This document shows positions 1 through 64,000 of a stretch of 64,000 nucleotides of DNA, piece by piece (positions within the stretch are counted from its first letter, which is position 1; the number at the start of each line of letters is the position of its first letter). This DNA comes from Saururus chinensis (lineage: Eukaryota; Streptophyta; Magnoliopsida; Piperales; Saururaceae), in contig CP141140.1 in assembly GCA_035235625.1 (NCBI GenBank), forward strand, positions 55,423,351 to 55,487,350. The letters are read 5' to 3'. Made by a program: the position numbers and the translations under genes. The notes below the pieces were generated by a model. The model saw nothing but the letters and a program-made list of their open reading frames with translations, did not search any database and was not told where the DNA came from.

Positions 1-487
1 CGCAACCACCAGCGCTTGGTTGGCGCTTACATGGTAAAAACTAACACCACTTTGGGAGTGGGTTGATTTGATAATTAATTTTTTTAATTATTTTTAAAAT
101 AATATTCTTATTATTAACTATAAAATTAAAAGGGGATATAAAACTATAGTTTTTTTCATATTGCCTAGCCAAAAAATAAAAATTTTCATATTCTTTGAAT
201 TTTAAACGGAAATATTATGTGACCTATTTGTGGACCAAGATGTCCTTAAGTTTTTACTATATCAAGTTTTAATGTAGAGAATAATAAATTACCACAGGAA
301 TAGTGTTGCGCCGTTCTAGTGTGCTGGTAGTCATTAGCGGAGAACAAAACTTGCCGACAAGAGCTGACTGGCGGTGACTCACCAGTGAGTCGATGAACAA
401 GAAAAAAAATATTTTTTGGCACCGCATATGCTATTGAGTACTCCAAAGACTATATTTTATAGAAATGGTCTGTCTTTCACACCAATC
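1..487. other. left edge, no gene recognised
   Basis: AT-rich sequence upstream of the transposase pseudogene. I see no recognisable exon, promoter or terminal inverted repeat. The left end of the Mutator-like element may lie here or outside the window. No inverted partner for any part of this stretch was found near the proposed right end around 18.7-19.2 kb. Confidence 0.4.
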
Positions 488-933
488 ATGGATATAATCG
501 GTATTTGCATCCATTATAATGGAGAGGTAGGCAATTACGGCGTGTATATTAGAATGGCACGATTGATGAATATTCATCCATCAGTGAGCTTTAGCGAGCT
601 GCTGGGGCAAGTCAAAGCACGACTTTCCATCAAGGACAATGTCAGTTTGAAGTATCTAATTACATCCTCCCAATCATCCATGATATGTAAATTATAAGAC
701 GATGAGGACCTTCAATCAGTGTTCTATATTCATAAGAAGGTGAATAAGGAGGTGTTATCATTGTATGCTGAGATGAAACAGCCCGACAACGATGATAAAT
801 CACCAGCATCCTCCGTAGAAATGAACTAGACAGTCAATAGAGCTAAATCACCTGTCGTAATAGCTCATCGCAGTTCTAATGTCGGATTTCATAGCAGATT
901 CAATGAAACTCAATTCACCTTTGAAATTGTCAG

Positions 934-1229
934 GTAACAATGAATCTTTTAGATTATACTCAATTAGACTCTTTTGTGTACTCGAGACATATCGTGTTGA
1001 GGGTAAATCATATCATGTGAATTAATAAACACAATGTGTAATATATTGCATTGGTGATTACACGATATACACATGCGATATAGCAATTATGAGTTGCAAC
1101 GTAGATATAATAACACGACATACATTCATGTCATGGTTTCGATAACACATTTTGAAATGTAAGCGTGTTAACAGAATACACAATGTCAACTGATGGTACA
1201 TTTTTTTAACATGATAATGTGCAATGCAG
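934..1229 (+). repeat. intron 1 of transposase, palindromic motif array
   Basis: This is a GT-AG intron between inferred exons 1 and 2. It holds copies of the element-wide motif: atcgtgttga near 991, attacacgatat near 1058 and taacacgaca near 1111. The flanking exons lack it. Confidence 0.6.
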
Positions 1230-1452
1230 ATTAGGAGAACCGGGAAACTTGCCCTCAACAAATCCATGTCAATCATCTTTCACCAATCCAATAAGTACAT
1301 AACCTAAAATAGAAGTCAATCAGAATAGATTAGAGGAATTGTCGCCAATGATGGGTGGGACAAGGACTTCATTTAATAACTACGAACTTCCATACATCCC
1401 TTGTAATTATGACGGTGGATGTTGTTACGTCCAAACCAAGACTATGAAGTAG

Positions 1453-2793
1453 TCTAATTCGGATTTATTTTTTTACTTGTCAACTGTAGTAAACAAGGTC
1501 GATCCGTAGAGAAAGCCTTGTGTGACAAAGAAAACTATTACGAAGAGAATAGAATAGAGAAGGTAAAATAAATAATAAGAGACAATCAAAAAAAAACTGA
1601 TAAGGCATCGGAAATCCACTTGTAATAATTCTCTAATGTATATTTGATTCAAATGATAACTCAATTAAGATCAAATGAAAATTCGTCTCAATCAAAAAAT
1701 TTATCTCTTAAAGACCTTTGAAATAGAACAATCGTAATTGATTGTTTACTACGTGAAAGCATTAAATATATAATCACATGGAATTATAAGCATTTGACGC
1801 ACCTTTTGTCAATGCAGAATCAAATAATTATATATATTATAAACTCCTTAAATATGAAACATTAATTTAAAATGATAAATAACTTATTTGAATCAAAATA
1901 GCCATTAAACATCAAGTACAAGCTTCATCCCCGGCCTTAACTAAGAGCTTAGAAAGTCATTACACAAAACTAAAATAAAAGCTACAAAATGAGAGAAGAA
2001 AATAGGGGAAGAGAGCTCCCAAGATGAGGTAATTATGTCTCTATCACATCCACCCCTCTATTTGTAGGAGGAGAAAGGATTGCTTCAAAGGGGAAAGTCT
2101 AATCATATCTTCAGATTCATTTTGATTAATTATTTAATTGGTTGCTTCTTTGACAATGATTAGATTCTAAATCAATCAATGACTTATTTAGCAAATAAGT
2201 ATTTTTGAGTATTCTTTTAGTTATCTAATCAGCCTCATTATCTTTCCTTATGTGTATCAATCACAACCAATGAAAATATACTTCATGTGCTGGCCTCATG
2301 TTAGTTAACTAGTTGTCCCTTTACATGTTGAATTCGACACATAAATCTTCGGAATTGTAAATTTCTTCCTGAAATAACAATTGTAATCACAGAAGTCTTC
2401 TTTCCAATGCCACTAGAATCTTCTCAATCTGAATTGTACAAAGAACAATATGGTTGAAATACAAAAGTTGTGTCAATATGTCCAAATAAGTTTCTTCCCG
2501 AATTTAGTTCTCTTGATGCAAATCTCAAATCCAACGGGTCCAAAAGGTTGTGTTCAACCATTCCATGCATGTTTAGACCATTAGGAGTCCATTCTTAACT
2601 TTCAAATAGCTTTGGGTAGATGGGCTTTACTTCCTCTTCTACTTAGATCCTGTTAAAGCCTATTTAGACATATAAACTCAATTAAGGTCCAACTAACCTA
2701 TTCAAAACATAAATAGCCCAAATAAGCAATGAATTAACACAAAATAAGATTGCAATTTAAAATGTAGAAACATTTAATTGATCATTATTTCAG
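1453..2793 (+). other. intron 2 of transposase, no motif and no gene seen
   Basis: AT-rich sequence of 1.3 kb between the exon ending near 1452 and the acceptor AG at 2792-2793. Unlike the other introns of this element it holds no clear copy of the ATCGTGT/ACACGAT motif. That may mean a different origin, such as a later insertion whose ends I could not identify. No coding similarity was recognised. Confidence 0.45.
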
Positions 2794-3424
2794 TGCATCA
2801 GTGGACAAGGCAAGGAAGTTGAAAATATTTGGGGGGAGGATCTGTGGTACGATAATGATATAGTTAACATGGAAAGTATGTTCGACCACGAAGAATTTGG
2901 AAACAATGAGGCTCCTAGTAACGTCGGCGTTGAGGTGGAGGCAGATTGGGATACAGTCAATGATTTAAACATGTTGGAACCGAATATTGGTGAAGGCAAA
3001 CTAATGACGGGCAACTTGCAAGCTAAGGATTACTAGAAGCTTCTCGAATTGGGTACATGTTTTCTAAGCATGTTGCATTTCAAGAGGGTCTTGATTGACT
3101 TAGCAATAAATGAGAACTTCACCTATTGTGTTGTGGATGAAAACCAGAATACGTACGCTACAAAGTGCTCCAATGATTCTTGTAATTGGTACATTAGGGT
3201 TTTAAATATAGGAGATCATGTGACTGTCACGAAGTTAATGCTGACTCATTCATGTGGAACCCAAAGGAAGTCAACTGACCATCCCCAAGCATCGCACCTT
3301 TGGATAGCGAGAAAATGTTATGGCCTCTTTAAAGATTCGGTGGACATTACACCTAAGAGCATAGCAAGTTATATTTCGAAGAACTAGGGCATAACTGCTA
3401 ACTACAAGAAATGCTGGTACGCAG

Positions 3425-3674
3425 GTAATGAATGAGAAGAATTGAAGTGTTGATTTAGTGTCACAATATGTTAGTCTAGTGTGTTATCGTTTACATGCTT
3501 AAACTATAGTCGGAATATGCACTCACATGGCATACATCAATATCGTGTAACCATAAAAATGACCAGTCATCATGTATGGATTCCGAACACACAAAAACAT
3601 AAAATGTCGTGCAATTAGGAACACGATGTAAGCCGGTGTCGTATAACATTTACTAAATTATATTCGATCGTGCA
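3425..3674 (+). repeat. intron 3 of transposase, palindromic motif array
   Basis: GT-AG intron between the zinc-binding exon and the catalytic exon. Motif copies include tatcgtgtaa at 3541, acacgat at 3621 and ggtgtcgtataac just after it, in both orientations. The exons on either side have none. Confidence 0.6.
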
Positions 3675-4624
3675 GGTAAAGCTCTGACTGATTTAATAGA
3701 TGGTGACCCAAACAAATCCTACTGATTACTTCCTGTTTACAGGAGGCAGATAGAATATATAAATCTAGGAAGTGTAGTTGTGCCTATGATATTCCCAGGC
3801 CTATGGGTGGGTACGATTTCAAAAGAGTATTCTGGATATGTGGCCCCGTTACGAGAGCTTTTAGAACAACCTTAAAGTCGTTGCTAACGGTTGATGCAAC
3901 TTTCTTGAAAGGAAGGTATCCTAGATAGCTATTAATGGCAACTGCACTGGAAGGGAACAATAATATGTTATGCGTTGCATTTGCAGTGGTTGAGAATGAG
4001 TGCGAGAAAACTTGTTGTTGGTTTCTTAAGTTGCTTAGAAATCATCTATACTCTTATCCTCCAACCAAGTTGGATACAATCGTTTCTGATAGATAGAAGG
4101 GATTAACAAATGTTGTGAAGAAATTTTTCCCATCTACACACCACAGATATTGCATCTGTCACATGGCAACAAATATGCTGGACGATTTCAAGGAAAACTA
4201 CCTAAAAGATTAGCTCCATGTTGCAGCCGAAATGTTCAAACAAAATGTATACAATGAAACAATGAATAGCATTAAAGAACATAATCTGGAAGCATATGCT
4301 TGGCTAAATAAGATAGGTTCGGAGCACTGGGCCAATGTACTATTTCCCGGGAAAAGATATGGGACCCTCAGCTCAAATAGGTCTGAAAGTGCAAATGCAA
4401 TGTTCAAAAAAGCCAGATTGATGCCTATAACTCATTTAATTGAGCACATGAGGGAGCACACAATGACATTATTTGAAAAACATCAAACAGATGGTCAGAA
4501 TATGATGGAAGAGTTAACCCCATTTGCCTGAAAACACATCGAAAACAAGCTAGAAGAAGCCAGGAATGTGATTGTATTGCCTGTGTCAATGTATAAATTC
4601 CATATTAACTAACTATATCACCAG

Positions 4625-4827
4625 GTACATTGCATTTATACAGTGATGTACATAGCGTGTGTTAATTTATGCATGAGGGCTTCATATTGTGTTAGTTTAA
4701 ACACGTTAGTTTCATTCATCATGTAAGTAGATACGATTTTATTTAACGATCGTATGACACATCGTGTAATCGAGAACACGAGAAAGTCATTTATCATGCG
4801 CTCATACTCACGATATTTTCTTCACAG
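4625..4827 (+). repeat. intron 4 of transposase, palindromic motif array
   Basis: GT-AG intron between the catalytic exon and the SWIM exon. It contains atcgtgtaatcgagaacacg at 4761-4780, an almost symmetric copy of the motif, plus partial copies near 4733, 4748 and 4810. Confidence 0.6.
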
Positions 4828-5329
4828 GATGTGGTAAACTTGGTTGATCATATCTGCATATGTGGAAAGTTTTAACATCTGGGTCTACCATATAAGCATG
4901 CAATCGCAACAATCAATAATAGACACTTCTATGTGTCTGAGTACTGTGAAAGATGGTACTCTATTAAAATGTATAAATTGACCTATCGACAGCCCTTACA
5001 CCCAACGAATGATCGGCACCAGTGGGCACTGGTTAGAGTTATGCCTACATTCAGCCCACCTATCCCTCAAAAGCAGTGAGGGCGTCTACAAAAAAATGGA
5101 TAGAGTCACAACCACCTCTCAAAGCCCCATGAAAATGTGGAACATGCAATCAGTTGAGTCATAACCGCAAATGATGTACTAGTGCACAAAGGGGCCCCCC
5201 CAATGTGGTAGATGTCCCATCGATAAGCCGAAGGAGGTCAAATAATAGCATATGCAAATGGCGTAAGGAAGGGGAGCATTGATTAGGCTTACCTTTTCCA
5301 CCCTCATTCTTCAGCTGAAATTTTTTGTA

Positions 5330-5485
5330 TATGCATCGTGTTATCAACAACACAAAATATGTAATTAACATGTTCCTAAAAACACGAAATGTTGTACATA
5401 GGGTATACTCTATAGTTGTATCGTGTAATCAATAACACGACCAAAAGGAATTATGTGTTACTAATTACACAATAATATCAACCGA
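5330..5485. repeat. palindromic motif array, 3' spacer of transposase
   Basis: Several close copies of the motif lie here: gcatcgtgttatcaacaaca near 5335 and tcgtgtaatcaataacacga near 5420 (a 20-bp near-palindrome), then gtgttactaattacacaat. This is the clearest place to read the unit as CGTGT-(A/T)ATCRAT-AACACG. Confidence 0.65.
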
Positions 5486-5587
5486 TTATTAATTCTTTTG
5501 TCAAGAGTGTCCATGTCTTACACGATATTGGTCATATCATATGTTCAAACCCACAACAATTCCATGATCGTAATGACCCAATTCTCA

Positions 5588-5690
5588 TGGCATTATTCCC
5601 GAAGCATCAATACCTTCAATAACCTAGCGGTCCATACTCATGGCATTATTCCCGAAGCATCAATACCTTCAATAACCTAGTGGTCCATAA
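5588..5690 (+). repeat. 50-bp direct duplication
   Basis: The stretch starting catggcattattcccgaagc is present twice, at about 5588-5637 and 5641-5690, with one base difference (tagcggtcc versus tagtggtcc). It is a recent tandem duplication in the MULE spacer. Confidence 0.85.
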
Positions 5691-5699
5691 CTGTCTCAC

Positions 5700-5703
5700 T
5701 TTT

Positions 5704-5741
<38 letters not shown>

Positions 5742-5812
5742 TATATATATGTGTGTATGTACATATATATACATATATACATACATATATATATATATAC
5801 ACATATATTAGG
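5700..5812. repeat. AT microsatellite
   Basis: (TA)n and mixed (TA)/(TG)/(CA) dinucleotide tract of about 110 bp, interrupted by gtacatatat steps. It is likely length-variable. Confidence 0.9.
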
Positions 5813-6539
5813 GTTACGGTTTGCAGAATGCTCACTCACTCATTCTTCGCAAAGACGGGTCATTCGGGAGATTGCTTAAGCGGCGGCTGGTGAATCGGCC
5901 TGCCATTTGATACGATCCTCACCTATATCTGGGCATGACTCACTAGATGGTGATATATCAATGTCTCCAATGATCCATCGCATTCACGCCCTATTCGATA
6001 AACGGCGATTTAGCAATGACTTTCTCACGACTCCAATAATGAATATTTTTGCAGTATATCTGAGAAGGTTGCAAGGAGATCGCTCGCACAGTGATGTTCT
6101 TCGCGGAGATGTATCATTTAGGAGATTGTTGTAGCGGTGGCTAGTAAATTGGCCCTCCATCGGATAGGGTCCTCACCTATATCCGATAGCGGGCATCTTT
6201 CGCTAGACGATGATATATCAATGTCTCCAATGATTTGTTGCATTCGCGCCCTATTCACTAGATGGCGCCCTATTCTTGAATTGATGGGTCCGAGAGTCTG
6301 CAAGGAGATTGCATGCCAACTTATCACTGGTGACGAGACGAATTGTTATTTTCTTTGTATTTTTAAAGTTCTATAAAGATTAGTTTTTTGGATGTAATGA
6401 ATTAATAATAGTTATATTTTTCTTCCCATTGAAAGTTGTCTTTCCCGTATATTGAAAGCAATAATGCGACGATTGTCCACTTACTAACACACTATCAATA
6501 TTGGTTGTACGTTCAAACATACGATGGCGCAAAGGTAAT

Positions 6540-6800
6540 ATTAAATTTTGATAATAATTGAAACATATATGCCTTAACACGATATGTTCATATATCGTGT
6601 TACTGACTATACGACAATAATACACTCACATTTTTATTTTCACACGACTTTCGTGAATATCGTGTTAACATGAACACGATGAGTTATTAGTCCCGTTTTA
6701 TGATCTAGTACTATGATAATGAATATTTTTGCTAGACGTGTGATCAATTACACGATATTGGTCATGTCGTGAAATCGAACACACGACACTTGCATTACTT
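6540..6800. repeat. palindromic motif array in MULE spacer
   Basis: Dense copies: aacacgatatgttcatatat followed by cgtgttactgactatacgac, then gaatatcgtgttaacatgaa with cacgatg, and cgtgtgatcaattacacgat near 6741. Half-sites face each other every 15-25 bp. Confidence 0.65.
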
Positions 6801-7399
6801 TAACCACCCAATTCCCGAAGCGTCCCCACAATTTATGGGATTTCAATTACATTAGAATCACCAATTTGTGAGGAGTCATTTCCAATTTCCAATTACACTA
6901 TATATGGAATAATTTTCATATATATTTAACGGTTCATATCCCTCGCATCCTGCCTATACAAATAGAAGTGACCTCTGGGCTTACCTAATTCGCGAAGAGC
7001 ACGAGATGGAGTCTGAGAGTCTGCAGGGAGATCGCACACCCACTGATCGCTAGCACCAAGACGGAGCCTTTGGGACATTGATATAGAGCCGGATGGTAAT
7101 TCGTCACCTTCAAGGGCGCGGTCCTAACCAGCCTCTGATGAGGGGCGATTTACTACCCAGTGTTATATCAATGTTGTGAATGTTTTGTCACAATTGAACT
7201 GATGGGTCCGAGAGTCTGTAGGCAAATCGCACGCCCACTGATCAGGGCACGATTCACTACCTTCATATTGTTATGTTATTTGTATTTATAAAGTTCTGTA
7301 ACTATTAGTTTGTTGGATGTAATGAATTACTAAAATTTAAAGGAAAATATTAATAACACATATCTTTTTTCCCATTGAAAGTTGTCTTCCTGTATATTA

Positions 7400-7625
7400 A
7401 ACTATATCAGCTTCGTGTAAAAACAAACATGATACGTTAAACTATTATTGTAGCTCAATATTTCTGATAACACGACCTAAACTATTATCATAAGATCGAT
7501 GATACGATGCCCACCAAGTTATTCAAAATAATACGTCGGCATTCCGAATGCACAACATTGTTACATAACGTATTATCGATTACACAACAGAAAAACTGGC
7601 CATACGTGTTAATTACACGACAAAG
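7400..7625. repeat. palindromic motif array in MULE spacer (degenerate)
   Basis: Weaker copies of the same motif, such as gataacacgacc near 7466, cgtattatcgattacacaac near 7568 and cgtgttaattacacgac near 7604, lying between copies of the ~150-bp repeat. Confidence 0.5.
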
Positions 7626-8219
7626 ACATTCATTATATCCTTGGTCAAACCGTCATGCTCGCTCCTATCTCACTGTATATTAGGATTAGGGTTCAGGGAC
7701 GATAGAACATTCTCATGAGGCCAAACCGAGCCTATCGGTTCAGGGACGATAAACATTCTCTTGCGTTCAAACCATTTTGTTCATTCCTGTCTCACTATAT
7801 ATTAGGGTTAGGGTCGTGCTCCGCCGGTGTGTGTTCGGTGCCAAGAAGGATCATACGGGAGATTGTTGTATCGACAGCTGTGAATCGACCCTCCTTTGGA
7901 TACAGTCCGCATGTATATCTGAGGGAGGGCAAGATTCGCTATATGGCGATATATCAATGACTCGAATAATACGTCGCATATCATTGGGGTTGTTTCATGT
8001 TCTTCGCGGAGACGGATCATACGAGAGATTACCTTAGAGGTGGATGGTGAATCTGTCCTCCATCGAATACAGTATTCATCTATATCTAACAGAGGATTCG
8101 TCTCACTAGACGGTGATATATCAATGTCTCTAATGATCCGTCACTTTTGCGACATATAGGTTATCATATCATCTAAAATAGTCATCCATAACCATATTTC
8201 ATTTGGTTTGATTTTTGCA

Positions 8220-8561
8220 ACTTTCATGTGATGATCTTCATGTATACACTAACATGACCTAATAGGCGATTGTTTCTTTGATTACGTGATAACACAACCT
8301 ATTACAAGGTGGTGTGTATGCGATAACACAACCTAATAGACGATTGTGAGAACTTCCATGCGATTGAATATATGCGTACATTCGTTTCTCGCTTTCGAAG
8401 ACACAACTTTGGTACAAATCGTTTGATTGAACATACGCCAGCTAATCGAAGCGTGTATGACATTGGTACATGTATTTCTATTCCATTAGATAATTACAAA
8501 ATAATTGGTTGAACCGATAATTTGTCAGTTAATTGAAGCATGAAAGAATACTATTTTCTTG
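8220..8561. other. spacer between transposase side and Ulp1-like gene
   Basis: Non-coding spacer with faint relatives of the motif (gattacgtgataacacaacc near 8280, gcgataacacaacctaata near 8322). The first 80 bases contain an imperfect direct repeat around acaacctaatagacgattgt. No coding signal was seen. Confidence 0.45.
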
Positions 8562-9152
8562 TTACAATTCATCTGTACTCAGATCAAATTCCTCATCAAT
8601 TCGGGCTCGAAGTATAGTAGCGCTGATCATCGGCCTAACCAAGCCTGTTATCTCGAGTTGTCTAAAATCTGGCTGAATGACACCCCCTTCCAGTTTTGCT
8701 ACGTAGTACATGACGAACAAACCACAATCTTCATTTGTTTCCTGGTATGGGCATTTGTTGATCTTAGTCATTGGCCACAACTGAGCACCCTTTATCTTAA
8801 GTGCCTTCTCCATTCCATTGGCAACATGTTTCCTGACATTGTCCACCTTGGCGAAGTGGTGGCCATGTTCACCCTTTAGAGGATTGTACCATCTAAATCG
8901 CTTCTCCCTGCAGCGGACAATAAGCAAGAGAAAGTGGCCCTTGACGTAGACAGGAACGAAACCGCTCTCCGTGTTAACATTCATGCCTCTCAACAATATG
9001 CCAGAGAGTTTGCCCTCCTTCTCTGCCAGCCCTTCCTCCATGCCAATGTTAAAATAGTGCTGAATGGCGAACCGACCGAAAAAATAATTGGGGTACCTGC
9101 CTGGATTTCTCACATTGCATTCATCAAGAAGTTGGAAGAACACGTCTATGAC

Positions 9153-9455
9153 CTACAACAAACCAAACATGTTAGTAATGACACAATAGTCAACAGATAG
9201 TGCCTTCGTCTATACGCTGTACAACTATATCTTATTATCGATCACACAAATATGTTATAGGTCATGTATTAATTAACATGCTAGTTTTACTTCAGCCATT
9301 ATAGTTGAAACTTAGCGTATTATGAAAACAACAATATGAGAAAAGGTCATCTAATCGATAAAATGATAATTAATTGAACATCTTAGTCAATTATTCAATC
9401 GTTTGCTTGATAACACGATAGAGGTTAATACGTATGAGCAATGAAATGATATTAC
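9153..9455 (-). repeat. intron of Ulp1-like gene, palindromic motif
   Basis: The GT donor on - is the complement of 9454-9455 and the AG acceptor lies just above 9152. It contains degenerate half-sites such as aacacgataga near 9413 and tcgatcacac near 9239. It separates the exon ending in a MNE-like sequence from the peptidase exon. Confidence 0.5.
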
Positions 9456-10854
9456 CTCATTCATTATGCACTCCTACTTTAACAGAGATAGGTAATCGGT
9501 GTAGAGGAGTGTTTCTATGGGCCCGGACTTGTATGGGTTCGACAGAAATTCTGTGATAATTTCCTTATCTGACTCCTTCTAAATCTCCATGTGGAACACT
9601 ATCTATGTGTCAAGATAGTCCTTCGCCCGCAGACTGAGCTCCACCTTATTCGCAATATCGTTCTTATTTGTCTTATTCATAGTATCATCTTCGACATCTA
9701 TCACATTTCGGATACTCTCCATTACTTCCGCATCAACTGGAGGAGTATCCAGTAAAGTTCTTTCACTGGAGCCAGTGATTGAAACGGCTGGTTCCGGGGT
9801 GGGAGAATTTGGATGTGCCGGACGGCCAATGTATGGGCTAGGGACTGATGCCAGAGGATAATCGTCTCCAGGTTTTGTAGTCTGGGCAATGTATCCAAAC
9901 TTGGCTAACTTCTCAATGTAGCTGCTGGTAAACTTCAGCTTCTTCGATCCCTCACTGCCAGGAGCATATTTCTGCTTCAGTCTTAGTTTTATTATTTTTT
10001 TTGGAACTGCTCCTTTATTCGCTTCCTGGGTTGCTTCCAGTCCCTTCTGGTGGTGTTCCAGTTGCATGACCTCTTGAGGTTTTTGTTCGACCTCCCGAGG
10101 TTGATCCGAAACCTCCATGTGTTTTGCCGGTCCCTCTCGGGGTTGTTCCGGTTCCACAATCTCCCAAGGTTGTTCTGGTACATCCATGTTTTATATCGGT
10201 CCTGTAATATCCCTAATTTTCCCGAGTTTTGAAATTTAAATACGTGGAAAATATGGTGTTTGGCCTATTGACATTCTTATTAGAATAAATTTCTCCCTAG
10301 ATAGAATTTGGTAATTTTATTAGAAAGTAGACAGAAAGAGCTTCGAAACGCCACCAAGAACACGCAAATCGGAGTTCGGATGAGGGAGATACGACCGTTT
10401 GAAGTTGAATATATCGTGCAGGACCCGTTTACCCGCTTTAGACTGTATTTGGCCTATTTATGTCATTTTGCGGGCCCGGTTATTTATAATTCCGAAATTA
10501 ATTTTTAAGGTCCCAATAAGGTGACCTAATTAGGGAGGATTACCCAAATTTTAGATGGATTAGGAACCCTAATCCCCATGTTTATAAAAAGGCCTTCTTA
10601 GGGCACAATGGAGGGGGGTCTTTGGTCGGATTTGGGGGAGCTTTTAGGACGGTGAAGGAGATGAGGGAATTCTCCGGCGAGACTCCGGCGAAGCGTTTGC
10701 GGCGGTGGATCGACGACAACTCGGCCATTGAGGTTGGATTTCGAGTTGAGATTTCATAGATTTGTAAATTAGAAGATAGACCGTATTCGTAATTGACATG
10801 AACAATAATATCTGCAATTACTATTCATGCAGTTTTTTTAAAATAGTTTGTATT

Positions 10855-11385
10855 TACTGTTCATCTGCCGACCGGCCACCGGCCGACCGCTGGTGGCTGA
10901 ACCCATGGCTGGAACAGCATGCCAGTTCTGGCCTTGGCTGCGACTGCCAGGGATACTTGGCGCCGGCGACTGTGGCTTCTGCCGCCGCCACACAGTAATA
11001 AAAAAACAACAAGACACTGTCGCTGGCCGCACTGGCCGAGGCTGTGCCGGCCATGGCCGTGCCGGTCCCGGTGGTGCCGGCCCAGGCCATGACGACCCTG
11101 GACGCACCGGCCTGGGCCGCTCTGGCTTTGGCCACGGCGTTATCGCCGCCTGTTAAAAAAAAAGTGGCCAGCTTTGTGGCCGCCGGCCGGACACCGGACG
11201 GCAGCAAGACCGACCTTGTCGGTTCCACCGTACTCCGGCGATCCGGGGCCTGTGTGCCACCCATACCTTTGCTGTGGGGGTGGCAGCGCCACCAGAGGCC
11301 GGAAGGCCTCTGGCCGGATGCGGGGAAGACGACCCGCATTCTGGGTCATCGACCTGAACCAAACCGATTCGGGTTGTAAAAAAAA
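10855..11385. repeat. GC-rich low-complexity block inside E1
   Basis: About 500 bp of GGCC/GCCGG-rich sequence within otherwise AT-rich LTR-like DNA. It is open in several frames on both strands only because stop codons are rare at this composition. A comparable block lies at 34,740-35,170 in the related element. It is not a gene. Confidence 0.7.
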
Positions 11386-13904
11386 AAGAATTGAGGGGGG
11401 AGTGAACCGGGTCCGGTTCATGGGGATAAAAGTGTCAAACAAATTCTAAAAAAATACTCATGTACCTGGAGAGGCTTAGGACTATTCTGACCAAGTTTTC
11501 GCTTGGGGAAAAATCCCAGAGCTTGTGAAATGACCTTTTTACCCCTGGTAGTTAAGTTATCGTGTGAAAATCACTTACCCAATTTAGAGGCTCCGGTTCA
11601 GGGGACTATGAGTTGATCTAAAAATTGAGAAAATTCTCAGTGAGAATTTAATGGGTAACTAAATTATAGGCTAGACCTTTTGGTAGGGAAAAATCTCAGT
11701 GAGTGGGTAATTAACCTTTTTGCCCTAGGTTTAATCGTAAACTGTTAAATAAACCTGTGTCGGTTCAAGGGGTTCACAACCCCGTCATATGCCAAGAAAA
11801 TTACACAAAGTCCATGAAGTCAAGTAGTATGCTTGAGTTCAATTTTGGACCCATTAGATGTCATTAAGGCCTTAAACCAAATGACAAAAATACCCTTATG
11901 CAAATCGGCCCATATTCACATGGATGCTATTAACGGGCCAATGTAATACTAAAACATTTTGAGAGTTAAAGACTTACCTGAGTGCAGAGAGGACTTTATC
12001 CAATGTTGGATAATTACTCTAATGCCCTTAGGTGCATTACGACCAGTTTAATAAAGATTTATTAAGATAACCCAAGGAGGGTTAGGGCACGAGAGCTCGA
12101 ATGATTCTTATATCATTAATGAATTCTATTATTGATATTATGATATGCTTAAACCTGTGTAGTTCTTATGGTTTATGTTGTTCTTTGTTTCGATTTTTGA
12201 TATTGATGTTGTGATAGTAATTTATCACTATCTTTAAATTATTGAAAGAATAATTGTTTGGGGTTTGATAGCTTTGGATTGGGAAAGAACACCTAATTAA
12301 GATAAAGACTAAAATACCTCAGAGGGGTGTGAGACTAGTTCATACAGTGAACAAAGCCTTAGACCTAATGATTTGCCTTGGTTGATGAACCGATGGCATG
12401 TCTCAAGTTGCAAACCTTAGTCTAGAAGGGACTAATAGGGTTTGGGATAGTCATTCAGAATCCTGGCTTATAGATGAGCAAGATAGGGTTCAGAATGGTT
12501 TCCTGAGTTTTAGCTCTATTGAGGAGCCGCTGATTTGACCATGTAGTTGCACCTCCCCATTGGAGGGAGTTCTTTGTGAGCCGGGCTCACCGCAGATCTA
12601 TTGAGGATCTTTTAGTGTACACGCAATTAGGGTCGCTGACATCCTGCTTGGTTGGCGTCTCTGACCACTTCTATTCAGGTGTAGTTGTGGGTCATGCCCT
12701 TCCACTCCGGTTAGGTCTTTATGGGCTAGGTTGGGAGATGGCACTTCCTGGTGGATTCCAGGAAGTTTCGTTGTCATTTGTCACTTAGGTTGACATCTGA
12801 TGAGTCTGTCTGTCATTGGGATTAGACGAGAATATTAATTATCAAACAATGGTTCGAGAGATAATTAATAACATTGATTGATATTGTTTGTTTAATTAGA
12901 ACAAGTGGAACGATTAAAGGACTTGCATAAAATGTAGGTTGCTTGAAAATACTTAAGCATTGCATGTGTAATGCTATGCTTCTTAGCATAGTGTAGTATT
13001 AGGTAGAACTACGTCTAGATCCAATCTTGTTGGAAACATTGGAGATGTTATCTGATGAGTACATAGGTAACTAATATCGGATGATGTTGGCCCGATCCGA
13101 AAAATATTAATAAAACCTTTTGTCCTTTGGAAGCTCTTCTCCTGTAGGCGGAGATGCTCCATTGTGGTTGTTGTTTGGTTTGCTTTGTTGCAGATTCTCC
13201 AGGCGATGACATTGAGACCAAGGCAGGCGAGCATAAGAGGTTTTTGCGTTTCTGCAACTCTGGTACGTTTGTGTACCTCTATCATGAGAGTCAACTTGTT
13301 ATTTATTTTCAGACGGGTGACAGACTTGTACTTAGATAGATGAGCTGGTCTTTATGAATTTTCTGTAACGACCCATTTTTCGGTTACGCTTAATCCGGGA
13401 GGGTTAAGGGTAATTCGGTAATTTGAGATTAATGTTAAGGGTATTCATTAGATAAAATACCCGTAGCCAGGTAGATCTTGGCATATCGAGCATAACGATT
13501 CGAAGAACGCGCGAAACGGAGGTTGGGACCGGAAGTAATGACCTCGGGAAACGTAGATAATAGGTGGGACCCACTTGGAAATAGTATGATTTGCTGCTTT
13601 AAGTGGGTTAGTATCGAAGGGCTTGTCAATACGAGTCCAACGGTATGAAGAACGCGCGAATCCAAATCCGGGGTAGGGAGATACGCGCGTTTGAAGATTT
13701 GATTTAAAAATAAAAAAGAAAAATTAAAATATGTGGTGCGCGCGCGACCGCGGCGCGCGACTTGCGCTCGTCGCGCTGCGCATGGGCAACGTGAAACGGC
13801 GGGTGCCGCCGCCCGAAACTGCAGCGCCGCCATTTCTGGTGGCACGGCGCCGCGGTTTCGGCGGCTCGGGGGCTATTTATACCCCCATTTTCGCTTCATT
13901 CTGG

Positions 13905-14425
13905 ACCAGAACTTCTCTACCCCTGTTTCTGACCGTTCTGAGGCCGATTAAGGCCATTAAAGACCCGTTTCCTACTAAATCGAGTATGCTCTACGCAATG
14001 GAGCTGCCCGTTCTTTGAGTTGGAGACCGTATGATGAAGAAACGTCCCAAGACAAGAGGAGGTTATGTCCGTTATCTTCATGCACCAATGAACTTCATTT
14101 TCTCTGTTTCTGGCCATCCCAACTCCGATTTAGTCAGTCCAAGAGGCGTTCTTGACTAAATCGAGTATGTTCTACGTGGTGGAGGGTTCCGTTTTCTGAG
14201 TTGGCAATCGTATGAAGAGGAAACGCCCCAAGACAAAGAAAGGTTCTACCCGTACCGACAAACTTTGTTTTCTCTGTTTCTGGTCATCCCAACTCCGATT
14301 TAGTCAGTCCAAGAGGCGTTCTTGACTAAATCAAGTATGTTCTACGTGATGGAGAGGTCTGTTCTTTGATTCGGCAACCATATAAGGAGGAAATGCCCCG
14401 AGACAAGGAGAGGCTCCACCTGTCA
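13905..14425 (+). repeat. ~170-180-bp tandem repeat, about 2.8 copies
   Basis: Anchor gagtatg(c/t)tctacg recurs at 13982, 14163 and 14333; anchor tctctgtttctggycatccc recurs at 14101 and 14271. The spacing is 181 and 170 bp. The block lies just downstream of the TATA-like sequence of E4. Confidence 0.8.
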
Positions 14426-14742
14426 TCCTCGAGCAACGAACAAGAAATATGGGCCCGGAGCAAGACAGGATTTTGTCCGAAGTTGCCAAGCTACATCAAG
14501 AGAAGTAATCCAGACTAGGGGAGGTTCTGTCCGCCACTCACGGGCACAGGAAACGAGAAGAGTCTCTGGCAAGGAGAACATATATACGTAGTCTTTCGAT
14601 ACAAGACGAGGAACGTATGGAGGCTAGAGGAAGCTCCGTCTAATATCTTCAGATCTGAAGGGGAGGATGCTCGTATGAGCAACTCCGTATACCGCTACTA
14701 TACGAGACATAAGGGCAGTAAGCAACTCTGTATTCCGCTACT

Positions 14743-15355
14743 ATACCTATATGCTATGTATCTATATGCCATGCTAGGTGCCTATATGCTATGCTATGTG
14801 CCTATATACTATGCTATGTGCCTATATACTATGCTATGTACCTATATGTCATGCTATATGCCTATATACTATGTTAGATGCCTATATGCCATGCTAGGTG
14901 CCTATATGCCATGCTATGTGCCTATATACTATGCTATGTGCCTATATGTCATGCTATGTGCCTATATGCCATGCTATGTACCTATATGCCATGCTAGGTG
15001 CCTATATGCTATGCTATGTGCCTATATGTCATGTTATGTGCCTATATGTCATGCTATGTACCTATATGTCATGCTATGTGCCTATATGTCATGCTATGTA
15101 CCTATATGCCATGCTATGTGCCTATATACTATGCTATGTGCCTATATGTCATGCTATGTGCCTATATACTATGCTATGTGCCTATATACTATGCTATGTA
15201 CCTATATGCCATGCTAGGTGCCTATATGCCATGCTATGTGCCTATATACTATGCTATGTGCCTACATACTATGCTATGTGCCTATATGTCATGCTATGTG
15301 CCTATGTACTATGCTACGTGCCTAGATGCCATGATGTATACTTACATGACATGTG
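14743..15355 (+). repeat. 20-bp minisatellite, about 30 copies
   Basis: The unit is cctatatgccatgctatgtg, repeated in exact 20-bp register from 14761 to 15320 (28 units) with frayed ends. Most variation is at bases 8-10 (gcc, gtc, gct or act) and in a few bases near the unit end. Since 20 is not a multiple of 3, three units make 60 nt, and all three forward frames stay open across the array, giving Met-Cys-Tyr-Leu-rich frames of 123-197 codons. These are not believed to be genes. Confidence 0.95.
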
Positions 15356-16231
15356 TGGTCTCGCTCTAGGGTGGAGCGAGGCGTGTAATTTGTGTTCTTG
15401 GTCTCGGCTCAGTGATAGAGCGAGATATGTGTATGAGATTTTGATCCCGCTCTGTGGTAGAGCGAGATGTACGATTCCGTTAATTTATTAACTTCCGCTT
15501 GACTCCGATATATGATGAGTGTTTGTATACTCTGATTAAATATTCGGAGCTATGTATTTTATACGTATGATTTTGTGATGTTTGTAGTATGTAGTAGCCA
15601 TTAGGCAGAACTACGTTCGGATCCGATCGTATTGGAATAATATCCAATACGTACGTAGACAACCAACGGCAAGGCAACGTTGGCCCGATCCAAATCATTA
15701 TAATAATATGTTTTATCTTGTTTTACATGCGACGAACTATGAAGCTTCGTCGTATGTACGTGTTTGTTACAACCTAAGTCTACGTACGAGGAAGCCTTAA
15801 AGCTCCGTAGTGCGTAGACGAACGTTGTACCTCTCGCACTCAGACGATGATTCCTGGCTCAAGGAAAGAGAAAATTTCCTATTAGTGATTTGTGGGCCCG
15901 GCTCGGGTCGGGTCGTTACATTTTCAGACATTAAATAATATCATATGATTTGATATACGTATTTGTGAACCCCAATTATCATGACTTGGATATTTAATCG
16001 AAGGGTTTATTTTGTATTTAAAGAAAAAAAAATTTCTTGCTTCGTGCTATTTAAAAATACTTTTAAAAATTCGGGTCGTGACAAGTCCCTCTCAAGGTTG
16101 TTCCGGTTCCACGACCTGCCAAGGTTGTTCTTCGACATCCCGGGGTTGTTCGATGACCTCCAGTGGTTGATCTTCGATCTCCCGGGTTTGCTCCAGGTAT
16201 TCTGTATTTATTTTCGATAAAAATCTAGTTA

Positions 16232-16500
16232 TTACGGTCCTTTGCAACTTCTAACCAATCTTCTTCTTTGGTTTGGTGGCAACTTTTGGTTGCCATTTCT
16301 CTGTTTTTCAAAAAAGTAATCAGTCGTGTTAGTACATACACGATAAACGATTATATCATCTTTTACATTACACAATAAAACTACATATCGTATTGATGGA
16401 AAAATGAATAATCGTGTTAACAATCACACCACCACAAACAATTTGTTTTCTTCAGTAACATCTGCTTCAATGCTCGTGTGATCAATGACATGACCATAAT
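16232..16500 (-). repeat. intron of Ulp1-like gene with palindromic motif
   Basis: Non-coding stretch between low-complexity exons. It has gtcgtgttagtacatacacg at 16323-16342, aataatcgtgttaacaatc near 16408 and ctcgtgtgatcaatgacatg near 16474. Confidence 0.55.
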
Positions 16501-17338
16501 GTAATCATTGTTCTTAATGCATGACTAGGTAGTCTATCGTGGCCTCGGTTATATGATTATCCCTTTTCAAAACACGATACATTGCAACATCGTACTTACT
16601 CAAAATGAATCTCTCATCCACTGGCTGAGGGACTTGTACTGGTTGATCTTGGGGGGCAGATGGCTGGCAAGCTTCTCTGAATTTTGAAGCTCTTGCCTTT
16701 AAACGAACCAACGGGGATCCTTCAGTTCTTGGAGGAGGGATTGATGCTTGGGCGACTTCCGGCTGAGGGGGTTCAGGCGGTTGTTCTGTCTCCTATTCAT
16801 CAGGGGGTTGCATATGTTCTATGAGGCTAGTTGTCACCTTGAGATCATTCTTAACACGCTGGAGTGCAGCTTCAACATGCTCCGTGTTCCATTCCCGCTT
16901 ACCGTAGAGAACATCCTTCTCCAAAACAACTTCACAAATTCCCGTCATGACATCAACTAGCATGACGAATGATTCAATGACATCCTGGCCAAAATCTACA
17001 TTCCCAGACATCTCGCTGTGGAGGGCGTGGGGGGTCTCATTGGCTAGAAAGTATGTGTACCTGCCTTCTTAGCCTTTGGGGTCGCTCTTTGGCCATCCAT
17101 CAAGTGCGCCTCTTTGGCAATTGGTGTGATGCGCTTAATAATTTGCAAGTCTGGCTTCAGCCTTATGAAGACATCCTCGTACCACTTCCTCATCCGGTGA
17201 TGAGCTAGAATCTTCTTCCTCTCCTTTTCGTCGGCCGGGTCAAGTTTATAGGCCTTCTCCACGTCGCTCAAATACACCTCAGTCTACATGGAGCACCACT
17301 GGGAGCTCATATGGATGTATGCTCATAAAACCATACCT

Positions 17339-17673
17339 GGCAAACAATACAAAAGAATATAGTCATTAGTGTAAATGGTCAATATTTTTAGTATGACAAA
17401 TTAGTAGTGTTATTGATACCACGCTTTGAGCCATATCGTGTGTCCGGTAACATGATACATACTGATTGTCTAATGTCCTACACACGATATTACACTTAGT
17501 CATGTTACTGAGAACACGATATGTCTAAGTGCATGTTATATGTCGTATGTTTGATAACACAATTGAGTTCATATCGTGTGACCGATATGGCGATATTTAT
17601 CTGTTCGTAAACATATTGTGGCATTAGCAAGACGATATTAGACTATGCATGGTATAAAACATTCGAGCGTTAC
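17339..17673 (-). repeat. intron of Ulp1-like gene with palindromic motif array
   Basis: The donor on - is the complement of 17672-17673 and the acceptor AG is next to 17338. Copies include ccatatcgtgtgtccggtaa near 17431, acacacgatattacac near 17490, gagaacacgatatgtc near 17511 and catatcgtgtgaccgatat near 17570. Confidence 0.6.
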
Positions 17674-18419
17674 CTGGAGCACTAATGAAGCCCCAATGAG
17701 AATTCTGGCCGTGGCGGAACACTCATCCTGTCTGCTCATGATGTTCTGGTGGGTTACTGATATGCCTCTCATCAACATATCATGTACAACACCAACCAAA
17801 TTGTAGCTCCCAATGACCGACATGTCATATAAGTAATCACACAAAGTTAGGGATACGACTCTGTTGCTCTATGTGAATAACATGAGGACACCCATGTGCA
17901 CGATTGTGAACCGTGCTAAGTCGTCATCTGAAATAGTCCTTGTTTTGTCAGACACTTCTTTCAACATTTCTTCAAGTCCTGTCTTCTCCGGCTGCTTCCC
18001 TTGGAAGAACTTCTTGTGGAATTGCCCCTTGACTTGGGTAGCCTTCCCCTCTCTACTCTCCAATTTACATGGGTTCTCTTTCCCCCTCAAACCTGTGATC
18101 ATAGCCACTTCAGCCATAGTTAGGGGTAGTCTTTTACCCTTTATGTTAAAGACCTCCAGTGAGACGTCCCAACAATCACCAATGAGTACATCCAACAGCG
18201 GCTTGGAGACGATGATGGGTTCACAATCATATAATAGGTAGAACCTAGTCTCCACCAATATGGCCTTCCATCCCGGACGTGAATTTACAAAGTCTTTTGA
18301 TAGATGCAGTCCAGTGGGGAAACTATTCGTTCCCAGACCCAGTCTTCTTCCGTAGATTCTCTTCTTCTTCCCTTCTGCAGCCTTCACTGACTCCGCCATT
18401 TAATGTAATACTCTAACTT

Positions 18420-18700
18420 TATGTCTGCAAAATTGGATAAATATATGTCAATCAACAATAGGTCGTGACCATAATCAATAGCCACATTGATTTACATTAT
18501 CTAACTAACTTGTATTTATATGATAAGTATATTTATCGTGTGCTCGAACATACGCTACGAGGAAGTTGCATACACGATATCATAATGGTTGAATATCGTG
18601 TTTCCAGCGTCTTATCGAACACATGATATATGACTCATCGTCTTTCTGACCCAATGATAGTCTACTTCGGCTGCCTATGTCGTGTGCTCTCATACACGCT
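18420..18700. repeat. palindromic motif array upstream of DUF1985-like exon
   Basis: Copies: ttatcgtgtgctcgaacata near 18533, gcatacacgatatcataatg near 18568, gaatatcgtgtttccagcg near 18591, and tcgtgtgctctcatacacg near 18679. This is the last place the motif is seen and is taken as the right side of the MULE. Confidence 0.55.
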
Positions 18701-19594
18701 AAATAAAAAATTATGCATACAAATATCCGAAATGCCTTACCACGAAACTGCCGCTACTATTCTCCGAGCCAGATTAACCACTCGTTCGGCCACTGCTTTT
18801 CTACAAAGTTTACTCATTTACCTGGATCGCCGTAAACCCGAACCCTCGCTATAAAGAAGAACCACCTTTAGGGTGTATAGTTTCAAAACTCAACTTCGCA
18901 AACTCGTTCCAAAACTTGTTCTTTGCAAACTCGTTCCAAAACAAAAAAACTCTAATCTTCCATATCTGGTCGAATAGGTCGTAAAATCTTCTCCCACACT
19001 GTATGAACGGTGCTCAACCAAAGTACTTTGCAATCGGAATAGAGTTTTAAATTGGAATAAGGTTTTCAATCAGAGGAATCACCGGCGTCTGAAGTTATAT
19101 GCCAATAAATGCAACTGTGAGGATTTTACACGATATAAAATTCTACCTCTGGTTAGGGGTATTTTAGTCCCAAATTTACCTTATATCATGTTATTCCATT
19201 TTTTATGGTATTTTCTTTTAAAATCCAAAAAATATAGAAATTTTTATTCTTTAACAAAGTAATATAGAAAAAATTCATAAAACTAATATACCCTATAAAT
19301 TATTTATGTGCGTCATCTCATAAAATCTGAGAGCGTGATACCCGGGCCTATAGATACAATCACACGTAGGCTCTACATTCTTGCTAATACAAGTAAAACA
19401 AAACCCGAACAAAACCCGATCTATTAGAGTGGGGTTGGTTACAACCGAAAGTGGCAAACGAATCTCAGAAAGGACCACTTATTTACCGCAATTAAGAAGA
19501 ATCCGGGATTGGGAGTACCAATAATTTATCCTCAACGTCACGATTGTTAAGAAAGTGGTAGTCGAAGTAGCGGGGATTAGTGTGGAAGTCAGTT
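18700..19594 (+). promoter_or_regulatory. upstream region of the CCR-like gene
   Basis: No coding exon was seen. A short direct repeat (cttcgcaaactcgttccaaaac then ctttgcaaactcgttccaaa) lies at 18894-18944. The region sits between the right side of the MULE and the start codon of the reductase at 19595, so the promoter probably lies here. I could not point to a convincing TATA box or a specific cis-element. Confidence 0.35.
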
Positions 19595-22500
19595 ATGGCT
19601 ACATCACCGTCTCCGTCGCCGGCGTCCAAGGTGGTGTGCGTGACGGGCGCCAACGGCTTCATTGGTTCCTGGCTAGTCCACGCCCTCCTCTCCCGTGGCT
19701 ACACCGTCCACGCCGCCCACCAGCCGGGCACCCCCACCGCCCACCTCCTCTCCCTCCCCTCCGCCGACTCCCGCCTCCTTCTCTTCCCCGCCGATCTCCT
19801 CGATGCCCCTGCCCTCCGCGCTGCCGTCTCCGGCTGCTCTGGCATCTTCCACGTCGCCTCTCCCTGCACCCTCGCCCCCCCGACCAACCCCGACCTCGAG
19901 CTCCTCCTTCCCGCCCGCCAGGGCACCCTGAATGTCCTGGAGGCGGCTGTTGTCGCCGGAGGCGTCCGGCGGGTCGTGATCACGGCCTCCATCTCCACGC
20001 TCATCCCCAACCCTCACTGGCCCCACCATGCCCGGCCCGTCGACGAGTCCTCCTGGACGGACGTTGATTACTGCAAGGCCCACCAGGTGGGTTTTCTTCT
20101 TCTCCTTTTTAGTTCAAAATGCCGGTCATGTTTAATCTTGAATTGACAAATAAATATCGGTTGATATAAATTCGAGAATTGGCATAAGTGGCTGCCGGCA
20201 TTCTAAGGAAGATAGAAATTGTTACTAATCATGATATCACAAGTTTAATGTGGAAGGATATACCTGAATATGAGTTGTCGTTCTGATATGGGGGTCTATC
20301 ATGGTGGTTTTATGGTTTCTGGTGATAAATTAGGAGTGATCCTATGTGGGATTATTAAATCAGAGTATTTCTATTCCTGTTAGTTTTCGTTCGATTTTTG
20401 TATGAAAATTAGCAGTTATAGTCTTGAATTCCAGTTTTTTTTTTATATGAGCTTAATTTGAACTTCTTCTTTCAAAAAAAATATATAAATATGTTAGGAA
20501 GAGTAGAATGTTTATTAATTTTATCTCATGCTTAAATGTTCAAAACAACTTTGGTTCACTATTTATAAAACAATTGATATAAAATACAAAAAAAAGGAAA
20601 GAAATCCAAATAAATTTCACAAGAATTATTTCTAGGCCCATAGATATATATTGGATTTTCTCTAGTTAAGTACCTAAAATTCCATGTAAGAACCCAAGCT
20701 GGAAATGAGGGCTTCTTTTGTTGAAGCGTTTTCCTTCAATTTTTGTTTTTAACTTATATGGCAGGAATGGTATCCATTATCAAAAACAATGGCAGAGAAG
20801 GCAGCATGGGAATTTGCGCACAAGCACGGGTTGGATATAGTAACTGTACATCCCTCAACCTGCTTGGGGCCGCTTCTGCAGCCTAGCTTGAATGCCAGCT
20901 CTGCGGTCTTGCTCCAGGTGCTCCAAGGTCAGCTCTCCATGCGCTATATTATTGCTTTACTAATGTCCATATTGTGGCTTTTACTTAAATCTTATTAGCA
21001 TAACATCGTTAATTGGCTACCAAAAGCCTCTAATTTTACCCATGTTTTTAGTTTCCATTTTCTGAATAGTAAAGGAACAGTACATGGACACCAGCATGGG
21101 GAATCAAACCCTTGACTTTCCCCCATACTTTTATGCTCTGTAGGTTTACCAAGAAGGCAAGCGCAACTGGACAGAATTAAAATTTCTTGTTGAGATGTCT
21201 CCATCTCTGTGTGCCTGTAGCTGTAACATTAGTATGACATATTGGAAGGCCTGCCATATATGCAACATATTGCTAGAAAAGACCTACTGACAAGCAGATG
21301 TTACTGTATGATTTCTAGATGCTTGCTATGTTGATTAGAATTGACAGATTTGTGAATTTCTTTTTAGGGTCACAGGATAAGCAGGGGGACCATTGGCTGG
21401 GCTGTGTGCATGTTAGAGATGTTGCTGATGCACACGTTTTGCTCTTTGAGACACCTACTGCTTCTGGAAGGTACCTTTGCACTAATGGGATTTACCAGTT
21501 TAAGGACTTTGCAGAGAAGGTGGCAAAGCTCTTCCCACAGTATCCTGTGCATAGGTACCAAATATGAACACCTTTTCTTTTTCTTTTTCTTTTTCATTTT
21601 CAGAAGGCCTTTGCTGTTTGTATTTATCTTTTATAAGAAAAGCATTCTACAAAAGCATATGCGTATCAAAATTTGAATAGTAGCTGTTCAGGATCTTGCC
21701 ATTTCACATGAAGTTCATTTGTTGTTTTTGTACTTTCTATGCTTCACAAAATTTTGTAAATTTTGATTTTATAGATGTCATAATCCAAAGAAGGTGTTGC
21801 ATATTTAGTATGAGTTTGTGAGAAGTGAAAGTGAAGGGCATTGGTAAGTGAGCATGCTTATTCTGTCATATATGGAAGTGTAAAACTGGAACCACAACTG
21901 GCTTGCGACTGCAGCTTATAGTGGTAGACATTCTACATAATGACCACTGTCAACACAATACATAAAAGAACCTAATGTGTAGTTTCTAGTGTACTGTAGT
22001 ACTTATCCAGGCTTTTCTTTGCGGTTTGTTTGATATTGCACACCAAGGATAGATATTGGATTCAGGCAAGAGTATCTCTGTCAAATTGGAAAGGGTTAAC
22101 TTTTAAAGTTTCTGATGAAAGCCATAGTTCAGTAAGAAGCAACCCTGGCTAATTTAACCTGATCTTTTAGAGTTTGCGGCTGATTTTATGCTTTGGATCA
22201 GTTCAAGGCTGAAAGGCAGATCAAACTAATAAGAGTTTGGTTTTGATGCTACAGTAATTTTATAGATGTCACATTATTTTTCTTCCAGAAGATCGTGTGA
22301 ATAGCTAATTATAGCTATTCACACTTCAGAACATGTTTGAGGGAGGTGATAATTGGACCCATGTGCTTGTTTATGGAGCATTGATTAGATGGGCTTTGGG
22401 TGGGAGATGGTGTTTGTTTTTTAGTTTGGATTACAGTGTAAAGGAGCATCGTTTGTCCAGGCAACCATCTGTCTTCATCAAATTAGAGTGAAATTGAACA

Positions 22501-24506
22501 CTCTTTTGTCCATCCTGGCTTAGCGGATAGATTCAGATTTAAGCATCATCCATCTGCTAACTGCTATGCCATGTTCGTACATTAATGACCATTCTATACT
22601 GCTTGTCTAGCCAGACTAATGTGGGCAGTTTTTAAAATGTGCCCTTTTAGCAGATAGACGTAGGCACAGTCTTTGCTCATGTCCTTGTCTGTCCGTTTAT
22701 GCCCCTTGTTAGGATTCAGGTTAGGTTTCCATTAAACTAATTGAACCTAGTCTTGATTTGATTTTGAAAACAAGAGGTGGTTGATTGAAAAGCAATTATA
22801 AACTAAAGTAATTTGTCTAGGTTCTTGGAAACGAAACAGGTTCAGCAGATATCACTGTAGGGGTCATAAATTTGAAAGTAGATGTGCCAATTCTGGTATT
22901 CAGGAATACGGTTTAAATTTTAATTAAAATGGAAATATTGGTAGTTCACTGATCCGCATAATGGTGATTAGGTGGTGATGGAGATGACAGTTTGATGAAT
23001 GTTGATCTACAAACATGACAGTTGCTGTGGGGAAGTTAATCACTTGGGTAGTTGTGTTTTTGACTGCCTCATAAGCGAGTACATTAAGTTTGATTTTGAA
23101 GCTGTATGCTAACACAGATTGATTTTTTATGTATTACGAAAATTGATTCAGAATAAAAAATGTACTTGCAATATATTTGCATCGTAAACATTATAATGTG
23201 AGGCAGGAACATTTTTTGCAATTTTCATGTACTTACGTTGATTCAATTCTGCTTCTGCACATGCTAGTGTCAAAATTCCATCTGACTTTTTTTTCTCCCT
23301 AATGTTCTTGTTGCGATGAAGTGAGAAATTTAGGAATTATAAGAAGCTGGAAAATGTTATAATACTTTTGCAAATTGTTTTGTTTGTCTTTCCCATTCTC
23401 TTTTGGCTCTGACAAGTTTGGAAGATCTTACATTTAAGCTATAAAAAATATTTGCTCTCCAAATGGAAACAGATTACTGCAACTAGAAGTTGTTTCTAGG
23501 CACGGAGCACACTGACATTTTGTTTTTCTTCAATGGAATGTGACTTTTTAATGTTTGGGGAGTCCACCTCACTGAAGAGCCAATAGTGCACAATTTAGTC
23601 ATGAATTATGTGTGACACCTTTTGAATTGCTAACTGTCCACTTGAATCTCGCCTAAATCATTAAGTTTAGGTTTGTTTATATTGTCTTGCTATAAAACTT
23701 CCCATATTTTTACGTTGCCAATTTGCCACTAATGCCTCCAGTTCTACTTACAAAATGATGGTTCACGTTTTTTTTCTTTAATGCACTTATATATTTGAAT
23801 TAAAAGTTTAGTACCATGGAAAGGATTGATATTTGGTGAACAAAATTTTATGCTTGCTGTTTAAAATTTCGTAATTTCCTTAAAAGTTTGAGTACCATGG
23901 AAAGATTTGATATTTGGTGAACAAAGATTTATGCTTGCTGTTTAAAATTTCGTAATTTTCCTTAAATATTGTAGTTATATGACAATAGCCAAGAGAATGG
24001 ATGGTACGGACATAATAAAGGATGTTGATAACTCTACATCACTGTTTGTCTGACAAAACCTTACACCAGCTTTTGATTGGCTTGAAAGAAGTGAGTTTCA
24101 CATTACAATAAGAGGACCCACTTTTCTGTCCAATCAAAACCTGGCGTAAGGTTTTGAAAGTGGTGTAGGAAAATCATTATTCCATAATAAAGCATTACTA
24201 CCACTCTACCCAGACAAGAAAAAGCAGATACGTTCATGTGTCACTTGTATATTACCAGTGTTGAGTCTGCATTTTTTTTTCTTTTCCATCTATCTGTTGC
24301 CTAGTTGGTTGGAGGCTAAAATTCAGGTTCATGGTACCAGGTTTATTGAAGACACTCAGCCTGGTCTGATGGAGTGCAAGGATGCAGCCAAGAGGTTGAT
24401 GGGTCTTGGCCTTGTCTTCAGGTCCATTGAAGATACGCTCCAAGATGCAGTGGAAAGCTTAAGAGGGAAGAGGTTCCTTGATGGGGAGCGGGAGCCTCTA
24501 TCTTAG
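19595..24506 (+). CDS. cinnamoyl-CoA reductase-like NAD(P)-dependent dehydrogenase
   Basis: Four exons with GT-AG junctions and consistent phases: 19595-20086, 20765-20927, 21368-21554 and 24341-24506. Together they encode 335 aa, the usual length for this family. It is an extended short-chain dehydrogenase (SDR108E, CCR/DFR-like). The N-terminal Rossmann motif is VTGANGFIGSW near residues 14-24. The active-site Ser is in the ITASIST stretch, with Tyr167 and Lys171 in EWYPLSK. The CCR hallmark NWYCY is absent, so cinnamoyl-CoA activity is not assured. In layout and wording (HPSTCLGPLLQP, ETPTASGRYLCTNG, QPGLMECKDAAKRL) it resembles the Arabidopsis At2g02400-type CCR-like proteins. It is probably cytosolic; no signal peptide or membrane segment is seen. 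The ATG at 19595 is chosen because it places the nucleotide-binding motif at the expected distance. It is the only intact non-clock gene in the window. Confidence 0.92.
22295..22324. repeat. perfect 13-bp inverted repeat in intron 3
   Basis: gtgtgaatagcta, loop atta, then the exact complement. A 30-bp hairpin-capable site in intron 3 of the reductase gene. It may be a footprint or a miniature foldback; the function is unknown. Confidence 0.8.
23806..23965 (+). repeat. ~79-bp tandem duplication in intron 3
   Basis: The stretch beginning agtaccatggaaag...gatatttggtgaac and ending aaaatttcgtaattt is present twice in a row with a few differences. Confidence 0.85.
24055..24155. mobile_element. 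foldback / MITE-like inverted repeat in intron 3
   Basis: The arms are 24055-24080 (aaaaccttacaccagctttt...) and 24130-24155, which is its complement at 23 of 26 positions. Similarity reaches further into the loop. The core is about 101 bp with a 49-bp centre. It sits about 185 bp before the last exon. No clear target duplication was identified, so the superfamily is not assigned. Confidence 0.55.
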
Positions 24507-26200
24507 AATTTCTACAACAGTTAGACCCAACCTTGATGCCGTAGATTCAGAAAATAATATATGGAGCAGTTGTCAGTCAATCTTAGGTTGTTACTTCATT
24601 GATAAGGCTCATAGCAGGTGGCATTTTTTTATTCGAGTAGCTTTAGGAATTTAAGTTTCTGGCTGAATTTAAACAGCTAGAAATTGTAAATCTTCTGGTT
24701 TAGAACATGATAAGTATATAATTTGTCTTTCTGGTATAATTACTTCTTATTTATGTTGTTACATGTTGTAGGAGGCAAACTTTAGGTTTTGCATTCAGTT
24801 TCAGGAAGTGGAATAATGGCGTGTAGTTTAGTAACTCTCTTTACTTCCTAAATAGCATTACTCTTGCATAATATAATGCTCCAAAAGTTTTGAAACTTCA
24901 TTCTTACTTCCTCCTATTTTGTTGAAAAGAAGTTGCACTGCCTGTAATTTCCAAACATTTTTCACTTACATCTCTTCAATTATGGCATCATTTAATCAAA
25001 AAGAAAAAACTCTAGCATTATTTCACATAATTCCTTTAATTTTGGGAATTTTTCATTTGTAACATATAACTTTTTAACTTTGGAATCTTTTATAACTAGG
25101 GTTGATAGTAAAACCTTTGCGGGTTTACATTTGGGTGGTGTTAGAACAACTGAGGTTTAGGTTATTGTGTGAAGAATTTCAATTCTTTAGCTTTTCGTAA
25201 GAATTCTCATTTCTTAAAATTTCACAATTTTTTGACCTTTTCCCCCTCACCTCATGTATCTATATGCTTAATGTGTTGCTTACCCCCCCCCCTCCCCCGT
25301 GCTTGTATACTTCCTACATCTCCATCTTCATCATCTACATCTTTTTCTCTTCTTTCATGCTAGATATGGGCTCTCCACATCTTCTCTTCCCTTTTACAGA
25401 AGGTAAAAGGAACCGTTTGAAGGCGAGCAATGAGGCTCTCGGTTCCTCCTCGACAACAATGAGATTGCTATCATTGCTTTCCTTCGGACCTTCATGTGCC
25501 TTTGGTGCTCTGCTAACAAGACAGCAGGACATTTCCCCCAATAGGCATCTGTTTTTTACTTATCATCCGACTTCATCGCCACATCCTCAACTTACTACAT
25601 CCTTTGCTTCATCACCTCTTCTAAATCAAAGGAAAGGGTGGAAGAGTCGACCTCATCATCTACAAAAATGGTGAGGATGCTTGCTTGGGCTAGTAGGTTT
25701 TGGGGAAAATAATTGTTTTAGTCTCAGTGTATAAAAATTTTGACAAATGCATCAAAATTTTTTGAACTTTTGTCAAATTGTTTTGAACAATAAGGTTTAA
25801 AAGTTTTGATGCTTTTGATCATAGTTATTTTTTAAAAAAATTGATCACAAGATTTAAACTTTTGAGACAAAACCTCACCTTGTAAATTTTTTATTTTAAT
25901 GTTGTTATCAAACCATTGGAAAATACAATAAAAATTTTTTTGTTCTGCTAAAAGGTTTAAAAAAATTGATAACAAGATTTAATTATATGAGATTGAACTT
26001 CTCTATCTAAACTTTTTTATTTTGATGCTTAAGTCAAAACAACCAAAGAAACGACAATGTTAACATGTTTTATCAATGGTATTAAACCCAAGAAACAAGA
26101 GAGTTAAAATAGCTTTTCAAAGGGCCATTAGGACGAGGAGGATTCTAATATTTCATGTAACACCCTAGATTTTTTAAAGAAAATAATATAAATTTTATTA
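24507..26200. other. 3' end of reductase gene and intergenic DNA
   Basis: The first ~270 bp after the stop codon probably hold the 3' UTR; I did not find one decisive polyadenylation site. Further on there is a poly-C run (25283-25299) and a pyrimidine-rich stretch, 25160-25680, with an open frame that I do not recognise. No further gene was seen. Confidence 0.4.
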
Positions 26201-26204
26201 TATT

Positions 26205-27239
26205 TTATTTTAGTCATCGGTAGAGCATCAGCACGTCGATGGAATTGCCAATGGAAATTAAGTTGACTCTCTCTCTCGCTCTCTCTCGCTCTCTCTCTAT
26301 CTCTCTCCCTCTCCTTCTCACCCCCCCCTCTCTCTCTATCTCTCTCTCCCCCTCTCTATGTGTCTATATTGTCCTTTTTTTTCTTGAATTTCATGGCAAA
26401 CATATGTATTAGGGGGCCAAATATGTATGTGTATTTGCCCAAAGGGCAACCTTAGTATGACATGAAAAGTGGAGCGCAATACAGTGGGGGCGGTCATACA
26501 AGTTAGAAGTAACGGAAGACATGATACCTTGTTTTCAAAAGGCAGGCATACCAAGGAAAGATAGGTTCCGTTGAGTACAACCCAGATGGGAGATGACCCT
26601 TATACACTTGTATGTCCTTGATCTTGTGCTACTCATGTTGTGGAATTTCCATTGGTGGACTTATCGACATGTCGACGGAATTGCCGATGGTAATTGTATG
26701 CATGTAGTTATTTTGGAATATGAGGCAGTTAATCAAGTTCAGAATTTGTGGATAGTTATAATGGTATTTAAGTATTAGAAATGAAGAGAGAATAGGCAAA
26801 AGAGTCCAAAGGGGAAACTTACGGATGGAGAAAGGTGCATTAAATGACCAAGAGTGTGGGAATGCCGAAAAATCGGTTTCAAGGTAGGATAGCTTTCTAA
26901 ACTTAAAATCTCATCTAATTGATAGTGTTCATATTTATCTTCATTATCTTCGAGATTTGGATTGAATATTTGTTAACTCAAGTGTAGTTCGAGTGTTTCT
27001 AAAGTATTCTAGGTTAATTTCTAGTTTATACAATATTAAGGAGTAAAAACATAAATTGTTACATTGATTTCTCCTTTTTATAAGATATTTTTATGTATAT
27101 ATTTTTATGTATAGTTTTTTAAAACAAAAGAGAGCATTTGAGCATGATTCTCATCATCGGTAAAGCTACCAACGTGTTAGTGGTGACACTGATGAAAGGA
27201 AGAAGATGAATAGTGCTATTACATGATTGTGTTGCATGT
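26205..27239. mobile_element. left part of a repeat-rich, Spm-like element
   Basis: It contains spaced copies of phrases such as catcggtagagcatcagcac (26216), tcgacatgtcgacggaattg (26663) and catcggtaaagctaccaacg (27154). The same style of repeat fills 39,690-40,190 on the far side of the LTR element. The two parts are therefore read as one older element that was later split. CACTA (En/Spm) elements typically have such short subterminal repeats, but no CACTA terminus was seen, so the class is only a suggestion. Confidence 0.4.
26262..26368 (+). repeat. CT microsatellite
   Basis: Interrupted (CT)n tract with CG, CCC and TAT interruptions, about 105 bp. Confidence 0.9.
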
Positions 27240-27612
27240 TGTTGTAGATCGTTAGATCTACGGGTGAATAATAGAAGAAATTGTAGAGTTGAGAGGGGAT
27301 GATAAGGAAGGCCAGATGAAGAGAAGAAGGAATTAGGATTAAGAGAAGAGTTTGGACAAAAAGGAAGGAGTAAGACGATAGATTAGGTCAAACGATGAGA
27401 AGAAGGATAACCATAATACTAATTGAAAGACTAATTCATTCTCCCTTAAATTAGGGCGTAGCCCTTACATTAAATAGAACTCATAAATGGGCCTAAACAC
27501 TAACCTAAAAGCCCATTAATACTAATTAAATAAAAATTACAAATAACTCCCTAATTGCATAACTATTAATAAAATAAACTATTCTTAACAGCCTTCTAAA
27601 TGGGTCATAACA
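27240..27612 (-). repeat. 3' LTR of the minus-strand LTR element
   Basis: 373 bp, TG...CA. Matches 36533-36798 plus 39593-39683. Read on -, it begins TGTTATGACCC next to the purine tract. Confidence 0.85.
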
Positions 27613-30600
27613 ATCCACCACTCTTTCACGTCACCTCGTCCTCGAGGTGATACCCAACACTTGGGTTGTAGATGAGAGCAAACAAATCCAAGAAAATATG
27701 GTAGGCGGAGTCCCACTATTACTCCGCTGCATTAAATTCAAAAGACAAAGCTGAATAGATCTTGGAGCAAGGCATATCCGGGCTAGAGGCATTCCAAAAG
27801 AAAATGGGTTTGAGTTACTAGGCTCAGTTTAATTAATGACTTGAATTTATGAGACCCGGGTTCCATTTGGTAAAATAGCTAGACCGGAACCATCGACCAA
27901 AGTCTCCAGTCCCAGTTTCCAGAACCATCTCTCGTGGACAACTTCCTTTCTTCCGTTGGTTGCCCGAGCACTATCAAAAGTAAAGCCAGACTGCGGAAAG
28001 AGTGCCTGAAATCAAGGGCCCCAAGTATTTGCTTCACCACTAATTCACACCATCGCCCAGAAGGATTCTTTGCATAAGCAAATGAAAATCTTGCCATGAA
28101 TGCCTACCTTCAATCAATCCCGGGTTGGTGTTGTTACAGGGAGTAGAATCGGTGAAAAATATGCAGACTAGTGCGTGAGGAGGTTGGGAATGGAAGGACA
28201 TGTGCTGGGTGGCATATTTGGTGGCAAAATTTGTGTTGCATGAGGCTTAGAATACCCAGGAGAGATTTCCGCAATCACAAGTGGATAATTGACGTCAAGT
28301 GAACCGGATGCAAGACTGCTACAAAGAATCTCACTTTCCAATCCTTGCTGATTCCAAATTTTTTTGGGATGCGGTTGTGGCACAATGACTGTCATGGCCC
28401 TAATTTTTAAAACCTTTTTTTTACAATAAAGGACACGCGATAAATCATGAGAATTTTTTTTCTTTCTTAAACACAAAACAAATCATCCGATTAAATATCC
28501 AGATTGTGATAACTAGGGTTCACAAATACAAATATCAAAACATATGATATTATTATACGTGTCAAATTCCGTAAATAGCAGGTTAACCCTCTAAGTACAA
28601 GTTTGTCATCTATCCGAAAATAAACAACCAAGTAAAGTTTGGCGTTCACGTCAGTAATTACAATTACTTACAAGATTGCAAAAGTAAGAAACTAGATCCC
28701 ACTAATGCAAAGTCGTCCTCAAATGCCTACCAACTTCCTGACCTTGCAACGTCCCCATCTAAAGAACCTGTAAGCAAACAAGACCAAACAGGCAACAAAG
28801 CATCTCCTCCCCCTTGGAGGAGCATTCAAAAGAACAAAAGTATTATTTAATATTTTTCGGATCGGGCCAACATCACCCGATATTAGTTGCCCACGTACTC
28901 ATTAGACAATATCTCCAATGTTTCTAACAAGATCAGATCCAGACGTAGTTCTACCTAATGCTACACTATACTAAGAAGCATAGTTCAAGCAACCTACATT
29001 TTATGCAAGTCCTTTAATCGTTCCACTTGTTCTAATTAAACAAGCAATATCAATCAATGTTATTAATTACCTCTCAAACCACTGTTCTATAATTAATATC
29101 CCCATCTAATCTCAATGCTAGACAGACTCATCAAATGTCAACCTAAGTGACAAGTGATAACGAAACACCTTGGAATCCACCAGGCCCCTAGAATTCACCA
29201 AGAAGTGTTATCTCCCAACCTAGCCCATAAGGACCTGACCAGAGTGAAAGAGCATGGCCCACAACTGTACCTAAATAGAAGTGGTCAGAGACGCCAACCA
29301 AGCAGGATGTCATCGAACCTAATTGCGTGTACACTAAAAGATCCTCAATAGATATGTGGTGAGCCCAACTCACATGGAACTCCCTCTAATGGGGAGGTGC
29401 AACTACACGGTCAAATCAGCGGCTCCCCAAAAGAGCTAAAACTCAGGAAACCATTTTGAACCCTATCTTGCTCATCTATAAGCCAGGAGTCCAAATGATT
29501 ATCCCAAACCATATTAGTCCCTTCTAGACTAGAGTTTACAACTCGAGACATGCCATCGGTTCATCAACCAAGGCAAATCGTCAGGTCAAAGGCTTTGTTC
29601 ACTATATAAACTAGTCCCAGACCCCTCTGAGGTATTTTAGTCTTTATCTTGATTAGGTATTCTCCCCACAAAACAATAACCAATATCTCTTAGTCTTTAT
29701 TAACCTTACGTTACTGATACAATTTAACGCATCAATAACAAAAGCATGCAGTAGATTAAGCAACATAAATAACATGCAAACATACAAGTACATAAATAAT
29801 AATGAAGGCCCATTGCACTCATTTGTAGGGCTAGGGCTCAGCGAATTCAAGCCCGAAAGTGTAGATAACTCTAACGCTTCCCGCGAGTTACAATATAACA
29901 CTCTAGTCGATCGATGTACTCAATTGCAGACATGTGTAATACGCTGCATTAAACCTTGAGAATTATGGTTCTTCCCCTTGTTTCCCATGACACTGTGACC
30001 TGTCAAGGTCTTCATGTCTTTTACTGGTCACACCCCTTCCTTTTGAAGCCATTTAATGTCATTCTAGGGCACCCTAATGCTCGGTTGCTAGGTTATTCAT
30101 TTCAGCGAAAATATAACATATTGACCCCTAAGGGCATTATGGTAATTCTACCACATGGGGTATGCTGCCCTCCCTTGGTTCATTTGGTCATCTCACTACC
30201 CTTTTATTTATTTTAAGTCATAATTTTCTCAGAAGGCTCCACTCTTAAATTGACCCGTGCTTCCATTCACACGAATGTGGGCGGGTCCACTCAAAGGGTA
30301 TTTCTATCATTTGGTTTAAGGCCTTAATGACATTCAATGGGTCCAAAATTTAACTCAAGGGTACTACTGGCCTTCATGGACTCTGTGTAATTTTCCTGAC
30401 ATGTGACGAGGTAGTGAACCCCATGAACCAACCCAGGTTTTGACTAATGGTTTATAATTAACCCAAGGGGCAAAATGGTCAATTACCTACTCACTGGGAT
30501 TTTTTCTCATCAAACAGTTTGGCCTATAATTAGGCTACCTATTAAAATCTCACTGAGAATTTTCCCAAATATTAGATCAACTCATAGGCTCCTTTTTTTA

Positions 30601-33439
30601 ACCGGAGCCCCTAAGTCGGGTAAGTGATTTTCGCACAATAATTAAACTATAAGGGGTAAAAGGGTCATTTCATAGTCTTTGGATTTTTCCTAGGCCTTAA
30701 ACTTGGTCAGAGTACTCCCACACTTCTTGGGGTCCTTGAGTATTTTTATTGAATTTGTTCGACATTTTTATCCTCATGAACCGGACCCGGTTCATCTCTT
30801 CTTCTAGTTTTTTTTTAAAAAAAATGGAACCGAACCAGGCCGGGTTAGCCGACCTAGTCCGGGGAGCACAGACTGTAAGATCTCTGATCTTAAACCGGTT
30901 TTCGTTTCACTTTAATTATCGGTTATCGTGAGGTTAACACGTTTTCTGATTTATTCGGTGGTTTCAAAGATAAATGGTGTTTATGATGGTTTTAATCAAA
31001 ATCAACTTCTTAATTAGTGGTTTTAAGTAATTTTGAATCAAATGCGAATTTTTAGGATTTTTCTAAATTTTTACTATTTTTTCAAAAATTAGGGTTTTGG
31101 CGGGACCCTTGTGGGCCCCACCGTTGAAATTTGGGTTTTTGGACCAAATGAACCCAGACATCAACTTAAGCTCATACAAAAAATTTCAGAATTTTCTCAG
31201 GTTTAATTAGTGCTCAAATTTATAAAATACCCATTTTTAGGCCAAAATTCTATTTACACCCCATTAGTTCAATTAGTGCAACAAAACCCTACTATAAAAG
31301 GTCAGACCTGAGCCATTTCTATTTTGGGAATAGGCTGAGAAAGGAGAGGTCAGGCCTAATCCCCAATTAGGCCCGGATTAGAAGGTGTTTAAGGTAAGTC
31401 CATTCTAATTAAGCACTAAATCCTAGCTTTCCTCTTAATCTCTTTTAGATCTACCATTTTTCCTTTGTTTTGATTCATTTTTAAACATCAAAACTACCTA
31501 TTTACGTCTTTATTTCAAACCCTAGCTCTAAAAATCTGATTTTTATGTTCAACAAGCCCTAGATCTAAGTTTCTAATTAGGGTTTTCTTTGTTAAATCGG
31601 TTTTAATGGAGTTTAATTCAAACTCTATGTCCTTGTAAGGTTTTCAAGAAGGGTGACCATCAAATCTAAGCCTAATCAAGGGATAAGGTAATGGACTTTC
31701 GAAATTTCAGTCTTTCCTATGGTAAAACTCTTGATTTTATGGTTTATTTTAAATAGAGTTACTTGATTTAGTGTTCTAATGGCATGATTAGTAAATGGTA
31801 ATCTTTAATCCCGATTTCATAGGGTTTTATCTTGTTATGATGTGGATTAGCATTCTGGAAGTTATGGTAAACTTTTAATGGCATTTAGGTTGTTAGATGG
31901 TGATTTTGAGTTTTATCAATGGAGTTTCGGTTTGAAAATGCGAAAGGAAGAAGAAGGTCGAATTTGCCTTGTTGGCGTTCGAACGGCCATGCAGGGCGTT
32001 CGAACGACAACACTACAATTTTGGCACATATCATGTTTAGCCGATCGAACGGCCCTAAGGGCGTTCGAACGGCTACACTGCAGAATTTGACCATTTTATG
32101 TATGTTGCTTATTTTGACATATCTACTCCAAAATATTATTTTTATGTTTATGTGGAGTGTTTTGAGCTATAGTAAGCTACTGGAAGGGTATACCATTGAT
32201 GTTTTGAAGCTGTGGTATATATATATTTAGAGTTATGTGGAATGGCTTGTGGTTGAATATATGATGTTAGAATTGCCATCTTGAAATTATGAGTGGTTGA
32301 TTCTCTATGGTTGAGTATATTTTCAGTAGAGCTACAACATACTAATGGACTGACATGTAATGATAAGATGTGGTTAATTGATGTGTGAATGTTAGTAAAT
32401 GTCATGGCTCAAGGATGAAGTGAATGATCTTATATGTGTTTAGCTTGTGGTTGAGGTTTGATTTGAGTTATGATTTCAATGATTCTTCTCCTATGATTTC
32501 CGCTGGAATTCATGATTAGATGTTAATTCACATGTGTAGTGTGGTAGTGAGTTAATTTCAAGCATGTTGATATGCATTGAGTGAAGTGCTTCTACTAGGT
32601 ACACACACATGTGGGGTTTAATGATGATGTTGAAGCTTGATATTATAATTATGAATGATGCATTAGGGGCTGATGAGAGTACTTATCATGAATTAGGATT
32701 CATGTATGCCTTGCCCACGTAAGTACCATGTTGCATGCATCATGAAAATGGATTTCCAATTGAGGCTTTATCGAGATTAATCGAATGTGATTGATTGGAT
32801 GTAATGTGGTGAAATTGCGTGCCGGATTAATCGGTCGTGGCTTAATTGAAACTTGATTGGTCCGAAAGGACATGTTTTGATTTAAGTCCTATGTGGAACA
32901 GCCGAGGAGAAACCATTAGACACTTGCGGTATGAGACGCATTATGTCGATGGATAGCTCTAAGGTTCGTTGCGCTAGTGCTTAGTTAAATTTGCTTCTAT
33001 GGCGTCACGAATACTCATAGTTGGGACGTGAGGACTAGAGTAGACATAGAGGTATTTTTACGTGCACACTCCGAGTCGGGTTGAGTCTAGTTAAATGGAA
33101 TTCATGGTTTATGTTTGGTTTAATATCTTGACATCATGCATCATGGATCAGACTTCATGAACGAGGTTTTACCATTGGTTAATTGGAATTGATCGGTTGT
33201 ATGCAATGGCTGAGATTGCTTGCCGGATTAATCGCTTGGTGAATTAATCGAAACTTGGTTGGTCCAAAAGGACATGTTTTCGATTTGAGTTCCTGTGTGG
33301 AACATGTGCACTCCCTGGGTTGAGTCTAGTTAAATGGAGTTATGTAGGGACAAGTTGTGTACTTGTCTTGTGGATTGAGATTATTATGATCATCTAGACC
33401 CTGAGTATCCAGTTGGTTTGTCCGAGTGCACCGGCTTAC

Positions 33440-33690
33440 CAGGTATTGTTGCTTGAGACTTCGGTCTTGATAAGCAGGAGTTGCTCAAAAGCGTTGGCCT
33501 TGAGGAGCAGGAGTTGCTTGAGACTTCGGTCTAGATAAGCAGGAGTTGCTCGAGGGCGTTGACCTTGAGGAGCAGGAGTTGCTTGAGACTTCGGTCTTGA
33601 TAAACAGGAGTTGCTCAAAGGCTTTGACCTTGAGGAGCATGTCTATTTGATAAGTGTTTACTCGAGGGCTCCGGCCTTGAAGAGCAGGTT
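33440..33690 (+). repeat. ~36-bp tandem repeat with 72-bp higher order
   Basis: Alternating units built on gagacttcggtcttgataag plus caggagttgct and on ggcgttggccttgaggag plus caggagttgct, so two unit types alternate. About six to seven units, the last ones diverged. Confidence 0.85.
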
Positions 33691-33769
33691 TATTCTCTAT
33701 GTGTATGGACGTGCATGTTGGACTAGTGTGTGTGTGACACTTATACATGCATGATGAATGAGAATGTTG

Positions 33770-34105
33770 ATGCATGATTGGATATGTATGTTAGATATAC
33801 ATTCATGTAGATTGATATGATGTGATACATGATTGGATATGTATGTCTAACATTTCATGCAGGTTGATATGATGTGATGCATGATTGGATATGTATGTTA
33901 GAGATGCATTTTATGCAGGTTAATATGATGTGATGCATGATTGGATATATATGTTAGAGATACATTTCATGCAGGTTGATATGATGTGATGCATGATTGG
34001 ATATGTATGCTAGAGATACATTTCATGCAGGTTGATATGATGTGATGCATGATTGGATATGTATGCTAGAGATACATTTCATGCAGGTTGATATGATGTG
34101 AATGG
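33770..34105 (+). repeat. ~56-bp tandem repeat, about 6 copies
   Basis: Anchor gcatgattggatatgtatg recurs near 33772, 33827, 33879, 33934, 33991 and 34047 (spacing 52-57 bp). The last two copies are nearly identical. Confidence 0.9.
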
Positions 34106-34739
34106 CACTATGTGGATTATACACTATGATATAGGTTTAGGTGATGTGTATGTGTGATCAGAAAATGATACATCTTGTCAATCTTTGATCTGAATGATTT
34201 TATTGTTATGCTATCGTATTTTCGATGATGATCGTATATTAGAAAACCATTGTTGAGTTTGTTTAAACTCACCCCTCTTTCTTGTATTTTTTTTTGTTTT
34301 GGGGCTGCGTGGCGTGACACGCAGACGGACAGGATCTCCTATTTGAGGAAAGATCGGAGACGACTTGGATGTGATCGTGGAGACTCTTATGTGACTTATT
34401 TTCCTTGGTTTATGCTTTATGCTTAGAACCTTTGTGTAGGGTTCTCTGTTGGATTTATGTTACTTTATACAGTTGTCTTGTAGAGCCAGTGTGGGCTATG
34501 GTTGACTAAGCATGTGGGTTTGAGACTAGTCGTTTATTTTGAATTAAGCGACTCTCTTTCTTTTCTACTTATTTACTCTTGCTCAAAGGAATGTGCGTAC
34601 TCCATAATTCTGTTAGATTGCCCGTAATTAGGGTTAAGTTTTCCGCTAAACCGTATCTCAATTTCCCTCATCGTCCCCGCGTGCTTAACTGGCCCCTGGA
34701 CCGGGTTCGGCTCTGGTCGGGCAGCTCCGGGGCATGACA

Positions 34740-35175
34740 CAGACGACCCGCGGGGTCGTCTTCCCCGCGACTGGCTAGAGGCCTTTCGGCCTCTGGCGGC
34801 GGTGCCCCCCCCATCGCGACAGCAGGGTGGGCGGCTCACAGCCCCCGGACCGCCAGAGCACAACGGAACCGACAACGTCGGTCCTGCCGCCGTCCGGTGG
34901 CTGGCTGGTGGCCCAAAACGTCCTTTTTTTATTTTTTTATTTTTAAACAACTGTGAGGCAGCGGCGGCTTTGCCACAATGGCCCAGGCTGTCGCATCCGA
35001 GGCCAGCGCAGCCCAGGCTTGCACAGCCAAGGCTAGCACGGCCAGGCCTGCACAGGCAGGACTTGAGTGGCCGGCCTGCGCAGCCCCGCCCCCTTTTTTT
35101 TTACAAAAAAATGCAGTCCCGCACGACGATTGTGGAACCTGCCGCCAGCGAGCGGTCACTTCCACCCAGCAACCG
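34740..35175. repeat. GC-rich low-complexity block inside E2
   Basis: Counterpart of the GC-rich block in E1, rich in GGCC and cagcccaggc-type repeats. It is open in several frames by composition, not by coding. Confidence 0.65.
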
Positions 35176-35851
35176 GGGTTTCTGGCCGGAAGGAGAAAAG
35201 CAATAGTAATTTCTGCAATTACTATTCATACAGAAATTAAACTACATATAGATTTATTTAATAAAACCTTCGTTAATATACTTGAAGATAACAATAACGA
35301 TCCTACCTTTATTGCCGGTTTGTCGTCAATCCACTACCGCCGGAGCGTCGTCAGAGTCGCCGGAAAATTCCCTTGACAGCTCCTCCTTCCCTTAACAGTC
35401 CAACCTCCTCCAATCGGGCAAAAGACCCCCAAATTGTGCCTTAAGAAGGCCTTTTATAAACATGGGGATTAGGGTTCCTAACCCCGCTAGAATTTTGTGT
35501 AACCCTCCCCAATTAGGCCACCTAATTGGGACCTTAAAAATTAATTTCGGAATTATAAACAACCGGGCCCGCAAAATGACTTAAACGGGCCAAATACAAT
35601 CTAAATCGGGTAAACGGGCTTTATGCAATATACTTAACTTCGAACAGTCGTATCTCCCTTATCCGAACTCCGATTCGCACATTCTTGGTGGCGCTTCGAA
35701 GCTCTATCTGTCTACTTTTAATAGAATTAGTTTTAACCATAAATTCTATCTAGGGAGGAAGTTATTTACTAAGAATATCAATGGGTCAAACACCCTATTT
35801 TCCACGTATTTAATTTTTGAAACTCAGGAAAATTCGGGATATTACAATGAC

Positions 35852-36519
35852 GAAGCCCGGAGATGTTGCAGCGTCTGAAATGGCGTTCTGGACCTTGGAC
35901 ATTCTGTAGCTTAATTTTGACTACCATGAGGGCTTTAAAATTGGCAACATCTTCTGGGTGCAAGTTCAAATGCTCCTCAAGTGTTCTCTCCTTCTCATCA
36001 GAAACCAAATCCACCTTGGTTGGCTTGACCAAGGCACTAGGAGGGGTGGGATAGAAAAAAACAGAATTTGAAGTGAGCAAAGAGAAGGGAAATGGCAACA
36101 ATGAGAGAGACAGTAACGAGTCGAAAGAGAGAGGATGGGAGGGATTGGGGCGACCGGTACTTGTCTTGCGGGATGACAGGTTTATGAAGGGAATAGGAGA
36201 GAAGTCTGAGGAGGGGTTTTGCAGTGGTGTAACTGGGTCACCCACCAATTGATGGTAACCCCCAAGATCAAATGGAAACGCTGCAATAGTGAAGCTTTTG
36301 ACGTTGAAATGGTTCGTCCTATTGTGACCGTGCCAATTAGTTATTGGAAATCTGCCATCTATTGAAAAAAATGAACTTTGAAGCCTGAGTACACCCGGTC
36401 TATGCTTGTAATGAGGACGAGGACCTGGTCATCTTGCTACTTTGCAACGAACAGTTGTCGAGTGATTAACATCACGGAGGATAGAGAAGTTGTGGTGATG
36501 GCAACTCCCAGGAAGAACT
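35852..36519 (-). other. internal region of the minus-strand LTR element (PBS side)
   Basis: On - this follows the primer-binding site. A partly open frame (complement of 35,778-36,248) contains a hydrophobic, Leu/Ser/Pro-rich stretch and then a charged stretch (TLEEHLNLHPEDVANFK) and runs into E2. I do not recognise it as a gag or any known domain. Confidence 0.4.
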
Positions 36520-36532
36520 GCTCTGATACCAA

Positions 36533-39500
36533 TGTTGTAAATCATTAGATCTACAGGTGAATAATAGAGGAAAGTGTAGAGTTGAGAGGGGACGATAGGG
36601 AAGGCTAGACAAAGAGAAGAAGAAATTAGGATTGAGAGAAGAGTTTTGAGGATATATTAGGTCAGACAATGGGAAGAAGGATAACATAACACTAATTGAA
36701 AGACTAATTCATTCTCCCTCAAATTAGGGCATAACCCTTACATTAAATAGAACTCCTAAATGGGCCTAAACACTAACCTAAAAGCCCATGAACACAAATT
36801 GTCATGACCCGGATTTTTAAAAGCATTTTTAAATAGCATGAATGGTAAGTAGTGATTTTTTTTTCTTTAATACAAAACAAATCATTCGATTAAATATCCA
36901 ATTCATGATAACTGGGGTTCACAAATACGGATATCAAATCATATGATATTTACACGTCTCAAAATTTTAACAACAGCTCATCCATCTAAGTACAAGTCTG
37001 TCACCCATCTAAAAATAAATAACAGGTTGATGTCTCCTTCGCGCAAACGGGAGACGACAACCGGACCGGGAAATTATTTCTGGTCTGGTTTAAAATATTT
37101 ATATTTTCAACATCCTACTGAACCTGGTCCGGTTCAATAGGTTGTGGATTTCGAAACAAATTTTAAAAATTATGTTTGGACCTAAAGACCTTCATGAGTA
37201 TTCTGACCTAGTTTCAGCATAGGGTAAAATCCCAGTATCTATTAATTGACTTTTTTTACCCTTCTAACTGAGTGATGGTTCACTTACCCGACTTAGGGGC
37301 TCTAGTTCAAGGGCCTGTGAGTTGATCTAAAAATTGGGAAAATTCTTAATGAGAGTTTAATGGGTAATATAATTATAGGCCAAACCTTTTGGTGAGGAAA
37401 AAATCCCAGTGAGTGGGTAATTGACCTTTTTGTCCCTAGGTTTAATCGTAAATCGTCAAGCCAACCTGGGTCGGTTCAAGGGGTTCATGACCCCGTCACA
37501 CGCCAGGAAAATTACACAGAGTCCATGAAGTCAAGTAGTAAGCTTGAGTTCAATTTTGGACCCATCGGATGTCATTAATGCCTTAAACCAAATGACATAA
37601 ATACCCCTTTGAGTGGACCCGCCTACATTCGTGTGAATGGAAGCGCGGGTCAGTTTGAGAGTGGAGTCTCCTAAGAGGATTATAACTTAAAATAAATAAA
37701 AAGGTAGTGAGATGACCAAATGACCTAAGGGAGAGCACCATACCCTAGATGGCAAAATTACCCGAATGCCCTTAAGGGTAGTATGTTTCGTTTCTGTCAA
37801 AACTAATAACCTTAGCACTAAGCATTAGGGTACGCTATAGTGACGTGGAATGGTTTCAAAAGGAAGGGGTGTGACTAGTAAGTGACATGAAGACCTTGTA
37901 GGGTCATAGTGTCACGGGAAATAAGGGGTAGAACCCTAATTCTCAGGTTTAGGGCAACAGATTACACGTGTCTGCAACCGAGTGCATCGATCGACTAGAG
38001 TGTCATGTATGTAACTCACAAGATGTGCTAGAGTTGTGTATACTATCAGGCTTGAATACTCCGAGCCCTAGCTCTGCAAATGAATGCAATGGGCCTCTAT
38101 TTATTATTTATATATTTGTATGATTGCATGATATTTATGATGATGCATGCTTTTGATATGAATGTATTGATTCTTATCAGTAACTTAAGATTAATGAAGA
38201 TTAATCAAGAGACATGGGTTGCTGTTGGTTTGGAGGGGGAACATCTAATCAAGATAATGACTAAAATACCCACTTTAGGGTTAGGACTAGTTCATGGAGT
38301 GAACGGGGCCCTGACATAGAATCTTACCTTGGTTAATGAACTGAGGGTGATTTTGGGATGTTCTTCGAGTCATAGCTCAGTGGATGAGCTATTTAGTGGG
38401 CCGATTCACAAGGTGAAGAGGACCCACATGGTTGAGTGGTTACTTGACTGGATAAAAATAATCTACCCTAAGTTTCAGATGTTTGGGGGAGTCAATGGTC
38501 ATAAGGACCTGAGACTTCTATAGATATATCAGTAATGTCTTTATGAGACATTTTCTCCCAGAGTTGGGATGCTGGAGATTGGGATATGCTTCTTCATCGC
38601 CACGACGGTTTGGGTATTGACCAAAGGGTCTTTACCGCGGGTCTCCCGCAGGTCTTCCCAGGACTATTTAGTACGTACGAAAAGCGGAGTTGTATGAGCA
38701 TCATGGAAGGCATGTACTTTTCGTCAATTTGTGTCCATGAGCACAGTTGGGATCCTCTTCTCCAGATTCGTTGCAGGCTATTAAGAGCCCTGGGGATTTG
38801 GATCAAGTTGCTGTTAAGTAGTCTACTCCAAGGTTGGAGACCTTTGTCTGGAGATTTCTCGAGGAGCGAGTTATCTCTGAGTTACAGATTTGATAGTTTT
38901 AATTATCGAATAAGGGATGTGAGATAATTAATAACATTATTTGATATTGCTTGTTAATTAGACAAGTGGAACAATTAAAGAACTTACTAAAATGTAGGTT
39001 GAAAATATCTAAGCATTGCATGTGTGATGCTATGCTTCTTAGGATATAGTAGTTTCTAGGCAGAACTACGTCTGGATCCGATCTTGTTGGAAACATTGGA
39101 GATGTTGTCTGATGAGTACGTAGGCAACTAACATCGGGTGATGTTGGCCCGATCCAAAAAATATTAATAAAACCTTTTGTCCATTGGAAACTCTTCTCCT
39201 GTAGGCGGAGATGCTCCATTGTGGTTGTGGTTGTGGTTGTTGTTTGGTTTACTTTGTTGCAGATTCTCCAGGCGACGACAAGTGAGACCAAGGCAGGCGA
39301 GCACAAGAGGTTTTCGTGTTTCTGCAACTTTGGTACGTAAGTGTACCTTAAGCGTGAGAGTCAACTTGTTATTTATTTTCAGACGAGTGACAGACTTGTA
39401 CTTAGATGGATGAGCTGTTGTTAAAATTTTGAGATGTGTAAATATCATATGATTTGATATCCGTATTTGTGAACCCTAGTTATCATGAACTGGATATTTA

Positions 39501-39683
39501 ATCGAATGATTTGTTTTGTATTAAAGAAAAAAAAATTTGCTACTTACCGTTCATGCTATTTAAAAATGTTTTTAAAAATTCGGGTCGTGACACTAATTAA
39601 ATAAAAATTACAAATAACTCCCTAATTGCATAACTATTAATAAAATAAACTATTCCTAGCAGCCTTCTAAATGGGTCATAACA
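36533..39683 (-). repeat. 5' LTR of the minus-strand LTR element, split by E3
   Basis: Parts 36533-36798 and 39593-39683 align with the left LTR. The left LTR shows the intact site (cccattaatactaattaaa), so E3 clearly arrived later. Confidence 0.82.
36799..39592 (+). mobile_element. TG...CA element E3 with ~228-bp terminal inverted repeats
   Basis: The ends are TGTCATGACCC and GGGTCGTGACA, with flanks CAAAT (36794-36798) and CTAAT (39593-39597), a 5-bp duplication with one mismatch. The interior 37,100-39,592 matches the right half of E1 in the same direction. The left ~228 bp is instead an inverted copy of E3's own right end, so E3 has two '3' ends' facing outward and lacks the usual TGTAATATCCC start and TATA box. 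No coding domain. Confidence 0.8.
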
Positions 39684-40200
39684 CATGCATGCGGTTTTTG
39701 GTCATCAACAGTGTGAACAACGTGTTAGTGAGAATGATACAATAGTGTTTATTCACTATTGGTAGGGTTCAATGTGTTGGAGAACTCACTGATTATTATC
39801 GGTGAGGTCGCTGACTCATCTATAAAGTCATTGATAAAGATTTATATCTCTGTCAGTGATAGTCAACATGTCGGTGATCTCACATATGGTTATCGATAAG
39901 AGCACTGGCATGTTAGTGATGTCACCAGTGGAGATTAACATCTCTGTTAGTGATAGTTGACGCATTAGTGAGCTCACAAATGACTATCAGTGATAAGGTC
40001 ACTGATAGATTCTGTCGATAAGATTTGACGAGTCAAAGAACTTACTGATAGTTATCGATGATGTCATTGACCCATCTATGAGGTTATTGATGGACCTCAA
40101 AGTCACTATCGGCAGGGTTTGACATGTTGACGAGTTCACCAATAGTCATTGATGGGGTCACTGACATGTTGGCAAAGTTGCCGATGGAATATATGATTTC
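39684..40200. repeat. right part of Spm-like repeat region
   Basis: About 500 bp of short degenerate repeats built from atcggtga(g/t)gtcactga, gtcaacatgt and their relatives, in both orientations. They resemble the repeats at 26,205-27,239. Typical of subterminal transposase-binding arrays, though this is by resemblance only. Confidence 0.5.
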
Positions 40201-43200
40201 TGATTTCATTAGGAATATAACTAATGTATGTTACATTACTACAATTAATAATACATATTTTTTTATGTTCTTTGCAATGTGAAAGAAATTTCACTTATGC
40301 ATATATTTACTTAGGGGCTAGAATCCCCAATGCATGTGTATGAGCCTATTGATTGTGATGAATGGGAAAAAATGCATATGGCAACCAAGGTCATGTGAAC
40401 CCTTGGTTCCTTGGCTCTAAGAGTGAGTTTTTAGCCATACAGACGGAAGAGTTTGATATGAAAAAGGACCAAGGTCTTCTAGCTTACAATAGTATATATA
40501 TATTATGTGTTTTGAAACTGTCATGTGTTACTTCATGCCTAATAGCAGGGCTAGTCCTCAGCCAAATAGGTAGTGGATAAGGCTTGTCCATGTATGTGGC
40601 TGCTAACAATTTGTTTGTCGATATTTTGTTTGCAAAAAAAACTCTTTTTCGGTGGACACAACCATTGTTCACATATATAGCCTCTTAGGCGATTAGATGA
40701 GAGTTAAAGCGGTTCAAGAGAACGAAAGAGTTGTTGGCAACTTTGGCTAAGTAGGGTAGCTCCGGTTGGGATCTCAAGATTAAGTAACTTAGCATATAAT
40801 AATATTTTAGACTTATATATGTTATCTTCTTTATTTGTAGTATTACTATTGAACAAATTAGTTCATATTCAAAAGCCAAATAGAGCTATTAATGTTAACT
40901 GAAGGAATATTTAATAATAAACTTTAAGGAAGAACTCAAATATAATATTAACATGGTTGTATTTAAATTATTAAGGATTTAAGTATAAGAAAATGAAGCT
41001 TAAAAATACTTATAGAGAAATAAAAATTGCCCTTTTCATATAAGAATGTACACTACATTTAAAGTTAACCAGATCAGATGAGGTTTTTGTGCATGGTCAT
41101 ATTCGAAAATTGATAGACAAAAGAATTCGGTTGGACACGGCTATGGACACCTCGGACTTGGCCTGAACATCGGACAACGAACGTCCACAACCAACCCTAC
41201 CTGATATTATAAATTCTCTTACTAAGTATTTCAAAATAACTCACCACCCCCTAAACCTTGTAGGACTTGTTGAAGCTTAGTGTGTAGGTAGAAAGGCCTA
41301 TTTGGGAGTTTTCAAAATGATTTCAAAGATTTCAACCGCACCATAAATCTTAGTAAGAACTTTATCATTTTTCAGCTTGTGTATTTGTACACAGACGGTA
41401 ATTCCTGAGAAATAGAATCTTGATTCCATGCTTATGGTGAATGCCTCCAGTCGTGGACCTGACCAAAATTCTAGGGTACCATAGCTCATAAAACTCTACT
41501 TTTCATACGCATTATATAATTATGTGAATAGACCTGCGAGAAACCCGCAATTAAGATCTCTCTAACCAATGCCTAAATCCTGTAGTTGTGAAGAAAAGTA
41601 TCATAATCTCTACTATTTTCCAACTCTAAGAGAAATAATTCTTTGAAGACTACTCTTTGTACCTCATAGGAACCTTAGACCATATGGATCAATATTTCAA
41701 ATAATTAAAATACAAACCAATTTAATATTTTTAGGTCAATCATTAGTTCAAATGAATGGGTCCTCTTTCACACCGTGAAACGACCCACATCCACCCATAA
41801 GGGCAATTTAGTATATTTACTATAATGCTATGAATGTTTAAGAACCGGCCCATACCCTTATTGCTCTATAATGTGATTTTTTTTTCAAATTTACCAACCC
41901 TTTTTTAAGTGTTTAAAGAGGTAAAAATATGTTTGAACTGGCCCAATTATGCTCAAAGCGGGTTGGTCCAGGTGCAAATATACTGGCCAACCCACAACTC
42001 GTGTGTGGGTTTGGCCTGAGTCATCTTCCTCCCTCCCAAACTACGCCATCTCTGTTGCAGGCTAGAGAAGATGGTGGTGCGACAGTGACCCACTGTCTGA
42101 TTCTGACCGCCCTAGGCTTGCCGGAATGATTCCACGGCTGTCTACTAGACGGCATCTAAGAGGTTTCACTCACCATCCTCTGTCGCTGCCCATTCTTAGC
42201 TACTGGCAAATAGAGCACAACAGGCATATAGAGTCGGCATCTGTCGGGCCACCCAACGGCCACTGAAACTTCCGTCGAGACTTCCTCCATTGTCCTCTAG
42301 CCCACTCCCGGATCACTTTCATGTGCACACACTGTTGCTAGACACTCTTCATCTCAGACTCCGGGCCGAAAAATAGAACCAGGAGTCGGCCAGTGGGTCT
42401 TAGGTCCAATTACATGGCTTCTCACCGGAATTGGCTTCCTTCTGACTGGCCCAGACACGTAGAATTTGCCCAGCCCTTTTTCCCCAGTCGTAGTTCCTTC
42501 TTTCCAACGACGCCGCAATAGAGATCACATCGAGAGTCTCTACTGCCGGTGTTGGTAGCCGAGCCAGCCATTTGAAAAAAGGGCAGCTCTGCCAGCTGTC
42601 GTCCAACATTGCGAAAAATTATTTAGTAGATCTGTTGTACGGGACAGGTGGTAGATAGGTGTTTTTAAATGAGTGACATATTTCATGAATTGGTATGAGT
42701 TTAAAATTAAATAAGATGAGGTATAAATAAATTTTGGATTATATGTTTAAAAAAAATAGATATATATACAGATATGTGGTAGAATAATTATATTAGATAC
42801 TTTTTCCAATAGTAAAAGACCCATTGTGGGTTCGCTCTCTCCTTCCTTCTCTGATTGTCTCCTCTGTCTATGGCATATACCATAGCTATGTTAAAAGTAT
42901 AAGGGTGTTGGCCGGATTGTTGGTGATCTCCTCATCAATCGGTAATGACTTTAAATAATTGCCCGAATTAGTTCCTACAAATGGATATTTTTCTAATGTT
43001 GTTTGGTTTTGGTTGGCAGTCACAACACTGATACCAGGTTGGATACTCGACTTTGTTTGAGAGAATAGAATTGAGTGCATGAGTACTACCCCGATTGCTG
43101 TTAACTGATGGAGAAGAGAAGATGTTGGCGCCAATGTTCTCACTTGAGGTAACTTGGCACAAAGGCTCCTCATGTTAATTTACAATGAAATTTCTAGTAA

Positions 43201-44649
43201 CCAATCATTCGTATGCATGCAAACTCCCATCAACGAGATTTATAAACAATGATCTTCTTTCTTTCTCTAGTGATGTCTTTTACACATGTTTTTTTCTTCG
43301 CCTCTTTCATCGGCGACATACTCTTTTCTAGTCACCAAGCCTTCAACTTTAATGACTTACTTACTCTAAGAATTTAAGAAAGAAGATAGAGGCTAAGGTT
43401 AGAAAAAAAGGGGTTTATATAAATAAAGAAGAGAAAAGTCTTGACCTATCCTAATATAAGTAGAACATGATACGTAATTTTAGGAAATCTCCTTATTTTC
43501 TATCCCCATTTACTCAAGGGGTCATTAGTTGGCCCCACTAAAAGTAATACCCTTATTCACTAAAAATTCTAAATAAATATTTTTTTATCAATCAATCCTA
43601 AAAAAATATTTTAAAAAAATTCAAAAAAATTTAATTTTTTTTTTAAAAATACATAAATTCCTAGACAATACAGGGACAATGAAGAAGTGTTTTTTAAGAT
43701 GGGTGGAAAAGATAGAATGATAAAAAGAGGGGTAAAATAAGGGAATGATAGATATCGCAAGGCAGAAGAGACAGACAGGATGGGTTTGAGGTAAATATAG
43801 TTGATTTTGTCCCTACAAAGAGCAAAATCAATTTAAGTTGATTTCATTGTTATGATTGACTTTGTCCTTCACAAAATAGGTGATTTCGTCATTTGACATG
43901 GCAAAATCACAAAAAAAATTACAAAATAGAACACAAATTTGATAATTATTTTTATCTCTAAGTTATTTTAATAATTATTTATATAAATTTACTAATTTAT
44001 TTTCTCTAGAGAATTTCCCTAGCAAACACCCCCAAGTGCAAATAAAACATTTCCCCAAAGTTCAATAATTAGAATTATTTTTTAATTAATTTTAATTAAA
44101 TTTTAAAAAATAGATGTCATTATTAATTTTTGAGAAAGTCAATTATAAGGTGAAAAAAGAAGTATTTTTGTTGCTTCGCTCATACAATGAGGCCAACATA
44201 AGGAATACACAGGAGCTTTGATATTTGAGATTGACGACACACGTTAAGACATATTAGTACCAATACTACTGGTGTTAGCATGCATTAATGCATATGTAAT
44301 ATGTTTAATAGATAAAGAGAGTATAGGGTTGTGTTAAAAACTTAGACCTGACTTGATCTGAACTAAGGGTAAGGTCGAGTATAAGAAAAAAATAACTAGG
44401 TATATTTCGGGTTAGGTAGGGTATTGTATGTAAAAAACTCAAGATCTTAATTAATTTATAAAATTATATTTAACTAAAATGATATAAAATTTTATAATTT
44501 TTTATAAATAAAATTAACTAATAATAATAATTTAATTTTAATTATTAAAACCAACCTCACTTATTATAGGATCTCGGTTCTTATTTTATATTTTTTAAAT
44601 TTTATTTTAGGTAAAATTATGTCCAAAGAACTTGAATCTTACCACATGT
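40201..44649. other. intergenic DNA, no gene recognised
   Basis: Mostly AT-rich. Short open frames at 40362-40580, 42400-42609 and 42886-43173 show no recognisable domain. The stretch 41,930-42,620 is less AT-rich and could be an old gene or element fragment. A sequence like the complement of a tRNA-Met primer-binding site (ctgatacca at 43030) hints at an old LTR element near 43.0 kb, but no LTR pair was found. 43,570-44,130 is extremely AT-rich. Confidence 0.4.
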
Positions 44650-45134
44650 AATAATTAATTCGAGGAGTCGAATCCAAAGAACTCGGTTACTACCTCGGGC
44701 TAGGTCGGGTCCCTGACATAACCTACTTAAGATGCAGCCTTAGCCGTAGTGTCGGGCGGGACATTAAAAACAAACGCGTGTGACGAAGAGACTACATGTA
44801 ATAGTTGAACGTCCGTGTCCAAAGTTAGGAACTTCAGACCATGCCCGCTCTGCCATATTCGCCACGTATGCCCAGCCAGTGAAGCCATACACGCGCTGAC
44901 CTGGATGCATGAAGCGGATAAGCGCACGCTGCCAAAGTCCCTTTTTGTTTCCGGGGGGACGATACGAAAAAAAACTCTCTTTCAAGTGTCCCAAACTCAT
45001 TCTTTCTACGTGAACAGAGTAGAATGCGAAACAAACATGAAATTTCTCCCCATCCACGACATTCCAATTAGGGGTGGACTGTGTGAAGGTACGAATCCAG
45101 GTGGATCCGCGTTCAGAATAGTGGAGAAAAAGGT

Positions 45135-45172
45135 CACGTGGGTCCCCCACCCGGAGCAAACTGAAAATATCT
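45135..45172 (+). promoter_or_regulatory. G-box, TCP site and evening element of the TOC1 promoter
   Basis: Three clock-type sites lie within 38 bp. A perfect G-box CACGTG is at 45135-45140. The complement of 45138-45145 is GGACCCAC, fitting the class I TCP consensus GGNCCCAC. A perfect evening element AAAATATCT is at 45164-45172. In Arabidopsis the evening element in the TOC1 promoter is bound by CCA1/LHY. The cluster lies about 1.3 kb above the start codon, just upstream of the probable transcribed leader. Confidence 0.65.
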
Positions 45173-46482
45173 TAGCCACCAAAAAGTTCCCATTTTTTAT
45201 TGCTGCAAAACTCCTCACTTTTCTTTCACTAGTCTTCTTCTTCCACCTCCCCTCCACTTCTCCTCCAAATTCCGGCCTATTAGCCCTCAAATCCGATTTA
45301 CCCAGCTGGGTTGTTGAATCCCTTGAGGTAATTGTTTGTAGATTTACTCGGACTTAATCCGGAAATGTAACTTTTTGCTTTGCATTTCTTTTTCAAGTTA
45401 TCTTGTTCTGCGCGTGTCTGCTTGACTTTCTTATCAGTTTGTAATCCGCTTCAGTTTTTTGTTTTTTTGTTAGTAAGGAGTTACAATATTGGCGTCTGTT
45501 TTTATTTATTTGTGTTTTTTAATAAAGATTTAGAGAGGTTTTTATTTCATCAGTGGAAGGCTGGAGATGTTTGTGCCCTTGTATTTATTTATCTTCAACT
45601 TTATCTGGTTGTATCTGTTTTCTAACAACCATGCCTTATCGATTTCCACAGTTGCTACTTCACTTCTGTATGGGTAATCATAATTTTTTTTTGTTGCAAC
45701 TTTATTTTTGGATATATTGTTCTATGATTGTTATTAGTATCATCATAACTTTGTTTTATTTTTTACTATTGCATTATCATTAACGTAGGTTGAAAGCTTG
45801 GTTAATTGCAAAAAATAAAACGTAAATATGTAGGTTCCGGTCAAGGATAATGTATGTGCTTGTAGTTCTGACATGCTGCAGACCTGTGGGGGGGTGGCGG
45901 TGCACCCCCTGGAATGAATTGCTGTTGTTCAATTGGAGATCATTTGTGCGTTAGTGTCCATTTGGAAATTTTCCCTTTATTTGGATTGGAATGCTACCAT
46001 AAATTACGATTATCTGGATAAGTAAACCTTACATTTTAGTAGTAACTGATGCACTTTAAGGAGGATACTCATTTAGAAGCGAATGATCTACTAGATTGTT
46101 GACTGAGGAGAGGAAAAGGGTTGGCTATCTGTGCCATATTATTTAAAGGATTGGTGTGATAGGATTCTTTAATAATTTGTGTATTTTCCTGTATTTTTGT
46201 TTTGGTCAGGTGTTTAGCTTTCTGGAGATTGGTAGATCTTCTGCTAAAAGTGAAGTGAACAAGCTGTACTTTGCCACGACGTTGCCGATGCTTTTAAACT
46301 ATGCATGTGTACAAGGCTAATGTGTTGGTGGAAATCTGGCTATTATGAATATTGCTCTCGTGAACCTCAGGCTGCAAAGATTGCTTTGCATCACAATCTC
46401 CATAGATTGGGTGAAAAGAATTGTTGAATATCGTCTTTGTGCTATATGGCATCATAAGTATTTGTGAGTATATTCGAATTCT
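45173..46482 (+). other. probable TOC1 5' leader with an intron
   Basis: A CT-rich leader-like stretch (45,220-45,328) ends at a donor (ccttgag|gtaatt). A strong acceptor with a pyrimidine tract (ttttgttttggtcag) ends at 46209. If spliced, the leader would be 45.2-45,328 joined to 46,210-46,482. That second part carries two short upstream open frames, at 46288 (10 codons) and 46345-46467 (40 codons). Inference only; transcript data would settle it. Confidence 0.4.
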
Positions 46483-49400
46483 ATGGCATTTGATAGAAGT
46501 AATAATCCTTTGGGGAGAGATGGTGGGAACAATCACCTTCTTGATCGAAGCAAGGTGAGAATTTTGCTGTGTGACAATAATGCGAAGAGCTCTCAGGAAG
46601 TGCTAGGGCTACTTTGCAAGTGCTCCTACCAAGGTTAGCTGTCCAATTGTTAGTTTTGTTCCTTTTTTGATACTCCATAATTGAGATGTTCTCATCACTC
46701 TAGATACTGTCTTCCCTAACATGTGCTGTTTTACTTATGTTACACTTGTGTTGATATGCTATCTTCCCTAATATGTGGTGTTTGACATGTGTTATATGTG
46801 TAGAATCTCGAAGTTATATACTTAAGTGTCAGTTGTAAATGTTGAATTGGCCTTGTATGACTGTGGGGTCAAATTTACATTGTTTTTCAGTATAGAGTGT
46901 TTAAAAAATTGAGTAATAGTTTATTCTATGTATAGATGTACATTAAAGCATGAAGATAGAAAATTCATAATCATAATTAGGAAGTACCTTTTCTCCAGCT
47001 ATTTATGGTCAACAACATGGATCTTGTGCCTCTACTCTAGCTTGTTTTGTGCCAACACTTTTGTAAGAGATAACATAGCCATATCTCTTCATATTAATTC
47101 CATACATTCCTCTTCGGTCTTACTCTCCCTCTGTTAGCCTCTTGCATTTGCATCCCCACCAACCTTTTGGTTGAGGCATCAAGGTTCACAATATCTTTTA
47201 TCAGAGATATATTGGTGACATAAAGATAGGATATGTTGGTGATATATTCGAGATGTATCGGAGATATATTCTAGATATATCAATGATATTCAAAATATAT
47301 CAGAGATTTATCTGAGATATTCCCAAGAATCTTGTTAATCAAAGCATGTATTAGCATCTAAAAGTCCTACTACTAATCTCAAAATATCATAACACCATGG
47401 GAGTACACTGTACTAACATAAATTACATTTATCAAAGGGAAAACATGATGGTGTATATCTAAATATAGCTTAAAAGTTAAAACAAGAATATAGAATGGAG
47501 AACATGATAGTATATTGGTTGTTGATGCCAAAGAAGATGTTAGAAAGGGTGTGGAAATATTTAAACGCCATCACTGGATGCCTAGAAGGATGCTAGAAAG
47601 TGGGTTGGGCCCAGGACATCGCCAAAATATCTTAGATATATTGCCGATATCTGAGATCTCATATTTAAGAGATATATGCAAGATATAATCTTCCCTCGTA
47701 TTGATAGATACAGATGCATCTGAGATATATATATCTCAAATGTTGCGAACCATGTGAAGCATCCCTTAGTCTTCTTTGTATATACCCATACAAGTGCAAC
47801 ATACTCTCCTTAAGATTCTCCCATAAGGGTGTTGCCCTCAAGCTCTCTCTAATATTCTCTTCTTTTTTTATCTTGTCTCTCCTAGTTAATCTTCATTAAC
47901 ATCCTTGTTTAGGTGCATTCAATTATTTTTTTATAGTTTAGACACACACCCTCAAACTATATACACCAATGGGACCTCTCCCACAACCACGAGAAGTCCA
48001 ACCAACCCACCAAAGGCTGGATCGGCAGATTTAATTTATCTATATGATTTTTCTTTGGGTCCCAATAGTCTGCTCCATTGAGTATTGCTGGCCTTACCAT
48101 TGTCCTATAAAATTTTCCTTCCTAGTTGGGACGTATGCCTATCATACAACTCTCCCAAAGCAGCTCTCCACTTTGCACACCTTGCAATTTCCCTATATAC
48201 CACATCACTGCTATATTCCTCCCTTGTCAATTATGGGGCCTAAATAGCAGAATTACTCTCTCTGTGATACTTCTTGCCCATCTATTGCAATTAAGGGACT
48301 ACCTATAGTTCTACCTTTCCTGAAGTTAAATTCCATACACTCTGTCTCAATTCTACTTATTCTAAGACCTTTTGATTCCACGGTTTTACTTTCTGTTTTT
48401 AATCTTTGTATTTAACCCTACTTTAGTCTTTTCAACTAAAATTATGTCATGCACAAAAAGCTTGCACCATTAGAATTTATCTTGGGTATGTGTAGTCAGC
48501 TTATCCATTATTTATGCAAAGAAAATCGATTTATTAATAATTTAAGAAATTATCTTTACTTCTTAAATTTAGAGAACCTCCTGTGAAAATCATTTGAACT
48601 GCAAAAGACACTCTGTAATATATGAAACTAATGTTTATTTTTATACTCGTGGTTCAATATATATAAGCATGTCTTTCTGATTTTGCGTTTCTAATATTGT
48701 TGACATACCAGGCAAGTTTTGCACACTCGTTGGTATTGTTGAATTCATAGCTCAGCTTATGAAACCATATTTTTGCATTCACTGCATTCACTGCCTTTCT
48801 AAATTCAAATGCCTGGTCAATATTGTTGAAACTTGCGGTAAAATGTTTGGAAGAGTTGAACTTCTGTCCTGGTCTTGGGCTTGTTCTGTTAAGGTGTATT
48901 GGAAATCTATACTAAGGGCTCCTTTTTCCAGTGTGGTGAAAGATGGTTCATCCCTTAGTCAATTCCCTTACAAATGCTGGACTGCTCTCTTATAGTATTT
49001 TACTTGCTAATGTAGTTCAAGTTTTTTGAAGGATATCATTTAGTTCTGGCAATACGTGAAATTTTGAGTTTGTTGTTCTCCAAACTTTGTTTCTGCATGT
49101 AAAAAAAAGAGAACAAAATTGTACTGAAATTTGCTGAGTTTTTTAAAAAAATTGTAGTAATGAGCTTCCTTATTTACCCATAAATAATTATATTATCTGT
49201 GAAGTCACTGAAATAGAATAGGAAGATTTGACAGAATCTTGTGCTGTGACTTTGGAGGCTTATCTTCGTCTCATATGCTGCATTCACTATGTGATGGTAT
49301 ATGAAAGCTATAAATGAAAGAATAGCAGTGGTTAGCTTTTAGTCCATGGAAAATCAAATTTTAGTTTTACAATCTTGTTGCTTCAAGTTGAGTTAACTTC

Positions 49401-52400
49401 ATTTCTAGTCCATTTCTCCATAGTATTCAAATTTCCTTCAGTTATACATAATCATTGTTTGTACGCTAACCACTGCTTATCATGACATTCCCATCTCAGT
49501 AACTCCAGTGAGGACGGCCAGACAGGTGATTGATGCTCTTAATGCTGAGGGATCAGAAATTGACATAATACTTGCTGAAGTAGATCTTCCAATATCCAAA
49601 GGATTGAAGATGTTGAAGTACATTATGCGTAACAAGGAATTGCACCGAATACCCATTATCAGTATGTGACCATTGTTAAATTGCCTGATTTGTCTCTTTT
49701 CTGTATAAAGTTTAGTTAAGCATACTCTCAGAAACTTTTACTTGCAATGACTATTAACCAATGATAATCTTGCAATGTGCATCCAATGTCAGTTGCTTGA
49801 AAATGTCAAAAACACACAAATAATTGACCTAATCTTGCATTAACAGTTGGCAGCATGTAAAGAGTAGGTGACATATGTGCAAATATATAAATTAACACAT
49901 TTGCAATGCATATGATGACATTATTTTCTTCTTGGGAACCAATTGCCCTAACTTGGGTTCATGCATATGTATTCAGTGATGTCATCTCAGGATGAGGTTT
50001 CAGTTGTTGTAAAATGCTTGAGACTTGGAGCATCAGACTATCTTGTCAAGCCTTTACGCACTAATGAGCTTCTGAATTTGTGGACACATATGTGGAGAAG
50101 GAGGCATATGGTACCAAGAACATTAATCCATAGAATGTGGCTTAGTTTATTTAAAATTTGTTAAGAAAGTTTATATGAGGATGGCCTTTCAATTTATCAA
50201 GTTGCCATTCTGATATGACAGCTTGGACTAGCAGAGAAGAATATCTTGAATTATGACTTTGATTTAGCGGCCTCTGACCCCAGTGATGCTAACACAAACA
50301 GCACAACTTTCTTGTCAGATGACACAGATGATAAGTGTCGCAAAAATACACTTCTAGAAACAAGTGTTTCAAATCATCCAGAGCGTGGGGTAAGTGCAGT
50401 TGTGTGCTTGTTTTGGTTATGTAATTTTTTTACCACCTGCAATATTGTGGAATGAACAAATTCTTTTTTGTTAAATGATTCCTGGTGCTTCAGTGTACTA
50501 ATATCATTACTGCTTGATGCAAACACTCCTATCATACATTTAATTGTCAGTACACTTGCCAGGGTTGAAATTCTGAAAGTGCTTTTCCTATTTGGTGTAA
50601 TATAAAGAACTTTGTAAAATAAAGATCTTTTATCTGTCTCTTCTTTTCATCACTTGACGTGGAAGCATGTATCTTCTTTTTGCAATGAAGTCTACACATG
50701 TATGCAATATACTCTAGGTTACCTTTTTATGGTAATAACATGGCTGTTCCTGGTTCTAACTTCATTGTGTCAGATATTCTTCCACAGCTCCGGATGTCAG
50801 TTTCATTCAGCAAATGGGCACTATTAATATACTTTTAATGAGGCTGAGTATTATTGGTGGTTATAATGTTGAATAATTTGTCTGTCGCTGATCTGGGCTT
50901 GATACACATTGTTGGGACGTTCCTTTACAACTTGAGCTTTCGGGGCAACTTGGTTTTTAAACATGCTATTAGAGCTAAGGGTTCTCAATTTCGATCCTCA
51001 CCCTTGCCTCTGCATTCTGTGCACGTATAAGCATCTGCATCCATTAAATCATGCTTGCTTGTGCAAGGAAGGCGTTAGATAATATATCTGTTTGCATGTC
51101 TACAACTAGGGGCCGATCTAGGATTGATATACATTGTGTAAACTTTGTTTCACTCATAGTAAGCTTATTGATATGAACTCAGCTGTTAGGACCCCATTGA
51201 ACCCCTTGGTGGTTCCCCAAGAAAATGAAATATTCAATATTGTTTTTACTTGTCCTCCTAACCCCCCAAAGGCCCCACTATTTTTCTCACTTATTACCCC
51301 AACTGAAAGATCCTTACTTCTTCTTCTCCAACAGTGGCAGTGGTGGCCCTACTTCTCCTTCCCCATGGCCTCTAGTTTCTGGCCTCTGCTTCCCCTTCTT
51401 TTCCTCTTCTTCTTCCTTCTCAGCAGCCCACATGCAGCCTTTTGGCTGTGATCCGGGGTGATCATGCCGGCAGTGGCCAGGTCAGATATGGCTGCGGCCA
51501 AACCTTCAGGGGATGGCCGCAGCAAGGAGGAAGGGTTAGATTGGTATAGAGTCAAGTGGGAAAATTACATATATTGTAGGGTATAGAAGGTAGATTTTAA
51601 AGATGAGAAATGAGGTACTAAGGAGTTTATTGGGGTTCATATAGCCATGTTCTGTTGATATGAGTTCCTATATTATATATAATCATATAAATTCTGCTTT
51701 ATTACGAGAGTGACAAAAGACATAAGTAGCCATATCAATTGCAGTAGTCAGCAAGCTCTGGTTGTTGTTGTGAATTTAGTTTAGTTTTCCTTAGTAGAAG
51801 ACCTTTTTATTGACTTCTGCTAGAGAGGGATGTGATTGGCTTGAAGCAAAATGACGTAGACCATAGGATCTACCATGGATAATATAGAACAAATTGTCAG
51901 TGAAAAGGGAGGAAGAGATAGATTAGGACTAGAGAAAGCTAAATTAAACTAAGTCAATAACTGTAGTTTCCATTCATTTCTGATAATAAATTAGAGAAGG
52001 CCCCTGATATATGCATAGATATAACCCTAATTTATAATGGGCCTACTAACAAATGAACCTAAAACCCAATTACATTATTCTTAATAAATAACTCTTAATA
52101 TTTGGATTATTAAATTGTTGACAAATAAATTCTTTATAAATCTAGTGGACCTTTAAGGTGAACCTGAGCCCTAGAGTGGGCCATAACACAAATCAGCCTG
52201 CTTGAATTGTTATTCGGACATGGATGGGCAGCTTTTGAATTGATTGCAGCTGCTAACATGATGGTGGATCACAACCCAGTTGAGTAGACACAGAGGAAGC
52301 GGAAAACTCAATTTGTTGGTTGTTGCTCACAAGCCAGACAACTAACAAAATTATTCATGATTGAGAAGTAAGTTAGAGAACTAGAAGATTAAGAGATAAG

Positions 52401-55400
52401 AAACATAAATATCGTGAAGTTTATTCATGACTTTAAAATCTTATAATATTTGAAATCTTGGAACATGTTCACAGGCCCAGGAGGAGGAAGCCATAAAGAA
52501 CTGCTATTGAGATTACATTTGATTATATACCTCCTACCAGACATAACTAATAATAGATGCTTTTCTTTAATAAAACACCTAGAATAACACAAACTAGGAC
52601 TCTGAACTAAATTTTAACTAAGTATGATACTGAAATACCTAAATAACAAGTTTAGATAAAATAAAATAGTCAAATTATCCTCAATTCCATTAGGACAAAC
52701 TACACCAAACTTCAAACTTACTTTAAACTCCCAAAAATATTTATAGTTAAAAAATACACGCGAGATAGGTCTTATAGATCTTAAAAGTGCTTTCAATGCA
52801 TCTGACAGCTTTTCAATACAATGTTAAATGAAAAATTATGAGCTGTTCAAGCTAGCTGCAAATATTACCTTAATAATCGGGTTGATTGTATAGATGGTTA
52901 TAGGTTATCATGCCCTTCAAATTTGTCTTGGTTGTTCCTATATATTCCTAAATTGCATGAGTTGTGGATTGTAACCGTAATTTTCTGACTTGGGCAAGTT
53001 CCTAGTTAACTCTGTGACTCAACTAGACCACGGGATATCCCTGGTTGCTGATCAATTCAAAATCATTGTAAATGAGTTTTGTCTTGGACTCGTTTGACTT
53101 GCGAGGTGGCGAGTGACTAGTGTTAGAAGCCAAGTTGCCTCAAAAGCTTGAGTTCTTGAGGAATCGCCCAACAATGTAAATCAAGCCTAGACTGATCCAA
53201 AGAGATAGATGAAGCCCAACAAATTATTTGACACCCCTCTCATGAGCATGCCCAATTTAACAGATGGAGGTGTGGGGGTCAAAACTGGGGCCTCCTGGCT
53301 TTGATATCATGATAGAAACCAAGTTGCTGCTTGAGCTGTTAAAATATAACCCAACAATGTATATCAAGCCCATACCAACCCAAACCGACAAATGCATATG
53401 GAAAAATTATCCAATCGCCAAGATGGATATGCCTGATCACAGCAGTCACAAACACCCGAGAAATCTAGAAAGGTAGCTGCAGAAAGAACAGAAGATGGGG
53501 AAGGGAAAATGGGGGAAAGGGAGGTAGAAGAGAAGGAAGAAGAAGATAGGCAGAAGCGAAAGTGGGGATGAAGAGAAGGAAGAAGGTATAAAGAAGCAAA
53601 AAGTGGGGAAATGAGAAGAAAGGAGAAGGGATGAGAGGAGAAAGGAGGAAAAAAGGGGGCTGGCTGGTTTTGCAGAACAGCAAGGAGGTGGAGAAGAACA
53701 TGGGAACTGAGGTGGAGGAGGAATAGGGTAGAGAAGGAGATGCAATCAGGAATGATAAGGCATTGGAGGAGGAAGAAGGGACTAATGTGGTGGGGAAAAA
53801 AATCGGAGAAAAGTGAAAAGTGGGGTTGAAGTCATTGCACGGAGAAGAAAGAAGAAGATTGTGTAAGGGAAAGGGGTGGGTTTAGAAATTTGGCTTGGGT
53901 GGGGCTCTTTCTTTTTATTTCCAAAGTTTGGGTTGGGGCTTATTTTTCCTAAAAAATGTGTGGGTTGGGTTGGGGTATGGGTGTGTGCTATGTCTAGTTT
54001 GGCGAGGCTGCTTGTCTAACCAGGCCCTGTCATTGGGTGCGCCAGCTGGTTCACCAGGCCAGGAAAACTACGATTAAAAATATTGCTTGTTGCGTGGAGA
54101 CAAATGGAATAATTGCAAGCATGATAAATAAAGCATTGTCACCTAAACATGTTCAAAATCTGAGGATTCTCACACTATGGATACACTTTTTTGTTTTTGA
54201 ACTTTCTATCAAACATTGACTTGCATGAGCTTGATTTGTTGTTAAAGTTTTCCACTTCGAATATTGGCCACGTCTTGGTTGGCCAAAAAAGGAACTCAGA
54301 CAAATATGGAAGGGATAAGAAATCTGGGTCAAGATCTCGATAATTTTGGTAATTAGAATATTTGTAATATACATGTATATATCTTAATTCACACCTTAAA
54401 AGTTAAACTTAAGTATTAAAAATTAAAACTTCATAAGAAGTGCAAATGAAGAGAGATTGTTTTTATTTTGAGGGTGCGTAGTCTGCGTGTAAGTGCAGAT
54501 TAGGTGTTCTTTGCCCAGGTCTGATTGTCCTTCAGATTGATTGTGAGCAGGCCATCTTCCTCACTGTCCCCTTCTCTTCTGCCATTCGGGGAACTCTGCA
54601 AATTAGGGAGAGCCTCCTGGGCAGCCTGCCATCACTGTCTTTGCCTGCAGTCCTCACTTGCCAGCTGTTCACCACGCTCTGCTCCCTCCTTTATTTGCCG
54701 CGGCATCAAGTGTGGAGAAGTTACTATGCACTTACATGGAGAGTAGTTTTTTCCTTTTACTTGTAGCTTCAGCGAGCAAAGCAAAATTGCGAGAACTTGG
54801 TGAGATGTTTCTATTTTCTTGCCAAGATTAAGGAACCTGTCGACTTTATCTTGCCGTACCAACATAGAATTCCTATCTGTTGTTCATTAAAAACTGCAGG
54901 TGAAAAGTAACCTTAAATGCAAACTTCAGTGGAAATAATTTTTGAAAGAAGTTAAAGTGGCAAAATATTTGGAATTTGTATAGAGTTTTCAGAGTTTAGC
55001 TGAGAAAGTAAGTGTAAAACATGTGATTGGAGATTCTGTTCCTTTATTTTGGAAGAACCATTTTCGGGTCTTTCACAACTTCTATGCAGAAGTGGCAAAA
55101 ATCAGTGTGCTCATCTAACATTGTAAACCAAATATAGAACATGTTATTTGCTTTAGTCGTAATTCTATTGTGCGATTGACACCAACTTTTTGACAGTTAG
55201 TTTGGGCTACCGAACATCATACCTGGTGTTATTTTTAAGTGATCAAGATGTTACTTATGTGTGACTTACTGCAGTTAAAGAATTATGGTAAGGCTACCAG
55301 TCACCAGGATAAACGAAATGCTGTTTACATCTCTAGTGGTTGTAAATTGTAATGCATGAAGTGCTAATTGTAATAAACTTGACTATCACCATGTTCTTGG

Positions 55401-57091
55401 AATCCCAAATAAATTTACACCCAATTGTCTGTAGAGTTGAGGTCTAAAATGGATCAAAACAGAGACGGTGTGATTTAGAAGACAGAGCTGCAGATGCAGG
55501 GATATTGGTTTAAAGTAGGGGTGAGGGTTGAATCTGGGACCTTCTCGCTTTGTTGCCATGTTATGAACCAAGTATCAAACCCAATCCGACTGTGTATCTT
55601 GTCTTTGTATAGTTGATTGTAAGTTAATCTAGTATTTAACTTGTTAATTGGATTATCTTAACTTTTTCTTCTGCAAAAACTCTTTGCATGATTCTTCCGT
55701 CATCTCAATGTTCTTTTTTTGCTCATCCGTCATCTCAATGTTACTTGGTAGAATGTTGCTTAGCCATCTAACTAGTTTGTTTTTTCTTTATGTTTTTTGT
55801 TTTTATCTGAAATCATGTCTTTCATATCTTTTCCTTAACCTTTTATAACTACGTAGGGAAGCTTATTTTTACTAATTAATATTTTTTAACAGTCGAAGGA
55901 CTCTACTGTGGATATATCATTTATGAATGCACCAGGACATCATCTGAGACGTCATCTGAATATGCTTGATGACCAAGCAGGTGAGTTTCAACCATTCTGC
56001 AGAGAGAAAATTGCTGTGCTTAATAATAAACTTTCTATTATTCTGAATGTATATACAATAAAGATATCAGTGTTTTTATTCATTACTCCTGGACTAAAAA
56101 TATGGCACATGTTTTGTTAGGAAATATCTCATCTTTTCCTAAGAAGAGTGAACTCAAGGTGGGGGAGAATTCTGCCTTTTTTAGTTATGTAAAATCAAAG
56201 GTGGCGGTAAGTGGCAATTCCTCTAGGTTAGCCTCTGTAGATGAGAAAATTGGGCCATCACAAGGCTTAAACAGAGATAAACTTCAATTAGTGTCTGAGC
56301 ATGTGGGAGATGGTGTAAATCATTGTGGGCAGGATGCTTATGAATACAACTGTACTTCTCAAGAAGGTTTCTTTAGTGATGAGAATGGTGCTGAAGTTCA
56401 TTCTGCTAAGATGTTTTCTTCTGTATCCATGCCAACTGAATATTTACATGGATGGAAACTGTCAAATGAACAATTCACCCAAACAATGCAGTTGCATGTG
56501 AGCAATGAGATGCGGCGAGTGGATAAGTCAGGTGCTCCACCCTTTAATCCTAATATGCCTTTTTATTTTCCTCAATCGATGAATCATGGCATGATGCCTT
56601 CAACTGCTCATTATTATCAAGCAAGTTTAGATGGGGCGGCAAAGCATGCCTCTTTGTCTTTGCTGCCTCAGTATGGTGGTTCCATTCTTCCACATTGCCC
56701 CCACCCCCATGTACCTATGAATATGATGGGGTCATATTCTTACTATCATCCGGTCCATGTAAGTGGACAACCTGGGCAAGTGCAGACAATTCCTCAGTTA
56801 TGGTCACCAGCAGTTGCAAACACTTCTTCATCTGATGTGAAATCAGTTCAAGTTGAAAGAAGAGAAGCAGCATTGATGAAGTTTAGGCAAAAAAGAAAAG
56901 ATCGGTGTTTTGATAAAAAGATACGTTATGTTAACAGAAAGCGGCTTGCTGAAAGGAGGCCTCGAATTCGTGGACAATTTGTGAGGCAGACAAATGGGGC
57001 CAGTGTCGATCTTAATGGGCAACCTGCTGTTGATGACTATTCTGAATATGATGAAGACGAAGATGAAGAGGACTATGCTTCTGAATATTGA
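46483..57091 (+). CDS. TOC1: TOC1/PRR1 pseudo-response regulator, circadian clock
   Basis: The exons are 46483-46633, 49500-49661, 49977-50110, 50222-50389, 54767-54799 (33 nt, less certain), 55893-55980 and 56121-57091. All have GT-AG borders and matching phases, giving 568 aa, normal for TOC1. The receiver domain (about residues 20-135) starts [12 protein letters not shown]. Glu77 (ILAEVDLP) replaces the phospho-acceptor Asp, the mark of a pseudo-receiver; Lys129 is kept (YLVKPL). The linker includes LGLAEKNIL and the DDTDD stretch typical of TOC1. The CCT domain is residues 493-535 ([18 protein letters not shown] at its end), followed by an acidic tail. TOC1 is a nuclear, evening-phased DNA-binding repressor of morning clock genes. 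The ATG at 46483 is chosen because an in-frame TGA lies 16 bp upstream. No stop or frameshift was seen. Confidence 0.95.
46634..49499 (+). other. TOC1 intron 1 (2.9 kb)
   Basis: GT at 46634 and AG at 49498-49499 (splice phase 1). It contains the repeat at 47,183-47,751. The rest is T-rich intronic sequence without recognisable coding. Confidence 0.85.
47183..47751. mobile_element. candidate MITE in TOC1 intron 1
   Basis: The ends ggttcacaat (left) and the complement of gttgcgaacc (right) match at 8 of 10 positions. Both sides next to the ends are rich in gagatatat/atatatctc. No clear target duplication was seen. It carries a second perfect AAAATATCT at 47624-47632. Confidence 0.4.
50885..51010 (+). 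mobile_element. LTR end plus decayed primer-binding site
   Basis: Reads gatctgggcttgatacacat, then tgttgggac, then caacttggtttttaaaca, followed by tgctattagagc, a decayed form of the tRNA-Met primer-binding site TGGTATCAGAGC. This is the 3' part of an LTR and the start of an internal region, of copia-like style. Confidence 0.5.
51830..52190 (-). mobile_element. solo-LTR-like fragment
   Basis: Its composition and its right end (gagtgggccataaca, complement TGTTATGGCCC) resemble the LTRs of the element at 27,240-39,683. The left end was not fixed, so this is a tentative call. Confidence 0.35.
53110..53400 (-). mobile_element. two tandem LTR-end copies, opposite to the + copy at 50.9 kb
   Basis: On -, both 53,110-53,210 and 53,285-53,400 read ggcttgat(a/t)tacattgttggg ... 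gcaacttgg(c/t)ttcta, and the second is followed by tgatatcaaagcc, a primer-binding-site relative. They belong to the same family as 50,885-51,010. Confidence 0.5.
53455..53880 (+). repeat. purine-rich (GA/GGAA) tract
   Basis: About 420 bp with strong purine bias on +, built from gaagaaga, gggaaag and ggaggagg runs. It is open on - as a Ser/Leu/Pro/Phe-rich frame, which is a composition effect. Confidence 0.85.
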
Positions 57092-57360
57092 AAATTGTAT
57101 TTGAATGAATTTTCTACGGACCCATGTCTGGTTCTTTCTATATTTAGGAGCGACTTGAGCATTCGCTAAGCCAGCCATAAGTTAGCGGGCACTCCATCGT
57201 TGTCCCCATTTTTTGGGTTAGCAATGTAAATTTGTTAGTAGTTGGGTGCTTCTCCAAGATGCATTTGCAGTCAGACATTTGCTGGTAATGTGCCTCTCCT
57301 TGGCTCTATCAGAAAACTTGTGGGATTCTCAATAGTTGATTTACCTTAATTCCCGAAACA
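57092..57360 (+). other. probable TOC1 3' UTR
   Basis: Sequence following the stop codon at 57089-57091. I saw no single decisive polyadenylation signal, so the end is approximate. Confidence 0.4.
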
Positions 57361-59084
57361 GGGGCCAAGGCAAAATGTGCCTTTTTCTCTAATTTTTGGA
57401 AACAGAAATGAAATATCATTGTTAAAACTACCTACGTTAAAACTACCTATGTTGCCACAGCAAGGGCCAGTACATGCCATCTGGTATGTTCCTTTTGTCA
57501 CTGTTGAAGAAGAACTTCAATAACCAATTCACCAATAATTTTCTTCATTCAGAGTCTTATTCATGCTTCTAAGGTATCTTTTCGTTATTGTGATAGTTTA
57601 TATATCCTAATTGGAAAGTCCAATTAGGATATGTATTCTAATTGGAGTTGCCAAAACACTTGATTGCATGTCATATCCCATTTCTTGTGTTACTTGGACG
57701 TCATTGTTTATAGACTGGCATTCTTTGGTCAGATGGTATGTGCTTACATGCTGGAAGGAGGTATTGGCTTCATGTTTTTGTTACTCTACCAGTATGTTCT
57801 CTGGATGATACAATATGATGCATGAAAGGGGAATTGCTTGGTAGGATAGCCGGTTAACGTTAATTATAGTTGGCATTGTTAACAACCATAAGATCCTACC
57901 GCCCCCATAACAGGGTGTACAAGGAATCAAAATTGATAGTATGAATGAATTGGGCATATTATGTGAATGATTTGGGCATATTGAGAGGTCTTGATCATAG
58001 ACTATGGTCTGAGATGTTGTACATAGTTGTGAAGGAATATGCAGTTGATGCGATTACCTAGTGAAATATGGAGGTTCCGTGATGGAGAAAATTTAACTTT
58101 ATTATTAAGCATTGGGACCCGAACAATTTGGTAAGTCATAGAAACAGAGTGTATACAATGTTGAAACCATGTGAAATGATACCAATTTATATTTTGTGCT
58201 TTAGATAAACATTTTCTTCCGAACTTAGAAAACATGGTGCTTTGTCACTTTCAGTTTTTCCATTCTCTGCCAATCTTCTGTGGCATATGAGTTCAATGAA
58301 TTTTGCAACTATGAAGCATGTGGTCAAAAACATTATACAGTCATAAGAATGGTTATTATACTGGATAAAGATTCTTCTTCAATGCAAAACATCTTTGCTT
58401 TTCCCTATTCAGCTTGAAGTGTCCACTGCAATTTCATCTTTCTTGAAGGGCTAAGAAGGTTTAGATTCTTAAGAGAGTGTGATAGAAGTTATAGCGGCCT
58501 CTTTCTTGCTAGGGAGAGTTTTTACAATGCAAAATGGACGTGCCAGATAATTTAACAGATGTTCAAGCTATATTTTGTATATTTAAATCAAACTGGCACG
58601 TACAGATGATATACACTCTTTGGATCAGTTTTTATGATGTTGGCTGCTAAAAATTGTGCAGAGGAATTTTTTTATATATATTTGATAATCTACATTTTGA
58701 TTTTGTTCGAGGTGTATGGCCATTGCAGTTATTGATTGTAGCAGTTTCTGAGCTCACTTTGTTGTGGGTTAAATTAGTAGGGCAACACAGTTATAGTAAA
58801 ATCAATTAGGACAAGACGATCAATGAAAGAATGATGCTAAAATACACTAACTAGCACAGCTCTCTCACTTTTAAGAATAATAATGTCTCCTTTCTCCATC
58901 ATGGATTGTTTTTTGTACACTTATAAATTAGTGTTATATATGTCTCTTTGAAATTACTACTTCAAGCTTTTGCAGAACCTTGTCCTTCTCTACTGCACCT
59001 CTGAACATTGGACAATATTTGTTCATAAATTTTGTTTCATGTTCCTCCATTTATACAGTTATTACATAGTACCTAATAATCATC
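57361..59084. other. intergenic DNA downstream of TOC1
   Basis: AT-rich, with only short open frames lacking recognisable domains. The one structured site is the hairpin at 57,602-57,632. Confidence 0.5.
57602..57632. repeat. perfect 14-bp inverted repeat downstream of TOC1
   Basis: atatcctaattgga, loop aag, then the exact complement, about 510 bp after the TOC1 stop codon. A third partial copy (attctaattggag) follows at 57636. Confidence 0.85.
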
Positions 59085-59086
59085 TA

Positions 59087-59294
59087 CTCCCTATGTCTCT
59101 TTTTAATTTTCTGATTGGGAAAAAGAATTTGTTCCATATTTATTGTCTTAGTTAGATTGTAGAATACCTGGATGGAGTAAAATAGTTGGTGGATATTGAT
59201 TTATTAATTTAAAATATTGGGGCCCCATTTGTAAGTCCCATTGTCTTTAAATATATTTTTACATATGCAGACAATTAAAACTAGGCGGAGGGAG
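59087..59294. mobile_element. Stowaway-type MITE (Tc1/mariner)
   Basis: The ends are CTCCCTATGTC and the complement of GGCGGAGGGAG, close to the Stowaway terminus CTCCCTCCGTC. It is flanked by TA at 59085-59086 and 59295-59296. Length 208 bp; AT-rich centre; no coding. Terminal repeats are imperfect, so it is an old copy. Confidence 0.78.
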
Positions 59295-59296
59295 TA

Positions 59297-60734
59297 TTAA
59301 GTAATGTTGCAAGAGGTCTCAAAAGTACACAAGCATAAGCTTGCTGGAAAATAAGGTTCAGATATCAGTGCCTAGCTGTGAAAATCATGCAGTGTCATAT
59401 TTTGGTTAAAATCTTATTGTGCCGTGTAAGGGCAGAAATATATAATATCATTTATAGGTAAAAAATTATACAATGCCAACTATGTGCAGAAATTTATACT
59501 ATGACACTTATGGGAAGAAAATGATACAATGTCAACTATGAGAAGAATCATATAACACTCTTAATAGAGTATCAACATATGAGATTAAGCATATCAAATC
59601 AATATTTTATAGGATAAATATTATGACTAGACATGAGAAATGTTTAGCTAATTAATTACCGATTGGCTTAAATACGAGAACTTAGTTCATCTAACCCCTA
59701 GGGTCGCATACTCATAAAGTTAATCTTGTTAGTTTTTCTTTACAATTAAGTTTAAATTAAATAATTTATGTTGGTATAATTATGCTATAAAGTCCTTATT
59801 TCTTACGGTATTCTGCGAACCAATCTAATATCAAATCCATTCTAAAATTGTAGTATGTGAGTGTAACATGCTTTACTTAACCTGTCCATTTCATTACCGT
59901 AATCTAACATGCATTTCAGCATGTCAATGTAATATATGTTAGAAAGTGGGTAAACATGGCCTAAGCTTATTTTATGAGATACCCATTCAAATGGGCTTGT
60001 TGGATATTGAAAGCCCAAACCCACTTTCAAGTGAATGAAAATTGCACATCTAAATTGGTTGATATGGTTTTGGTTTTCTCTTAACCCTAAATGCCAATTT
60101 TTTCATAACCTAAATGTGTCCTTTAATAGGCGGATTTATCCGTTTGAACTAGACTTGTTGTCTTTAATGGATTTCTTTTGTGTTTTATGAAACACCGTAA
60201 AATCATTTTTTGCATCATCCTTTATTAGATTTTTCTTCTCTTTTTTGTGAGAATGATTATACTACAGTGGTACACAATATACGCTTGTGAAAGCGCTTCT
60301 ACAACGTGTAGTAAACTATCTTTTCCAAGGAGATAAACACTAGTGTAATCCTAAGCACTGTTAGGGAGGGTGCAATTATGTCTTTAAGGACTGAGAGTTA
60401 TGTGCTTCATTCTATCTCGACTTTTTGTAACTTTTCTTAATCACAATTACTAAGATACAGAATAATAATCTTAGGATAGAAATTAATTTTTTTTCTACTT
60501 TATTATTGTGATATAATTACTTTAAAACTGAGATAATCTTGTGCTGATTGGAATATAAATGGCTGAAGAGAGTACCAATATGTCTCCAATCATAATTCCC
60601 ACTACTCATGCTATCCTGTTTACGTAAAAGGGGAAAAGCTGAAAAAAATAAGTGGTGCAAATTTCAAGAGATGGCAACAAAAAATGCTATTTTATCTTAC
60701 TATGTTGAATTTTATTCTCACTTAGGAGAAAAAG
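59297..60734. other. intergenic DNA, no gene recognised
   Basis: AT-rich. 59,390-59,560 contains a loose repeat around (t)atacaatg(c/t)caactatg. The copia-like gag follows, but no 5' LTR was identified in this stretch. Confidence 0.45.
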
Positions 60735-63700
60735 AATGACAAACAGGCTGTTGTGGTAATCGATGCATGGAAATATGCAGATTTTTTGTGTAAAATTATA
60801 TTCTCAACGGGTTAGACAACATACTGTACAACATGAATAGTCTAATAAAGAGTGTGAAATCATTGTGGGAATCCTTAGATAAGAAGTACAAAATTGAAGA
60901 TGCCGACATAAAGAAATTTGTTGTTGGCAAATTCTTAGGCTTCAAGATGTCGGATTCTAAGATAGTGATAAATCAAGTTTAAGAACTCTAAGTAATTATG
61001 CATGATATGCATATAGAAAAAATGACTTTAAGTGAATCTTTATAAGTGGTTGCTATAATTGAAAAATCATCTTGGAAGGATTTTAAGAATTACTTAAAGC
61101 ATATGCACAAAGAGATGAACATGAAGATCTTGATTGTAAGTTGAGGATTGAAGAGGACAATTGTGCTTTTGAAAAGAAAAGCAGGGGTCATGGCATGAAA
61201 GCCAAAGTCATTATTGTGATACAAGAGTAAAATAATAACAACCACAATAACAAGAAAATGAAAAATATTGGAGGTTAGTCAAACAATGACTCCACCAAAG
61301 CAAGTGTTATGTGTGTGATAAGAAAGGTCACAAGGCTAAGTATTGTTGCAAACGAAAGAAACAAGATGATTTAAAGAAGAAAAATGCACTGGAGAATTTC
61401 TCCAACAAAGTGAATGACATCAGCCTTTTCGTTGTAATTTCTAAAGTAGACATGGTCACTAATGCAAGAGAATGATGGGTGGACACCGGGACTACTCGTC
61501 ATGTGTGCTCAAATAGAAAAGTGTTCTTCACTTATTAACTGGTAAAAAATGGTAAATAACTTTTTATGAGTAATTCGTCTATTGCTAAGGCTGAATGTAT
61601 CGGAAAGGTGGTGCTCAAGATGGATCAACAATGTGCTCTATGTGCCTGAAATTTGAAAGAATTTAGAGTTAGGATTATTACTTAGTAAGAATGGGTCAAA
61701 AATTAGTGTTTGAATTGGACAAGTTTTTATTGATTAAAAGTGAGATGCATGTGAAAAAATGGCAGCCTTTCAAGCTAAATGTACTGACTATTATACATGT
61801 TGCTAATATTAAAAATGTTAGTACTTTTTCTTATATGATTTGAGTCATGTGACGTGCGGCATGGTAGATTAGGACATGTTAATTATAACGCTATGAGTAG
61901 ATTGATTAATATTAAATATTTACCTAAATTTAATATACTCTAATAATAAATGTGAGATGTGTGGAATCAAAATTGATAAGAAAATCATTCCAAAGTATTG
62001 AGAAAATTACTAAACCTATTGAATTAATTCACAACAATATTTATGACTTAAAACTTGTTCAAACAAGAGGTAAAAAATATTTTATTATTTTTATTGATGA
62101 TTACATTTAATATTGTTATGAGTACTTTTATTGATAAAAATTATTGATTATGTATTCATTGATTATGTTAATAATAGTAGTACATATAACTTTCTTGTTC
62201 ACAAATTGGAAATTCTGTGTAATTGTTAATATTGTGATCGAATTTAAAAATGTTTTATTTTTTGAATATATTTTTCGTGTAATTTTACACAAGAGGAATT
62301 TTTTTTTAAAAGAACTCTGGATGTTGCACAGGACAATAGTAAAAATTAAGTGGGAGAAGATGATGAACCTAGATATAACAATATGCTAGAACATCAAAAT
62401 CATTTGGTCCTAATATTTTAACTTATAGAAAATGAGCTTTAAAGTTTTAAGGAAGTCATGTCATCTTCTAAAATACAATATTAGAAAGAAGCTATAAAAA
62501 GTAAAATTGAATCTATTATGCCAAATTATACTTAGGAGCTAGTGGGTTATCCATCAAGAAGTAAACCTTTACGATACAAGTAAATATTGAAGAGGAAGAT
62601 TAAGCCTAATAGATCAATTGAAAAATATAAAGCTAAATTTGTCATTAATGGATACAAGTAAAAGGAAAGACAAAATTATTTTGATAAATACTCACTAGTC
62701 AAAAGGATAAATTTCATAAGGATGTTAATCACTATTACTAGTTTGTATAATCTTGAAATGCATTAAATAGATGTAAAAATTGTATTCTTGAATGATGACT
62801 TAAATGAAGAAATATATATGCAACAACATGAAGGATTTGTTGTACTAGGTCAAGAAAATAAAGTATGTTGGCTTGTAAAGTCTTTATATGGACTAAATAA
62901 GCACCAAGGCAATGATAAGAAAATTTTGACAAAATGATGATATCAAATTGATTCAAAATTAGTAAATATGACAAATGTGTTTATGTAAAAAAAGACCTAA
63001 TGGTTATGTCTTTGTACGCCTATATGTGGTTGGCATGCTCATTATTAGTAGTAATGATGAAATCATTGAAGCTACTAAAAGGCTGTTTAATAATTAGTTT
63101 AACATTAAAAATATAGGTATTGCAGATATTATACTAGGGATAAAAATTACTAGAATATCTGATGGATATGCATTGTCTCAGTCTAATTACATTGAGAAAA
63201 TCCTTGAGAAATTAAATAAAAATGATAATCAACTAGTGAGAACACATGTGAATGTGACATTGTATTTAAGCAAAAACACTAGTAAAAATATCTCACAATT
63301 ACAATATTCTCACATATTGATAGTCTCAGTTACATCTTGAATTGTATAAGACTTGGTATAACATGCACGTTAAGTAAACTGAATATATATAATAACTCAG
63401 GGCAGATCACTGAAAGGCTTTAGTTAGGATTCTGAGATATCTAAGATATACCTTGAATTATAGACTGCACTATAAAAAGTATGTAGTAGTACTAGAAGGG
63501 TATTGTGATACAAATTGGATACTTGATACAAAATAATCAAAATTCACTAATGGATATGTTCTTACTCTTGGAGGTACAACAATGTCTTAGAAATCCTCTA
63601 AACAAATGTGCATAATAAGATCTACAATGAAACATGAATTTATTGCACTTAATAGAGTAGGCGGCGACGTTGAATGGCTTTGTTATTTTTTAGACGATAT

Positions 63701-64000
63701 TTCAATGTGGAGGAAACTTGTGTCACCTATTTACATCTATTGTGATTGCAAATCGGCTATAAGAAGGGCATAAAGTAATTTATATAAAGGAAGTTCTGAC
63801 ATATATGTCAGAAACATAATGCCATAAAATAATTACTCTCTAGTGAAATTATTTTTGTTGAGCATGTAAGGTCAAAAGACAATATTGCGGATCTGCTTAC
63901 TAAGAGTTTGAGTAAAGAGCAAGTGAACAATTTATCAAGGGGAATGCATTAAGAGTTTCAATAATAACAACCTAACCTAGTTGTCTAGAGATACTAAGAA
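60735..64000 (+). pseudogene. Ty1/copia polyprotein, decayed, truncated by the window edge
   Basis: The domains occur in copia order, with many stops and frame changes. They are a gag region (from about 60.75 kb), a CX2CX4HX4C zinc knuckle (61305-61346), the protease site DTGTTRHVCS (about 61,480), a GAG-pre-integrase motif (HGRLGHVNY, about 61,856), integrase remnants around 62.0-62.1 kb, and reverse transcriptase (VDVKIVFLNDDL and LVKSLYGL, about 62,770-62,905). In the RT the catalytic YVDD reads YVVG (about 63,020). RNase H remnants (GYCDTNW, about 63,500) follow, up to about 63.96 kb. The domain order marks Ty1/copia, and the gag and knuckle style suits the Tork-like plant group, though the lineage is uncertain. 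The 3' LTR would lie beyond the edge. Confidence 0.85.

Follow-up and report, generated by a model that had tools for sequence, protein, structure and literature searches.

The window (the whole 64,000-nucleotide stretch of Saururus chinensis DNA that was analysed) contains a MULE at 147-19276 that, in the sequence alignment, is bounded by terminal inverted repeats (TIRs) and by a 9-bp target-site duplication, ATAAAACTA, flanking it on both sides. Homology of two further copies, A and B, to the window element ends near the same limits. The element carries a gene for a transposase as well as exons encoding DUF1985 and Ulp1 domains, and two insertions are nested in it (Table 1). The transposase gene shows a stop and a frame change near 3034 in the reading frames of its 2801-3384 exon region; a Pfam scan of separate pieces of its catalytic region gave no match, and one piece (4214-4528) has at least 150 matches in the genome. 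The DUF1985 match of the window copy, at 24 bits, falls under the Pfam cut-off of 35.1 bits, and the orthologous exon in copy L014 scores 36.2 bits, above it. Judging by strand and order, the DUF1985 and Ulp1 exons appear to form one gene. Exon limits were taken from open reading frames, Pfam matches and splice motifs of the copies, and were set with the motif positions already known. Sites co-occur with this DUF1985-Ulp1 and transposase pair. Of the 59 DUF1985 copies examined, 23 have a transposase copy less than 20 kb downstream of them on the other strand (0.68 expected). A structure predicted for DUF1985 from 23 aligned copies had a mean pLDDT of 38 and was unusable. Elsewhere in the window, a Pfam scan of six other open reading frames identified a CCT gene and an Epimerase-family gene and left four without a match; host exons are not uniform in GC3, with values that include 0.84 and 0.32.

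Table 1. Features of the element and its palindromic sites (site positions are centres; family-trained and window-trained are the two matrices described in the text)
Feature	Position	Strand	Basis or detail
MULE, including two nested insertions	147..19276		target-site duplication on both sides, TIR alignment
Left target-site duplication	138..146		9-bp repeat
Right target-site duplication	19277..19285		9-bp repeat
Left TIR	147..214	+	~68 bp, roughly 75% identical to right TIR, counted by eye from alignment
Right TIR	19209..19276	-	alignment
Nested insertion, motif-free	1410..2800		missing from copy B
Nested insertion, motif-free, splits DUF1985-Ulp1 exon	10203..16132		missing from copy A
PB1-like ORF (weak), 5' side of transposase gene	389..694	+	PB1 E=0.014, below cut-off
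Transposase exon region, MuDR DNA-binding domain at 3037-3384	2801..3384	+	PF03108 E=1.7e-8
Transposase catalytic exon region, assigned by position, frame-broken here	3700..4545	+	ORFs
Transposase C-terminal exon region, assigned by position	4876..5200	+	ORFs; homology to copy B
DUF1985-Ulp1 gene, exon 1 (DUF1985)	17667..18399	-	PF09331 E=4.1e-5, 24 bits
DUF1985-Ulp1 gene, exon 2	16600..17366	-	limits from splice motifs in aligned copies
DUF1985-Ulp1 gene, exon 3	9606..10202, resuming 16133-16220 beyond nested insertion	-	ORFs, copy A comparison
DUF1985-Ulp1 gene, Ulp1 (C48) protease exon	8565..9150	-	PF02902 E=1.6e-8
Cluster, transposase gene intron	1041..1156		1056, 1109, 1141 window-trained; 1056, 1141 family-trained
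Cluster, transposase intron	3474..3632		3489, 3553, 3617; family-trained 3489 and 3617 at score 15, 3/3 at score 12
Cluster, transposase intron	4682..4819		4697, 4772, 4804; family-trained at score 15: 4772
Cluster 3' of transposase exons	5331..5562		5346, 5378, 5431, 5463, 5547; family-trained misses 5463
Cluster, intergenic	6558..6792		6573, 6605, 6670, 6746, 6777; family-trained misses 6573
Single palindrome, intergenic	7563..7593		7578; matrix searches
Cluster 3' of Ulp1 exon	8233..8444		8248, 8280, 8322, 8429 window-trained; family-trained only 8429
Array, intron before Ulp1 exon	9162..9455		eight centres from 9177 to 9440 at intervals of 31-32 or 52-53 bp, window-trained; family-trained at score 15 only 9409
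Array, intron 2	16319..16562		16334 to 16547; family-trained: 16366, 16547
Array filling intron 1	17400..17641		17415, 17446, 17510, 17553, 17584, 17626; both matrices
Array upstream of DUF1985 start codon	18531..18705		18546, 18617, 18648, 18690; family-trained

The non-coding DNA of the element carries many copies of a 24-bp palindrome with the consensus TATCGTGTTATCGATAACACGATA, which the first-pass annotation had described as confined to that compartment. The pattern CGTGT(N6-10)ACACG, for which it had proposed a count by compartment, occurs six times in the 64 kb (4763, 5422, 6661, 6737, 16325 and 18681), all six in annotated non-coding parts of the element. Among its seven example sites, those at 4761, 5420, 6741 and 16323 are full, those at 6593 and 17511 have one mismatch, and 18568 is only a half-site. 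On both strands together, ACACGA is found 37 times in 1-19000 as compared to 7 times in the other 45 kb.

A palindromic matrix was trained on the DUF1985-gene flanks of 29 other copies in the genome and on nothing else. The transposase half of the window element serves as the independent test; its DUF1985 half shares homology with the training copies. At score 15 this family-trained matrix yields 28 palindromes in the native non-coding DNA of the element (6,977 bp): the transposase half accounts for 15 of them (4,966 bp; mean 0.04 in a dinucleotide model) and the surroundings of the DUF1985 exons for 13 (2,011 bp; mean 0.02). Exons (4,832 bp), nested insertions (7,321 bp) and flanks (48.9 kb; 44,715 bp right, 4,146 bp left) have no hit. 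Lowering the score to 12 gives 18 in the transposase half, 17 in the DUF1985 half and 2 in the right flank, with exons, nested insertions and left flank still at 0. A second, window-trained matrix, partly fitted to the window sites, finds more there than the family-trained one: 56 at score 8 in its training range and 43 at score 14, with 3 of the 56 (693, 4253 and 4442; scores 9-12) in an exon or at an exon edge. Genome-wide there are 5,768 palindrome matches, against 1 for a reversed control. The compartment-limited enrichment is confirmed, and is stronger than first noted; the near-absence from exons, the halt outside the element and the excess over random expectation in introns all stood. 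The spread along 18 kb did prove element-limited, but the element is larger than had been proposed, and its stretch from 10.2 to 16.1 kb is a motif-free nested insertion.

The restriction to non-coding DNA extends to other copies. In ten other transposase copies, 40 of 41 sites at score 12 map by alignment to introns and one to an exon, and the trio centred at 3489, 3553 and 3617 is kept at aligned positions in 7 of the 10. At score 15 the window-trained matrix finds 287 sites in the flanks of 29 other DUF1985 copies and no site in their 528-bp exon; when the letters of 30 loci are shuffled, it finds one. The intron 1 array is also present in a 30-copy alignment, half-sites can be read from the sequence just inside the TIR in aligned copies, and palindrome order and spacing are largely kept among copies.

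Spacings between palindromes fall into classes of 31-32, 42-43, 52-53, 63-65, 75-76 and 84 bp, with a period of 10.6-10.8 bp; six settings gave R values of 0.76-0.88. This helical phasing was not reached by any of 5,000 sets of spacings drawn uniformly at random and holds without the 30-34 class; two non-autonomous elements show it too, as does copy B, which has many positions in common with the window copy. Tandem duplication of a 31-32-bp unit is unlikely as the sole cause of the arrays, as it would leave the 42, 53 and 75 classes unaccounted for. Half-site columns outside CpG are conserved above shifted controls, with a modest signal (fractions 0.019 and 0.022). CpGs are retained only slightly better in sites than in other non-coding DNA (63% versus 57%), and most present copies therefore seem to be methylated. 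Covariation between half-sites was sought in 43 sites with four column sets, and same-site pairing never exceeded cross-site pairing (permutation fractions 0.70-0.86); the earlier suggestion of a hairpin-RNA source is left unsupported, since the two halves do not co-vary.

The palindrome follows the DUF1985 clade. At score 15 it is absent from 30 of 30 retrieved loci of other DUF1985 clades, and the same genome has a second DUF1985-Ulp1 MULE family that lacks the palindrome and has an array of its own. This clade-2 array consists of the octamer AAAACTRK, found upstream in 28 loci in a single orientation (343 on the plus strand versus 1 on the minus, with 12.6 expected) at 1-33 copies per locus. 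In the one clade-2 locus studied, a MULE, the domains DUF1985, C48, MULE, SWIM and DBD_Tnp_Mut were recognised, and the Ulp1/C48 domain of a clade-2 relative has E=3.8e-12. Two site clusters inspected elsewhere in the genome, chosen because they were clusters, each prove to be an element of ~2.35 kb with related TIRs, one holding 25 sites and the other 21; five of their ORFs have no Pfam match. These elements consist of TIRs plus an array, a combination that may thus be sufficient in cis. In the non-autonomous element L079, internal direct repeats of 176-241 bp are composed of sites, indicating that duplication helped that array to grow.

We consider that the palindromes are probably the targets of the element's own DUF1985-Ulp1 protein, acting in a sequence-specific anti-silencing system of the VANC type. 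A protein-binding repeat, close to the transposase-binding repeat that was among the readings offered at first pass, is favored, with the DUF1985-Ulp1 protein in place of the transposase as best candidate binder. Given the two-fold symmetry of the site, this protein would probably act as a dimer; it would bind arrays of the 24-bp site along one DNA face, both in introns and in the spacer and promoter, with adjacent dimers mostly 3-8 helical turns apart. Binding would keep array-bearing non-coding regions free of silencing marks, or make them so, and the element and its non-autonomous relatives could thereby be expressed and move. The identity of the binder, its dimerisation and a loss of DNA methylation are all suggested by the Arabidopsis precedent. 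Points that speak against this reading are the small excess of CpG retention in sites, the modest conservation signal, the single exonic site among the 41 of the transposase copies, the low DUF1985 score of the window copy and the departures from known VANC21 targets, besides the possible role of the transposase.

The strongest rival, though an unlikely one, is that the sites are internal or subterminal binding sites of the transposase through its MuDR-type domain, serving synapsis, transcription or anti-silencing in the manner of TnpA sites in CACTA elements. Lying in the same element and co-segregating with the DUF1985 gene, the transposase could itself be the binder; non-autonomous elements retain TIRs together with arrays, half-sites occur just inside the TIR, and maize MURA lowers TIR methylation of non-autonomous copies (excerpts of PMC10398659). 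Yet the sites are spread through introns and spacer along ~12 kb of native element instead of clustering at its ends, a spread for which transposition would have no need. That DUF1985 clades with another motif fit the VANC precedent does not discriminate, since the transposase differs too. Quite improbable is a host factor, whether transcription factor or silencing component, whose binding the element exploits or suffers: sites do stand upstream of the DUF1985 start codon, as promoter elements would, but where examined they are nearly restricted to one element family (in the 44.7-kb flank, no hit at score 15 and two at 12), another DUF1985 MULE of the same genome has a different array, and a motif that tracks element clades is not expected of a host factor. 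Least probable, by a little, is a satellite-like or hairpin-forming repeat lacking any binding protein, multiplied by local duplication and kept from exons by coding selection, a relative of the intron-colonising satellite first proposed: the L079 repeats speak for it, but site positions are largely kept among copies, the 42-, 53- and 75-bp spacings are near whole helical turns without being multiples of the 31-32-bp unit, the halves do not co-vary, and the nested insertions are uncolonised.

If the DUF1985-Ulp1 protein is indeed the binder, the system would be an independent and experimentally tractable example of sequence-specific anti-silencing to set beside that of Arabidopsis. It would offer a clearly defined palindromic operator, genomic sites by the thousand and its own test of helical phase; the two DUF1985-Ulp1 MULE families of this genome, whose codes differ, would make a natural comparison for the DNA-reading part of the protein. 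It is possible, and we suggest it tentatively, that the architecture is a distinct VANC-like one, in which a dimeric DUF1985-Ulp1 protein loads cooperatively on one helix face at palindromic operators, and each family of one genome has a target code of its own (in one, a 24-bp palindrome with 10.6-10.8 bp phasing, which also serves non-autonomous elements of TIRs plus array; in the other, an 8-bp one-orientation array), perhaps in a plant outside the eudicots. VANC-type systems are said to have arisen in eudicots.

The first-pass annotation knew of no description of such a motif, overlooking the VANC/VANDAL system. According to the excerpted text of Hosaka 2017 (PMC5735166), the only DUF1985 literature we found that appears to bear on the palindrome arrays, the DUF1985-containing VANC proteins of Arabidopsis bind short motifs located in introns and in intergenic and terminal regions of VANDAL elements, the non-coding parts of these MULEs, and cause hypomethylation. 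A literature search found no paper joining MULE, DUF1985, Ulp1 and transposase. As in the VANC21 and VANC6 systems, a MULE transposase and a DUF1985-bearing protein share one element here, and a dense, short, clade-specific motif lies in non-coding DNA, mainly outside exons (compare excerpts of PMC5735166). The VANC21 target in those excerpts is a 9-bp motif, YAGTATTAY, of uniform orientation within tandem repeats that change fast, unlike the 24-bp palindrome, with its largely kept order and spacing; the clade-1 sites lack that same-orientation, rapidly changing form, and the clade-2 octamer does have one orientation. TIRs and a Ulp1 domain also set the element apart from the described VANC systems; absent or degenerate TIRs are a VANDAL feature, and the present element has TIRs of ~68 bp together with a 9-bp target duplication. 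Helical periodicity, present here, is a further likeness, in that Sasaki et al. (2022, EMBO J) reportedly describe it as a determinant of VANC specificity. A table of PMC6446971 lists 46-174 bp for its VANDAL group, and some members are said there to contain TIRs, so TIR absence is no strict VANDAL feature. A 2026 review (excerpts of PMC13317346) describes KIU-carrying VANDALs as recognising specific motifs in each other's non-coding DNA. Kaonashi (KIU) genes, Ulp1-domain genes in non-TIR MULEs of Arabidopsis, and the Ulp1-carrying MULEs of melon, grapevine and rice resemble the present system in that a C48/Ulp1 domain is found in a second MULE gene; from these the present element differs by its ~68-bp TIRs, its 9-bp target duplication and its palindromic target. 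A last likeness is to TnpA of CACTA (En/Spm) elements, also an element-coded protein with many short sites. TnpA sites lie near the termini, whereas those described here run throughout introns and spacer, and the transposase superfamily differs; TnpA activates Spm, and this activation correlates with demethylation (excerpts of PMC10398659).

The palindrome CGTGT...ACACG, which the first-pass annotation had described as confined to the introns and spacers of a Mutator-like element (MULE), does prove to be nearly confined to non-coding DNA of the element. From the motif words of that annotation we iterated a symmetric matrix, with consensus TATCGTGTTATCGATAACACGATA; to avoid circularity, it was retrained without window sites, solely on 223 sites from the DUF1985-gene flanks of 29 other genomic copies, and then run on the window. 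At score 15 this family-trained matrix finds 28 palindromes in the 6,977 bp of native non-coding MULE DNA and none in the exons (4,832 bp), the nested insertions (7,321 bp), the right flank (44,715 bp) or the left flank (4,146 bp); for the two native non-coding parts, sequences drawn from a dinucleotide model give 0.04 and 0.02 matches on average. Lowering the score to 12 gives 35 native non-coding sites, 2 in the right flank, and none in the left flank, exons or insertions. The training copies are homologues of the DUF1985 half, which leaves the 15 sites found at score 15 in the transposase half as the independent part of this test. The window-trained matrix retrieves more sites (43 at score 14), including some that the family-trained matrix misses at 15, such as most of the array at 9177-9440; it places 3 of 56 sites, weak ones, within or at the edge of exons, whose limits we set with the matches in view.

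The MULE has mutually alignable TIRs of ∼68 bp and a plus-strand transposase gene (MuDR DNA-binding domain, Pfam E 1.7e-8), and the window copy is frame-broken and interrupted. Judging from their common strand and order, the DUF1985 and Ulp1 exons probably form a single gene. DUF1985 scores 24 bits in the window copy, below the Pfam cut-off of 35.1 bits, and the orthologous exon of another genomic copy (L014) scores 36.2 bits, above it. The latter exon (L014:1309-2028) also has a weak second match to the plant mobile domain PF10536 (E 0.0015), hinting that the two domains may be related to each other.

Features of the window (plant DNA; G000:C1:55423351-55487350; genome of 516 Mb in 11 contigs) and of two loci fetched from the same genome (L079, L080); copies A and B are other genomic copies of the MULE
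Feature	Position	Strand	Basis or remark
Mutator-like element	147-19276		ends placed by target duplication and TIR alignment
Perfect 9-bp target duplication ATAAAACTA	138-146 and 19277-19285		both sides of MULE
DUF1985 exon	close to MULE right end	minus	Pfam
Ulp1 (C48) exon	8565-9150	minus	Pfam
Nested insertion	1410-2800		missing in copy B (copy comparison)
Nested insertion	10203-16132		missing in copy A (copy comparison)
Array of a 20-bp unit, x29	14751-15333		in the large nested insertion; several frames open
Inverted dispersed repeat pair	12286-13198 / 28763-29663		84% identity across 0.9 kb; one member within nested insertion
Reductase-like host gene (Epimerase family)	19571-21564		starts ∼300 bp past MULE right end; first exon GC-rich, GC3 0.84
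Host exon with CCT motif	56102-57091		resembles a TOC1/PRR clock gene
L079 element	L079:1006-3379		2,374 bp; 9-bp target duplication with one mismatch
L080 element	L080:about 510-2857		repeat TTATCTTTTT at both ends, read from sequence

The same compartment bias recurs in other copies of the family, as the first-pass annotation had proposed to check. For the DUF1985 exon the genome contains at least 150 matches (150 scored out of 1,969 initial candidates), and in 29 of the 149 other copies the window-trained matrix at score 15 finds 139 and 148 flank sites (287) and none in the exon, as compared to a single site in letter-shuffled versions of 30 loci. Ten other transposase copies (of 149) hold 41 sites at score 12, of which alignment maps 40 to two introns and 1 to an exon; in 7 of the ten, the three first-intron sites are all present at the same aligned positions. 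An opposite-strand transposase copy is present downstream, at no more than 20 kb, in 23 of the 59 DUF1985 copies examined (of 149), as compared to 0.68 expected. Allowing up to 3 mismatches, the 24-bp pattern occurs at 5,768 places in the genome, as against 1 for its reversed letter order. From these pattern matches we fetched two clusters in which the sites are near-perfect, chosen for being clusters, so that two of two says nothing on frequency. Both turned out to be elements of ∼2.35-2.37 kb in which TIRs resembling those of the family accompany a dense array of phased palindromes, 25 in one and 21 in the other. Among the best six blastn matches per target against the window copy, copy B and the DUF1985 loci, both show TIR and site similarity and neither shows exon similarity; five ORFs of these elements have no Pfam match.

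Other DUF1985 families in the genome carry other motifs. Our Pfam search yielded 30 additional DUF1985 loci out of 150 matches scored, grouped by eye into 28 of clade 2 and 2 of clade 3, and the palindrome of the present family (clade 1) is absent from all 30 at score 15. The clade-2 proteins share 22-24% identity with the clade-1 query, and the 1.3 kb upstream of their DUF1985 domain contains the octamer AAAACT[AG][TG] 343 times on one strand and once on the other, against an expectation of 12.6, the usual distance between copies being 8, 16 or 24 bp; 2 octamers lie within the domain, and the downstream flank has 27 on one strand and 4 on the other. One 17-kb clade-2 locus (G000:C8:3448000-3464999; L068, L048, L067) is a MULE with DUF1985, C48, DBD_Tnp_Mut, MULE and SWIM domains, whose inwardly oriented octamer array (AAAACTAT/AAAACTGG) occupies the non-coding ends and one intron, being found upstream, in the intron and, in reversed orientation, past the transposase, with one octamer in an exon. 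Upstream (1.3 kb) of the two clade-3 loci (L049, L062) are long repeats with shared words, e.g. ACTGATA and TGTGATA, recurring at intervals of ∼200-350 bp.

Neighboring clade-1 sites in the window are mostly 31-32, 42-43, 52-53, 63-65, 75-76 or 84 bp apart (exceptions: 24, 58, 71 and 80). In six settings, the best period comes out at 10.6-10.8 bp (R 0.76-0.88), a phasing not equalled by any of 5,000 sets of uniformly random spacings, also when the 30-34 class is omitted, though the uniform model is generous to phasing because sites of one element may be duplication-related; a tandem unit of 31-32 bp does not produce the spacings of 42, 53 and 75. Copy B, which has many positions in common with the window copy, gives a period of 10.8 (R 0.82), and for the two non-autonomous elements the periods are 10.9 and 10.8 (two spacings >100 bp excluded for L080), with a poorer fit for their classes outside 30-33 alone (11.4, R 0.64, n 14). 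Sasaki et al. 2022 (EMBO J) reportedly found helical periodicity to contribute to the specificity of VANC proteins and assigned the VANC system a eudicot origin. Half-site columns outside CpG are modestly more conserved than circularly shifted controls, both upstream (0.941 versus 0.888, fraction 0.019) and in intron 1 (0.884 versus 0.838, fraction 0.022). CpG decay is nearly equal, with 63% kept in sites and 57% elsewhere, and a search for covariation between the two halves of the site found none.

Parts of PMC5735166 describe Arabidopsis VANC proteins (DUF1985) as binding short motifs in non-coding DNA of their own VANDAL family, with an influence of motif density, different motifs in related families, and methylation loss accompanying binding; part of PMC10398659 has RdDM targeting the same non-coding regions. 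Since the array shares VANC traits, we consider it most likely to be the target of the MULE's own DUF1985-Ulp1 protein, and the two-fold symmetry of the site suggests that this protein may bind as a dimer. Binding would protect or reopen the MULE and its non-autonomous relatives, with methylation loss as the probable outcome. The main rival has the transposase binding the palindromes, in keeping with maize MURA, which also reduces TIR methylation (PMC10398659, in part).

The array, with the DUF1985-Ulp1 protein as its most likely binder, would be a variant of the known VANC-type targets, which it resembles in location, density, clade specificity and DUF1985 partner. VANC targets are one-orientation motifs with fast tandem turnover, whereas the clade-1 MULE has palindromes whose positions are largely stable. 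Further differences are its TIRs and the presence of Ulp1, probably in the same gene as DUF1985; Ulp1 in a MULE gene is already known from Kaonashi according to part of PMC13317346.
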